Shown here piece by piece: positions 1 through 64,000 of a stretch of DNA of 64,000 nucleotides. The notes beneath the pieces were generated by a model. The model saw only the letters and a program-made list of their open reading frames with translations. It was not told the origin of the DNA and did not search any database. The position numbers and the translations under genes are program-made. Each line of letters opens with the position of its first letter. Position 1 is the first letter of the stretch. The stretch comes from Styela clava (Eukaryota; Chordata; Ascidiacea; Stolidobranchia; Styelidae): assembly GCF_964204865.1 (NCBI RefSeq), contig NC_135252.1, forward strand, positions 24,697,383-24,761,382, in the 5' to 3' direction.

Positions 1-310
1 CAAACATCGAAGTGAATATTTTCGCATGATTTGTGAAATTTTGATAAATATATATTTTCTTTAAGAAGATACATTCTTACAAAAATTAAGCAGTGATGAA
101 TCTCTCGAATAGAATATGAATTTTATTTCCTTATTGCTTTGTGCAATATATTCGAATATTTACTGCGCTATTGAACCCCTGCACTCAGCATCAACTTTTC
201 TGCGTGTTTCCATTTGTCTAATTATAATTAAATTGTAGGCTCGTTAAACGAGTGGCTGTTCACTAAATTGTTAGGATATAGTATAATTTACTCTAAACGT
301 GTCTCACGAT
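1..310. mobile_element. hAT internal fragment related to 16400-16838
   Basis: The text from CAGTGATGAATCTCTCGAAT through TCAACTTTTCTGCG to CTCGTTAAACGAGT matches the interior of the 16400 element in the same orientation. The ends are lost or lie outside the window. Confidence 0.6.
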
Positions 311-384
311 AAATTCTGTTACGTAAAAAAATGTAATTTACTCCTCGAGCGTAGATTATAAATAAAAAAAATTCATCGTCAAAA

Positions 385-890
385 CCCCCGTTTGAATATT
401 TCCCCGGGCATAGACTTCCTTGTTTACTTCGTGACATTGGCCAATCAGCAAGATGCAAAAAACGTAACAATGCCCCCTTTCGCAGGCGCTCAGACACTCT
501 CACTCAGACAGATTTTCAGGCGTGGTCGTGAGCACTACCTCATTTTCGCGTTTTTGAATTATATTCGTTAGTATTTAGTTGTTTTTCGGAAATTTGAATA
601 TAAATCGAATAAGTCAATGATTACTTTGTCTTTCTATGAGTTTCAGTTTAATTACAGCAATCAAAAATTAGTCTAGAACCTGCTGTGATAGACTAGGCTA
701 AAATTCTTTATCGGTACTTTTAAAACAGATTGTTAAATGGTGTGTATTAGAATGATAGTTTGAAACAAATACCCCATTTTACAGGCAACAACTCGCGAAA
801 CCACTCTTAAAATAAGCACCGAAAATTTTAAAATGGTAAAATATGGAAAGAATTTTCCGCGGTCAAAGGTCGGGGAAAGGTCCATTCAGT
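385..890. repeat. Segment duplicated at 17390-17880
   Basis: CTTCGTGACATTGGCCAATC, CAGACAGATTTTCAGGCGTG, TTTTCGCGTTTTTGAATT and CAACTCGCGAAACCACTCTT appear in the same order in both places. The GGCCAAT palindrome is conserved. The copies have diverged by substitutions and small indels, and no coding frame is shared. Confidence 0.7.
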
Positions 891-1149
891 GAATTGTCCT
901 GGGCCAGATTATTTTACTTCGGCAGTATTTTGCCGACCACTGGGATACGCAAACTACCTTACCTTACTGCAAAGACGAGACCAGTAATCCTTTCGCGTGT
1001 GAATATCGCCCACATGATTCAAGCCTGCGAATGCACACAGAGTGCAGAATTAAGTGCGCCGAACATAAAACAGCTTTCGCGAAATCGCCCCCCTCTGTAT
1101 CGTTTTCGCCCACTGGGGGGGCGATATCTCCCACTTTGGGAATCACTGA

Positions 1150-1271
1150 GTTAGAAGACTAGCCAAGAGCCTCCCGTAGTATTTATAGCTAAAATTATGG
1201 CCTAACCCTCACCTAGTACACAAATTACATTCCGATGTCCGCCATCTTGGTTCGCATACTTCGGGAGCCCC
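1150..1271. mobile_element. Half of a CTCCCGAAGTATGCG-family hairpin element
   Basis: AGCCAAGAGCCTCCCGTAGT through CCGCCATCTTGGTTCGCATA to CGGGAGCC equals the right half of 56258-56485. The left arm is missing. Confidence 0.7.
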
Positions 1272-1740
1272 CTTTCATGATTTACATGAAAATAATACAA
1301 ACATTTCGCTCTCGTGGTCTGTCGTATCCAGAGGGGGGCATATGGGTGAGTTCGTTGCTTAGTTTGATGATTTATTACAAACATTTCACTCTTACTTGAC
1401 CTTTAACTTATTTATTCTTTAATTTATTAATTTATGTGTGCCAACATCTATAATTTGTTTATCCCCCGAAATATTTTTGAAGTTAGGTAAAGGGGCATCT
1501 TTATCAGAAACTGGTCTCGAGCAGCAGAAAAGTTTGACACGCCCCTGTCTGTTGAATAAACTCAAACTTTAAAACTTCATGCAAACTGTGTTACTCATGG
1601 GTTAATTGACTAAGAAGGTTGAATTTGAAAACGTGGAAATTCCGAAAACAGTACAGTACCTCATATAAGAGACTATTTCAATTATTTATTTGCGTACTGT
1701 CGTAATCGTTGTTCTATAATTTTCATGGTAAGAATTTTCG

Positions 1741-1943
1741 ACGCTCCAGAAGTATGTGTACCAATATGAAGGTTACTAATTTTATTCGTCTATTTTACGT
1801 GTAAAGAGACTGAAACATATGGGCAGGGGTATATTCACTAGTCTAGCATAGACAGCCCCCGAACTCGTAATAGAACTAAAATGAGGGAAATAGAAATAAA
1901 ATTATGGTCTAACCCTAACCTGGTACACACACTACGGGAGTAC
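1741..1943. mobile_element. CGCTCCAGAAGTATGTGTACC repeat (about 205 bp)
   Basis: It runs from CGCTCCAGAAGTATGTGTAC to ACACTACGGGAGTAC, with internal GGGACTGAAAC-like, GGGTATATTCACT and CCTAACCCTAACCTGG blocks. Five copies lie in the window (also 9072, 31361, 43980, 49038). Its ends resemble those of the hairpin families. Confidence 0.75.
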
Positions 1944-2559
1944 TGAATTTTCAGCGTACTCGAAAACACATAGTCTCTCTTTATATCCGCTTGTCTAGGG
2001 CCGTGATAGTGTCTCAGAAGCACAACACCTTATAAAAATATGTACAATGTAGTATTTTGATATTGCCACATAAAATTAGCAAATAAGGAGAGAATAAAAA
2101 ATATATAATAAAAAATGCATAAGATATAATAATAAAAGAAGGGAAATGTCGCCGGGGATGTAGCATTACCTAAGTTTTATTCACCTCCTTTCAAAAAAAA
2201 AATTAACCCCGCTCAGGTTGACAAAATTAAAAGGAATAATTTGAAAAATAAACGTGTGTTCGTGGTAGTATTATCTTCAGTGGAGACATAATGCATTGTA
2301 CAGCATGAAATTTTGTTGTTTTTTTACCTGAAAACTCGGCGTTTTCTTGGCATCAATAACTAAAATTACATTAATCCCAAACCGGAGTTATTCAAAATAC
2401 CAAATTCTGCAGGATGCAAAACTGGCCGTTTACAAACAGTGTTTGGGAGGGAAGAGCGGAATTGGATGTGTGGAGCTCCCTGAGTTTGTTGGGAAAAACA
2501 ATAAATTTTCACCTCAGCTCAATCTATTTTTAATTTCAGCGGGAAATTTCTCCGGTTTC
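1944..2559. other. No gene recognised
   Basis: AT-rich sequence with A runs. A 71-codon frame at 2347-2562 has no recognisable features. Confidence 0.5.
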
Positions 2560-3337
2560 TGAAAGTTTGAAAAACTACTCCGACCCGACTTTTTACGGTG
2601 GAAAAGGCGACAAACTCCAGATTGCTTGTTAGATATCAGTGGCGGCTTGTATAAAGCGTTGTTCGTAGCAAAAGGCCTCACAATGATTGAAGAAATGTCA
2701 TGTCACGATCTTTGAACGAGCCACTGTTTCTTTCCTCTTTCCCCAAAAACGCTGATTGGCGAGACATCTGTTTCTTTCAAATACTTTATTTTATCCATGT
2801 CGAACGCAAGTTTCTAGACTTGAAAATGTTGGACTCGAAGTTCGGAATCTGTTGGGACTTGACACGATAGCCGGACAACCCGTGGCTCGACTTTGAGATT
2901 TGGGGGGGGGGGGCTGAGAACTTGTACCCAATAGTGTACCCCATTCAGTTTCGTTGTAATAGTTTCGACTTTGTTTCCGGGAAACTCACAGGCCTAATAC
3001 GGTGGAAAAGCCGATTAAACTCCAGACTGTTTCTTAGATATCAGTGGCCCGCCCGTTGTTCGTAGAGAGAGACCTTGCAATGATTGATACGAAATGTCAT
3101 GTCACAACCCGTGGCTAGAATTTGAGACTTGGGGGCTGATGACTTGTACCCAATACTGCACCCCTTTCAGTTTCGTCGAAATAGTTTCGACTCTGTTTCC
3201 GGGAAATGTAAAAAACTACTCCGAACCGACTTTTTACCAGTGTTAAAGGCGACAAACCATATTTACTCCAACTGATCGTTAGATATTAGTGGCTGGTACT
3301 GTTCAGAAAATTTTAAACAAAATCTAGTGACAACGTT
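2560..3337. repeat. Diverged tandem duplication of the 3' flank of the 4.1-tail gene
   Basis: Blocks sharing AAAACTACTCCGA, GACTTTTTAC, TTAGATATCAGTGGC and TTTCCGGGAAA recur at about 2560-2700, 2930-3060 and 3180-3300. The copies probably arose by local tandem duplication that took in the end of the terminal exon. An 11-base G run lies near 2900. Confidence 0.6.
2703..2807 (-). pseudogene. Decayed duplicate of the cytoplasmic-tail exon of the glycophorin C/CASPR-like gene
   Basis: Read on the minus strand from 2807, this encodes a relic matching the C-terminal tail of the neighbouring gene: AFDMDK, then KETDVSPISVFGERGK, then QWLVQRS and a TGA. The intact exon has AYDMDK, KETDVPPTSVCGERGK and EWLV. 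A TAG lies just upstream in the same frame, the membrane segment is missing, and about seven codons are deleted after DMDK. The exon's 3' flank is duplicated as well (2560-2700 resembles 3208-3337), and a third partial flank copy lies at about 2930-3200. It lies 3' of the live gene, so it is a partial tandem duplication rather than an alternative exon. It could only be expressed as an abnormal read-through 3' end. Confidence 0.65.
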
Positions 3338-6300
3338 TCAAACAAGCCACTCTTGTTTTCCTCTTTCACCACAAACGCTCGTTGGGGGGACATCTGTTTC
3401 CTTAAGAGGTTTGTTCTCGCTGTTACTATATAGTTTATCCATGTCGTAAGCCTCGTTGATGTAATAAGAAGCCCGTTTGCAGAATCTATATCTAATCATT
3501 CCAATGAATAGGAGCAATAAGGTGACGAAGGCGATTATGGCGACAACTGAAATACATATATGAGAGAGTTATAATAGGGCGACATTAAAGTTTATATTTG
3601 ATAAAACGATATAGTCGGGCAATATGAAATGTGTTTGGTTGAATGGTTTGAGAAATGGTTTTTAAACCGGGTTTCTCGGCACCCTAGGGTCTGTCAAGTT
3701 TCATTGAAATTCGAGAGTCAATTTTCATACTGTTCAAGTATATTGTTATGAGTAATATAATCAAATGCTTATTAGGTTTGACCACTGTTCAGGGGGCGTA
3801 GCCAGAGGGGTTAGGGGCCGGAACTCCCCCTCCCCTTTTTGAAATATGAAAAATAAATAAGCATTTTTCTTTATTATACATAGCGATTGTAGCTTGAAAC
3901 GCTTTTTAGACCCTCAAAACTCTTGAAAACCCACGTGCTCCGGCCCCCGGCCAGAACCGCTAGCAGAACGTGGCCATCACAACATTTACAACCATCCCTT
4001 TAAAAATTTCTGGCTACGTCCCTGACACAGTGTTTTGTTTGAAGCGGAAGAATCAAAAAAGAATGGCATGAAAGTACCCACCGACTAACAAAGGAGCGCT
4101 TGCACTGTTTGGTGAAGGCTGGACGTCCGATAACGATGTAGAATTAGTCTCATTCGTTTCTGTAATAAAAAGATTGAGAATAAAATTCAGACAAGAAGAC
4201 ATGGAAGTTATTCAAAACGAAATCGAAACATTCAATCGCTTTCCTATAGGTATTAGTTGTTTCCCTCCCCCCCCCCAAAAAAAAAAAAAATTCGCCTCCC
4301 CATCCTTATGAAGTGTTATACCACACTTTAAATTTCTAACTTAGGTATAGGGTTACCATATTTTTTTGACCCCAAAGCGGGACGCCTCCAAAGACACGAC
4401 CCTTTAGCTGTGATCCTGTAACTTTACAGTTTCCGATTTTACTACATACCGTGTTTCCCCGAAAATAAGACCTAGCCTGAATTTTTAAAATGATTTTAAT
4501 ATGAGCTTTACCCTTAAAATAAGACCTAGAGCAATTTTTTTTTACCTAGTCGATAGCAAGACACCTTTCCTACTCGTTTTAAAGGATTAACATTCTATGT
4601 TTAGTAGTTATTTTGAATAAAAACGTGTTGGGTACTCCTGAAGTATGCGCACCAAGAAGTCGCATAACCTGAACCCTGACCTGGTACACAACCTGAGTTC
4701 AGGTTGTACGCCATCTTAGTGCGCATACTTCGGGAGGTCCACTTGCTATTTATAAGTACGGTAAATTAATATCGGTTTTCATATTTTGTTTATTTGAAAA
4801 TCTCGTAATTCTCTAAATTAAAACACAAGACATCCCCCCAAAATAAGCCCTAGGGTTCTTTTTCCAAAGAAAATTTAAGATACTGTTTTATTTTCGGGGA
4901 AACACGGTAGGCCTACATTTAAAGCCATCCCGGCCGTCTTCATTGACCATATTGTCATCGAGCGTTCATGCCCATATTCTCTGCCTAAATATCGGGTTCA
5001 GTTCGAAAAATAGAAAGGAATGTACGCTAACGATACAAATGATCCGAATTTAGATTTTTTATGTACGGGAATTTTATGTACAAAAGGAATAAAGAATAAT
5101 GAAATAGTCTGCCGTTTTTAAGCATTGAGAATTTACTTATTCGCCCAAGCATGCTTTTCTGTAGATAACACCGTCAAAAAGACGTTGTTCAATGTTACAT
5201 TCACGCCAACGTCGGAACAGGACCGATTAGAATTGATTTTACATGTGATACGTTCGCAAATAACTCATTCACCTTCAGTAAGTAGGCTAGCGTTGCGCTA
5301 CACAGCAACAACAGTAACGAGAACATGTTCGTGTATTATGCTGGATGGCTGAACGCCAAAGGGGACTTTTGGCTGACATGTCGGGACGGCGGGACAAAAC
5401 GCTAAAAAGCGGGACTGTCCCGCCTAAAGCGGGACGTATGGTAAGCCTAAACTTAGGTATAATTGTATTTGAATTTCCAGAAAGTAGCGCTTATAGGGGA
5501 TATATATTTTTTTATCGCTAATAGCAACATATTTACTACCCCCTAAAGTTGGAAACACCTCCATGAATTGAAGATCTGGGAGTCTCAGTGATTCGGATGC
5601 GATTAGAGTCTAATCCCATGGGCGGCAATCATGTGCGAAACGATTGCTTCCACAGGCCGGTTTCTGATTCACCGTTGGCGATTACGGCTCTCTCCACTAC
5701 CTGGGCTGATCAACTAACGAGAAGCCGTCCTTCGCCAAATGATTATGCCGTCCTATTGTCTTCCCTACCCCTCCGATCATTACCTTCTCAATATTAGTGG
5801 TTATTCAGAGCAAATCTGTAAAAACTCTCTATTCGACTTACTGAAATAGTTAGATTTTTCTATATCGTCCGTCCTCGATTCCCGTACATTTGAACCAACG
5901 ACAATTGCACCTGCATACTATTCCATCTATGAAATTTTTTTTTGTTTTGCGAATATTTGAACCCATACTAACCCTAACCCATGGTTTTTAGCACCCGCAT
6001 ATAGATTGAACCCGCGGATATACACATGTGTTCAAATGTACGGTCACCTCCGTCCTCTATTCAGTCTATTGGGGCAAAAAAAAACAGACTTACCAAATAG
6101 CACAGTAGAGTTCGCGCTAAAAACAGTGTTTCTTGATAAAGATTCATCGCTCGTTGAAAAGTCAATTTCTGACAGAGTAGTGTCTGAAATTATTTCGCTA
6201 ATGTTTGATGTAGCATGCGATGAAGATGTCATCAAAGTTGTGATGTCATTTGAAAGTTCATTTTGAGTCGTTGACGACGACGATGTCATGTTAGGCCATA

Positions 6301-7927
6301 GGATACTTCGTAACGTTGGTGCAGTAGGATCAGATTTATGAATAAATGTGGAATATTTGGTACCATTCTCTGATGACGTCACTAATGACGTAATTGGGTA
6401 TCCACTTCCTCCTGAAAAATTTCGGGTTATTTTAAAAAAGTGCAAATTTCCCACGCGACGTTTCGCGATAATGCTGCATACTCAAAAAGTGCAATATTTA
6501 ATTCCAAAAACTTGCGTTTCAATTGACGACAAAACCCTCCTAACAGCCATAAAGTGATTTAAACTAGGAAGTTTTGGCCTAAATGGAATAATTACTCACG
6601 CCAAATAGATCTTATTGAGAGTAGTATAAAGGTGGGATATATCTAAAATTAGTCCACGGACAGAGAGATCGTTCATGCATTAAGTCGAAATAAACAATGA
6701 TTTTATTGGTTTTTCAATCTGTACATTTTCAGAAAAGTGATCGAGGTGTTATTGTGCCATTGAAAGAATTTTATTTTTGAAAACCAAATCCTAAAATATT
6801 TCTAAAGTGGGCTTTATAAGTTTTTTTTAGGTATTATGAAATCAAATCATTTTAGTAGCTATGAAATCAAAGAAACGGGCTGCTTTGAGATTATACCTGA
6901 CGCATAGCAGGGGTGTGCTACCTGCGGGCCAAATGCAGCCCACAAGGAGAAATTGTGCGGCCCGCGGAGAAGGCCAATTTTGCATATGTGCGGCCCGCGA
7001 AACAAGTTTTTAATTTAGTTTATTCTAGAACAGGGTGGTCCAAGGTTGTCAGCTCCGCGGGCCACAAAATTATTTTTGCATTGTTCGCGGGCCACAATAG
7101 TGCCAAGAATAGGTGAAAAGTGCAATACAAAACAAACACTTTTATTGTGCATACATATAGTTAGCAGGCATAGCCATTCTAGGCTAATGGAATGCGCATT
7201 CGATTTTTATTTTTCTATGATGCCTATATTGTTAGCATATATATTCCCTATCAAAAAGTTAGAAAGCCAGATAACAATTTAGACTGCCAAGCACATTATT
7301 TAACTTCTCAAGTTGCCTCCGCTAGCCATAACACTATTTAATTCAGTGACATTAGTGATGACAATATGTCAAGAGATTTTTCTGATGAATTTTTATGACG
7401 AAACAACACGAAATGCGATTTTTTGATTACTCTCCGAATGTGACGCGGGCCACAGATATTGAAGCGGCGGGCCACATGTGACCCGCGGGCCTGAGTTTGG
7501 ACCACCCTGTTCTAGAACGTGCGGGTAATTCCAATTCTTTTGTGTTACAAAGCCTATACCTGAGTCCAATTTATTATCTATTCTTATGACGTTACAATGC
7601 CCTGCCAGCTAGATTGTGCGAAGCGAACAACGCAGGTCATGACGACTCATAAGATCAATAGCCAAACTTTTTTTGCCTGCAACCCATAGTAAGCCTATGT
7701 TAAATAAAGGTGCGGCCCGCGAATTCACCCAGTTATTCGTATCTGGTCCTCCTGTATTAGAGGTTGCACACCCCTGATGTCTACAGTTCGTAAAAGTTTA
7801 TGAACCACTGTTCTAAATTATTCTCAAGGCCAACAATTTATAAAAAAAAAAAAAAATTCCCACCTGATAATTCGTCGTCGTCGACTGGAGCCGTTGTTTG
7901 GTAAATCCCAGGCTGTGATGGCATCAT
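3338..7927 (-). CDS. Glycophorin C/CASPR-like single-pass membrane protein with 4.1-binding and PDZ-binding tail (3 exons)
   Basis: Coding exons 7864-7927, 6094-6411 and 3338-3546 join in phase 1 at both junctions with GT-AG borders (donors GTGGGA and GTAAGT) to give 196 residues. An in-frame TGA lies five codons before the first of two tandem ATGs (7925-7927). Residues 1-127 form a Ser/Thr-rich, presumably O-glycosylated ectodomain with four N-glycosylation sequons (NGT, NMT, NIS, NST) and no signal peptide. Residues 128-145 are a hydrophobic membrane span. The 51-residue tail starts IRYRF, contains YYINEAYD (155-162) and ends KQEWLV. From family knowledge, glycophorin C, neurexins and CASPR proteins share a juxtamembrane 4.1m motif of the form RY..(6)..Y..NEA and end in a type II PDZ ligand such as EYFI or EWLI. 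Inferred role: anchoring a glycosylated surface protein to band 4.1/MAGUK scaffolds. The lack of a signal peptide matches glycophorin C topology. Orthology to any one vertebrate gene is unproven. Confidence 0.8.
3790..4024. mobile_element. GGGGCGTAGCCAG element with G/C-rich ends
   Basis: CAGGGGGCGTAGCCAGAGGG at the left mirrors AATTTCTGGCTACGTCCCTG at the right. Related copies with longer homopolymer G or C tracts are at about 46760-46860, 50935-51075, 51415-51560 and 55945-56155. Confidence 0.7.
4449..4907. mobile_element. TA-flanked inverted-repeat element (CCGTGTTTCCCCGAAAATAAG family)
   Basis: CCGTGTTTCCCCGAAAATAA at the left mirrors TTATTTTCGGGGAAACACGG at the right, with TA directly on both sides (4447-4448 and 4908-4909). 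The TA duplication points to a mariner/IS630-type mechanism. A degraded relative lies at about 42590-42700. Confidence 0.75.
4631..4740. mobile_element. Short hairpin element (about 110 bp), CTCCTGAAGTATGCGC family
   Basis: GGTACTCCTGAAGTATGCGC at the left mirrors GCGCATACTTCGGGAGGTCC at the right. The core reads CTGGTACACAACCTGA. It is nested in the TA-flanked element, making three levels of insertion with the outer hAT. Confidence 0.8.
5878..6048. mobile_element. TTGAACCC palindromic element, copy 1
   Basis: It starts CCCGTACATTTGAACCA and ends GTTCAAATGTACGGTCACC, with ACCCATACTAACCCTAACCC in the middle. It ends 46 bp from the donor-side boundary of exon 2 of the 4.1-tail gene. Confidence 0.7.
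6908..7776. mobile_element. hAT-type non-autonomous element, host of a nested element
   Basis: The ends are inverted: CAGGGGTGTGCTACCTGCGGG at the left and GGTTGCACACCCCTG at the right. The left end continues with GCGGCCCGCG(G/A)A blocks. A second hAT (7031-7509) is inserted within it. Fragments of the same family occur at 15222-15360, 20850-20995 and (inverted) 47960-48110. The element lies in intron 1 of the 4.1-tail gene. Confidence 0.75.
7031..7509. mobile_element. Nested hAT-type element with perfect 8-bp target duplication
   Basis: CAGGGTGGTCCAAGG at the left and TTTGGACCACCCTG at the right are terminal inverted repeats. The flanks TTCTAGAA (7023-7030 and 7510-7517) are an exact 8-bp duplication, which is diagnostic for hAT. 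The body carries no transposase. A truncated inverted copy lies at about 57846-58094. Confidence 0.9.
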
Positions 7928-7934
7928 TTTGTTA

Positions 7935-7966
7935 TGACGTCACAATATTTTTAAAATATATATAAA
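7935..7966 (-). promoter_or_regulatory. Palindromic CRE and TATA-like stretch upstream of the 4.1-tail gene
   Basis: A perfect TGACGTCA (7935-7942) sits 7 bp upstream of the first ATG on the minus strand. An AT run reading TTTATATATATTTT on that strand (7953-7966) lies 11 bp further upstream. CREB/ATF factors bind the octamer, but its position relative to the real start site is unknown. It may lie in the 5' UTR, so promoter function is an inference. Confidence 0.35.
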
Positions 7967-7999
7967 TATCGTCTGTTTATATAGTAAATAAAATGAATA

Positions 8000-9071
8000 C
8001 CGATTCAAATCGGTTATGCGGATAGATGAAAAATTCAAAGAATTATTCAAAGGTGTGCAGATTTTTCACCCACGGACCTTTTCAACCACAACACGGCTTG
8101 GGTTGAGATTTTGTTTCAAGGTCGCCGTATGAATTGCTTGAAAATAATAACATACAAACAAACGTGGATTTAAAAGACATCTGGGCATAGTTAGGGTTAG
8201 GGTGTGGCGATTGCACCGGTATATGACGCCATTGCGGTGAATAAATTCAATACTCGATTGTAAGTTTTCCAAAATCCACAGCCATGAGGTTTCGGGTCAA
8301 TAATATTATTTGTCGCAGTTTGGTTTTACTTTACTCCAGTGGTTCCCACTTTTTCTGTCACATTCCTTACTTTGTCATTTTTGAAAAATTTCATACCCCT
8401 CACTATGCTAGGTTTATATATCACTATATTTGTAATATTACATCTACGGACAAATATTACTATATTAATTCATATATCTACAAGCCGATAGGCGCCCAGG
8501 ATCTCCGCTGTTAGTTGAGGCCCGCTCTCGAGCAACCGGTTACCATCCATAGAAACTTGCGGATCTATAAAGGCAGCGTGATTTGGCGAGCGGGTTATGG
8601 AAACTGCTAGTTCATTTTAAGCGCTGCGCGTTTCGAAGACATTTTTGCGTGATTGGTATGCTGTGGCTATTGCGGTAATTAAAATAATGTCTATTGTCCA
8701 CTACGATTCCTAAGGCTTCCCCAGTTTATGGAGTAGCGAGAAGAAAGACGATTCGTTCGAATGAGTTTTTGCCTCGGCGGAGGGCAGCGTTCCCGGAAAT
8801 TTAATTAACGGTTTAGCTTACGAGAAAAACGAGCAAATCAGAAATTTCTCAACAGTCGACGCGTTTTTTTCGCTGCTCCCATGGAACGAAACATCAAGCC
8901 TGAATTTGAGAAAAACGCGTAACTAGGGTGACAGGATAACCCACGAGAAAAATTTAATCTAGATCTGCCCAGCCGTTCAGACACTGCAACTAAACACACA
9001 GACAGGCAGAGCGACTGAGAATAAGCTGATAAGGGTCTCCTACTCACCTACTAGATCGGAGGTTCAATATC
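8000..9071. other. No gene recognised
   Basis: This lies upstream of the 4.1-tail gene. It contains a CATAGTTAGGGTTAGGG stretch near 8187 reminiscent of hairpin cores, and otherwise unassigned sequence. Confidence 0.5.
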
Positions 9072-9290
9072 GGTACTCCCGTAGTATGCGCACAAGATTA
9101 AGCCTTAGGTTTATTCGGATTTTCCTCATTTTAGTTCTACTACGAGTTCAGGGACTGTCTGTGTTAGCCAATTGATTATACCTCTGCTCATAGCTTTCAG
9201 TCCCTTTACACAAACAACTTCTTGTAAAATAGGCGAACGAAATTAGTTACCTCCATATTGTATTATTGGTACACACACTTCTGGAGCGCC
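9072..9290. mobile_element. CGCTCCAGAAGTATGTGTACC repeat, inverted copy
   Basis: It begins GGTACTCCCGTAGTATGCGC and ends ACACACTTCTGGAGCGCC, with GGGACTGTCTGTGTTAGCCA inside. Confidence 0.75.
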
Positions 9291-9810
9291 TCATATCTAC
9301 TCTATACACATTTGTCTTCCCTTTGATATCTCCCGTCCTAAAATGCTATATATCGCAAAGCTGACCTAAACACTATTATTGCATAAGGACGTCTGACTCA
9401 ACTGAGCGCAAAATGCTTACCATTCAATATTGGTTATTGACGGCTTGGTGTTGCGAACACCGGAGTTCAACTGAGTTGACAGGCCAAATAAGGAAGGGCA
9501 ATTCTAAAATCAGCTTTGGAAATGAATTTTGCATTAATAAAGTGAATTTAATATCAGGTAAGCCCAATACGTTTATTTATACTATCTAGCAGACGTTTGA
9601 ATTTTCACACAAACAAGACCCTAGACATGGTACCAATTATAAGCATTTTCAACTTGGCATTTCCAACCTACACTTTGGGTGAAGTAACATTTTATTCTGT
9701 TTATCGGCCAACATAACCAAAGAAAGAATTAAAGCTGCGAGCTTCCAGACATCGCGCCTATGTCACAATTGCGCTTTCTCTCAGTGTCAGTGCCTCAGCT
9801 GTACAAATCG

Positions 9811-10012
9811 GTTCCATTACATTTGAACCCACGTACATTTGAACCCATGACAATTGCACCTATATGCTATTGCACCTATGGAATTTTTTTTGTTTCACGG
9901 ATAGTTAAACCCATACTAACCCTAACCCATGGGTTTTAGCACCCACATATAGATTGAACCCATGGATATACGCATGGGTTCAAATATACATGGGTTCAAA
10001 TGTACGGTCACC
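9811..10012. mobile_element. TTGAACCC palindromic element, copy 2
   Basis: GGTTCCATTACATTTGAACC at the left, GGTTCAAATGTACGGTCACC at the right. Internal TTGAACCC/GGGTTCAA motifs alternate on both strands. It is in the same orientation as copy 1. Confidence 0.75.
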
Positions 10013-10157
10013 GTACAAATCCGGTTCTGCAAAAGGTCAACCAAATGATTTACATTTATATACAAGACGCTAGGCATAGCTTTCGAACCTACGATTTTAG
10101 ATCTTTTGTACAAAGTTCCCTCCAACATTCAAAATAATAAAAAAAACATATATTTAG

Positions 10158-11174
10158 TTAGAGGGATGGCTAGGAATGCAGATAGCGCTGGAAAAACAAA
10201 TTTTCAAATCATTTCCAACCCCAACTGGATAATTACTAATTTGGTATTTAAAAATATGGCGCCAATTTTTACCGCCAATGTATTTCAGTTTAACATTCTA
10301 ACCACAAATATCTAACTACAGCAACGTCTATGCATTAGCTTATATACTATTGATATGGCCACGATATTCTGGCTGAGGGGTTGCCACATTGATTGTCAAA
10401 TTCCGGTAAATTTGCTGATGTTTATGAACCGCACACGCAAAATTTCGCTTAATAAGCATTTTGACCGAGCATATTGTGACGTCAATAAACGTCTCGTGCA
10501 TAACCGTCGTCATCGCTTTCGTTGTATTCCAAATATAGTCAACCGATAAACGAAAGGAAGGCCCAAAAAGAACATTATAAATTGATTGGATTGCAAAAAA
10601 AAAACTGTAAAGCAAATTTCTTGTCACCCTGTTTAATGTTAATTAAGGAGATTTGCTACTTAAATGGCAAACTGAGAGCACTTGCGCCTCCATGCCAAAT
10701 ATAATCCCGGAGATCCGTCCAGTAATTGAAGAAAAGGGCGATTTTTAGTCTCCACAATAACGGCGAAATAAGCAACAATAATCTACCACAAAATCGAGTC
10801 GACCAGAAGTTAAAGAGAAAGGCGATAGTTAACAATAAGCGTAATTTGCCAAAAAAAGCGAAATCGATTCAACCAGAAATACGATATATAGTTGTTAAAT
10901 AGTAACGAATTCGCGGGGGATGTTTTGTACAAAGTCCCCACCAGGATAGGATAGGATTTACATATTTATCCCGAAGGAGAGGAAAGCCGATAAGACGGCT
11001 TATCCATATGGCGAACCACGATGCAACCACCACTAATGCAAAATATGAGATTTACGAAAAACACTCCCGCAATGTTTTAAAATAACAAATCAGTAATTAA
11101 CCAGTTAGGGTTAGAAACGATTTTAAAATTTAAACTTCGAGCGCAATCTGCATTCCTAGCCCAAACTCTAACTG
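10158..11174. mobile_element. About 1-kb element with long (about 110 bp) diverged terminal inverted repeats
   Basis: AGTTAGAGGGATGGCTAGGA (10158 on) matches the reverse complement of about 11065-11174, through GGCTAGGAATGCAGAT, AACTGGATAATTACTAATTT and onward. The interior contains an inverted SINE 3' fragment (about 10944-11024). No transposase frame was recognised. Confidence 0.6.
10944..11024 (-). mobile_element. SINE 3' fragment, inverted
   Basis: GGATAGGATAGGATTTACAT through GATAAGACGGCTTATCCATA is the reverse complement of the SINE tail. It is embedded in the 10158-11174 element. Confidence 0.75.
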
Positions 11175-11299
11175 GATAATTAGCAAAACAGCCGTGCATA
11201 TTTAAAAATTTCTACCCGTGCTCTTGTATTCTTAAGACTATATCGAGTTATCTAGTACTTAAAGATAAAATCTTTAGTCCTAACAATCACATTATGGGC

Positions 11300-12735
11300 A
11301 ACAATTAGCGAAACAATCCCTAAAACCGTGCATGATTAGGAACTACGAAAACGAATTTCCCAGTATTAGAAAACAGCGACATTTAGTCCTGCATCTATTT
11401 CACAACCACCAGTTGCCTGCAGCTTTTGACGATTATTTTGTTAAGCTTAGTAACGCACATGAACATAATACGCGCTCTTCGACAAGATCCAATTTATTTG
11501 TACCCCGCTTTTCAACGGGCAAAACTCAGAACTCCTTGAAATATAAAGGCGTTATAACCTGGAATAGTATTCCCAATGGTTTGCGTGACTCCACCTATGC
11601 CACATTCAAAGTAAAGTATAAAAAATTTTTACTTTCTTCTTACCCGTCTCCTGCCAGCACCTTGATTTGATGTGCTATCAGCATTTGCCTTGCCATTGTT
11701 AGTTCAATACTTGTTCAGATCCACAGCCTATAAAAGTGTCCCCCAGAACCTGGATCAAGGCTGTTGTGAAGGATCCGATTTTAGTGATTCTCTTCCATAA
11801 TCCCCACAGTTTTGCCCTTCGCTGTATATGCAAAAATGTACCCAGTAATTGATTACCTCACTAAACCATAAAGGGTGAGATTATGCCTACCTAAGGATAT
11901 AATCGAATAATTCATGGATCATATTTTGTTCTGGTTTCTATGATGAGGGTCTTTTTGATTTAGTGATCCTGCTCTCTGAATTAATATTGATTTATTTATA
12001 TTAATTGTTATTTGGTTCTTAAAAACTAGTGTCTCTATATTTTATATTCTAATTGTGTTGTCTGGTATTTTCAATTTTTTGCATTTCTTAGTTCACATCA
12101 TAGAATTGAATGATGTATTTACCTGTTAATTTTCCATTTCTCTGTTTACATGAATTGGATTGTATTTTCATCCAATACCAATTCCTTCCTCAAATTTTCC
12201 AATGACTCCAGTTCTGGAAACCATACCACAGTGCCAATACTTTCTTGAACTTGCTCCCATATTTAAGATAATTGTAACCATCAAGATGTGCTTATATTTC
12301 AAAATATATTTCTTAATAACTAACTGCCTTAATTACGTATCCCGGCGTACATGGCCACTATCATACCGCGCGGCCTCAAAAGCAATATTCTTGTAGGGTT
12401 TCACGACGCTGACTGTGGTCGGACTGCTGTTATATTACTATACTGTTGCCCATGATTACCCTGGTTGTGCCTGGAGTCTCTTTTTTGTTACGGTTTTGGA
12501 TTTTCTTGGACATTCTTTCCTTCACTGCTTAAATGTGTTCGATTTATTCTATTCTACTTGTATCAAAGTTAGACATTTATCACAGGTGTCGCTGCTAGAT
12601 AACCAACATTGGTTTTTTAGCGTCACCCTTCACCATGAAATGCCTTTATTTATGTTTTCTCTAATTTTTGTTCGCATTACGTGTATGTTTCATTTTGGTG
12701 AAAAATAAACGACTGACTGACTGACTGACTGATAA
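11300..12735 (+). mobile_element. 5'-truncated non-LTR retrotransposon (CR1/L2-like) with (CTGA)n tail
   Basis: The frame at 11332-11670 encodes the extreme C-terminus of a LINE reverse-transcriptase polyprotein. The hallmark pattern is HNTRSSTRSNLFVPRF, then LKYKGVITWNSIPNGLR, then ATFKVKYKKFLLS. About 1 kb of 3' UTR follows and ends at 12711-12732 in tandem CTGA units. A short tandem-repeat 3' end instead of poly(A) is typical of CR1/L2-type LINEs. The rest of the RT and the endonuclease are missing, so the copy is dead. Confidence 0.75.
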
Positions 12736-13120
12736 CAACAACAACATAATCTGCAAATCAACCCGTAATTCTGTGTCTAAACAAAAAATACTTGCTCACG
12801 CCCTTTTACTGTTAGCCTAAGCTTTCTTCTAACTGACTGACAAACACGACAATAAACACAATCGCTGCGATTCGCACTTCATGTCATAACATTTGTGATC
12901 GTGTCGCGACCTCAATTAACTGCAGATTCCCGCACTCAAGTAGTTTAAATTAGGCCTTGTACGTCACGCTTGATTGAAGATACACGCCATGCTTGACCGG
13001 CTTTGACTGAGTGAAATAAAATACACTGAAGTAGTGATTCGATACTTTTTTCGATAAATTCCTCCTTTGCCAAATTTGGATCTTTTTATTCCCCCTCACA
13101 AAGCATAAGAGCTCTGTTTA

Positions 13121-14220
13121 CGTTATTTGGTCAATCTTTAACCTTTAGCCAGTGAACTCGCACTCTGGCTTTTGCACAGTCGAATAGAATAGATTACAAT
13201 GCATATGTAGTATAATAATACTAAATAAATAAACAAGATTAGTCAAACTATACGGTAATATCCCCATCCCTGAAACAACAAAACTTCTTTCTGGAGAGAA
13301 AATCATACCCCGTTGGGGTACATTGAATTAATAAATTAAATTCAAACATAAAGAAGTACTAAGTTTCCGTTATTTGCTCAATCTTTGACCCATAGCTAGT
13401 TCTGTGAATAGCCCGAACTCTGGCATTTGCACATTTCGAATAGTTTATATTATATTCACAATTACGTATCACAATAATACTGAATACTAAACAAAGAATC
13501 CGCCAACAACGACTGAGAAACGCTGCACTTTATATTATACAATCATTTCGTTTTTAGTACAATCTCTATCACTCAGCTAGCGGATACGCACAACTCGCAC
13601 TCTGGATTTTGCACACTTCGAATAGTTTAAAATATATTCGGTGCTCCCGTAGTATGTGTACCAAGATGGCGCACAACCTGAACATAGTATGTGTAACAGG
13701 TTCGGGTTATCAGTTTGTGCGTCATCTTGGTGCGCATTCCACGGAAGCGCTATATATTCATAATTATATATTACAATAATACTAAACAAATAAACAATAT
13801 TAGTAAAACTATATCAAATATAAGCAATAACTAAGTTTCGGTTATTTGTTCAATCTTTCATAGATCCTTGCTTTTGCGCAGTTGGAAAGTTTATGCGTTA
13901 ACATATATATTATAATAATACGAAATAAATGAACAATATTAGTGAAACTACATCTAATACAAAGTAAAACTTTCTGTTAAATCTTGACGGATCCTCAGCC
14001 AGTGATACAAACCACTCTGACTTTTGCAAACTTCAACTTGAAGAAGTAATACTAATGTTCGGGTATTTGTTCGATCTTTCATCGATCCTTAGTTAGTTCT
14101 ACGCACAACTCTGACTTTTGCACACTTAGTTTAAAATAGTATATTATAAGTTCATATAGTATCCATAATTACGCATTACAATAATACTAAGTAAAGGAAC
14201 AATAATAATGGAATTAAAGC
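13121..14220. repeat. Diverged tandem array, about six units
   Basis: A unit containing TTATTTG(G/T)TCAATCTTTGA, ACTCTGGCTTTTGCACA, TTCGAATAGTTTA and TTACAATAATACTAAA(T/C)AA recurs at about 13121, 13371, 13545, 13845, 13980 and 14060. Spacing varies between about 100 and 250 bp through deletions and one hairpin insertion. Confidence 0.65.
13640..13750. mobile_element. Short hairpin element inside a tandem array
   Basis: GGTGCTCCCGTAGTATGTGT and the far arm ATCTTGGTGCGCATTCCACG form an imperfect hairpin with ACCAAGATGGCGCACAACCT/GTGCGTCATCTTGGT pairing. It interrupts one repeat unit of the 13.1-14.2 kb array. Confidence 0.7.
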
Positions 14221-14692
14221 AAATACAAGGTAACATCTCCTCTTCAGAATCAACTAAACAAAGAGTCCCGCCTCCCTCCCGGGTGGGGAAAAGCTGCACT
14301 AAACCTTATGTGAATCAGTGCTGGTCAACCTTGTTTCAAAGGGTACACCGTTTTCATCTTCACACATAGTCTGGTACAACCCAATCATTCTAACCGAGTC
14401 GGTAAAATTTAACGTCGTACGAGCGGGTTGCTGGACTCATCGAAGTCGCAGGTTGGTTAACATGAACTTTCCTTCCGCGTTCCGTCGACTTGTGTCGGAA
14501 GGATTACCTTCATTATGAAAATATAGGCATTGATGCATTACGCGTTAGATTGAAAACCGATTGAATTTACTCATAGTATGTCTACGCAGTTAGTCGTTCC
14601 ATCGTCATGAGGACCGACTGATATCAGGTAGATATAATTTGGGAGTGGTTTTTAATCACTGCTGCACCCCAGGGTTTCGTACATACAGCTCA

Positions 14693-14830
14693 GGTTGTTC
14701 CGCGAGTTTTCATTCCAATTCGAGAGTCTATTTGTAATAATGCAATATGCTTGTCTGAAGAAGCCTGACCACGATCCGACAAATAGTTACAGAAATACAT
14801 TTGTGTGCGTGCAGCAAGACTCTTGAATCT
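14693..14830. repeat. Dispersed repeat shared with 32513-32640
   Basis: The reverse complement (AGAGTCTTGCTGCACGCACA, AAATGTATTTCTGTAAC, CTTCTTCAGACAAGC) matches 32513-32640. The family is not identified. Confidence 0.5.
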
Positions 14831-15221
14831 AATTGTCCATATAAATATATGTAGTGTATATTGTTTAAATAAAATACCTTTTGAGTTCGCCACTATTATT
14901 AAACTTGCGACACTTTGAAGATCATTTTGTTTTGCCAGTAATAAATAGGTTCACTTTTATTTATAGGCTATAAACAATTAAGAAAATTAAACCATTGCAC
15001 AAAGGTTCCTCGAATCTTTGGGAATGTTCCTTGGGGCTCGGTATCTAGTCATAGTATTGATATTCACCAAATATTTAAAAATAAACGTTTCACTTATTTT
15101 TTCGAGTTTTTTCAATTTTCGGCCTTTTTGGCCAAATACTCGATATGCTTGAAACATGAACGTTCTTGATTCTGATTGTGCCCCTTTGGCATGCGGTCTC
15201 AGCGTTTGTGTGATCTAGGTC

Positions 15222-15360
15222 ATAGATGTGCAACCTGTGGCCCGCGGGCCAAATGGAGCCCACAAGGAAAACTTGTGCGCCCCCGCGGAGAAGCGCCACT
15301 TTTGAATGGTGTTTGGTCCGCGAAACAAGTTTTTAATTTAATCTAGTATGTGCGAGTAAT
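15222..15360. mobile_element. hAT end fragment (6908 family)
   Basis: AGATGTGCAACCTGTGGCCC through GCGAAACAAGTTTTTAATTT matches the left end of the 6908 element. The right side is cut by a hairpin element. Confidence 0.65.
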
Positions 15361-15363
15361 TCC

Positions 15364-15470
15364 GATACTCCCGAAGTATGCGAACCAAGATGGCGGACAA
15401 CGGAACGTAGTATGTGTATCAGGTTAGGGTTAGGCCATAATTTCAGGTACAAATATTACGGGAGTCACTT
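15364..15470. mobile_element. Short derivative of the CTCCCGAAGTATGCG hairpin family
   Basis: The left arm ACTCCCGAAGTATGCGAACC matches the family. The right end TATTACGGGAGT is a short reverse copy. GGTTAGGGTTAGG is in the middle. It truncates a hAT fragment on its left. Confidence 0.65.
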
Positions 15471-15858
15471 GGCTAGTACCCGAACCCGTAATAGAAGTAA
15501 ACACGGTATGAGAATGTCTTTATGAGATCAAACGCACCACACTTGCATGCCTGAGCAAATATTGGACGTGCGACGTCAGATATCATAAAAATCAAATAAG
15601 AGTGACAAACATACTACACCTTTGAATAGCGCATGATTGCCACCAGGTATATTCATGTCAAAGATAAATAACGCACAACCGTTGTAACACCGGTTCAATA
15701 ACGAACCTTATTGGCAATTAATAGGTCTGTTTAGCAAATAATAACAATATGCAGTATTTGAGCTCAGAGAAGTACTTCCTTGGTATCAGTGAGTGTCTAG
15801 AATTGAGACCTGTACGCAGTAAAAGCCACTAAGATTGAGTCCGTAAACGGAAAGCAAT

Positions 15859-16224
15859 ATGTCTTCAACCAACCAGGAAAAGATAAAAGTTTTTGATTGG
15901 TTAACAAATCAAATTGCTACGAATCAGCTGAGCGTGGCGTTGAAAAAACAGGATAATACCGATTTTATCCGGTTTATGGAGCGACACCAGGACAGTGATG
16001 ATTCGGACGCTGAATCTTTGCCCTCTGAACCTGAGGAATTTGACTGTGAATGCGGGTTTCGAGGGAAACGATGTTGTACCTGCCCTGTTTCGTACGTCAA
16101 CTATAAATTGAAAGACAAACAATGGGTCCCGTGCCAAGATCTTATTAAAAAAGTGGAAAGGGCTTCTGAGTACCGTCAAGAACGTCTCGAGAAACGCAAA
16201 CCGTACCTTGAAATGTTGGTATAA
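15859..16224 (+). CDS. Hypothetical acidic, cysteine-cluster protein, 121 aa, single exon
   Basis: I do not recognise this protein. One uninterrupted frame runs from ATG (context GCAAT-ATG) to TAA. Residues 1-45 are predicted mixed helix (KVFDWLTNQI, SVALKK). Residues 48-63 are acidic (DSDDSDAESLPSEPEEF). Residues 64-76 hold a tight cysteine cluster, CECGFRGKRCCTCP (C-x-C-x6-C-C-x-C). The C-terminal 40 residues are charged and helical (DLIKKVERASEYRQERLEKR). The balanced amino-acid mix and absence of transposon sequence inside it argue for a real gene. It might be one exon of something larger, but no splice site is needed. A hAT element begins 176 bp downstream. The cluster could bind zinc, which is an inference from spacing alone. 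Confidence 0.5.
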   Translation: MSSTNQEKIKVFDWLTNQIATNQLSVALKKQDNTDFIRFMERHQDSDDSDAESLPSEPEEFDCECGFRGKRCCTCPVSYVNYKLKDKQWVPCQDLIKKVERASEYRQERLEKRKPYLEMLV

Positions 16225-16399
16225 ATATCGATAAACGAATCAGAAACGATAGAGCAGTGATGGCGTTGAAGGTAAAAAGAATGGAAAAAAGACGAAGCCA
16301 GATTGAACCATATTAAGACTAATGTACTCGGTAATATTATTTCAGCGGTTTCAACCGTGTCGCCCTATTGTTCCAGCAATGTAGTCTAAGGCTCTAAGC

Positions 16400-16838
16400 C
16401 AGGGGTCGGCAACCTTTTATCGTTCGCGGGCAAAAATTAAGGTTGCAAGTCATTGGCGGGCCGCACATATTTTTAGAAAGTTGAAAAACCGAACGGATGG
16501 TGCTTTTTATATTAAACATCAAGCAGTGATACATCTCTCGAATAGAATATAGATTTATTTCCTCATTGCATCTCATTTGAATATTTTTAGCGTCATTAAG
16601 CCATTTGTACTTAACATCAACTTTTCTGCGTTTTGTTGCCATTTGCTTGATTATAATTAAATTATTTGCTCATTAAACGAGTAATTGTGAATTATATAAT
16701 TGTTAGGTTATAATATAATTTAGTCTAACGAATATTTTCGCCAAAACGGATGTTTTGTTACCATAATTTAGTGAATCGTCGCGGGCCGGATTATAGTGCT
16801 CCGCGGGCCGGATCCGGACCGCAGGTTGCCGACCACTG
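16400..16838. mobile_element. hAT-type element with perfect 8-bp target duplication
   Basis: The left end CAGGGGTCGGCAACC and right end GGTTGCCGACCACTG are inverted. Flanks CTCTAAGC (16392-16399 and 16839-16846) are identical. The internal part (16500-16735) matches 60-310 at the window start. Confidence 0.92.
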
Positions 16839-16887
16839 CTCTAAGCGGTTCCGCAAGTTTCTAATTAGATATAAGTGTCCATATTAA

Positions 16888-17047
16888 TACAGGGTGTTCA
16901 TAAAGTCTCTTTACGACATTTCTCAATATATCTTAACCAGGTTTGTTGTTTTTTAATCAGTTTTTGTTGTATTTCAACTTCATTTAATACATCTGTGAGG
17001 GCCAAAACAATATACCCGTTGTGATTTTAAAACTTTTGGACACTCTA
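16888..17047. mobile_element. TA-flanked mariner-like miniature element
   Basis: TACAGGGTGTTCATAAAGTC at the left and CTTTTGGACACTCTA at the right are degraded inverted ends. The interior CAATATATCTTAACCAGGTT matches the copies at 24848, 27622 and 60479. Confidence 0.7.
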
Positions 17048-17389
17048 TATATGTATATTTTACAAATGTAATAAAATACCTATTAATTTGCTTTCGTTTT
17101 GCCGGCTTTATTTGTTTTATATACATTTGATATAATTCACAGTTCACGGACTCGAAAAATTAATATAACTATTGTGCAGTGAGAATTTGTGTGAAAAACA
17201 GTTAAGAACTTAACAAAACGATTTTGCCTTGCTTTCTTTCGTTTCTTGCCGATTTCCCTACTTTTCGCCTCTTTTTCCGTGTCCAACTCTCGGACGTAGC
17301 CAGACCCTATTCTTAACGTATTTTAGGCGATTTTGCAGCTAGACACAAACTCTCACGTCTTTCCCAACACTATTTTGCTCTATGGACCT

Positions 17390-17880
17390 TTTCCCGAGCA
17401 TCTACTTCCACGTTTACTTCGTGACATTGGCCAATCAGCAAGCTGCAAAAAGTTACGTAGCTTCGCATCCGCTCAGTCATTTTACTCGCTCAGACAGATT
17501 TTCAGACGTGGTCGTTAACATTACCTGGTTTTCGCGTTTTTGAATTCTATTCGTTAGTTTTCAGTTGTGTTTCGGATATTTTAAATATATATAAAATAAT
17601 TCAATGATCACTTTGTCTTCTTAGGAGTGTCAGTTTAATTGCAGTATTCAAAAATTAGTGCAGAAATAGCTGTGATAGACCAGTCTAAAATTCTTTACCG
17701 GTACTTTTAAAAAACAGATTGTTGAATGCTATGAATCAGAATGATAGTTTAAAACAAATACCCCATTTTTCATGCGCCAACTCGCGAAACCACTCTTAAA
17801 ATAAGCACCGAAAAACTTGTAAAGGTAAAGTATTGGAAGAACTTTACGGGGTCAAAGGTCGAGGAAAGGTTCATTCGTGA
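17390..17880. repeat. Segment duplicated at 385-890
   Basis: It is collinear with 385-890 over about 480 bp. Both copies lie downstream of the same hAT interior (1-310 and 16500-16735), so a larger block was probably duplicated. Confidence 0.7.
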
Positions 17881-19428
17881 ACAATTCACTGATAGTTCCA
17901 TGTTGCTTGACTTAATATCATTCCTTCCCTCCAAACATATCAACCGAGCCTCTTTTAAATATATAAAAAGAAAAAAAAAAACAGTGACCGCGGGTGTGCG
18001 CAAGCAATGGCGTTTATATGCTGTGTCAGTCATGGCTTGTGCCGCGCGCGCCGTTTAGACATAGTCGCAAACAGAGCGAAGAGTTTCATGTAAAAAATGT
18101 TTCAACGTAACGTAAAATGTTTCAATAAAATGATTTCAAATAGGAAATAACCTAAACTCGTATTTTCACTTAAATAATAACGTAGAAGCATCTCAATTCG
18201 TCAACAGTCGTTAAAAATTGTCAGTCAACAATAAAAGGAGCGAATTTTCAAACTTCGTCATGGGCGACATTTTACGTAGATACACCACTATGTACACCTT
18301 GTTCTGAGCGAAAGGCGCGTGTAAAAATGTTGGTCACCGGAATTCTGGACTGGTTAAGTTATTTGTACTTCCACGCTATATTTAAGGTGTTTCCCGGTAT
18401 CTTTATCAGTTTCAGGCTGTTATATTCTTTTCCCTTTGTTTTTTAGTAAGTAGTAACACCCTACTACTCCAATAATTTTTACGAACAAACTATGGTTATA
18501 GTCAGTAACGTTACAAAGTCAAATTATATAGTTAGTAACGTTAAGCAATATTATAGGGCTAAGTGTATTTCATACTTGTGCTTATCTATTATCTCATTAA
18601 TGACCAGTTTCTCATATATTATAGTGTACAAATGATACAAATTATATAAATTGATAATAAAAGATAATTCATACGAGAACCAGAAGATGCGAGCATTGCC
18701 TTGGGTCGACTTTTTGAGAACATTTCCAGGAAATAACTAATTCTATATCGTAACTAATTCGGTTTTAAATTCAAGTTACGGTTCAAGGTCAGTATAACCT
18801 GGCTCAAACCTAGCTTGTAAATTAAGCAAGCGACGAATAAAAGCAAGTTAAGGTTCTTTAGCCATGGCATCACAGTTAAACTTCGCAACTTATTCTTATT
18901 CTTAAATACGATGTCTTTGAGTCGAAGTGTGTAACTACGACGACACATCATAGAACTGGGTAAGAATATTTCGATTTCCATTCCATAAGACATACGTTCT
19001 TAAAGTGCTCCATACGGAGCCCCAGGGCGTGATAGAACCCTATTTTGGGCTATTAACATACGGACTTGGCGAATTTTGTAACTGTCCAAATGAACATTAA
19101 CAGCATTAATAAAATTTGACAACAACAGCGTCGAAATGTGGCAAGAATGCGGTAATTCAAATATGACATTATCTATAAGTTCCAATAAATAATGCAATAT
19201 TCAATTACCGCCTTGTTGCCACATTTCGACACTACTTTATTTATAGGTTAATATAAATTGATGGTGGGGCTCGGTAAATAATAGACAACCTCGTCACACG
19301 CTCCATAACACCAAAAGTTTAAGAAATCCTGCCATAAGATTCCAGTTTTTCCGATAAATGTTGTGCCTCACGGTTACATTCCGACTTCGACACTAAAATG
19401 AAAATCTGGGGAGCATATTGACTACAGC
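17881..19428. other. No gene recognised
   Basis: Unassigned AT-rich DNA with short accidental frames. TGTTGCCACATTTCGACA near 19215 and its reverse complement near 19130 form a local inverted repeat. Confidence 0.5.
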
Positions 19429-19813
19429 TAGGCTTACCATATGTCCCGATTTAGGCGGGACGGTCCCATTTTTGAACGTCTTGTCCCGGCGTCCCGACCG
19501 GTCAGCCAAAAATCCCGCTTTGACGTTGAGCCAGTCAGCACGATACACGAACATTACTAATTACTGAATGTGGATGCGTGGTTTTGTTTGTTCCGTTGTT
19601 TTAATCACTACAATTTGTTATGTGTAAGTTCCGTACGCCAAAAGGGTGCTTAACGTCAACGTAAATTCCTTTCTATTTTTCGAACTGTAACCGATATTCA
19701 GACAGACAGCGCATCAACTCTAATGTCAAATCGGTAAATTTGAAATTCCAAAAATCACAGCTATGGTCTTTGGAGGCGTCCCGCTTTGGGGTAACAAAAA
19801 TATGGTAACCCTA
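19429..19813. mobile_element. hAT-type element, GGTTACCATA family, with perfect 8-bp target duplication
   Basis: The ends are TAGGCTTACCATATGTCCCG and ATATGGTAACCCTA. The flanks ACTACAGC (19421-19428 and 19814-19821) are identical. It is shorter than its relative at 4347 because that copy carries nested insertions. Confidence 0.88.
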
Positions 19814-20630
19814 ACTACAGCTATTACCGCTTTTTTACAACGTTGCGGTGCACCTACTATCTGCCTGCCTTTCATAATCCATACTTCTCCACCATCGACT
19901 CAACTGCAGTCAAACAAACATGCAATATTATGCAGACGAAATTTCATGCTTGACTGATTGAATTGAGACGTCACATTACAATAATTTCCTGTTTCCTGTA
20001 TGACGTAACAACACTATGAATATAAATGAAGGCTCGTAACGTGACCTATATTCTCACGAGTATTCGACTGTTTACTTGAAGATTTTATTGTTAGTTTTCG
20101 CATCTTTTCTCGGAACAAGGCATTAGAAAGCAGCCACGTATACATAACAAGATGTTTCTGGCAGGTATCTCCTAGGTTCGGTTCTTTATATGTGACACCA
20201 ATACAGTTGGGTTCAGCGGACTAACAACGGGGTCAGGGGCGCCCAAACATCTCAAACACTTACGGCACATTTACTTTTTACAATACAATTCACAAGAAAG
20301 TTGAGTTTATTAATAGTAAATCGGAATGAGCGGCGTTGTATTTGTGGGCATAACGTGCCAGAATGCCCGACGTCACCAGGCAACGTGAATTTTATAAGGT
20401 TTGGTCATTTTATAACAAATTTATTTTTAACGCGGACGCAAAACCAATCTTGCGCATTGATTAAATGTGAATATGTTATAAAAAGTTGACTTGTAATTTA
20501 CAGCTGATCAAGTTATGGTCGATCATGCCCACAAAAGCTAATTTATGTATCGCATTGAATAAGTCGCCGCGGTAGGACTAAATTACCTCATGTCACATTT
20601 TAACGTTTTGAGAAATCGCAATTTTGGACT

Positions 20631-21151
20631 TGTACGGCCAACCCTAAAAGTAGACATTATCAATGAGCATATATACATGCTCATTGACATTATGCAGTAT
20701 CTAAAATAAAAACTAAAACTTGTATAGCTTAAAACCAAGTACAAAAGATGGCTCCTAATTCATAATGACATGAGGCAAGCAAAGCCCATTACTAAATGTG
20801 ACATGAGCTAATTTGGTTGTACCGCGGCGGAATGTGCGAATACTGTACAAACGGTTGTGCAACCAGCAGCCCAAAGGAAAAAAATATGCGACCCGCGAAG
20901 CAGTGCCAATTTAAAGGGTGTGCGGCCCGCGAAACGAGTTTTTAATTTAGTTTAGTCTGGTGGGTGCCAGTAATTCGAATCCCGTTACAAAATAACAATT
21001 TTGTTATTCAGACCTGTACGGCCAGCCCTAAAAGTAGACTTTATGCAGTAAAACTAAAACGGGTCTAGCTTTAAAAACAAGACCGGAAAAATGGCACCTG
21101 GTTCGTGACATAAGCTACTTAGGTTGTACTGCGGTGGAATGTGCGAATACC
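20631..21151. repeat. Local direct duplication split by a hAT fragment
   Basis: 20631-20842 and 21012-21151 share GTACGGCCA(A/G)CCCTAAAAGT, TATGCAGTA and GC(G/A)GAATGTGCGAATAC. About 20850-20995 between them is a 6908-family hAT end (GCGGCCCGCGAAACGAGTTT). A perfect 11-bp-arm hairpin (20660-20687, loop ATATAC) lies in the first copy only. Confidence 0.6.
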
Positions 21152-22622
21152 AAGGCTGGGATTTTCAGGGAAAGCGTGGAGTTTGACGTGATGGGTTACA
21201 ATTTTAGCTGATTACGTCCTAATGGTTACAAAGAGGGTGTCAGCCCTTCTACAGCCGGAACGCCCATATGGGTGTACTTTTTGATAAATTGTAAAATTTA
21301 TGTACTTATAGAGTCAATATCGCTCTTAGCTGTTTATCGACGTAATGCCCTGATATGAGAGAAGCGATAAAACTTTCCAGCCGTGACGCAAAGTGCGAAT
21401 CGTATAAATATCCTGGATTTCAAAATCACCTGTCAGACGTCTGAAAAATGTGACTCCCTTCAGACAGGAAATACTCCTTTATAACGACTTATTATTGTTT
21501 TAGCATGTATTTTCAGTCATACTAACTATCCCTGACCATCCCTGGCGCTGTGTTGTTTTGATAAATATGATTTCGAATGCTCCATAGTTGGCAGAGGTAT
21601 GGAGATTTTTTGTATGTAAAAAAAACGTAAAATTAATGGTAATTTTAACGCGTAAATGCTCGTATGAGATTGGTTACGCCGTTCTACGCGCATTTCCGTC
21701 GAAAAAATTTAATTTTTTTGCATTGGGGGTAGTCTGTGCAGTAATAATAAGAGCTGTGACGTCATCAGTATCGGTAATTTGACCTTGAACTTGACAATAC
21801 TGTAAATACAATTGTGAATTTCAGAGTGATAACCATTTATGCTATAATAGTCGTTTTGGTATTGTTATGTTAGGAAAAACTTGACGAAAACGTTGAAGAA
21901 AAAATTAATTAATTAGGAATTAATTATTAACCTTCTACTGTACACAGAATATCTCAAAGTCCAATTTTTTTTTTAGAAATTTTTGAAATTTTTTTGCAAA
22001 AATTTTTTTCGAGGGGTGTGTTTTAAAGATATATTGCTGAATAGAACTCTAGCAGACGCTTTTAAAAACCCATGAATAAAGCTTTAGGGATTAATGGTTG
22101 ACATAAAAAAATAAGTTTAAAAATACCCATAAAATGGGCAGGGCTTGAGGCTTAAAAAGGGTTAAAGGTTAAAATATATCGTAACCGTTAACCATCTAAA
22201 ATCGGTTAACCAAATAACCGGTTAACCATTCCTGGCTTTGGCGAAAACTCTAAAACGTTTCCTTATGTTAATTTCATGATAATGAAGTCAAATTTATTTT
22301 CAAAGCCTCTTCATTCTTATATCAAAGTGTAAATGCGCCTTGCCAATTTCCCGCTGTCACTGCCCTATCACAAGACTGGTAAGATATGAATATATATATA
22401 TACATTTTCGTCCAAAATTAATTTATTTAAATGCTGCTAAAAGAAACACCACATTTGACTACTCAATTTTTGAATCAATTTCTGAAAGGGAAATTACGTC
22501 ATCAGAAATGACGTCATATAATTTAAAATTTTCTTTTTAAAAGGAATAAACTATATCACAAAGCTTATTAAATTATATTATTTAATTGGTGAATTAATAA
22601 AACGTTGCATTTTCTGAATCAT
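21152..22622. other. No gene recognised; 3' flank of the lipase gene
   Basis: Unassigned sequence. GGTTAACCGTT/GGTTAACC repeats near 22190-22235 look like a hAT end (ending ACCATTCCTGG), but no partner end was found. ATTAAA on the minus strand near 22570-22590 could be the lipase polyadenylation signal. Confidence 0.4.
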
Positions 22623-25600
22623 TTAGCAAGTTGGGTATAATGTGTACCCTGTCTTCTCTTGCAGCTCAACAGCGACATCTCCACAGAAATTATACCTGAA
22701 ATGTAGAACAGTTGATTGAAAAGCCCTAGTAGTGTATTTCACGTACTTTGGATTGATTCAAAATTTTAATACTAGTTTCTCTCTTCTATCGAACTCATTA
22801 TCACCAGTTTCCCTCATTTCAGAAAATGAGCTGCTGGGTGAGCTGCATCAACACAACACGCCTTACGTAAATCTATAACAAAACGTCTGAAACGCTAAAT
22901 ATGACGCAAATCGTCAGCTGCGGTGCATAGTACCTATTTGCATTTGAGCGTTCATCTGACGTCTACTACAATAAACAGGAACGGGTTCGTTAATGTCGCG
23001 GAATTTCAAGAACAGGCGAAAAGAATTCCCTGAATCTTACCACTGGACGTGAATCTTAATCGCCTAATTCTGCCGCGAAGGCGATACAAATACATATGAC
23101 TTACTCTGTCTGAGTATCTCCTTTCCACACGGTAACCTGTTGCACAGTTATGAACTGATTCCCGAGTTCAATTTCTTCTTGTTTCCATTGGACGTTAACG
23201 CTGGTGACGTCACCGGGGTCAGTATCGTAGTAAACCACTGCATCGTAGTGACCATTTGGTTCAAGTCCGTACTCTGTGCTAAAGTGAAAATACCGAGTTT
23301 TCCGAAAGCAAATTTGTATCTGCATTAGGATGGCAAAAGGGGCAAAATATTTAGTACCAATGAAATATAAAATTATTTTTTTAAGCCATTATGACACATC
23401 CATTCTGAACAAGACCCCTGACAAGCAGCGGCTGATAGATATGAAGAGTTAGCATTTCAGGCCTACCCCAGCGGTTCCCAAACTTTCCGTTCGTGTGGCG
23501 TCAAAATATCAAGGACAAAACTCGCGGCGCACTCACACTAAAAAAATGGTGCTTTTAAATACTTAATTTTCGAATCGATAATGTGTACTTTATGCCCTTT
23601 AAATTTTGTAAACATGTTGCCCTAGTGCGGCGCCGCGCGCCCTTTGGGAACCGCTGCCCTACCCGGTTTATTATAACTTGCACGAGGTGCGAGTACAAAA
23701 ATCGGTTGCACGAGGTGCGAGTACAAAAATTGGTGTTCCAGAAGTATGCGCACCAAGATGTCGCACAACCTGAACCCTGACCTGGTACACAACCTGCGCT
23801 CAGGTTGCATGCCATTTTGGTGCACATACTTCAGGAGGTCACAGAAATCTTCTCGAAACTTGAAATCTTCAAACTCGCGATGCCAGCATAATGAAATCGA
23901 AAACCACACCACTTGTGTATTTCCCGACCCTTGATCAGAGGGAACAAGTGGAACATTTCATAAAGTACAAAAAGTAGCTAATACGATCGAAGTGTCCGCT
24001 TCAATAGATAGAGCCTTGTTTGTCAATAAAGTGCCAGCAAGTACTTTTTAAAAATTTTTGTGCCAAACGCTATTTATGACACGCCTGTCGCAAGAGTAAA
24101 CTTTGAAGCAGAGGGCCCACCAAGCGGGGTACAGAGCAGTTGGCGGCGAACCGAAACGCTGGGCGCAAAACTGATTTTAATTTTACAAGAAAACGTCTCG
24201 TTCTTCCTAGTTTTATTCTTTAATAAGGTGATTCTACAGGGTTTTTCACTTTGCTTTGGAATTACCAATCCAAATTTACCAATCCAAAATTACCAATCCG
24301 GCGCGGCGGTGTGGCTCAACGGGCTAAGCGTTAGGAATACGCTCGCCACCGCACCTCTAATTACTCTGCGTGGGTTCGCAGGTTCGAATCCCATGCAGGG
24401 ATGGTTATGTGCGAGAGGATTGCTGGACTCCTCGCCGTCGTTGGGTGGTTCACGTAACCGCTGGTCGGTTACGGCTTCCTCCACCACCAAGTCCATGCTT
24501 CCGAAAACAAACAATACAGTAAAACTAATCCCATACCCGACTTGGAATGGTAACCGGACGAGAGGCCGTGGTTCGCCATATGGATAAGCCGTCTTATCGG
24601 CTTTCCTCTCCCCCGAGATAAATATGTAAATCCTATCCTATTCTATCCAAATAACACACTAAATACCACTGAAATGATAAACAGGGGCGGACATGAGGGC
24701 TAAAAGCTCTGAAAGGCGGCCACAAGCCATAAGAGGTTGGGAACCACCGCATTAGAGTCTCAGCGACCACTTGCGACTTCTCTATCTTATCTATGAGCTT
24801 TTGGCTGATTGTTGGACATTGCTTTGAGGGAACTTGCATTTTAAATATACAGGGTGTCCATAAAGTCCGTTTACAATTTCAATTTTGTTATGAAGTCATT
24901 TAATTCAATATATCTTGACCAGGTTCGTTGTTTTTTAATCACTAATATTTTAGGTAATTTATGGCATCGATACATTACCTTTGCGATTTTCAGACTTTAT
25001 GGACACCCTATATCTCTGGATATTTCAGCGATTACCCTTAAACTTAAAACTTAGTCTTAATTCGTGCAAACATCCTAAGATATGAATCTTACCCTTTTCC
25101 GCCAAGTTGTTGTTCTTGTGTTGTTGCTGTTGTGCCAACCAAAGTAACGTAGAAACTTCCATCAACCTTCTTGCCAGATGAACCAAGAGTAATGCCGATG
25201 TGAGTCATGTACTCTGAAAATAAGGCTCAAATGATTTGACACGAATATGAAAACGTCAAACAGTCTAACTAGACAGCGTTACCGCGACAATGACCATAAA
25301 ACAAGAAAAGAAACTAAACAAACAACTAAAAGAAAAGAGCAGAATCGGATATATATACGCGAAGATCAAAGACGAACCACGGTATGCGTACTGCAGATGA
25401 ATCTGATCATTCATAAAAATTGCCACTCAATTCTCGCACGGCAGCATTCTAATTTGCTACTTATGAAACTGACATGGGCAAACTATTGCCCGCCGGCCGA
25501 ATCCGCCCCGTTGAGTAATTCAATCTGGCCGCCTGATGCTGCCACAACCAAAATAAAACCACATTCGATGTTTTAGCTGAAAAATAGCTCAAAGAATTGT

Positions 25601-28600
25601 AGAGGTTGCGATTGAATTTAGTTTTAGCACGTAGCTTATTGTTGTCCACTTTTGCTTTTGTAACACTGTAAACATTGTTCATAAAATGTAACTTTTTACG
25701 CACACTCACATGGCCCGCCAGTCTAGGTGGGCGAAAATTTTGGCCCCGGGTTTAAAAACCTCGCCCCCCTCTGTTATAAAGTCTTATCTGGACACGATTT
25801 TAAAATTGGAATTATTGGCCTATTAGATAGAACTCTGTTTAACTCTTAGCATTGACATACATACGTACCACAATAAGGCGGTTCCTCGTTTGTACTTAGA
25901 TAAGCTTGAGTTTTTGAGACCATCCCTGCGTAGGCGTCGGCATAAAATCCTTGCTGTGGGCAGCCCTGTAAAAAATCATTGAAATGATGAATAAATAGTG
26001 AGTTTAGTGCCTAAAGTGTCCAATTTTCCCCGCTTTTCAATTCTTTGTGTTCAATGGGATTTACATATTTATCACGATAGAGAAGAAGGCCGATAAGACA
26101 GCTTAATCCCATGGCGAACTACGGCCTCTCGTCCAGTTACCAGTCGATGCCAGGTATGGGATTAGTCAGCCAGTTACTTGTTTTCGAAAGCATCTGTTAG
26201 ATTGATTAACGTAACAAACGCTATACCCACCGTGTCTTTACAAGTCAAGCAGTTTCCGTTGACAAAATCATTGTAGTTCGTACACGGATACGATTTGAAG
26301 GGACAGGATGACAAAATTGACTCTGTGTAGACGTGAACGGCCCTCATATGGTTGCATTCGACGAATTGTCCCGGAATTACGGTCCCAATTATTCCAACCA
26401 CCAAGTTCTAAAAGTAATGTGAGAGTTTTTGAGATTATACTCGGTTTCGCGGGCGTCCGCCAATTTCGTAATTTCAGACGTAAACGAAATAGGTTTAATA
26501 CTTTTCAGACGTCAACGAATCAGCACCAGCTCGGAAATAACTTTGAGATTTGATTTGAAATAAATCCTAGATTTCACTAAAGGTTTTTTCAGACTTTATC
26601 AAATCAGCATTAGCTTAGATTAAGGAATACACAACGACACCATAAGAAACTCAAAAAGGAATATTGATCAACACAGACACTGGATAATTTTCTACAAATC
26701 TGACGTTGAACTGCCCCATTATGCAACACCAAAACCTCATATGGTTTCAGTATCTCTTGAATATCACTCATGAATAAGAAAGCTACGCTCAAATAAATTG
26801 ACACGGAATCCAAAGCAAAGTACTTTTCATACCGCAACTACCGGTGTCAATTATTTTCCGAGTTTCTTGCAGCGTCGCGAAAAATCGGAAACAGCCGCTA
26901 CGCTTGGCGAATTAAAAACCTTGTTCCCAATGTAAAAAAATATATAGCGAAATATTGGATGAAATATCAGATCCCCTAGGATTCACAAAAAACTTAGAAA
27001 TCAATAAAAGTGCTAGCCTTCTAGCGAAAATACAATCTTCAACCACTGAAAATTTGAAAGCAATTGGTCCATTAGTGAATACCAAGAGCAATTTTTTTCA
27101 TAACAACGAAAAGAAAAACGCCAACAACAACAATACCATAATAACAAAGCAATACATAGTTACACCCTCAACAAGGCTTATCATTATCCTTTCAAATGCA
27201 TTCCTCTATTTTAATTTAAGATTTGACGCAAAATCGTTCGAAGTTTTTATGAATTAACGATTATAATTTTTACATTTGACATAAATTGGCTCTTCCTCGA
27301 CTAGTTACGTATTATTAATTTCTACCTGATCGCACCCTGGTTGCTCCACTCCTCCATTCGGCCAAAAATCGACATCACCCGACTGCTGCTCAGTACCGTA
27401 GCCTTTATCTGCGCCCGAATCTATAAATATCAAAAGTTAATCATTACGAGTATTGTTACTTAAATCTAGACCAGTGCTCTTGCTATCAGAAGATAAGCGG
27501 TTTTATGACTGAATGCAGCTGGGCTTCTTGCTGATTTAATATGCCAGAGGATTGCTGGACTCCTCGCCGCCGTAGGGTGGTTCACGTAATTGCTGGTCGG
27601 TTACGGCTTCCTCCACCACCAAGTCCATAAAGTCTTAAGTTTGTTTTAAATTGCAAGAGGGAATTTATCAATATCATATATTGTTTTGGTCCTAACAGAT
27701 GTAATAAATCAAGTAAAAAAAACTTTAACAATTACTAATTTTTAAAGTAAACCTGGTTAAGATATATTGAGAACTGATTTCATTCCAAAATTGAATTGTA
27801 AAAGAACTTTATGGACAATCTGCATTTCCTTATCTCAGCGATATTATTATAAGTAAAAATATACATTATGTACATTGACAGACAAACTTACCAGTGTGGA
27901 TAACATCCACAAACAACGCGTCAGTTTCATCAAGTCTGACTGCGACATCGGTGCCCTCGAAATATCTTCCAGCTGGGTCGAGTCCTGAAAATGAAGAAGC
28001 GCAATCGTGAGTTTATATCCCAAAAACACATATCTCGTCGAAAATTGGTATGGGAAATTAAATATCGTTGCTCATAAGTAGGTCTCTTACGAAAAAACCC
28101 ACTGTCTGTCAGTAGGCTTGAGAATAAAAAAGCGCGACCGTGAGTTTCTGAATAGAAACGATTAATATTTTGATATTTACAAGAACGGTTGGTTTAGATC
28201 AAGTAATGAAATACGAGTGTTTTTTCCGGTGACCGTACATTTGAACCCACGTACATTTGAACCCATGTGTATATCCACGGGTTCAATCTATATGCGGGTG
28301 CTAAAACCCATGGGTTAGGGTTAGTATGGGTTCAACTATCCAAAAAACAAAAAAAATTCCATAGGTGCAATAGCATACAGGTGCAATTGTCATGGGTTCA
28401 AATGTACGTGGGTTCAAATGTAATGGAACCGTTTTTTCCTCATGATTACAACCTTTAACCCCTTCCCTCGTAAAAGTTAGTAGATTTTTTTGAAAGTGAG
28501 TCTGGTATTCAAAAGGACCTTTTATCACACTGGTTCTCAACCAGTGGGTCCCAGACCACAGAAACATTTGCAGGTGAGCCCCAAACTCATTAAAATTGCT

Positions 28601-31600
28601 AGTACCATACCTGAAATTCTTCCAAGCCCAAATACGTCATCACCAACGTAACCGCAGATATGAGCTCCGATACTGTGTCCTATGCAATGGAACTGAGAAG
28701 CAGACAATCCAAATGAAGCCTAGGAAATAAGGCAATATAGTTACCCTCATATTTTCAAATCTTTTCTTATTGTGTTCAAATCGTTCTGGGATAAGATTTT
28801 ATTTGATCTCAAATATTCAACTTGAAGGAAAGAGACAAATTGAATTTGTTTACATTACATATTGTTGTATAAACAATACACTGGCATATTCAATAATGGA
28901 AGGATTCAATGATCAAGCGGGGTTGCATATTCAATTATTACTTATCGATTTTAATCGGTAAGTATGTTGATAGGTATTTGTCTGTATGTCTGTCTGTTAG
29001 ATGCACGCGATATCTCACGAAAGCGAGATTGAATCAGCTCCAGATTTTGCATGTCCGTTTATCATATCTCGGACCAGAAGCCTATTAATTTTGGGCGAAT
29101 TATGTCGTATAATTAGCGAGTTATTGATTAATTAGTGACGGGACACAAGGTGTCACTATGGAGTAAGAGCGCTGTTTTGGGGATCCCCTAACTTTCGATC
29201 GACAAGTCTTCGGTCTCTGACCGATATTCTCGTTTCATATTTATTATGTTATGAAATATTTTATATCGAGCATTCGCCCGCAACGAGCATAAATTATCAC
29301 ATGCAGACTTCAAAGCCAAGTACCAAAAGTTGATATACGTAATAGCGAGCTTATGCTTAATGCCTTAACCATCAACGAAGCTCGATTAAAGACAGAACGA
29401 TGAATAGTATTCTCGATCAAGTTCATGCTCCAGAAAACAAATAACTGGCTAACTAATCTCATACCCGACAAGAACTGGTAACCGGGCGAGAGGCCATGGT
29501 TCGCCATTCGGTTGAATCGTCTTATCGGCTTTCCTCTCTCTCGGGTTAAATATGTAAATCCTATCCTATCCACCCTCGACGTCATAAATGCTACCAAAAA
29601 AATCGTAAAATATCTAGAAACTCACAATCAAATTGTTGACCAATACTGCAGTGCTTGCTCCGGTGATTTCCGCGTTGACAACGCTCTCGTCATAGTTTAT
29701 TTTCAAAGACGCGCCAATCCAGGTAACCCTGATCACGTTTTGGTTTTCTTTCTGAAAAGGAACGCGCAAATTCAGTGACGTTCAATTTAATTTTCATTTT
29801 TGTTTTGCAGAATTCTCGTAGTTGTCCTTGTTGGGATGTTTGAAATTAAATTGTTGTGATAAAGTCGCTTTCTGCGCAACTCATAGACCTTTAGATTTTC
29901 TAAATTTTGCTATTTTGGCTCATATAACATAACTATGTGGTATTCCCTCAGACCAGTCCGTTATTTTCGCGGCAAACCCGGTTCATAGCTGCTGGTGTTC
30001 AGTTATTCTATGTTGCACGCTATTGAGAGGAACGATTGGCGACATTCCATATAGCAACTTAAAACAGCATAAGTGCGAGGTGGTAGAATACTTCAGTTGC
30101 TATTCCAATTTTGACTTCGAGATTTCAATTTTAGAAAACAAAATTTGCAGTAATTTTTGCTTCTGTAGAAAATTTTCCTTGCAATTTTAAAATGCAGAAA
30201 AGTCTTTTAAAGTTTTGGTTGAGCGTCCCCGTCACCATGCTCAAATACGTTGTCGCAGCCAACCTACCGATTTCTGCGACAAAGTCCGTGGAGCGCCAAG
30301 AATTTTTACTACTTACTCACCGCTAAGAGAGTGTCGGACATATCTTTCATCCAATCCTCGTCACTGCCATCAATGTAGCCATGGATAATCAAACGAGTCG
30401 GTTTCGTGAGATCGAAAGTGCTGGACCTGAAAATATGCATTTCATAATAATGATTTGTAATAATGAGCTTTGCTCAATATCCAGCCTAAGACAAAGGAGT
30501 GCAAGTTATAGTTATTTTTCGCTTATATTTGATAACGTTTGGCGGGTCCGATGTGATAAAAATTTAATAAAATGTGAACGCAGACGTGGCCGGAACAGTT
30601 TGACAAGAGTTTCCGTGAGTTGACCGTTGGTTGATTAATGATTTCTCTACCTCTTATTTAAAATTTAGGAGAATAATCTCCGAGCGAAACTACGGCCACC
30701 ACAAATTGCCAAGAATAATTGACACTGTAAAGAATTATAGAGTGGAATTGTGCGTTATCAAATATGTATATTTTAGCGAGATTTAAGGAATTTCATGTTA
30801 ATACAATCAGAAAAACCGCTATAACGTAAGTCGAATAAGCCATCGCGCTTTCTTTACCTTGTAATCCCAAGTTTCCGGTTGTCAATGCGTATTAGGAGTA
30901 AGTAGCAAGTTCATGCATTTGAAAAAAACTGGCAACTAATCCCATACCCGACATGAACTGGTAACCGGACGAGAGGCTGTGGTTCGCTATATGATTTAGC
31001 CGTCTTATCGGCTTTCCTTTCCCCAAGGATAAATATGTAAATCCTATTCCATCCCAGCGTATTGAGCGTAACTAATAAATTACCAGTTTACTTTCAAATC
31101 GTAGTAATTGGGCTTTGATTTTCGATAGTGTAATACTAACTCACTTCACCGCTTCCATATTATTGTAGAATATTTCCAGGTCATATTGTTTTCTCGTGTC
31201 AAGGAAGAATCTTGTGTCCACTTTAGCGGGGTCCTGGGGCATGGTGTCTATATCTCTCTCAGGGGTGTTACCCCATGGTGGGGCGTTGGTGAAGCATCCA
31301 ATGTCCGGATAGCAATCGGTCTCATATCCAGCAACTGTATCATAAGAATGAAATTTTTATGGCGCTCGAAAAGTATATGTACCAATATGGAGGTAACTAT
31401 TTTTGTTCGCCTACTTTACACCAAGCTGTGTAAAGGGACTGAAACCTATGGGCGAGGTATATTCACTTGGCTAACACAGACAGTCCCCAAACTAGTAATA
31501 GAACTAAAATAAGAGAAATCGGAATTAAATTATGGCCTAACCCTATCCTGGTACATACCCTACGGGAGTACCATTATCAGGATATAATTTTATATATTTA

Positions 31601-32714
31601 TTCCAAGGAGAGAGAGGCCGATAAGACGCTGTTATTTTACGACTGTTACCGGTACAAGTCAGCTGTCAGACATTGGAATAGGTTAACATTTATTCGTTTT
31701 AGATACGTAAACTTTATAAAAAGCGACAGATCGGCTCAGTCCAGTAATCGGCAAAGTTTTTGAGTGAGGCCCAAATAGTAAAGCGAAGAAGGTTACAAAG
31801 CCAACAATTTTGTTTGAAATTTAACCACTCACTAAACTTGTTAAAGGGAATTGAAGTTGAAGAACTTTAGTTGAAATAAACGCAATGTATGATCGTTTGA
31901 TATACGAAGAAAACCAATGACAGAAAATTTATGTGTAATGTTGGATTTATAGAACTTTTTTGTGTATCACTGCCATGAATTATTGGAAGTCCACTAGAAA
32001 ATGTTCTGCGGCCACAGTCGGGCCGCGGCCCCCAGTTTGCTGACTACTAGCTTAGTCGTATGGTGATCCATCACTTGGATACCAGTCCAGATCGGGTATT
32101 GGAAATAGTCTACCAGATATTTAAACGCACCGACTTGATTAAAATTTCACTTTATTTTTAACAGGATTATTTGGCTTCATTTCAACTCGACAATCAACAT
32201 TTCGGGTAAAAAATTATTCTGCCTAGTTACGCTTTTTAGATTTTCGGTAGAAAAATTGCGATACTTTGGCATTTTAAAATTCATTATCATTATCTCTCTT
32301 TTAATACCCTACACTCAGTGGTGGGATTCAGATGTTTTGTCAGCCGGTTCCATCACACAAATGTCATATTTTTAACCGGTTCTGTCACAAAAAAAATCAT
32401 GTTTTTTTCCAGTAATGCTAACCGGTTCGCTGATATCATAAAATTCCGTGAGACGAATTTATAGAACCGGTGCGAACCGGCTGAATCCCACTACTGCCTA
32501 CACTTTTCTTGGATGATTCAAGAGTCTTGCTGCACACTAACACAAATATATTTCTGTAACGTTCCGTCTGACCAAGGTCAGACTTCTTTAGACAAACGTA
32601 GTTCAACAAATTATCAACTCCTCTTAGAGACCCATATTTGCCGAATTAAGGTAGAAAGCAATACTCACCAAAATACAAACAGGACACAAGAACAGATATT
32701 CGCACCAAATTCAT
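22623..32714 (-). CDS. PNLIP-like: Pancreatic lipase-like secreted triacylglycerol lipase (12 coding exons, complete)
   Basis: Exons: 32669-32714, 31145-31334, 30321-30426, 29626-29751, 28611-28719, 27892-27984, 27326-27420, 26231-26407, 25869-25965, 25093-25213, 23105-23278, 22623-22695. All junctions are GT-AG and phase-consistent, giving 468 residues (human PNLIP has 465). Exon 1 encodes a signal peptide (MNLVRISVLVSCLYF, continuing VAG). The catalytic Ser172 lies in GHSIG, Asp195 in GLDPAG and His275 in ECNHMR. Cys253 and Cys273 bracket a hydrophobic lid of 19 residues, 4 fewer than my recollection of human PNLIP. From about residue 345 a C-terminal PLAT beta-sandwich follows, the part that binds colipase in vertebrates. 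It presumably hydrolyses dietary glycerolipids after secretion. It could equally be orthologous to PNLIP-related proteins, and galactolipase or phospholipase activity cannot be excluded. Introns are full of SINE, mariner-like, hAT and hairpin elements. Confidence 0.93.
23469..23656. mobile_element. Small hAT element in a lipase intron
   Basis: The left end CAGCGGTTCCCAAAC and right end TTTGGGAACCGCTG are inverted. The flanks GCCTACCC and CCCTACCC agree at 7 of 8 positions. Total length is 188 bp. Confidence 0.85.
23731..23842. mobile_element. Short hairpin element in a lipase intron
   Basis: The arms TTCCAGAAGTATGCGCACCA and TGGTGCACATACTTCAGGAG pair around a core with CTGGTACACAACCTG. Two direct copies of a 28-bp unit (GCACGAGGTGCGAGTACAAA..) precede it at about 23679-23730. 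Confidence 0.8.
24305..24655 (+). mobile_element. tRNA-derived SINE, near full length
   Basis: The tRNA-like head has an A box (TGGCTCAACGGG, about 24312-24323) and a perfect B box GGTTCGAATCC (24381-24391). A 230-bp unrelated body follows, ending in GATAAATATGTAAATCCTATCC and an ATCCT-rich tail. It shares nearly the whole length with 33002-33345. It lies in an intron of the lipase gene. The mutated acceptor region and long body exclude a functional tRNA. Confidence 0.85.
24848..25010. mobile_element. TA-flanked mariner-like miniature element
   Basis: TACAGGGTGTCCATAAAGTC at the left mirrors GACTTTATGGACACCCTA at the right. Both ends abut TA. It lies in a lipase intron, 83 bp from exon 10. 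Confidence 0.85.
25470..25760. repeat. hAT-like repeat shared with 61900-62110
   Basis: TAGCTCAAAGAATTGTAGAG, TTGCTTTTGTAACACTGTAA, ATTGTTCATAAAATGTAACT and TGGCCCGCCAGTCTAGGTGG recur at 61925-62110. GGGCAAACTATTGCCCGCCG at the left suggests a hAT end. It lies in a lipase intron. Confidence 0.55.
26045..26190 (-). mobile_element. SINE 3' fragment, inverted
   Basis: The plus strand begins GGGATTTACATATTTATC, the reverse complement of the SINE tail, and continues through the reversed 3' half. It lies between two lipase exons. Confidence 0.7.
27538..27629 (+). mobile_element. SINE body fragment
   Basis: It starts at GAGGATTGCTGGACTCCTCG and ends at CCACCACCAAGTCCAT, fused directly to a mariner-like element. 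It lies in a lipase intron. Confidence 0.7.
27622..27823. mobile_element. Mariner-like miniature element fused to a SINE fragment
   Basis: GTCCATAAAGTCTTAAG and GAACTTTATGGACAATCTG are the ends. CTGGTTAAGATATATTGAGA is the shared interior. It lies in a lipase intron. Confidence 0.7.
28228..28430. mobile_element. TTGAACCC palindromic element, copy 3, inverted, in a lipase intron
   Basis: It starts GGTGACCGTACATTTGAACC and ends GGGTTCAAATGTAATGGAAC. Positions from about 28248 and from about 28392 form a perfect inverted pair of about 30 bp (CATTTGAACCCACGTACATT.. against ..AATGTACGTGGGTTCAAATG). ACCCATGGGTTAGGGTTAG sits in the middle. Confidence 0.8.
28935..29260. repeat. Dispersed repeat shared (inverted) with 45820-46085
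   Basis: TTATCGATTTTAATCGGTAA, GCGATATCTCACGAAAGCGA, ATATCTCGGACCAGAAGCCT and TTATGTCGTATAATTAGCGA recur in reverse at 45820-46085. The family is not identified and no frame is conserved. Confidence 0.6.
29420..29573 (+). mobile_element. SINE 3' fragment
   Basis: This is the 3' half of the SINE body (TCATGCTCCAGAAAACAAAT to TAAATCCTATCCTATCC). It lies in a lipase intron. Confidence 0.7.
30905..31063 (+). mobile_element. SINE 3' fragment
   Basis: It contains the SINE 3' half: ACTAATCCCATACCCGACAT, ACCGGACGAGAGG and GGATAAATATGTAAATCCTA. It lies in a lipase intron. Confidence 0.7.
31361..31572. mobile_element. CGCTCCAGAAGTATGTGTACC repeat in a lipase intron
   Basis: GGCGCTCGAAAAGTATATGT through TGGCTAACACAGACAGTCCC to CCTACGGGAGTACC. 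It ends only 27 bp from the start of lipase exon 2, on that exon's upstream side, so it lies next to the branch-site region. Confidence 0.75.
32316..32496. mobile_element. Small hAT-type element in lipase intron 1, perfect target duplication
   Basis: The left end CAGTGGTGGGATTCAG and right end CTGAATCCCACTACTG are inverted. Flanks CCTACACT (32308-32315 and 32497-32504) are identical. GAACCGGT-type motifs repeat inside. Confidence 0.9.
32513..32640. repeat. Dispersed repeat shared (inverted) with 14693-14830
   Basis: ATTCAAGAGTCTTGCTGCAC through CAGACTTCTTTAGACAAACG. It lies close to the first lipase exon on its downstream side. Confidence 0.5.
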
Positions 32715-33001
32715 ATTGACCTAGTGTCACTAAACTTAAAATAGAACAATCTTGCTTTTAACACAGTTACAGACGTAAACATGCAATGTAAAGTGATGAT
32801 CTAATTCTAAATCCAGTGGTTCTCAAACTTTTTAAGCAATTCCCCCATTTTAGAATTTGTCAAGTCTCGCGCTCCGGCTCAAAAATAAATAGCTAACAAA
32901 CAATAAGCTACAAATAACTGATAGTGAGGTTAAGTATGTTTTTTTCCAAAAACACGTTGAAAATACGTGGATGGAACTTAAATATCCAAAATAAGCTGGG
33001 C

Positions 33002-33345
33002 GGCGGTGTGGCTCAACGGGAAAAGCGTTAGGAATACGCTCGCCACCGCACCTCTAACTACTCTGCGTGGGTTCGCAGGTTCGAATCCCATGCAGGGATG
33101 GTTATGTGCGAGAGGATTGCTGGACTCCTCGCCGTCGTTGGGTGGTTCACGTAACTGCTGGTCGGTTACGGCTTCCTCCACCACCAAGTCCATGCTTCCG
33201 AAAATAAGTAATACAGTAAATCTAATCCCATACCCGACTTGGAATGGTAACCGGACGAGAGGCCGTGGTTCGCCATATGGATAAGCCGTCTTATCGGCTT
33301 TCCTCTCCCCCGGGATAAATATGTAAATACTATCCTATCCTACTA
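33002..33345 (+). mobile_element. tRNA-derived SINE, near full length
   Basis: Nearly identical to 24305-24655, including B box GGTTCGAATCC and the terminal TAAATA..TATCCTATCC tail. The small divergence between the two suggests recent amplification. Confidence 0.85.
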
Positions 33346-34059
33346 AATATTTTTATTTTTAATTAGCTTCGCGCCGTCTCAAACAATTTTCTACGCCCTA
33401 CTTGGGACTACGTAATAATACAGAGCAGGAAGGCATTGTTTGATAATAAACCGCAAGTTAGGTTATAATTAGTCGTCAGCAACAGGTGTTCTGTTCCCAT
33501 CACTGCGCAAATTTACATTCATGGTTTACCATATATGTGCCGACGTAAAAACGTGCATAATCGTGCGTTTGTTTTTCAATGTTATATAATTGTGCAACTG
33601 GGGCATGTGCAACCTCGCTATATTGTTGTTGTTGCCATTGCTGTTAAAAATCGATTCTCCGTGCCACTACAGGACCAATCTATTTCATATTTTCATTACT
33701 CATGTGTGATTAGGAGAAGACGCTGAGGGCTATTATTTTTGTTTATTCTTTCCATATATCACCTGAATACGATGCGCCCAATATTACCTGCCAAATATTG
33801 CTATTTCCTCCCATTAATTAACCGACAAACTTTCGTTTGATATTTCATTAAATTTTTTTTTACTTTCACTGACATTATCATGACCATATTTTCCATTTAA
33901 CCTTGATGTTCGAGCACTGCTTTCTTGCTTTTAGACATTTTTAGGAAAGCAGACAAAAGTCATACGATCCTCAATCTTAGGCTTCCAGTGACTTTGCGGG
34001 AGCCTGTACGGCTGTGTTAGCTAATTTAGCTTGTTAACATTCGTCGATTGAAAAACAGA
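33346..34059. other. No gene recognised
   Basis: Upstream of the lipase gene, past the full-length SINE. Unassigned sequence with no convincing promoter motif. Confidence 0.4.
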
Positions 34060-34215
34060 CTCTGTGGTGACTTGTGTTGTAAATCGTGGACGACCCAAAA
34101 ACAGGGATGACAGACAATATTAAGGACATAGCGGACCTGAGCATGTCTCAGTTGTTCAAAATGCCACAGAACCGATGGCGTTGATTTGTGAAGAGTGCAA
34201 CGACTGGTCAGCAAT
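34060..34215 (+). pseudogene. Reverse-transcriptase C-terminal fragment of a LINE
   Basis: Plus-strand frames read RGRPKNR, then after a frameshift MTDNIKDIADLSMSQLFKMPQNRW, a stop, and FVKSATTG. This matches the usual end of non-LTR RT proteins (GRPK..W.DNIK.W.GLS...L..DR..WR..V). The frameshift and stop show it is dead. A GA microsatellite (34230-34248) follows 15 bp downstream. Confidence 0.6.
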
Positions 34216-34228
34216 GACCATCCTGTTT

Positions 34229-34248
34229 GAGAGAGAGAGAGAGAGAGT
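34229..34248. repeat. (GA)n microsatellite
   Basis: Nine GA units in a row directly follow the LINE fragment; they could be its 3' tail or an independent microsatellite. Confidence 0.8.
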
Positions 34249-34449
34249 GGTGCCTGCAGTATCTATACGTTTATTACCCGCAATCGTTTTCTAATATACG
34301 TGGTCGGCTACCCGTGTGGGAGCTGAGAACATAAAACGGACTCGGAATGAAGCTTGCCGAGAGCAAAGTAATTGTTAAGTTTTATTGGGTGATTTTTTAT
34401 CTGAAACTAATTGAACTCAACTTTATAAGAATATATAAAAGACAGCGCG

Positions 34450-34560
34450 TCTGACCAATGACATTAAACAACATGATAGGCAACTCTGACGTCACTCCAT
34501 AAGACTACAGGCGAAACATTATATTTCATGATACGCTCCAATGCACATATTTCTCGTCGC
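34450..34560. repeat. Left member of a widely spaced inverted repeat
   Basis: GACCAATGACATTAAACAAC..ATGAT (about 34452-34476) and ACGCTCCAATGCACATA (about 34533-34549) occur in the same order in the reverse complement of 38160-38262. A TATATAAAAG lies just left (34431-34440). Confidence 0.5.
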
Positions 34561-35745
34561 CTTTCGCGTCCGTTTTCCGCTCGCTTTTGCTACTCGGCGT
34601 CTTTTTTACGTGTAGTACCTGCCTTTTTGCGCCTGTAACGAAACAAAATAATCTCTATATCTAAGAAGTTTTGCTTACTTGGAAAGCTGGAATAACAGGC
34701 AAGCTGTAAAGAGCAATTCTGGACATCATAGACGTTTTTTTTTATCAGAGAAAATTACAAACGCGATAGCGGAAAGATTTGTGTGGAACATTTTGCAGAT
34801 AATGACAAAGTTCAAAGTTAGTAATTTTAATGTTTGCGCTTAATCATTGAAATTTCATTTAAAGAGGGTGTCATACAAAACTGTGCTGCGATACAATTCC
34901 ATAACACAAAGTTTGCACCTATCGAACTTGCTTTTGTAGGTGAATTTATTAGACATATTACATATTCAGTTAATCGTAGGTAACATTGCTGGTACATAAT
35001 GCATCGTAGATAGGTTTGTTTAAATTTAGGAATTTAGCTCATAGCCCACTAATTAATATTATCTTCTATGCAGGAGGTTGCAGGGCTGAATTCAACTTGC
35101 AGCCTTACCGATCACCTGACGATGCTCATTTAGTTTGGCTCGAGCAAGTCTTCTTGAAATGCTTGTGTGGATGGGGACTACCTATATTTTTTGCCTTCCT
35201 CCGATTTTAGACAAATTTATTCTGAGGGATTTCGCATATAATTCTCACTGATTGTTGGCTGTTTATAATTCCTATTGATTGTGAATTCTGATTATAAAAA
35301 TGAGTTGAAAATTTGTTTACCTAATTTACTGCCACCTTTATCTTGTCAATACTCCAAGCTGAGGTAATAAACATGACAATACATTTATGTCATCTGGAAG
35401 CAAAATATGCACACTAATTAATAGTTTGGCACATTGAGATAATACATCATGACAGAAAATACAAGTTAAAGATATGTATGACCATCACAGGGTAATTAGA
35501 ATTAAAAAAAATTAATAGGGGCTGTGGAGTATGAAAAGTTCAAGACAAAGAAAAGAACAAATGTTCATAGCTCATGAACTCTCAATTTTGCCTCCATTGC
35601 TTTGTGAAGGCCAATATATTTCGAGTGGCTGAATTGGTTTACCTTTATGATAGCAACGATTTTGTATTTAATATAGCGAGATTATTTCAATTTAAATGAA
35701 GTGATATAATTTCCCAAAGCAATGCTTGAATCGTCTAGAATAGAT

Positions 35746-36932
35746 CAGTGGTGTCAAACTCATGGGTTTTCGAGAGCCGCATTGCATTTTGAAAATTGTA
35801 AAAAGAGCCGCAAACAGTTTTTGATAATGTATACTTAAAAGATATTTTTAAGATAGTTTTAGTTTGTGACATATATTGTGATGCAACTAAACAGTTGGAT
35901 TAAGTTTTATTATTTTCTTCAATTTCAAATGCAATTACATATTAATATTTGCATTCCACTATTATTGCAACATTTGCAAGTTACAGTATTTATTATAAAA
36001 AATCGTAAAATTCTATGTACAACCATCAAAATCATTTTTGAACAAGCTTTGAATAAGGAAAGAATAATACATACACTAAAAATAACTTAATCTAAATATA
36101 TGAACCTAAAATTAACAAAAATACTACAGTATAAACTCAATGTTTTAATAATTACATTTGTCCTGGCGTTTGGCATCTTTTTCGTGTCACCAGCATACTA
36201 AGGCCAGTTCGAAATGATTTTGTAGTACCAACTCTAACTAACGAGGCCACATGATCATGGGTTTATCTGGATCTTTACGAATGTTTAATTAATTCCAGTA
36301 ATGCAAAAAAGTTACTTTTATCATTTCATGTATAGATCAGTAAAAAAACAAATGACAGATTTTTTCGACAAGACATTTCGCACTACATTGCGTGCCATAG
36401 GATTGCTTGAATTATTATTGATATTGATTTTTAGTAACTAAGTCGTTGTATAATTATATTAATATATAAACACATGGAAATTTTCTGTTCGAAGTTGGTC
36501 TTCGAATTTGTCATATTGACTGCTGAGCTTATTGTGTTTTTTGATTGTATTGATGGAAATATGACAAATTAAACAATGTGCTTCAGAATTTTGTGAAAAT
36601 CAGAAATGTTACAACTCCCATTTTCTTCGAAAATGCCACCTTCTTCATGTACTTTGCGTTTAATTTAATTACTCAAGTGTTTTATTCAAGTATTCTTTTG
36701 CTAGCTTGATGTGTATTCTTAATTGGGTCAAAATGTGGACAAAAAAAATTAATATTCCAAAACTACTTTCAGTAAATTGTTTTCTGTGTGAATAATCAAT
36801 TTCACTTTAGAAGGTTTGAAAAATCTATTACATTTAGATAAAAAAAAAACTTCCAAAATACTATTACAATTATTGTTAAGCGTTCGAGGGCCGCACTGGA
36901 AGTTCTCTGGGGCCGCGAGTTTGAGATCCCTG
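35746..36932. mobile_element. hAT-type element, 1.19 kb
   Basis: The left end CAGTGGTGTCAAACTCATGG and right end CGAGTTTGAGATCCCTG are inverted. The flanks GAATAGAT and GTCTAGAT agree at 6 of 8 positions. GAGCCGCA/GGGCCGCA blocks lie just inside each end. The interior is AT-rich with only short accidental frames. Confidence 0.75.
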
Positions 36933-38159
36933 GTCTAGATTGAAGTTGTTCAAAAAATATATGATAGTATTTTATCATGAATGATGATTATACCCCTTCC
37001 GGAATTTCTTCTATAGTACTACCAAAAGTTGATGAACCAAATATAACACAGGTGCAGTGAGGTACCCGTAATCCTCATTTCCAAAGCTGTTTTAAGTATG
37101 TCTGGCGTGTTTTGTGCCTTTTTACAAATAAGACCGCTTATGCAATCTTACGCTTTGGAATTTTTAGTTATTTTCCTCAAGCCCTGCAGGATGCGGGGGC
37201 CATAAACAACTCTACCGGAGGGTCAAATGTCTTTGCATGCCTCCATAGGTTGTTTTTCTTTTGCAAACATTATATTTCTTGGAATCACACTGTCACTGAT
37301 ATGTCGCCAGACTTCTGATATCTCCCCGTCTGCTATAGTTGTCCTGTGAATAAATAATAGGAAATTGAGATTAGACGAATAGTTGAAAGTTTTGCTTTAT
37401 GTCGGCTTAATTTCTTGATTGATATACTTACTATTTCTGCTATTGCCTCTTGTACTGCAAGAGTCTCACAATGCTTAGACAGGTTTGTCCACAACTTTCA
37501 CATCTGAAGAAAGAGAGGAGATTTATTAATTTTCGTTAAGAATAAATAATGCAGTCTATATGATTTAGAATGGAAAAGCTAATAAATCCAATATCTCATG
37601 TTTTATGTAAAAAATATTTTACTGAATTTGGTATATAAACCAACTAATAAAAGGGTTTAGTCAGAAAATTACAAGCATTCGTGGCTCCAAATACTTGAGA
37701 AATCAGACTCTACAATATAGACCGGTATGAGTGAAATGTTAGGTGAACTTGTTAACACTTTGATTCAATACGCAAATAAAAGTGAATGCGCAATAGTATG
37801 TTACAATGAGCAGCAATCAACAATGAGTATATATCCTCACTGATTAAAAAAATCTAACTGGAGGTGCATGAACTATTTGAAACCATAAGGGGTAAGTAAA
37901 TATGTAATTTCGGCAAATGGGCAACTACGTACCGTACTGAATTAATAACTTCGTAGTATTTGACAAAGGCTGGCTTTCCCACATGTACTTAACAGTGCGA
38001 TGCCCGGGTGTGATATACAACAATAGTATTCACCTTACCTTTTACCGATTTCTTTTTACCCCAACTTTCAAAAATATCATTAAAATCGACAACAACTGTC
38101 AAAGCAGGCACGAACACCATTCGTGCTACGCCTCGAAAGCAGCACACATCCGCTCGTTT

Positions 38160-38265
38160 TCGTCTCGTCAAGTATGTGCATTGGAGCGTGCTATCGAATA
38201 CGATCTTCGGACAAAAATGCCGGAGTTGCGCATCATGTTGTTTAATGTCATTGGTCTGACCTACA
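38160..38265. repeat. Right member of a widely spaced inverted repeat
   Basis: TATGTGCATTGGAGCGTGCT and ATCATGTTGTTTAATGTCATTGGTC mirror 34450-34560 at 3.7 kb distance. Both contain CCAAT pentamers. Confidence 0.5.
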
Positions 38266-40559
38266 CACAGAATCTAACTTATTCTTTTGTTGAAAACGCT
38301 GAAACAGATTTTGTTGGTAGGTGGTCACGTACTAGTACGTTTTTTCAACATTTATCCTAAGTTTTGCCAGCCTTCCAAATATCTCTGCATTTCGTTTGTG
38401 CGTTTACTTTTTGTGTTGTTTTGATTCATGTCAGAATGCCGAAATAAAATGATTTATTGTATTCTTGATAGTGGGTTCGTCCTTACTGATTGCCTAGAAT
38501 CCATAGATTCAGATATTTATTATGGCCAGCCTAAAGTAATATGCGAATGCGATATAAGGCAATAAATAAATAAAATGCATTTACTAAGTACAAGAAGGTA
38601 AGAGGTTAATATCGGGGAAGTATAACTAAATAGAAAAGATGTCCGTCAAGATTTTCGAAGCTCAGCTCCTACAGACAGGCTATAGGCCAGGGATGCGCAA
38701 AATGTTTGGGAATTATCGAGAATTTTATCTCGAATAAATATTTTCTTATTACAATTTATACTAAAGCGCTGCACGCACATTTTTTCGAGATAGAAATCCC
38801 ATTTTCTCGGTTGTTCGTCAAGGTCACGTGAAGAAATGGGAGTTTTTGATGACTGGCCAGAATCGAAACCTATAATACCTTAAACCATTTACTATTTATC
38901 AGTCTTATTGTAAGACCCATTTTTAGGTAGTTTTCATGGTTTTATTGTTTAAATATGACTAGTTAGGGCAAATAAACTTTCTTTAGAATGAAATAAATAT
39001 ATCAAATTGATGAAATTTTTGACAGTTAAATTGTTTTTGTGAAATAATAAACGCTTTAAATCATAATAAGTACCATACCCTGCTTCGAGATCTTTGTACG
39101 TATTTTCAAGGCAAGACAGCTCGAGGAAACTGGGCAAAAAGAAGGCGAAACGGTGCCTGTTATGTGAGATATAATTATCAAAGTAGTCCACTAGACTGTA
39201 TTAATTTTAGTGCGTAAGGTTTAAGCTTACTAAGTTGCTTTTATATATTTATAAGAGAGTCTGTTACCGGTATTATAATTGCTGAATTGAGTACGATACC
39301 GGTACCGTAATATTTATTCATCACCATGTAAAAATTAATTCACTGCCGTATTCTGATACTTCGGGATTTTATGAAGTGATACTGTACCAGTACCTGTATA
39401 TATGATTGTTCAAATTTTGGAATATGAGCGAATTCAAATTCTCAAATCTTGAAATCATAAAACTGCGAAAGGAAAGCCCCCAGCAAAACAATTCCTCATT
39501 CCGTTATTCAAGCTTAAAGAGACGGAAAGATGATACTCTAACGATAGTTAAAAGATATGCTACTCTCAGACTCTGTCAGTCTGTAGCTGTGTTTTGGCTT
39601 GTTGCTCTTCTTTAATCTTCGAGTAAAGTTTGACACGTTGACAGTGGCATTTTAAATTAAATTCACTGTATGACATTTTCACCAACGCCAAATCAATGTA
39701 GTTTTCATGGTTTTTGACCCTTCTTGCCATCTTATCACATTACACCTACACACGTTGTCTTTGTATCAGATCGAATTAGTCCTTATTAGCTCAGTAGCTT
39801 GAGTATTTTAAAAGTATACAACAGCCCGAAAGTTTATTACATTTGCATATTTTCGTGTGTGTTTATTTTTGGCCCAAGCCTCGTTTAACAAGATTTGTGT
39901 TTTTTTTTGTAAGTGCGTGTTGGTGAGCGGGCACATGATACTCATCATTATTTTAAAGGTTTTGCTCGCTCTCCAGAATTCTCCATTTTTAATTTTTTTG
40001 TATTACTGTATCATATTGTGGAGTTTTCGAAATAAACTATCTATCTATATGAAACTCTTCTGTTCTTTGCTTGCCATCAGGTCTTTTTGCTATGTTGAAC
40101 ACGTTGTGGACCTATGGATTGTTTTGTTATTATGATGTTTTTGTATTTTGCGTTACTTCCCATCGTTATGAAAAAATCGCTTTTCTGTTCAACTACTAGA
40201 CCAATTACTTTGAAATTTTTCAGTGGTTAAAGAGTTTTACACTAGGAGGCTGTTACTTTTATTTATTCCTGCATTTTCTATGAATCCTATGAGATGATAT
40301 CCTGTTCTGATATTTTATTCAAAATTTTGCTATACTTTTATTTTTCATGAGAACACTGTTTTCAATCCGCCAAGCGTGAGGGATGTTTCCGATTTGACGC
40401 GAACCTGCGCGAAACTTTGATTTGGTCTTTGTGTCCATATATTTGAGCATCGCTCTCTTGTTTCCATAATCTTCTTTTACCGATACTGATACTTCTTTTT
40501 GAAGGAGGGAGTAGCATATGGAACCTTTGTATATCAATCATATTTTTTGTAAATACTTC

Positions 40560-40712
40560 ACACTTCAATTAAAAAGCTTTGCTATTTTAACATCTAAATT
40601 CATCAACGTGGGAAATTGCCACGATTTAAATAAGTATAAAAATAGAATAGGATTCTTGATTCAATTTAAATATTCTAGAATAGTAAATTATTCTAAATGG
40701 CCCATCCCTACA
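40560..40712. mobile_element. Right-end fragment of the 44284 hAT family
   Basis: CATCTAAATTCATCAACGTG through TATTCTAGAATAGTAAATTA to GGCCCATCCCTA matches 45600-45747. Confidence 0.65.
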
Positions 40713-41761
40713 GTGTCTACTTACTGTATATTCTCACCTATACGCCGGTCACGCATATAAGCCTTCTCCCTTAAAACGGCGATTTTATAAAAATTCGCAT
40801 ATAAGCCGACCTTACGAATCGTAACGCGTCGTACGCACATCACAGTCAAGGATAAGTATTTGAATACTTCTGCGGCTGATTTTTTAATAATAGCCACTTT
40901 TTGCCCTCACCAGTGTTTCGTTGTCAAGAGAAATATTCAAACGAATTTTAGCGCTTTGCCACGTATTGTATTGGCGACGATAAATAAAATCGGCACTTTG
41001 ATTGTTTACCTTCTGTGCGACCCTGCGCCTTACATTGTTGCGACACATTTGCATGGTTGCGTGGGGGACATTGCCGCCATTTCCTTGCAATGCTTCTCAT
41101 TTTACATTTATTCCCATTATGTCGCAAAATTGAAATTGCAGAAAGGAAAATAAGTTTGGCAGTGGTGATTCTGTGTTTTGGGTTAATTGTCTTTTTCTGC
41201 TTGTCAATTGCCATCAAGCTTTATGCTCTAACTTTCTTGTTCATGAATGGTTTATGTCAAAATTGTGTAGAACGATAGCCTACGGCTGTACGCTATGACT
41301 GGTACAGAAGTGTTGGGTTGAGTATATTAAATAGGTTATTGAAGTTAATGATGGCAGCTGGGGTGAGCAAACATACCAGTCTCAGTTCAGAGATTAAAAT
41401 TCAGATTATGGAAAAAATTATGGATATTGTTTTATGTTGTTTTTCATTGTTTGTGGAAATAAAATCTCTCTCTTTTTTTTTTAAATACTTTAAACTTTAA
41501 TCAGAAGCTTCATAAAACAAGACTTTGTTATATCCTACTGTAATTTAGCTGGGTGTTGCGTGAACGACTGAAGATATCACAACATTCTGGATATTTTTGA
41601 GATGGTATCGCGAGTACTGACTCACAACATTAATTTGGATAATCGAGAACTCAATGAAGCGTGATTACGAGGGATAGAAATCAACAAAAACTTTCAGAAA
41701 GACATATTTGGAATATCGTTATCTTACCATTCAAAAGATTGGGTTGAAATAAATCTTCACA

Positions 41762-52485
<10,724 letters not shown>

Positions 52486-52734
52486 GAAGTTGTTCCAGGT
52501 CAAAGATCATAAAAACTCAAGCGTGACTGATATGCTTCACTGCCTGCGATTCTGTCTACGCTGATAAACTTGATTTTACTCAAAGAGTATCTAACAGGGG
52601 TGCAAAGGTCGTACAATTTTTTATATGACATCTTTATCTGCGTTCTGCTCAGAACAATATTCTTTGCATGCAGCCACTGTTATGTGAGGAGCTATGATAG
52701 TAGGGGTTCGGCATTGCTTGCTCAATTTATAACA

Positions 52735-53230
52735 ACCAGCTATTGTCATGCTTCATTGGTTGAGCCAATCAGAGTCATTCCGGGCAATTGTCATGCTTTA
52801 CTGGTTCAGCCAATCAGAGTCATTCTGGATACTTGTCATGCATCATTGGTTCGGCCAATCAAGGTCATTCTGGACAATAGTTATGCTCCACTGGTTCAGC
52901 CAATCAGAGTCATTCCGGGCCATTGTCATGCTTTACTGGTTCAGCCAATCAGTGTCATTCTGGATACTTGTCATGCATCATTGGTTCGGCCAATCAAGGT
53001 CATTCTGGACAATAGTTATGCTTCACTGGTTCAGCCAATCAGAGTCATTCTGGACAATTATCATGCTTCACTGCTTCAGCCAATCAGAGTCATTCTGGAC
53101 ACTTGTCATGCATCACTGGTTCAGCCAATCAGAGTCATTCTGGATACTTGTCATGTCATGCATCATTGGTTAAGCCAATAAGGTCATTCTGGATAATTGC
53201 CATACTTCACTGGTTTAGCCAATCAGGTTC
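52735..53230 (+). repeat. 45-bp minisatellite, about 11 units, 3' of SPOP
   Basis: The unit contains CATGC(T/A)TCACTGGTTCAGCC and AATCAGAGTCATTCTGGA. A CTGGTT/CGGCCAATCA block gives an inverted-plus-direct CCAAT pair in each unit. Three units form a higher-order 135-bp repeat (from about 52793 and again 52928). It starts 250 bp after the SPOP stop, so it may lie in the 3' UTR. Because 45 is divisible by three, long frames run through it on two reading frames; these are not evidence of coding. Confidence 0.92.
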
Positions 53231-53678
53231 ACACAAGTATTTGAAACTTAAAAATAAGAGAATTTACTTTGGTTCCTCACTCTCTTTTTTGTTCTGAAGA
53301 GAGACTAAAATTCAAAACCGTTCCATTTTAGTCATGTCGTGCGCAGATCTTACTCGTTCGTTTGTCCCATAGTGACAAACCATGGTATTGCGACTCTATT
53401 ATGGTTTACAAACTCCCACTTGGCTACTGATGAGCATTAATGCACCATTTTTACTTGATTATTTTACTTTTATCTTATTTTATTTCTTGTTCTTAAATCG
53501 TGTTTCTGATAATGAGTGTTGAGATATTAGGCTAAAAAATGTTTAATTGAGAGTTTTCGTTTGCAAGCTTTCTCAAAGCTAAGTCCCTAGTTGAAATTAT
53601 CAACTTGGGAGTTAGAAGAGTACTTATTGAAAAGTTGAAAGCACCCACTGTCATGCAAAAGCGCCCCTCACTCAAAAC

Positions 53679-54712
53679 CAGGGGTGTGCAACAGACGATC
53701 TGCGGGCCGCGACCCGGCAAGCCCTTTAGTCTATAAAAAATAAATTTCTAATCCGACCGTTTGTTTGGAAAGACACTTTAGCCGGATGAGAACAGAACAG
53801 GCCTGAGTCACAATTTTGAGTTTTGAGACAACCGCAAAAAACAATTTGGAATTTTTTATTTCTAAATATTCACACTTAGTAAAGACCTGAGCTCTGGTTA
53901 TTTTAATGTGGATGAGAATATCTTTGTAATCAATATTTTTTGGCACTTCAGCTTCGATTCCTTCCTGCTTTTTTACCCCCATAAAGGATTTTGGCCCATT
54001 CTGTTCTCAACAACTTCTGAATTTTTTTGTATGGGATGCAAGGTAAAACACGGTGACTTAGGCCTAGGTTGCACTGAACAAATTTTTAGGGATGTAAGTT
54101 TCGGACATTTCATTTCTAATGTTCATGCCCATCATATTGGACTATCTTTTTTCAATATTTTAAGCCATGCTCTACAAGGTGGTGGTCTTGAAATCCTGAA
54201 TTTCTCAATAATAGAAATTTTAGCTGGACTTAGGCCCATTCTGTTCTTAAATATTTAAGTCCAGCTAAAAATTTTATGGTGCTCCCGAAGTATGCGAACC
54301 AAGATGGCAGACATCGGAACGTAACATGGGTAACAGGTTGGGGTTAGGCGATAATTTTTTCCCAATTTTAGTTCAAGGACTAGCCAAGAGCCTCCCGTAG
54401 TATTTATACCTAAAATTATGGCCTAACCCTAACCTAGTAAACAAATTACATTCCGATGTCTGCCATCTTGGTTCGCATACTTCGGGAGCCCCGAAAAAAG
54501 TCAATTTTACAAAAATGTGACTTAGGCCCCTTATGTTCTCATCCGGCGAATTATGGCTCTTGTTGCTGCATTAATTCATTCGCCGTTGCCTTCATTACCG
54601 CTAGGCTAGGCAGGAATTTTTTAGTTTGTTGTGTACATGACTAATCTAAACTTTGCGTGGATGTCTGAAGTTGATCATATGGCCCACCGACAATAAATGT
54701 TGCACACCCCTG
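53679..54712. mobile_element. hAT-type element hosting a hairpin element
   Basis: The left end CAGGGGTGTGCAACAGACGA and right end ATGTTGCACACCCCTG are inverted. CGGGCCGCGACCC lies just inside. The target duplication is not clear. A hairpin element (54278-54491) is inserted. Confidence 0.75.
54278..54491. mobile_element. Long hairpin (foldback) element, CTCCCGAAGTATGCG family
   Basis: GGTGCTCCCGAAGTATGCGA at the left mirrors TCGCATACTTCGGGAGCCCC at the right. The arms extend through the ACCAAGATGGC/GCCATCTTGGT and GGAACGTAAC region. Inner arms carry GGGGTTAGG and CCTAACCCTAACC. It is inserted in the 53679 hAT. Confidence 0.8.
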
Positions 54713-55414
54713 CTCTCAAATAATAATGAGAAAATGTACTGATAAAAGTGAATTTTTTTTGGTTTTGTTGTTATTACTGAATCATGGTTTCATATCTACT
54801 CTGGCAAGGTCTTAATTTCTGACCAGAAATACTTCAAAGTCTAAAGTCTGGCCCCCCTCTTGAAGACTTTTAGCCCTCATGTTTACCATTCCAGTGGTAT
54901 TTATAGTGTTATTTTGATTGGTAGATTCTAAATCCCCATTATGTTCAAACAATTCATGCTCAAAGTGAAAGCACATCGTGTGATTTGTATGGTTCATTCA
55001 ATCGAGGGAATTTTACATATTTCTAATTTGTATTGCGAAGTGAGCCTTCTGATTCGTAAAATGCTTTTGGTGAAATTTCATTTAATGGGGCTGTTTTCTT
55101 TGGGTTGAGACATTCTTCAGAATAATAACATTGCTGGCCTTCCCAAATTATTATTCATTTTTCTTATTTTATCTTTTGTTATTGGTGAGCAGTTTTCTTT
55201 TTCTACATTTGTGCTCACTGTACCGTAACTAAAATGCATTATGACATGCAAGTAATGGCTCTATCATGTAATAAACCAAACTTAAAATATTGTTTGCATG
55301 GGGACCGGACTGTTATGGATAGTCGCAGATGAACAAAGGTTATCGTTCGACTACTATGTGTTTGAATACTTTTATAATGCTTCTGATTTATTATCGACTC
55401 TATGACACTGATTG
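54713..55414. other. No gene recognised
   Basis: AT-rich sequence with no recognisable protein, RNA or repeat beyond low-complexity T runs. Confidence 0.4.
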
Positions 55415-55595
55415 GACGGGATTTGATTTCCCCCGAGAGAAAGGAAGTCGAACAGACTGCCTCGCGTCTGGCATGTACTTAATGGTGGAGGAAGCCGTAA
55501 CCGACCATCAATCCTCCTACACATAACTATCCACACATGGGATTTGAACCCATGCAGTGTAATCAGAGCGGTGGCGATCATATTCCAAACGCTTG
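55415..55595 (-). mobile_element. SINE fragment, diverged
   Basis: On the minus strand it reads through a head-like region with GGTTCAAATCC (B-box-like) and the body stretch GGTTACGGCTTCCTCCACCA. It is an internally rearranged old copy. Confidence 0.6.
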
Positions 55596-55944
55596 AATGT
55601 TTTATAATAATAGATCCTCCAGACACATGAATTAGTGAAAACACGTCATCTATCGTTCAGCTCGCTAAGTGTTAACACATAGTAAGAAACATGTTTCATC
55701 AATAACTCACTCGAAAGAAATTTTTTTAAATGTATGAAAAAAAACTGAGAGATTCACTTCGACCTGTGGGCGGACAGAAAAACAAGATAATGCTCATTTA
55801 AAATCCCCACCCTCTTGGCTGGAATCTTAGATAAATGGCGACTCGGTCAAGCTCCCAACTGGTTTTATGCCGGTGTTGTTACAAAAATTAGAGAGAGATG
55901 TGCTTAAATGCTGCAGAGATGTTTGTCATTGTATATATCATATA

Positions 55945-56155
55945 CTCCAGTCCAGGGGGGTGGTTTTGGGGGTCGAAATTCCCCATTTTGAAACCGTACT
56001 TAGTAATTGTAGCTTAAAACGCTTTTAGACCCTTAAAACTAATGTAAACACACATTTCCGGTATTCGGTCGGACCCGCTAGTTGTTTCGATCTAACTTGG
56101 CAGATAGAAATTTCAGATCCCCCCCCCTCCCTTTAAAATTTCTGGCTATGCGGCT
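55945..56155. mobile_element. GGGGCGTAGCCAG-family relic
   Basis: CCAGGGGGGTGGTTTTGGGG at the left and CCCCCCCCTCCCTTTAAAATTTCTGGCT at the right. AATTGTAGCTTAAAACGCTTTTAGACCC matches 3890-3915. Confidence 0.6.
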
Positions 56156-56257
56156 GCTCCAGTCAATGATATCAAAGTGGTCTGTATTCAACAGAGCCAC
56201 CTGCTTGACTCCTTCCTCCCATTATAAACCCTACCCTGTCTAATAGGGACAAATTTC

Positions 56258-56485
56258 GGTGCTCCCGAAGTATGCGAACCAAGATGGCGGACATCGGAAC
56301 GTAACAGGTTAGGGTTAGGAGATAATTTCTTTCCAATTTTCCTTATTTTAGTCCTATTATCAGTTCGAAGACTAGCCAAGAGCCTCCCGTAGTATTTATA
56401 CCTAAAATTATGGCCTAACCCTAACCTAGTACACATATTACATTCCGATGTCCGCCATCTTGGTTCGCATACTTCGGGAGCCCCC
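56258..56485. mobile_element. Long hairpin element, CTCCCGAAGTATGCG family, complete
   Basis: The structure and sequence match 54278-54491. The arms are CTCCCGAAGTATGCGAACCA and its reverse complement, with GGTTAGGGTTAGG and CCTAACCCTAACC inside. The spacer holds CCTCCCGTAGTATTTAT. Confidence 0.85.
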
Positions 56486-56879
56486 AAATTTCTTCCCTCC
56501 ACACAACCAACCTTACCTTAAGATAAAAATACAGGATTTAAAAAAATTTAATCGCACAAAAATAAACTCTGTAAAAAATAATATGGTGTTGATGTCTTTG
56601 CATCTGGGCCACTGTAAGAAAATCACCACAGATACATAGAAGTATTCAATATGCAAAATTTTTTGTTCAAAAATAATTTTAGAACATTTTTATTCCAAAA
56701 CCATATTTCTATGCAACTGGAAGAACTACAGACCAACAGCAATCTTGCCCTAACTTCCAATTTTGGTGGAACATGTAAAAATGATCCAAACCATATTCAA
56801 ATGAACATTTTTTTACTATAAAGCAGTGCACCCCCACTGATGTGTGGCGAAGCTATTCAAGTGGGTCACAAAGTATTAA

Positions 56880-57300
56880 AGAGACACATGTCACATCTTT
56901 GAGCATAATTACTGGCACTCACTCAGAAGTAAAGAATACTCTCATCTCTGAGCAAAGTTACAGGCACTCACTCAGAAGCAAAGTTACGGGCACTCACTCA
57001 GTAGTAAAGGAGACTCATCTCTGAGCAAAGTTACGGGCACTCACTCAGAAGTAAAGGATACTCATATCTTGAGCAAAGTTGCGGTCACTCACTCAGGAAT
57101 AAAGAAGAATCATCTCTGAGCAATGTTGCAGTCACTCACTCAGAAGTAAAGGAGACTCATCTCTAAGCAAAGTAACGGGCACTTACTCAGAAGTAAAGGA
57201 GACTCATCTCTAAGCAAAGTAACGGGCACTTACTCAGAAGTAAAGGAGACTCATCTCTGAGCAAAGTTACGGGCACTCATTCAGAAGCTCAGGAGATTCA
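56880..57300 (-). repeat. 47-bp minisatellite, about 9 units, just 3' of PTRHD1
   Basis: The unit contains GACTCATCTCTGAGCAAAGT and TACGGGCACTCACTCAGAAG. AAGTAAAG recurs at 57144, 57191 and 57238 (exact 47-bp steps). The array ends 93 bp from the PTRHD1 stop codon and may lie in its 3' UTR. Confidence 0.9.
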
Positions 57301-57392
57301 TTTGTCATTTCCGAACAAACTTCGCAGTGAGCTCCAGAAACTATGTGGTTTTACATAATCTACTCAGAATTCGGCCAATTTGAGCTCTTCTT

Positions 57393-58324
57393 TCACTTCA
57401 GCAGTTTCAAATTCTTAAAAAATCTTTGAATATCTTGCTTTGGGCAAGGTTTTGTAGCCAGACAGGTTGCAAAGTTTTCAGGCTGTTCTATCCAGAGCTT
57501 GAAATCAACTTCATTTTGATGCAATGTTTCCGCTAATGTACAAAGATTTTCTTCATTTTTTGCCTGTTGGAAAAGATATATTCTATTAATGAGCTATTAA
57601 AATTGATCATTGGGTTATATTAAAGAGACACCCTGAAAAAGGCTCGGCACAAGGTTAGTCTGTCTCTGGACTTCTAAGAACCACGGCGCCTTCGGAGAGT
57701 AATCAAAATATGATATTTTAAATTGCTTCTCATAAAATAAATCAGAAAAATCGTTTGACATAATGTTATATCACTACTGTGACTGAATTGACTAGTATGA
57801 TGTCTAGCTGAAGCAACTAGCGAAGTTGAAGATGTGATGGGCAGTCTAAATTGTTACCTGGATTTCTATCGTTTTGATCGGGAATATATGCTAACAATAT
57901 GGGCATGATAGAAAACTAAACATCGGATACGGATTCCATTAGCCTAGGTTGGCAATGCCTGATAGCTATGTGTTCACACAATAGGAGTGCTTGTTTTGTA
58001 TTGCACTGTTTATCTATTCTTGGTACTATTGTGGCCGCGACCAATGCCAAAATAATTTTGTGGCGTGCGGAGCCCACAACCTTGGACCACCCTGAGTTAT
58101 ATCTTCCCCCACTAAACTTGAAAAATAATAGCACTTACTTCTAAGACAATCTTATGCATGCTATCCAATTTCGAAGTATATTCCAACACATGTGGGTCAT
58201 CCTTGTGTAGGTGCATTATCACAGTGCTCGCATGACATGCTTGGGCTATAACAGCTCCTAAAGGCCACTTGAGAGCACTTGTGAGATCCCCTCGAACCAC
58301 TATATATTGCACAATTGTCGCCAT
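57393..58324 (-). CDS. PTRHD1: Peptidyl-tRNA hydrolase domain-containing protein 1 (2 exons)
   Basis: Exon 1 is 58139-58324 and exon 2 is 57393-57563 (donor GAA|GTAAGT, acceptor AACAG|GCA, phase 0), giving 118 residues. The protein starts MATIVQYIVVRGDL and carries the Pth2-family signature WPLGAVIAQACHA (20-32). It continues with VLE|AKNEENL, LAETL and EQPENFATCLATKPCP near the C-terminus, matching human PTRHD1 (140 residues) throughout. The same frame stays open to an upstream ATG at 58453 (113-codon exon). I chose the internal ATG because homology begins there and the extra segment is hydrophobic and unlike the family. The intron contains a hAT remnant (about 57846-58094). Substrate and activity are not settled for this branch of the Pth2 family. 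A 47-bp minisatellite lies just 3' of the stop. Confidence 0.92.
57846..58094. mobile_element. hAT fragment related to the 7031 element, in the PTRHD1 intron
   Basis: It ends in CCTTGGACCACCCTG and matches the 7031 element in reverse orientation, through CACAATAGTGCC-like and TATGCTAACAATATGGGC-like blocks. The other terminus is missing. Confidence 0.65.
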
Positions 58325-58454
58325 AGCAACAGAACTAAAGTTCACTATTTTTAGGTAAAGTTTTCTGAATAATAAAAATTGCAAAGCTTTATGGCAAATA
58401 ATGTGTAACTTTATTTTAACAATATAATATTTATTGAGAGTACTGCACTGCAAT

Positions 58455-59193
58455 GTGGGGGGAATAAACGAATTAAAATAAAGATTGTGTGTTGTGTTAT
58501 TTTAATAATCAAATATTCATTTTCATCGAGCAAGAATCACTGTAAAGCAATAAACACAAATGAAAATAACAAAACGAAAACCTTGACTCATAGAAGTTGA
58601 TGAGAGGGGCACAACGAGTCATCATTCAGTCAGCGACACTTTTTACTGAATTTCAGGAACAAATATAGCAAAGAAGACAAAGAAATGATTTGCCAAGAGT
58701 GTAAATATTAGTAAAAGTTCAAAAGAAAACAGTGAAAATTCTGTTTCACACTGTTTTCAGTTTTGAGAGGCCACTAAGATGAATACAATAATAAATAGAT
58801 ATTGCCACAAATAAAATGCTATAAATTTTTTACTTTTCCCAAAAATAAATTTAACTAATGAAACTGCATTTCGTTATCTATTTCTAAGAAGCTAGCCATG
58901 CATGAGAAAATATTTTATAAAATGAATAATGCACCTTTGAACGACACATTTCAAGTTCATTGTCATGGGTGTGAGAGTTTGCAAACAGCAGTGCTTATGG
59001 TCAAAATTAAATTTTTTTTTAAATAAAATTTAATTACTCAAAATTAATTATTTTTTTTCAGAGTTTAGGATTTGGAGTCAAAAACGAGGCATGGGTATTT
59101 TGAAATGTTTGCAGTTGGAGTCGAGCATAAATTTTTCCGAACCCCTGCTAGAAAAAAATTAAATTTACAACAATATGGTACAATTTTCGGTGG
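58455..59193. other. No gene recognised; gap between TMEM129 and PTRHD1
   Basis: AT-rich. It should contain the 3' UTR of TMEM129 and the promoter of PTRHD1. No TATA box or strong polyadenylation signal stands out. Confidence 0.4.
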
Positions 59194-61075
59194 TCAAGTA
59201 TCAAGCAAAGATATATCTAACATGCAAAACTTAGCTCGACACATTGGACATGTAGCGGAGCCAGAAAGCCATGTTTCAATTCGGTGTCTGTCCTGACGAC
59301 TAGCGTACCATCTACCCATGCATTCAGCACACCACATAGGCTTACAATTACAACTCTTGCATTCATGGGGACCCGTACTGCCGCAATTTTTTGTTAATTT
59401 AACTTCAGCGTCTCTTTGCATGCAACCGATACACTGGTCGAGAGGATCAGACGACGTATAACGGTCATTTTGGTTTAATTGTTCACGAAACGCTTTCAAA
59501 AACAGTTCGTCTGTTGATTGTAGGATACTAAGATCTGGAAGAGTATAAACTCTCGTACGTAAACTTTCTTTCAAGTCTTTAAACTCTACGGATATGACTC
59601 TTGCAAAATATGGTTTCAAAGTGCGCTGGATTGTCGGTTTTATTCGTAAATGAACATACTGAACCATAGCGTTGGATTCTGGTGAAACTGCATGTTCTTC
59701 TGTCTGTAGTACTGATATCGTTGCTTTATCTTGTGGTGTCAGTTTAACTCCATATAATGATGTCACAATAATCCAGTTTTCCGTTACGATGACGCGTGTC
59801 CAACCAACGAACGACGTAGCGTATTTGTCAATTCGTCTGAATTCATTGTTCACCTCGCTGGCTTGGACTCTCCATGCCGAGTCTGATGTGTTGTCCTCGC
59901 TTTTATAAAGAGATAGATTCGTCGCTATAGGGTGATACGACCAACTATTTATCTGCCAATAAAACACAACCGTCAGTGCTCCAAGGAGTATAACCAACGA
60001 TATACTTGAGTAAACATGCCATCCGAGTTCGAGAGACGTCGAAAACATATCACCGAATGAAACACCGGAGTCTGGAACCAGAGTCATGCCCACATAGTAA
60101 CCTAAAATTGAAATGTAAACTTTCGACTTGTAAAGAATTACTATATTTAGGGCTTGGCGGTGTGACGCATCGTGCCATGCTAAGCGTTAGGAATTCGCTC
60201 ACCATCGTACCTCTGATTACCATGCATGAGTTCGCAAGTTTGAATCCCGTGCTAGGTGATGGTTATGTGCGAGAGGATTTCTGAACTCCTCGCCACCGTA
60301 ATCTGGTTCATGTAATCGCTGTTCATTACGGCTTCCTACACCATGAAGTCCAACATCAAATTTACCATAATTGCAAATATCACATATTGAATATAACTCA
60401 TTTAGAATGTATTGAATTAATTTTAGGAATAATAGGCGTTACTCTTTGGGCGCTCCGTTCATTTCCCTATTCTTATATATAGGTTGTCAAGAAAGTCTTA
60501 AAATTTTTTAAAATTGCAAACGGTATTTATCATTACCATATTGTTTTGGCCTAACAGATGTACTACGGTAAATGAAGTAAAAATACTTGAACAATTACTG
60601 ATTAGAAAACAACAAACCTGGTTAAGATATATTGAGAAATGACTTCATGCCAAAATTGAAATTGTAAAGGAACTTTATGAACACCCTGTACATGTGTGCA
60701 TTGTGTTTTCTGGTTTGGCATATCAAATAAACTCAATTACAAATTTCGGTTTCAAATCCAGCTAACTTTCATCCCCCCACATTACCGGCGGAGGCTTGCT
60801 TGCACAGGGTCTTTTTCTGAGCAAAATACATAAATAAGGGTTATATCAAAAATATAAAACTTACCAATCGGAAAAAGGCAATGAACAATTAAAGTTGCAG
60901 ACGTCCTTTTAATATGGAAATTGACAAAGTCTATCTCTTCGCTTCCCAGCCAAGACGAGAGTAAATTCTCCACAGTAAGTCCAGCACCTTTGAAATCTGC
61001 TGGTCCGACGATGAAACAAAATGCGAATAACCAATAGAAAATACTGAATATTATAGTCGGACTCGAATGGTCCAT
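59194..61075 (-). CDS. TMEM129: TMEM129, ER membrane RING-type E3 ubiquitin ligase (2 coding exons)
   Basis: Exon 1 is 60865-61075 and exon 2 is 59194-60101 (donor G|GTAAG, acceptor TTTTAG|GT, phase 1), giving 372 residues (human 362). Hydrophobic segments fall at about 8-26, 57-77 and 100-119. The conserved stretches GLTVENLLSSWLGSE and NNEFRRIDKYATSF match the family. The C-terminal RING-type region (294-363) is cysteine-rich: CIGCMQ, ECKSCNC, MWCAECMGRW, CPMCRAKFC. Human TMEM129 is an ER-resident E3 used in dislocation and degradation of membrane proteins (ERAD), so the same role is expected here. The intron carries a SINE and a mariner-like element. The gene lies between STEEP1 and PTRHD1 on the same strand, with gaps near 1.2 and 0.9 kb, too wide for a typical tunicate operon. 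Confidence 0.95.
60151..60351 (+). mobile_element. SINE, 5' half, in the TMEM129 intron
   Basis: It contains the tRNA-like head and half of the body, ending near ACCATGAAGTCCA, the same point where the copy at 27538 stops. The B box is degraded to GTTTGAATCC. Confidence 0.7.
60479..60690. mobile_element. Mariner-like miniature element in the TMEM129 intron
   Basis: TAGGTTGTCAAGAAAGTCTT and AACTTTATGAACACCCTGTA are the ends. CTGGTTAAGATATATTGAGA is shared with 27622-27823. Confidence 0.75.
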
Positions 61076-61531
61076 GGCTTTATTTTATATCTAAAAAGAA
61101 TTGTATTTTTGAACATAAACAAATTTTATATGGAAAAAAACAAAAAAGGAAAAAAATCTAACAAAACTGACAAACAGCCCACTCCTTTTAGTCTGGATCA
61201 TATATGAGAAAGACAACATCACAAAATTTTTTGGACACCCTGTTCGTTCATGAATGAAGAAATCTAAAAATATCTGAAACCAGAATTATAGTGTGAAAAC
61301 TTTGTCAGATAACGAACAGATATACAAATCAAATTCTACCACTAACTGATAATAGTGCAAAACATGTTGGGCACAACAAAATAGGAGAAAAACAGGACAA
61401 ACAAAGTTTTCCTCTGTTTAGCGCAGTATTGTACTGTTTTACGATAATTATTCTGTTTTGCACGATTTTCCGTGAGTGATTATAAAAAATACAAAACTGG
61501 TAGATTTCATGCAAATATATAGAACTCAATG

Positions 61532-61864
61532 GTTCGCCGGTGTGGCCCATCGTGTGGAGCGTTGGGAATACGCTCGCCATCACACCTCTGATTATCCTGC
61601 GTGGGTTCGCTGGTTTGAATCCCATGCGGGGATGATCATGTGCAAGAGGATTGCTAGACTTTTTGCCGCCGTAGGGTGGTTCATGTAACCCCTGGTCGGC
61701 TTCCCCCGCAAAGTTCATGCTTCCACAAACAAATAACTGGCTAACTAATCCGATACTTGACATGGACTGGTAACCGAACCAGAAGCTGTGGTTCACTATA
61801 TGGGTAAGCTGTATTTTCAGCTTTCCTCTCACCCCCCCGGATAAATAGGTAAATCCTATCCTAA
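61532..61864 (+). mobile_element. tRNA-derived SINE, diverged full-length copy
   Basis: Head CCGGTGTGGCCCATCGTG, B box GGTTTGAATCC and the tail AAATCCTATCCTA match the family with many substitutions. It sits between STEEP1 and TMEM129. A 192-codon open frame on the opposite strand is only an accident of this element. Confidence 0.75.
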
Positions 61865-61899
61865 TGAGTAGCCAGCCAGTGTGGTGAGTAAAAGTTTCC

Positions 61900-62110
61900 T
61901 CAAGCAAACTAAAGCAAAATTTTGGCTAAGCTAAAAATAGCTCGAGGAATTTGTTGAGATTGCGATTCAATTTAGTTTTGGCACGAGGATCATTGTTTTC
62001 CCCTTTTGCTTTTGTAACACTGTGAATATTGTTCATAAAAAGTAACTTTTATGTCACACTTATATGGCCCGCTAGTCTAGGTGGGAAAAATGTTTGGCCC
62101 CTGGTCCAGA
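61900..62110. repeat. hAT-like repeat shared with 25470-25760
   Basis: AAATAGCTCGAGGAATTTGT through TGGCCCGCTAGTCTAGGTGG. It lies just 3' of STEEP1. Confidence 0.55.
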
Positions 62111-62234
62111 ACTCCTGATATAGAGCCTTGTCCATAGCAAATGATGAAAAATAGAGAATAGTATATAACATGAAAAAATCTTCGCTTTCAAAAGTTTCAT
62201 AAATTTTCCAAATACATCGGCATAGTTTAAATTC

Positions 62235-62897
62235 TCAGCCCAAACCATCAATCAAAGTTCCCTTTACTTTCTTAGACAAACCAGCTCCCCCTTCACCAGG
62301 ATTATTTTTCCTTTTTGTCATTCCTTTTCTTTCCAATTGCCGTTCAATAACTTTAGCATTCGCTGCATAACTATCGGCAATTTCGCGAGCCTCCAACGCA
62401 TCCTCTTCATCGTCAATTGTCGAGACAGTAACGGAACTGAATTTTCCCATGTCTTTTGTTCTTTTTATTAATGTGACTTTCTTAGGAGCAGATTTCGGTT
62501 TGCTGTTTATATTCATTTTAAAAACGCTATCTCCTTCGGTAACCAGACCGCCATAGAATATGAAAATTGCATCTTTTGTTTCTTCTGTGTGGCGATACAA
62601 CAACGGCAAACTACATCGTTTGCATTTTTGTCTGAATTGTTTTTCGATTCCGTCAGCCCATTTCAAGAATATCGTTTCGTCTTCTTCAACGTTATTAAGA
62701 CGATAAGCATGTTTTTTCTTGTCGATTACTCTCGCTTTATCGCGCCTCCGCAGCGGTAATTTTTCAATGGCACAGTCCAGGATTAAAACCATCTGTCCGC
62801 ATAAGCAATAATATGTATGAAGTGGCTTTGCATCGCCATAAGTCTCTTGGTCCTTTGTGTCTGTACAAACCACGCTACGTGAAATAATTTTGGGCAT
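62235..62897 (-). CDS. STEEP1: STEEP1 (STING ER exit protein / CXorf56), single exon
   Basis: One frame of 220 residues matches human STEEP1 (about 222) from end to end: N-terminal [20 protein letters not shown], then [16 protein letters not shown], the [13 protein letters not shown] block, [12 protein letters not shown] and a basic C-terminus ([19 protein letters not shown]). CLCG and CKRC form a likely paired zinc-binding site. In mammals STEEP1 promotes STING exit from the ER and PI3P membrane curvature. In an invertebrate the conserved core function is less clear. No intron interrupts the gene. It could be an ancestral single exon, intron loss or a retrocopy that replaced its parent. The frame is fully intact, so it is not a decayed copy. 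Confidence 0.95.
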
Positions 62898-63099
62898 TTT
62901 TCTCCCAAAAACCGTGAAACTCCAGAAAAATCTTCAGCAAACGATAAATATCAACCACCAAAAGTCCAAAACGATATCGCTACGTGTTTTTTTATATTGC
63001 TGAAAAAAGCGGACTATCTTAATCGCCGGTATTCAGATTATGTGCGATCAGTTTTTTACCATACAACGACAGCTGATGGAGGGTTTTCATCATCGCCGC

Positions 63100-63140
63100 T
63101 GAGCGTCGCCATATTGCTTTTATGTGGGCATGCGCGGGAG
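63100..63140. promoter_or_regulatory. Possible core promoter motifs upstream of STEEP1
   Basis: About 210-240 bp upstream of the STEEP1 ATG lie GTCGCCATATTGC (YY1-like core) and GGGCATGCGCGGG (NRF1-like core GCATGCGC). Such motifs are common at TATA-less housekeeping promoters. Function here is inferred from position and sequence only. Confidence 0.3.
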
Positions 63141-63539
63141 AGTGCTGCTATAAGTACGTATTTTTCCTCGATCAGTGAAACCATACTAAAATGACCGCTG
63201 CGTTATCAAATTATACGTTAAATTTATAAAGACAACTGAAAATGTCAAATAGAATCCAAATTGCAAGAAATTGCAAGTCCGTGTTATAACCTTTCTATAC
63301 AGAAAGCTAAATCTCAGTTGTTACATCACCGTTATTTTGCGTCAACTCCCGGGTGTCCTATGTATGTATGTTTATTTTCCTCAAAAATGTAACAGTATCT
63401 GCCTAATAATTAAACAGTAAAACAGAGACGGTATACATGTTCAAGACCTTACTGGCCTAAGACACAGATGTGCGACATGTCCTACGACTATATAACCTCA
63501 CATTATTCTTTCGGATACAAAACGAGTGAAAAAGCTGTT

Positions 63540-63930
63540 GGGGTGAACAGGATGAGATAGGATTTTTTTTTACATTTATCCCTGACCAGCCACCCACCAC
63601 CGGGAAAGGGTATCTCACAAGGAAAGCTGACCAGCATTTTTTTTTATTAATAAAAACATCACATTTATATAGACACAATATCACAAATAAAATTGCACTT
63701 AAAAAAAACAGTTAAAAATAGTTTTCCACTTCTTCGTATGGTTTGACAGTTTGCCATTCTTAGTTGCAATAGGTTTTTCACAGTTAATAATATATTTTCT
63801 CATATATATATGAAAATTGACAAAATTGAGGTCTTTCATTACGCCATTTACAAGCTGACCAGCAGTTAAGCTACTTGAACAAACCTACGACGGCGAGGAG
63901 TCAAGCAATCTTCTTGCACAAAGTGATGCT
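63540..63930 (-). mobile_element. Degraded SINE pieces, inverted
   Basis: GATAGGATTTTTTTTTACATTTATCC near 63555 resembles the reversed SINE tail, and GACGGCGAGGAGTCAAGCAATC near 63890 resembles the reversed body. The middle is not recognisable. Confidence 0.4.
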
Positions 63931-64000
63931 ACGTGATTCGGATCCGCGCTGGCAATCAGTGGTGTAGTTTGCCAGCATGTTTCTATCGCACAGCATGACG

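Follow-up and report, generated by a model that had tools for sequence, protein, structure and literature searches.

Does the minus strand between positions 3,338 and 7,927 of the window (the 64,000-nt stretch of Styela clava DNA analyzed here) encode a compact membrane protein with a glycophorin C/CASPR-type tail, or do its short open segments belong to something else? The window very probably holds a small minus-strand gene for a predicted sugar-coated membrane protein, a credible prediction known here from the genomic sequence of one species. On balance, this is probably a compact four-exon gene for a single-pass protein of ~222 residues, with a predicted role as a glycophorin C-like 4.1/MAGUK anchor.

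Exon structure of the predicted gene

Three exons on the minus strand (7927-7864, 6411-6094 and 3546-3338; 64 + 318 + 209 nt) join through two phase-1 introns with GT/AG boundaries into 196 codons ending in EWLV, with coordinates, frame and splice dinucleotides as an earlier note on this DNA had claimed. The exon list of that note was probably incomplete, as it overlooked a further phase-preserving exon of 78 nt with an open frame (4159-4082, minus strand), which extends the model to 222 residues. This four-exon version is our preferred model, and its additional exon (exon 3 below) may be either constitutive or a cassette exon. The predicted features are as follows.

7976..7983, minus strand: TATA-like box, a consensus match alone, ~50 nt 5' of the first ATG
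7864..7927, minus strand: exon 1 (first coding exon), ATG ATG at 7927, 21 codons + 1 nt, phase-1 donor
6094..6411, minus strand: exon 2, 318 nt, phase 1/1, Ser/Thr-rich stalk with four N-glycosylation sequons
4082..4159, minus strand: exon 3, 78 nt, phase 1/1, encodes ETNETNSTSLSDVQPSPNSASAPLLV with two further sequons
3338..3546, minus strand: exon 4, transmembrane (TM) helix, 4.1m/GNP-like juxtamembrane motif IRYRFCKRASYYINEAYD, C-terminal EWLV and stop
2715..2807, minus strand: decayed tandem duplicate of exon 4 (3' part), coding for KETDVSPISVFGERGKKQWLV plus three more residues, without the TM helix

The donor of exon 1 (CAG/GTGGGA) is among the best 0.34% of all GTs, and an in-frame TGA lies 12 nt 5' of the ATG. 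Eight candidates between 22600 and 6450 combine an ATG with a phase-1 donor of at least 5 bits, two of them being the two ATGs of exon 1 itself; exon 1 has the best donor of this set, in which no signal-peptide exon stands out. A competing first exon within intron 1 (6985-6922) is mildly hydrophobic and lies in repeat-like DNA. Use of exon 1 as an internal exon was rejected because its acceptor is too weak, the sole AG tested inside it being equalled or beaten by 46.5% of AGs. The TATA-like box is weak evidence because the surrounding region is AT-rich. Exon 2 pairs a donor from the top 1.1% of GTs with an ordinary acceptor (top 13.5% of AGs); the acceptor and donor of exon 3 rank in the top 1.0% of AGs and the top 2.7% of GTs, and the acceptor of exon 4 in the top 4.9% of AGs. 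When codon usage was compared with that of open non-coding segments, exon 1 was matched or beaten by 0.26% of 2688 segments, exon 2 by 5% of 139 and exon 4 by 0.7% (1) of 139; for exon 3, 12% of 1919 segments scored as high, which is not decisive.

Simulated windows were used to assess how readily such segments arise. The tail pattern (a basic-aromatic stretch, [GAST][ST]Y..[NDH]E[AS], a TM segment ahead and a hydrophobic C-terminus) occurred in one of the 689 window ORFs of at least 40 codons and was absent from all 207,549 ORFs of this length in 300 simulated windows, while a type II-like ending ([YWF][FLYVI][IVL]) alone was found on 1.2% of simulated ORFs of that length. On the minus strand, no open phase-1/phase-1 segment of 300-700 nt other than exon 2 passes the splice cut-offs (acceptor 4.0, donor 6.8), and the plus strand has none; 200 simulated strands yielded five, none of them Ser/Thr-rich with at least three sequons. 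These rarities are not clean p-values because the patterns were chosen post hoc and the cut-offs lie just under the candidate's own scores (4.01 and 8.14 for exon 2; 6.87 for the exon 3 donor).

Composition and tail of the predicted protein

Serine and threonine make up 37% of the ectodomain, which contains four sequons in the three-exon model and six in the four-exon model. A single TM segment (best 19-residue hydropathy 3.2) and an N-terminus without a hydrophobic stretch agree with the compact, signal-less, mucin-like single-pass protein proposed earlier, and the 51-residue tail carries IRYRF, YYINEAYD and then EWLV before the stop, all three as first described. At the 4.1-binding core position, the window tail reads CKRASYY and human glycophorin C RHKGTYH; all human sequences used as queries or comparisons were entered by hand rather than taken from database records. 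Database searches with the predicted protein or tail gave best E values of 0.05 (Pfam), 0.09 (NCBIfam) and 0.55 (PDB), all unrelated and sub-threshold, and Rfam had 0 matches in the window.

A TM-plus-tail profile built from four human and two own-genome tails placed exon 4 at the top of 1628 window ORFs (E 5.2e-6, against 0.94 for the runner-up), as did a profile made solely from neurexin, syndecan and CADM tails of this genome (E 0.0025, against 0.092). With the cytoplasmic tail alone it still ranked first in both runs, at E 1.6 or 0.13. When the human Caspr2 TM and tail were searched against the 376.6-Mb genome, exon 4 was the first of three matches, over residues 2-66 of 66; its E value of 0.117 is insignificant alone, and the match counts because nothing else in the genome ranks above it and it covers almost the full query.

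In global alignments, human Caspr2 was the closest of the tails compared (z 7.9-8.2) and human glycophorin C the next (z 6.3-6.5), both exceeding every shuffle (1000 each, and 2000 each in a repeat), whereas four unrelated TM-proximal tails used as negative controls reached z -0.4 to 2.9 against Caspr2. The genome's own CADM gave z 4.1 (3 of 2000 shuffles as good) and human CADM1 z 3.2, close to the worst control (2.9); own-genome neurexin (z 1.8-1.9) and syndecan (z 1.9-2.2) did not rise above it. The Pfam Syndecan profile (PF01034) recovers the tails of own-genome syndecan (E 1e-19) and neurexin (E 0.004), and the window tail was absent from its 12 genome-wide matches at E<=10 (14 candidates scored); Pfam scans of the predicted protein gave no Syndecan match either. 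The earlier description of a combined 4.1m and type II PDZ-ligand tail thus holds for the CASPR/glycophorin C-type likeness (z 6.3-8.2) and for EWLV, but the motif core is degenerate, cytoplasm-only scores are weak (E 0.13-1.6) and PF01034 does not match.

Genomic neighborhood and related genes

Upstream of exon 1 lies a lipase gene on the same strand (~31.4-22.6 kb), whose PLAT-like end was recognised by eye, Pfam being silent on it. Fusion with this lipase was rejected, as its PLAT-like end stops at ~22.6 kb. The intervening 14.8 kb (7801-22600) showed no Pfam match at E<=1 in the three minus-strand frames, a scan that short or divergent exons can escape because it missed the PLAT-like exons of the lipase. 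Two other single-pass TM reading frames (L009 and L010), neither carrying such a tail, lie just outside the window. On the 3' side, the tandem copy (tblastn 74% identity, E 6.9e-4) forms direct repeat D2 (DNA identity 83%, spacing 626), in which the adjoining 3' UTR is duplicated too. In a 21-codon comparison, the two copies show 3, 2 and 6 differences at first, second and third codon positions (four codons synonymous, five not), numbers far too small to test and at most a hint of constraint.

Genome-wide, laminin G searches listed 19 and 24 matches (E<=0.001), none of them on the window's contig; the larger laminin G-bearing gene that the earlier note had set against its own model was not found at the available sensitivity, with no Pfam match upstream either. 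In a search for a CASPR gene, the human CNTNAP2 discoidin domain scored 105 candidates and listed 27 matches (E<=0.01), and listed discoidin and laminin G matches never lay less than ~1.7 Mb apart on one contig. Two further laminin G loci, on C18 and C4, had neurexin-1-alpha as best PDB match; a divergent CASPR may still exist in the genome, a CASPR chain being absent only among the PDB matches of these loci. A CNTNAP2 half-tail had zero genome matches and is uninformative, as it also missed the genome's own CADM tail.

The genome's neurexin (C2:26.84-26.89 Mb) has laminin G exons and the tail KEVDKEYYV, its syndecan lies on C6, separate from the window gene, and its nectin-like CADM (C4:4392000-4401999) has Ig-domain exons found by the same frame-scan method. 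Tails of the 4.1m type outside vertebrates, described earlier as best known from very large neurexin and CASPR proteins, thus also occur in syndecan and the Ig-domain CADM, and are less exceptional than claimed because these two were overlooked. A protein 4.1 gene, recognised by its C-terminal domain, is present in the genome (C19:12.78 Mb). A partial GH6 match (E 1.5e-6) fits a tunicate, since GH6 in animals goes with tunicate cellulose synthase, and COX1 gave no match (2 candidates scored).

Alternative explanations

Exons 2-4 could instead be the 3' end of a larger transcript for a divergent CASPR, a CADM-like or another adhesion protein, with exon 1 false. All introns are phase 1, as is the one where TM and tail join in own-genome CADM, the tail is nearest to that of Caspr2, a large protein, and the exon 2 acceptor could join a different upstream exon. 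We nevertheless judge this improbable, given the same-strand lipase and 14.8 kb without a Pfam match, a contig bare of the laminin G matches listed, and the excellent donor of exon 1 with an in-frame stop upstream. An unrelated mucin-like single-pass family, sharing no descent with CASPR or glycophorin C, might also have gained a 4.1m/PDZ-like tail by convergence. Short linear motifs converge easily, cytoplasm-only profile scores are weak, the Syndecan profile misses the tail, and the nearby single-pass TM reading frames L009 and L010 lack such a tail; against this, the likeness spans the TM and the whole tail (RY...[ST]Y..NEA...EWL[VI]) and beats all shuffles and the four unrelated tails, so that convergence appears unlikely.

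The exons could also be what is left of a CASPR-like gene that was lost, its final exons dead or decaying and retained by accident: no CASPR gene was recognised among the listed discoidin and laminin G matches, and the 3' part of exon 4 has a decayed tandem copy. Yet four exons are open, in phase and flanked by good splice sites, with partly coding-like codon usage, and the few differences between the tandem copies give at most a hint of constraint; we consider a remnant very unlikely. The window is also long, AT-rich and full of short open frames, and our patterns were chosen afterwards, as a chance assembly of open segments without any gene would have it; yet the tail was seen in 0 of 300 simulated windows and the exon 2 type on 0 of 200 strands, in separate tests on exons that lie 2.5 kb apart on the same strand and in phase, and chance is extremely unlikely.

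Proposed function and significance

Under the preferred reading of a compact four-exon gene, we infer that the gene is expressed and that its product would be a reverse-anchor (type III) protein like glycophorin C, in which the TM helix itself would translocate the mucin-like, presumably heavily glycosylated N-terminal part (~150 residues) outward in place of a signal peptide. The juxtamembrane basic/aromatic stretch RYRFCKRASYYINEA might then engage the FERM domain of protein 4.1 from this genome, and EWLV a type II PDZ domain in a MAGUK of the MPP/CASK type, so that a three-way link would tie the membrane to the spectrin-actin cortex. The ectodomain would serve as a spacer or sugar coat rather than as a folded adhesion domain. 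Septate junction anchoring, raised in the earlier note, is implicated by nothing in this analysis, and its suggested bearing on the origin of glycophorin C goes unsupported by single-species data.

It is conceivable, if unlikely, that the CASPR ectodomain gene was lost in this lineage and that its anchor survives as a mucin-capped mini-protein, a CASPR-like gene stripped to stalk, helix and tail. If so, evolution would have reached the glycophorin C design by a second route, or the protein would be the sister of vertebrate glycophorin C. Glycophorin C is known from vertebrates, where red cells are its best-studied setting. An invertebrate-chordate counterpart would show that the minimal membrane-to-4.1/MAGUK staple either predates the vertebrate red cell or arose separately from it, and would provide a simple model in which to ask whether a 4.1-PDZ tail can function when no adhesive ectodomain is attached. 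With short exons, a low-complexity ectodomain and one linear-motif tail, genes of this class are easily missed by automated annotation.

Comparison with known systems

Passages of PMC7662862 and PMC3180372 describe the GPC-4.1R-MPP1 ternary complex, EYFI as a type II PDZ ligand, CADM1-4.1B-MPP complexes and the GNP motif of Caspr/Caspr2. Among the literature matches listed, from a scope outside most subscription journals, no non-vertebrate glycophorin C or tunicate CASPR gene was noticed. Own-genome neurexin and syndecan share with the window gene a TM segment and a short tail with an aromatic PDZ-type end on one exon, but tail likeness is near noise (z 1.8-2.2), and the window gene has neither the laminin G ectodomain, encoded by laminin G exons in neurexin, nor its KEYYV-type tail. 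The own-genome CADM has a stalk, TM, GNP motif and PDZ-type C-terminus in common with it (TYHTNE...TEYFM in CADM), but has Ig exons, and its motif is split by a phase-1 intron (HK/G), whereas the window tail is a single exon and no Ig domain matched in the minus-strand frames of 7801-22600. Caspr2/CNTNAP (human sequence) has the closest tail of those compared, EWL[I/V] end included, yet the window gene is without a recognised discoidin, laminin G or EGF domain and encodes ~222 residues against ~1300. Compared with human glycophorin C, the core is CKRAS rather than RHKGT, the end EWLV rather than EYFI, and the ectodomain ~150 residues with six sequons rather than ~57 residues, the likeness being seen in the tails. 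In common with it, the predicted protein has a small, signal-less, Ser/Thr-rich ectodomain, one TM segment, a juxtamembrane RY...Y..NEA motif and a type II PDZ C-terminus, encoded by four exons of which the last carries both TM and tail.

Gene structure

Predicted exons of the candidate gene (window positions)
7927-7864, minus strand: exon 1
6411-6094, minus strand: exon 2
4159-4082, minus strand: exon 3
3546-3338, minus strand: exon 4, with the transmembrane helix, a 4.1m/GNP-like juxtamembrane motif and C-terminal EWLV

Exons 1, 2 and 4, proposed in the earlier note as a complete gene, were confirmed with GT/AG sites, phase 1 throughout and 196 codons, but that list missed exon 3, which lies inside the proposed second intron. 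Exon 3 comprises 78 nt in an open frame with phase 1 at both ends; splice-site scoring with consensus tables placed its acceptor, a strong one, in the top 1.0% of the strand's AGs and its donor, a fair one, in the top 2.7% of GTs. It supplies two extra N-glycosylation sequons and lengthens the hydrophobic stretch, which then reads APLLVVVAIIAFVTLLLLFIGM. The favored gene model has four exons and a predicted product of 222 residues; as exon 3 skipping leaves the frame unchanged and yields 196 residues, both forms may exist. Ser and Thr make up 37% of the predicted ectodomain, and no N-terminal hydrophobic run was found in the predicted protein. Between 22600 and 6450, eight ATG first-exon candidates carried a phase-1 donor scoring 5 bits or more; two were exon 1's own ATGs, and the top-scoring donor belonged to exon 1. 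Among the rivals, the one at 6985-6922, in repeat-like DNA, was the most hydrophobic (hydropathy 1.85) and was judged by eye to be unconvincing as a signal peptide.

Codon usage, trained on 1415 codons of this genome, pointed to coding in exons 1 and 4 and, weakly, in exon 2, and gave exon 3 no support; for exons 2 and 4 the background comprised just 139 segments. Among ORFs of at least 40 codons, the tail pattern occurred once in 689 in the real window and never in 207,549 drawn from 300 simulated windows. With splice cut-offs applied, exon 2 was the sole open phase-1/1 segment of 300-700 nt on the real minus strand, and the plus strand had none; 200 simulated strands yielded five, none of them Ser/Thr-rich with at least three sequons. 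These figures are indicative, because the patterns were composed post hoc from a known sequence and the exon 2 cut-offs were set marginally under the candidate's own scores. Overall, the earlier observation is confirmed and extended, for a predicted gene in one genome.

Comparison of the cytoplasmic tail

Global alignments of the cytoplasmic part against human tails gave z of 7.9-8.2 for Caspr2, 6.3-6.5 for glycophorin C, 4.0 for neurexin-1 and 3.2 for CADM1, where values near 3 carry little meaning because four unrelated membrane-proximal tails reached -0.4, 0.2, 1.2 and 2.9 against Caspr2. Tails read from the candidate's own genome gave 4.1 (CADM), 1.8-1.9 (neurexin) and 1.9-2.2 (syndecan); as a yardstick, own-genome CADM against human Caspr2 gave 8.3. 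A transmembrane-plus-tail profile (composed of four human tails and two from this genome) ranked exon 4 first among 1628 window ORFs (E 5.2e-6), as did a profile built from own-genome tails alone (E 0.0025). Cytoplasm-only profiles were weak for the candidate (E 1.6 and 0.13), so the transmembrane helix supplies part of the profile signal.

Genome-wide (E<=10), human Caspr2 transmembrane-plus-tail gave three matches: exon 4, covering residues 2-66 of 66 at E 0.117; an Ig/EGF/transmembrane frame at E 1.5, interpreted as neuregulin-like; and, at E 3.0, the CADM gene's transmembrane half. Exon 4 was not among the 12 genome-wide matches (E<=10) to the Pfam Syndecan profile. The candidate's own protein (E<=10) matched solely itself and a decayed tandem remnant at 2715-2807. 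On the minus strand at 2550-3240, the candidate's tail end and 3' UTR are repeated in tandem as overlapping pieces with spacings of about 220-640, and one copy bears a decayed tail.

Genomic surroundings and gene identity

Other features of the window and neighboring stretches L009 and L010
22626-31356 (about 31.4-22.6 kb), minus: pancreatic-lipase-type gene, many exons (PF00151, best E 1.1e-32)
Same interval, after the lipase exons, minus: PLAT-like exons running up to a stop, recognized by eye (no Pfam match for this part)
59197-60186, minus: TMEM129-type gene, most coding sequence in one open frame (PF10272, E 1.5e-93)
62238-62933, minus: STEEP1 gene, most coding sequence in one open frame (PF25809, E 2.3e-36)
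15847-16221, plus: 125-codon open frame with Cys-rich stretch FDCECGFRGKRCCTCPVSYVNYKL (no Pfam match)
L009:7868-8614 and L010:3-968, just before the window, plus: two single-pass transmembrane reading frames without clear Pfam family

One of the L009/L010 frames has a long Ser/Thr-rich ectodomain, and the L009 frame has a sub-threshold Pfam match only.

Exon 4 could in principle end a larger gene. The upstream gene on the same strand is the pancreatic-lipase-type gene, and the three minus-strand frames between it and exon 1 gave no Pfam match at E<=1. As a positive control, the same read-through detects Ig exons in the own-genome CADM locus; it misses the PLAT-like exons of the lipase gene and may therefore overlook other short, divergent ones. 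All laminin G matches listed genome-wide (19 PF00054, 24 PF02210) lie on other contigs. Discoidin and laminin G were not recognized together in any gene, the nearest pair listed on one contig being about 1.7 Mb apart, which suggests that CASPR may be absent from this genome or very divergent. Because searches for the ectodomains of CASPR, neurexin and CADM were unsuccessful, the candidate was not assigned to any of these three. The genome also gave a partial match to glycoside hydrolase family 6, in keeping with a tunicate.

Related tails and predicted partners

Own-genome 4.1m-type tails lie away from the candidate and end in KEVDKEYYV (neurexin, contig C2), GKEYFA (syndecan, C6) and TEYFM (CADM, C4). 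The CADM locus is read as encoding three Ig domains (I-set and ig matches above cut-offs, at E 1.7e-7 and 8.5e-5; a middle C2-set match below its own), and its motif is interrupted by a phase-1 intron. This CADM/nectin-like gene with Ig-domain exons lies at C4:4392000-4401999, its tail TYHTNE...TEYFM being strikingly like the vertebrate GNP motif. Neurexin lies at C2:26.84-26.89 Mb; additional laminin G loci at C4:8.20 and C18:11.27 Mb have neurexin-1-alpha as best PDB match, and no transmembrane/tail exon was seen within 19-20 kb downstream of them.

Complexes of glycophorin C-4.1R-MPP1 and CADM1-4.1B-MPP are described in one source (PMC7662862), and another places the GNP motif in Caspr and Caspr2 (PMC3180372). 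By analogy with these proteins, the candidate tail would most likely bind 4.1 FERM and type II PDZ domains, the juxtamembrane stretch contacting the former and EWLV the latter, while the mucin-like ectodomain would serve as a spacer or coat. The genome encodes a 4.1 C-terminal domain (C19:12.78 Mb), so a candidate 4.1 partner exists. The 4.1-binding core of glycophorin C, RHKGTYH, reads CKRASYY in the candidate, and this alteration is the main molecular reason to doubt the predicted binding.

Among the literature matches listed, within limited coverage, none described glycophorin C outside vertebrates. The earlier interpretation is partly supported. It went too far in holding that non-vertebrate 4.1m tails occur mainly in huge proteins, since syndecan and CADM of this genome have broadly similar tails. 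On paper, the candidate, known from sequence, would resemble glycophorin C in its working, with a Caspr2-like tail.
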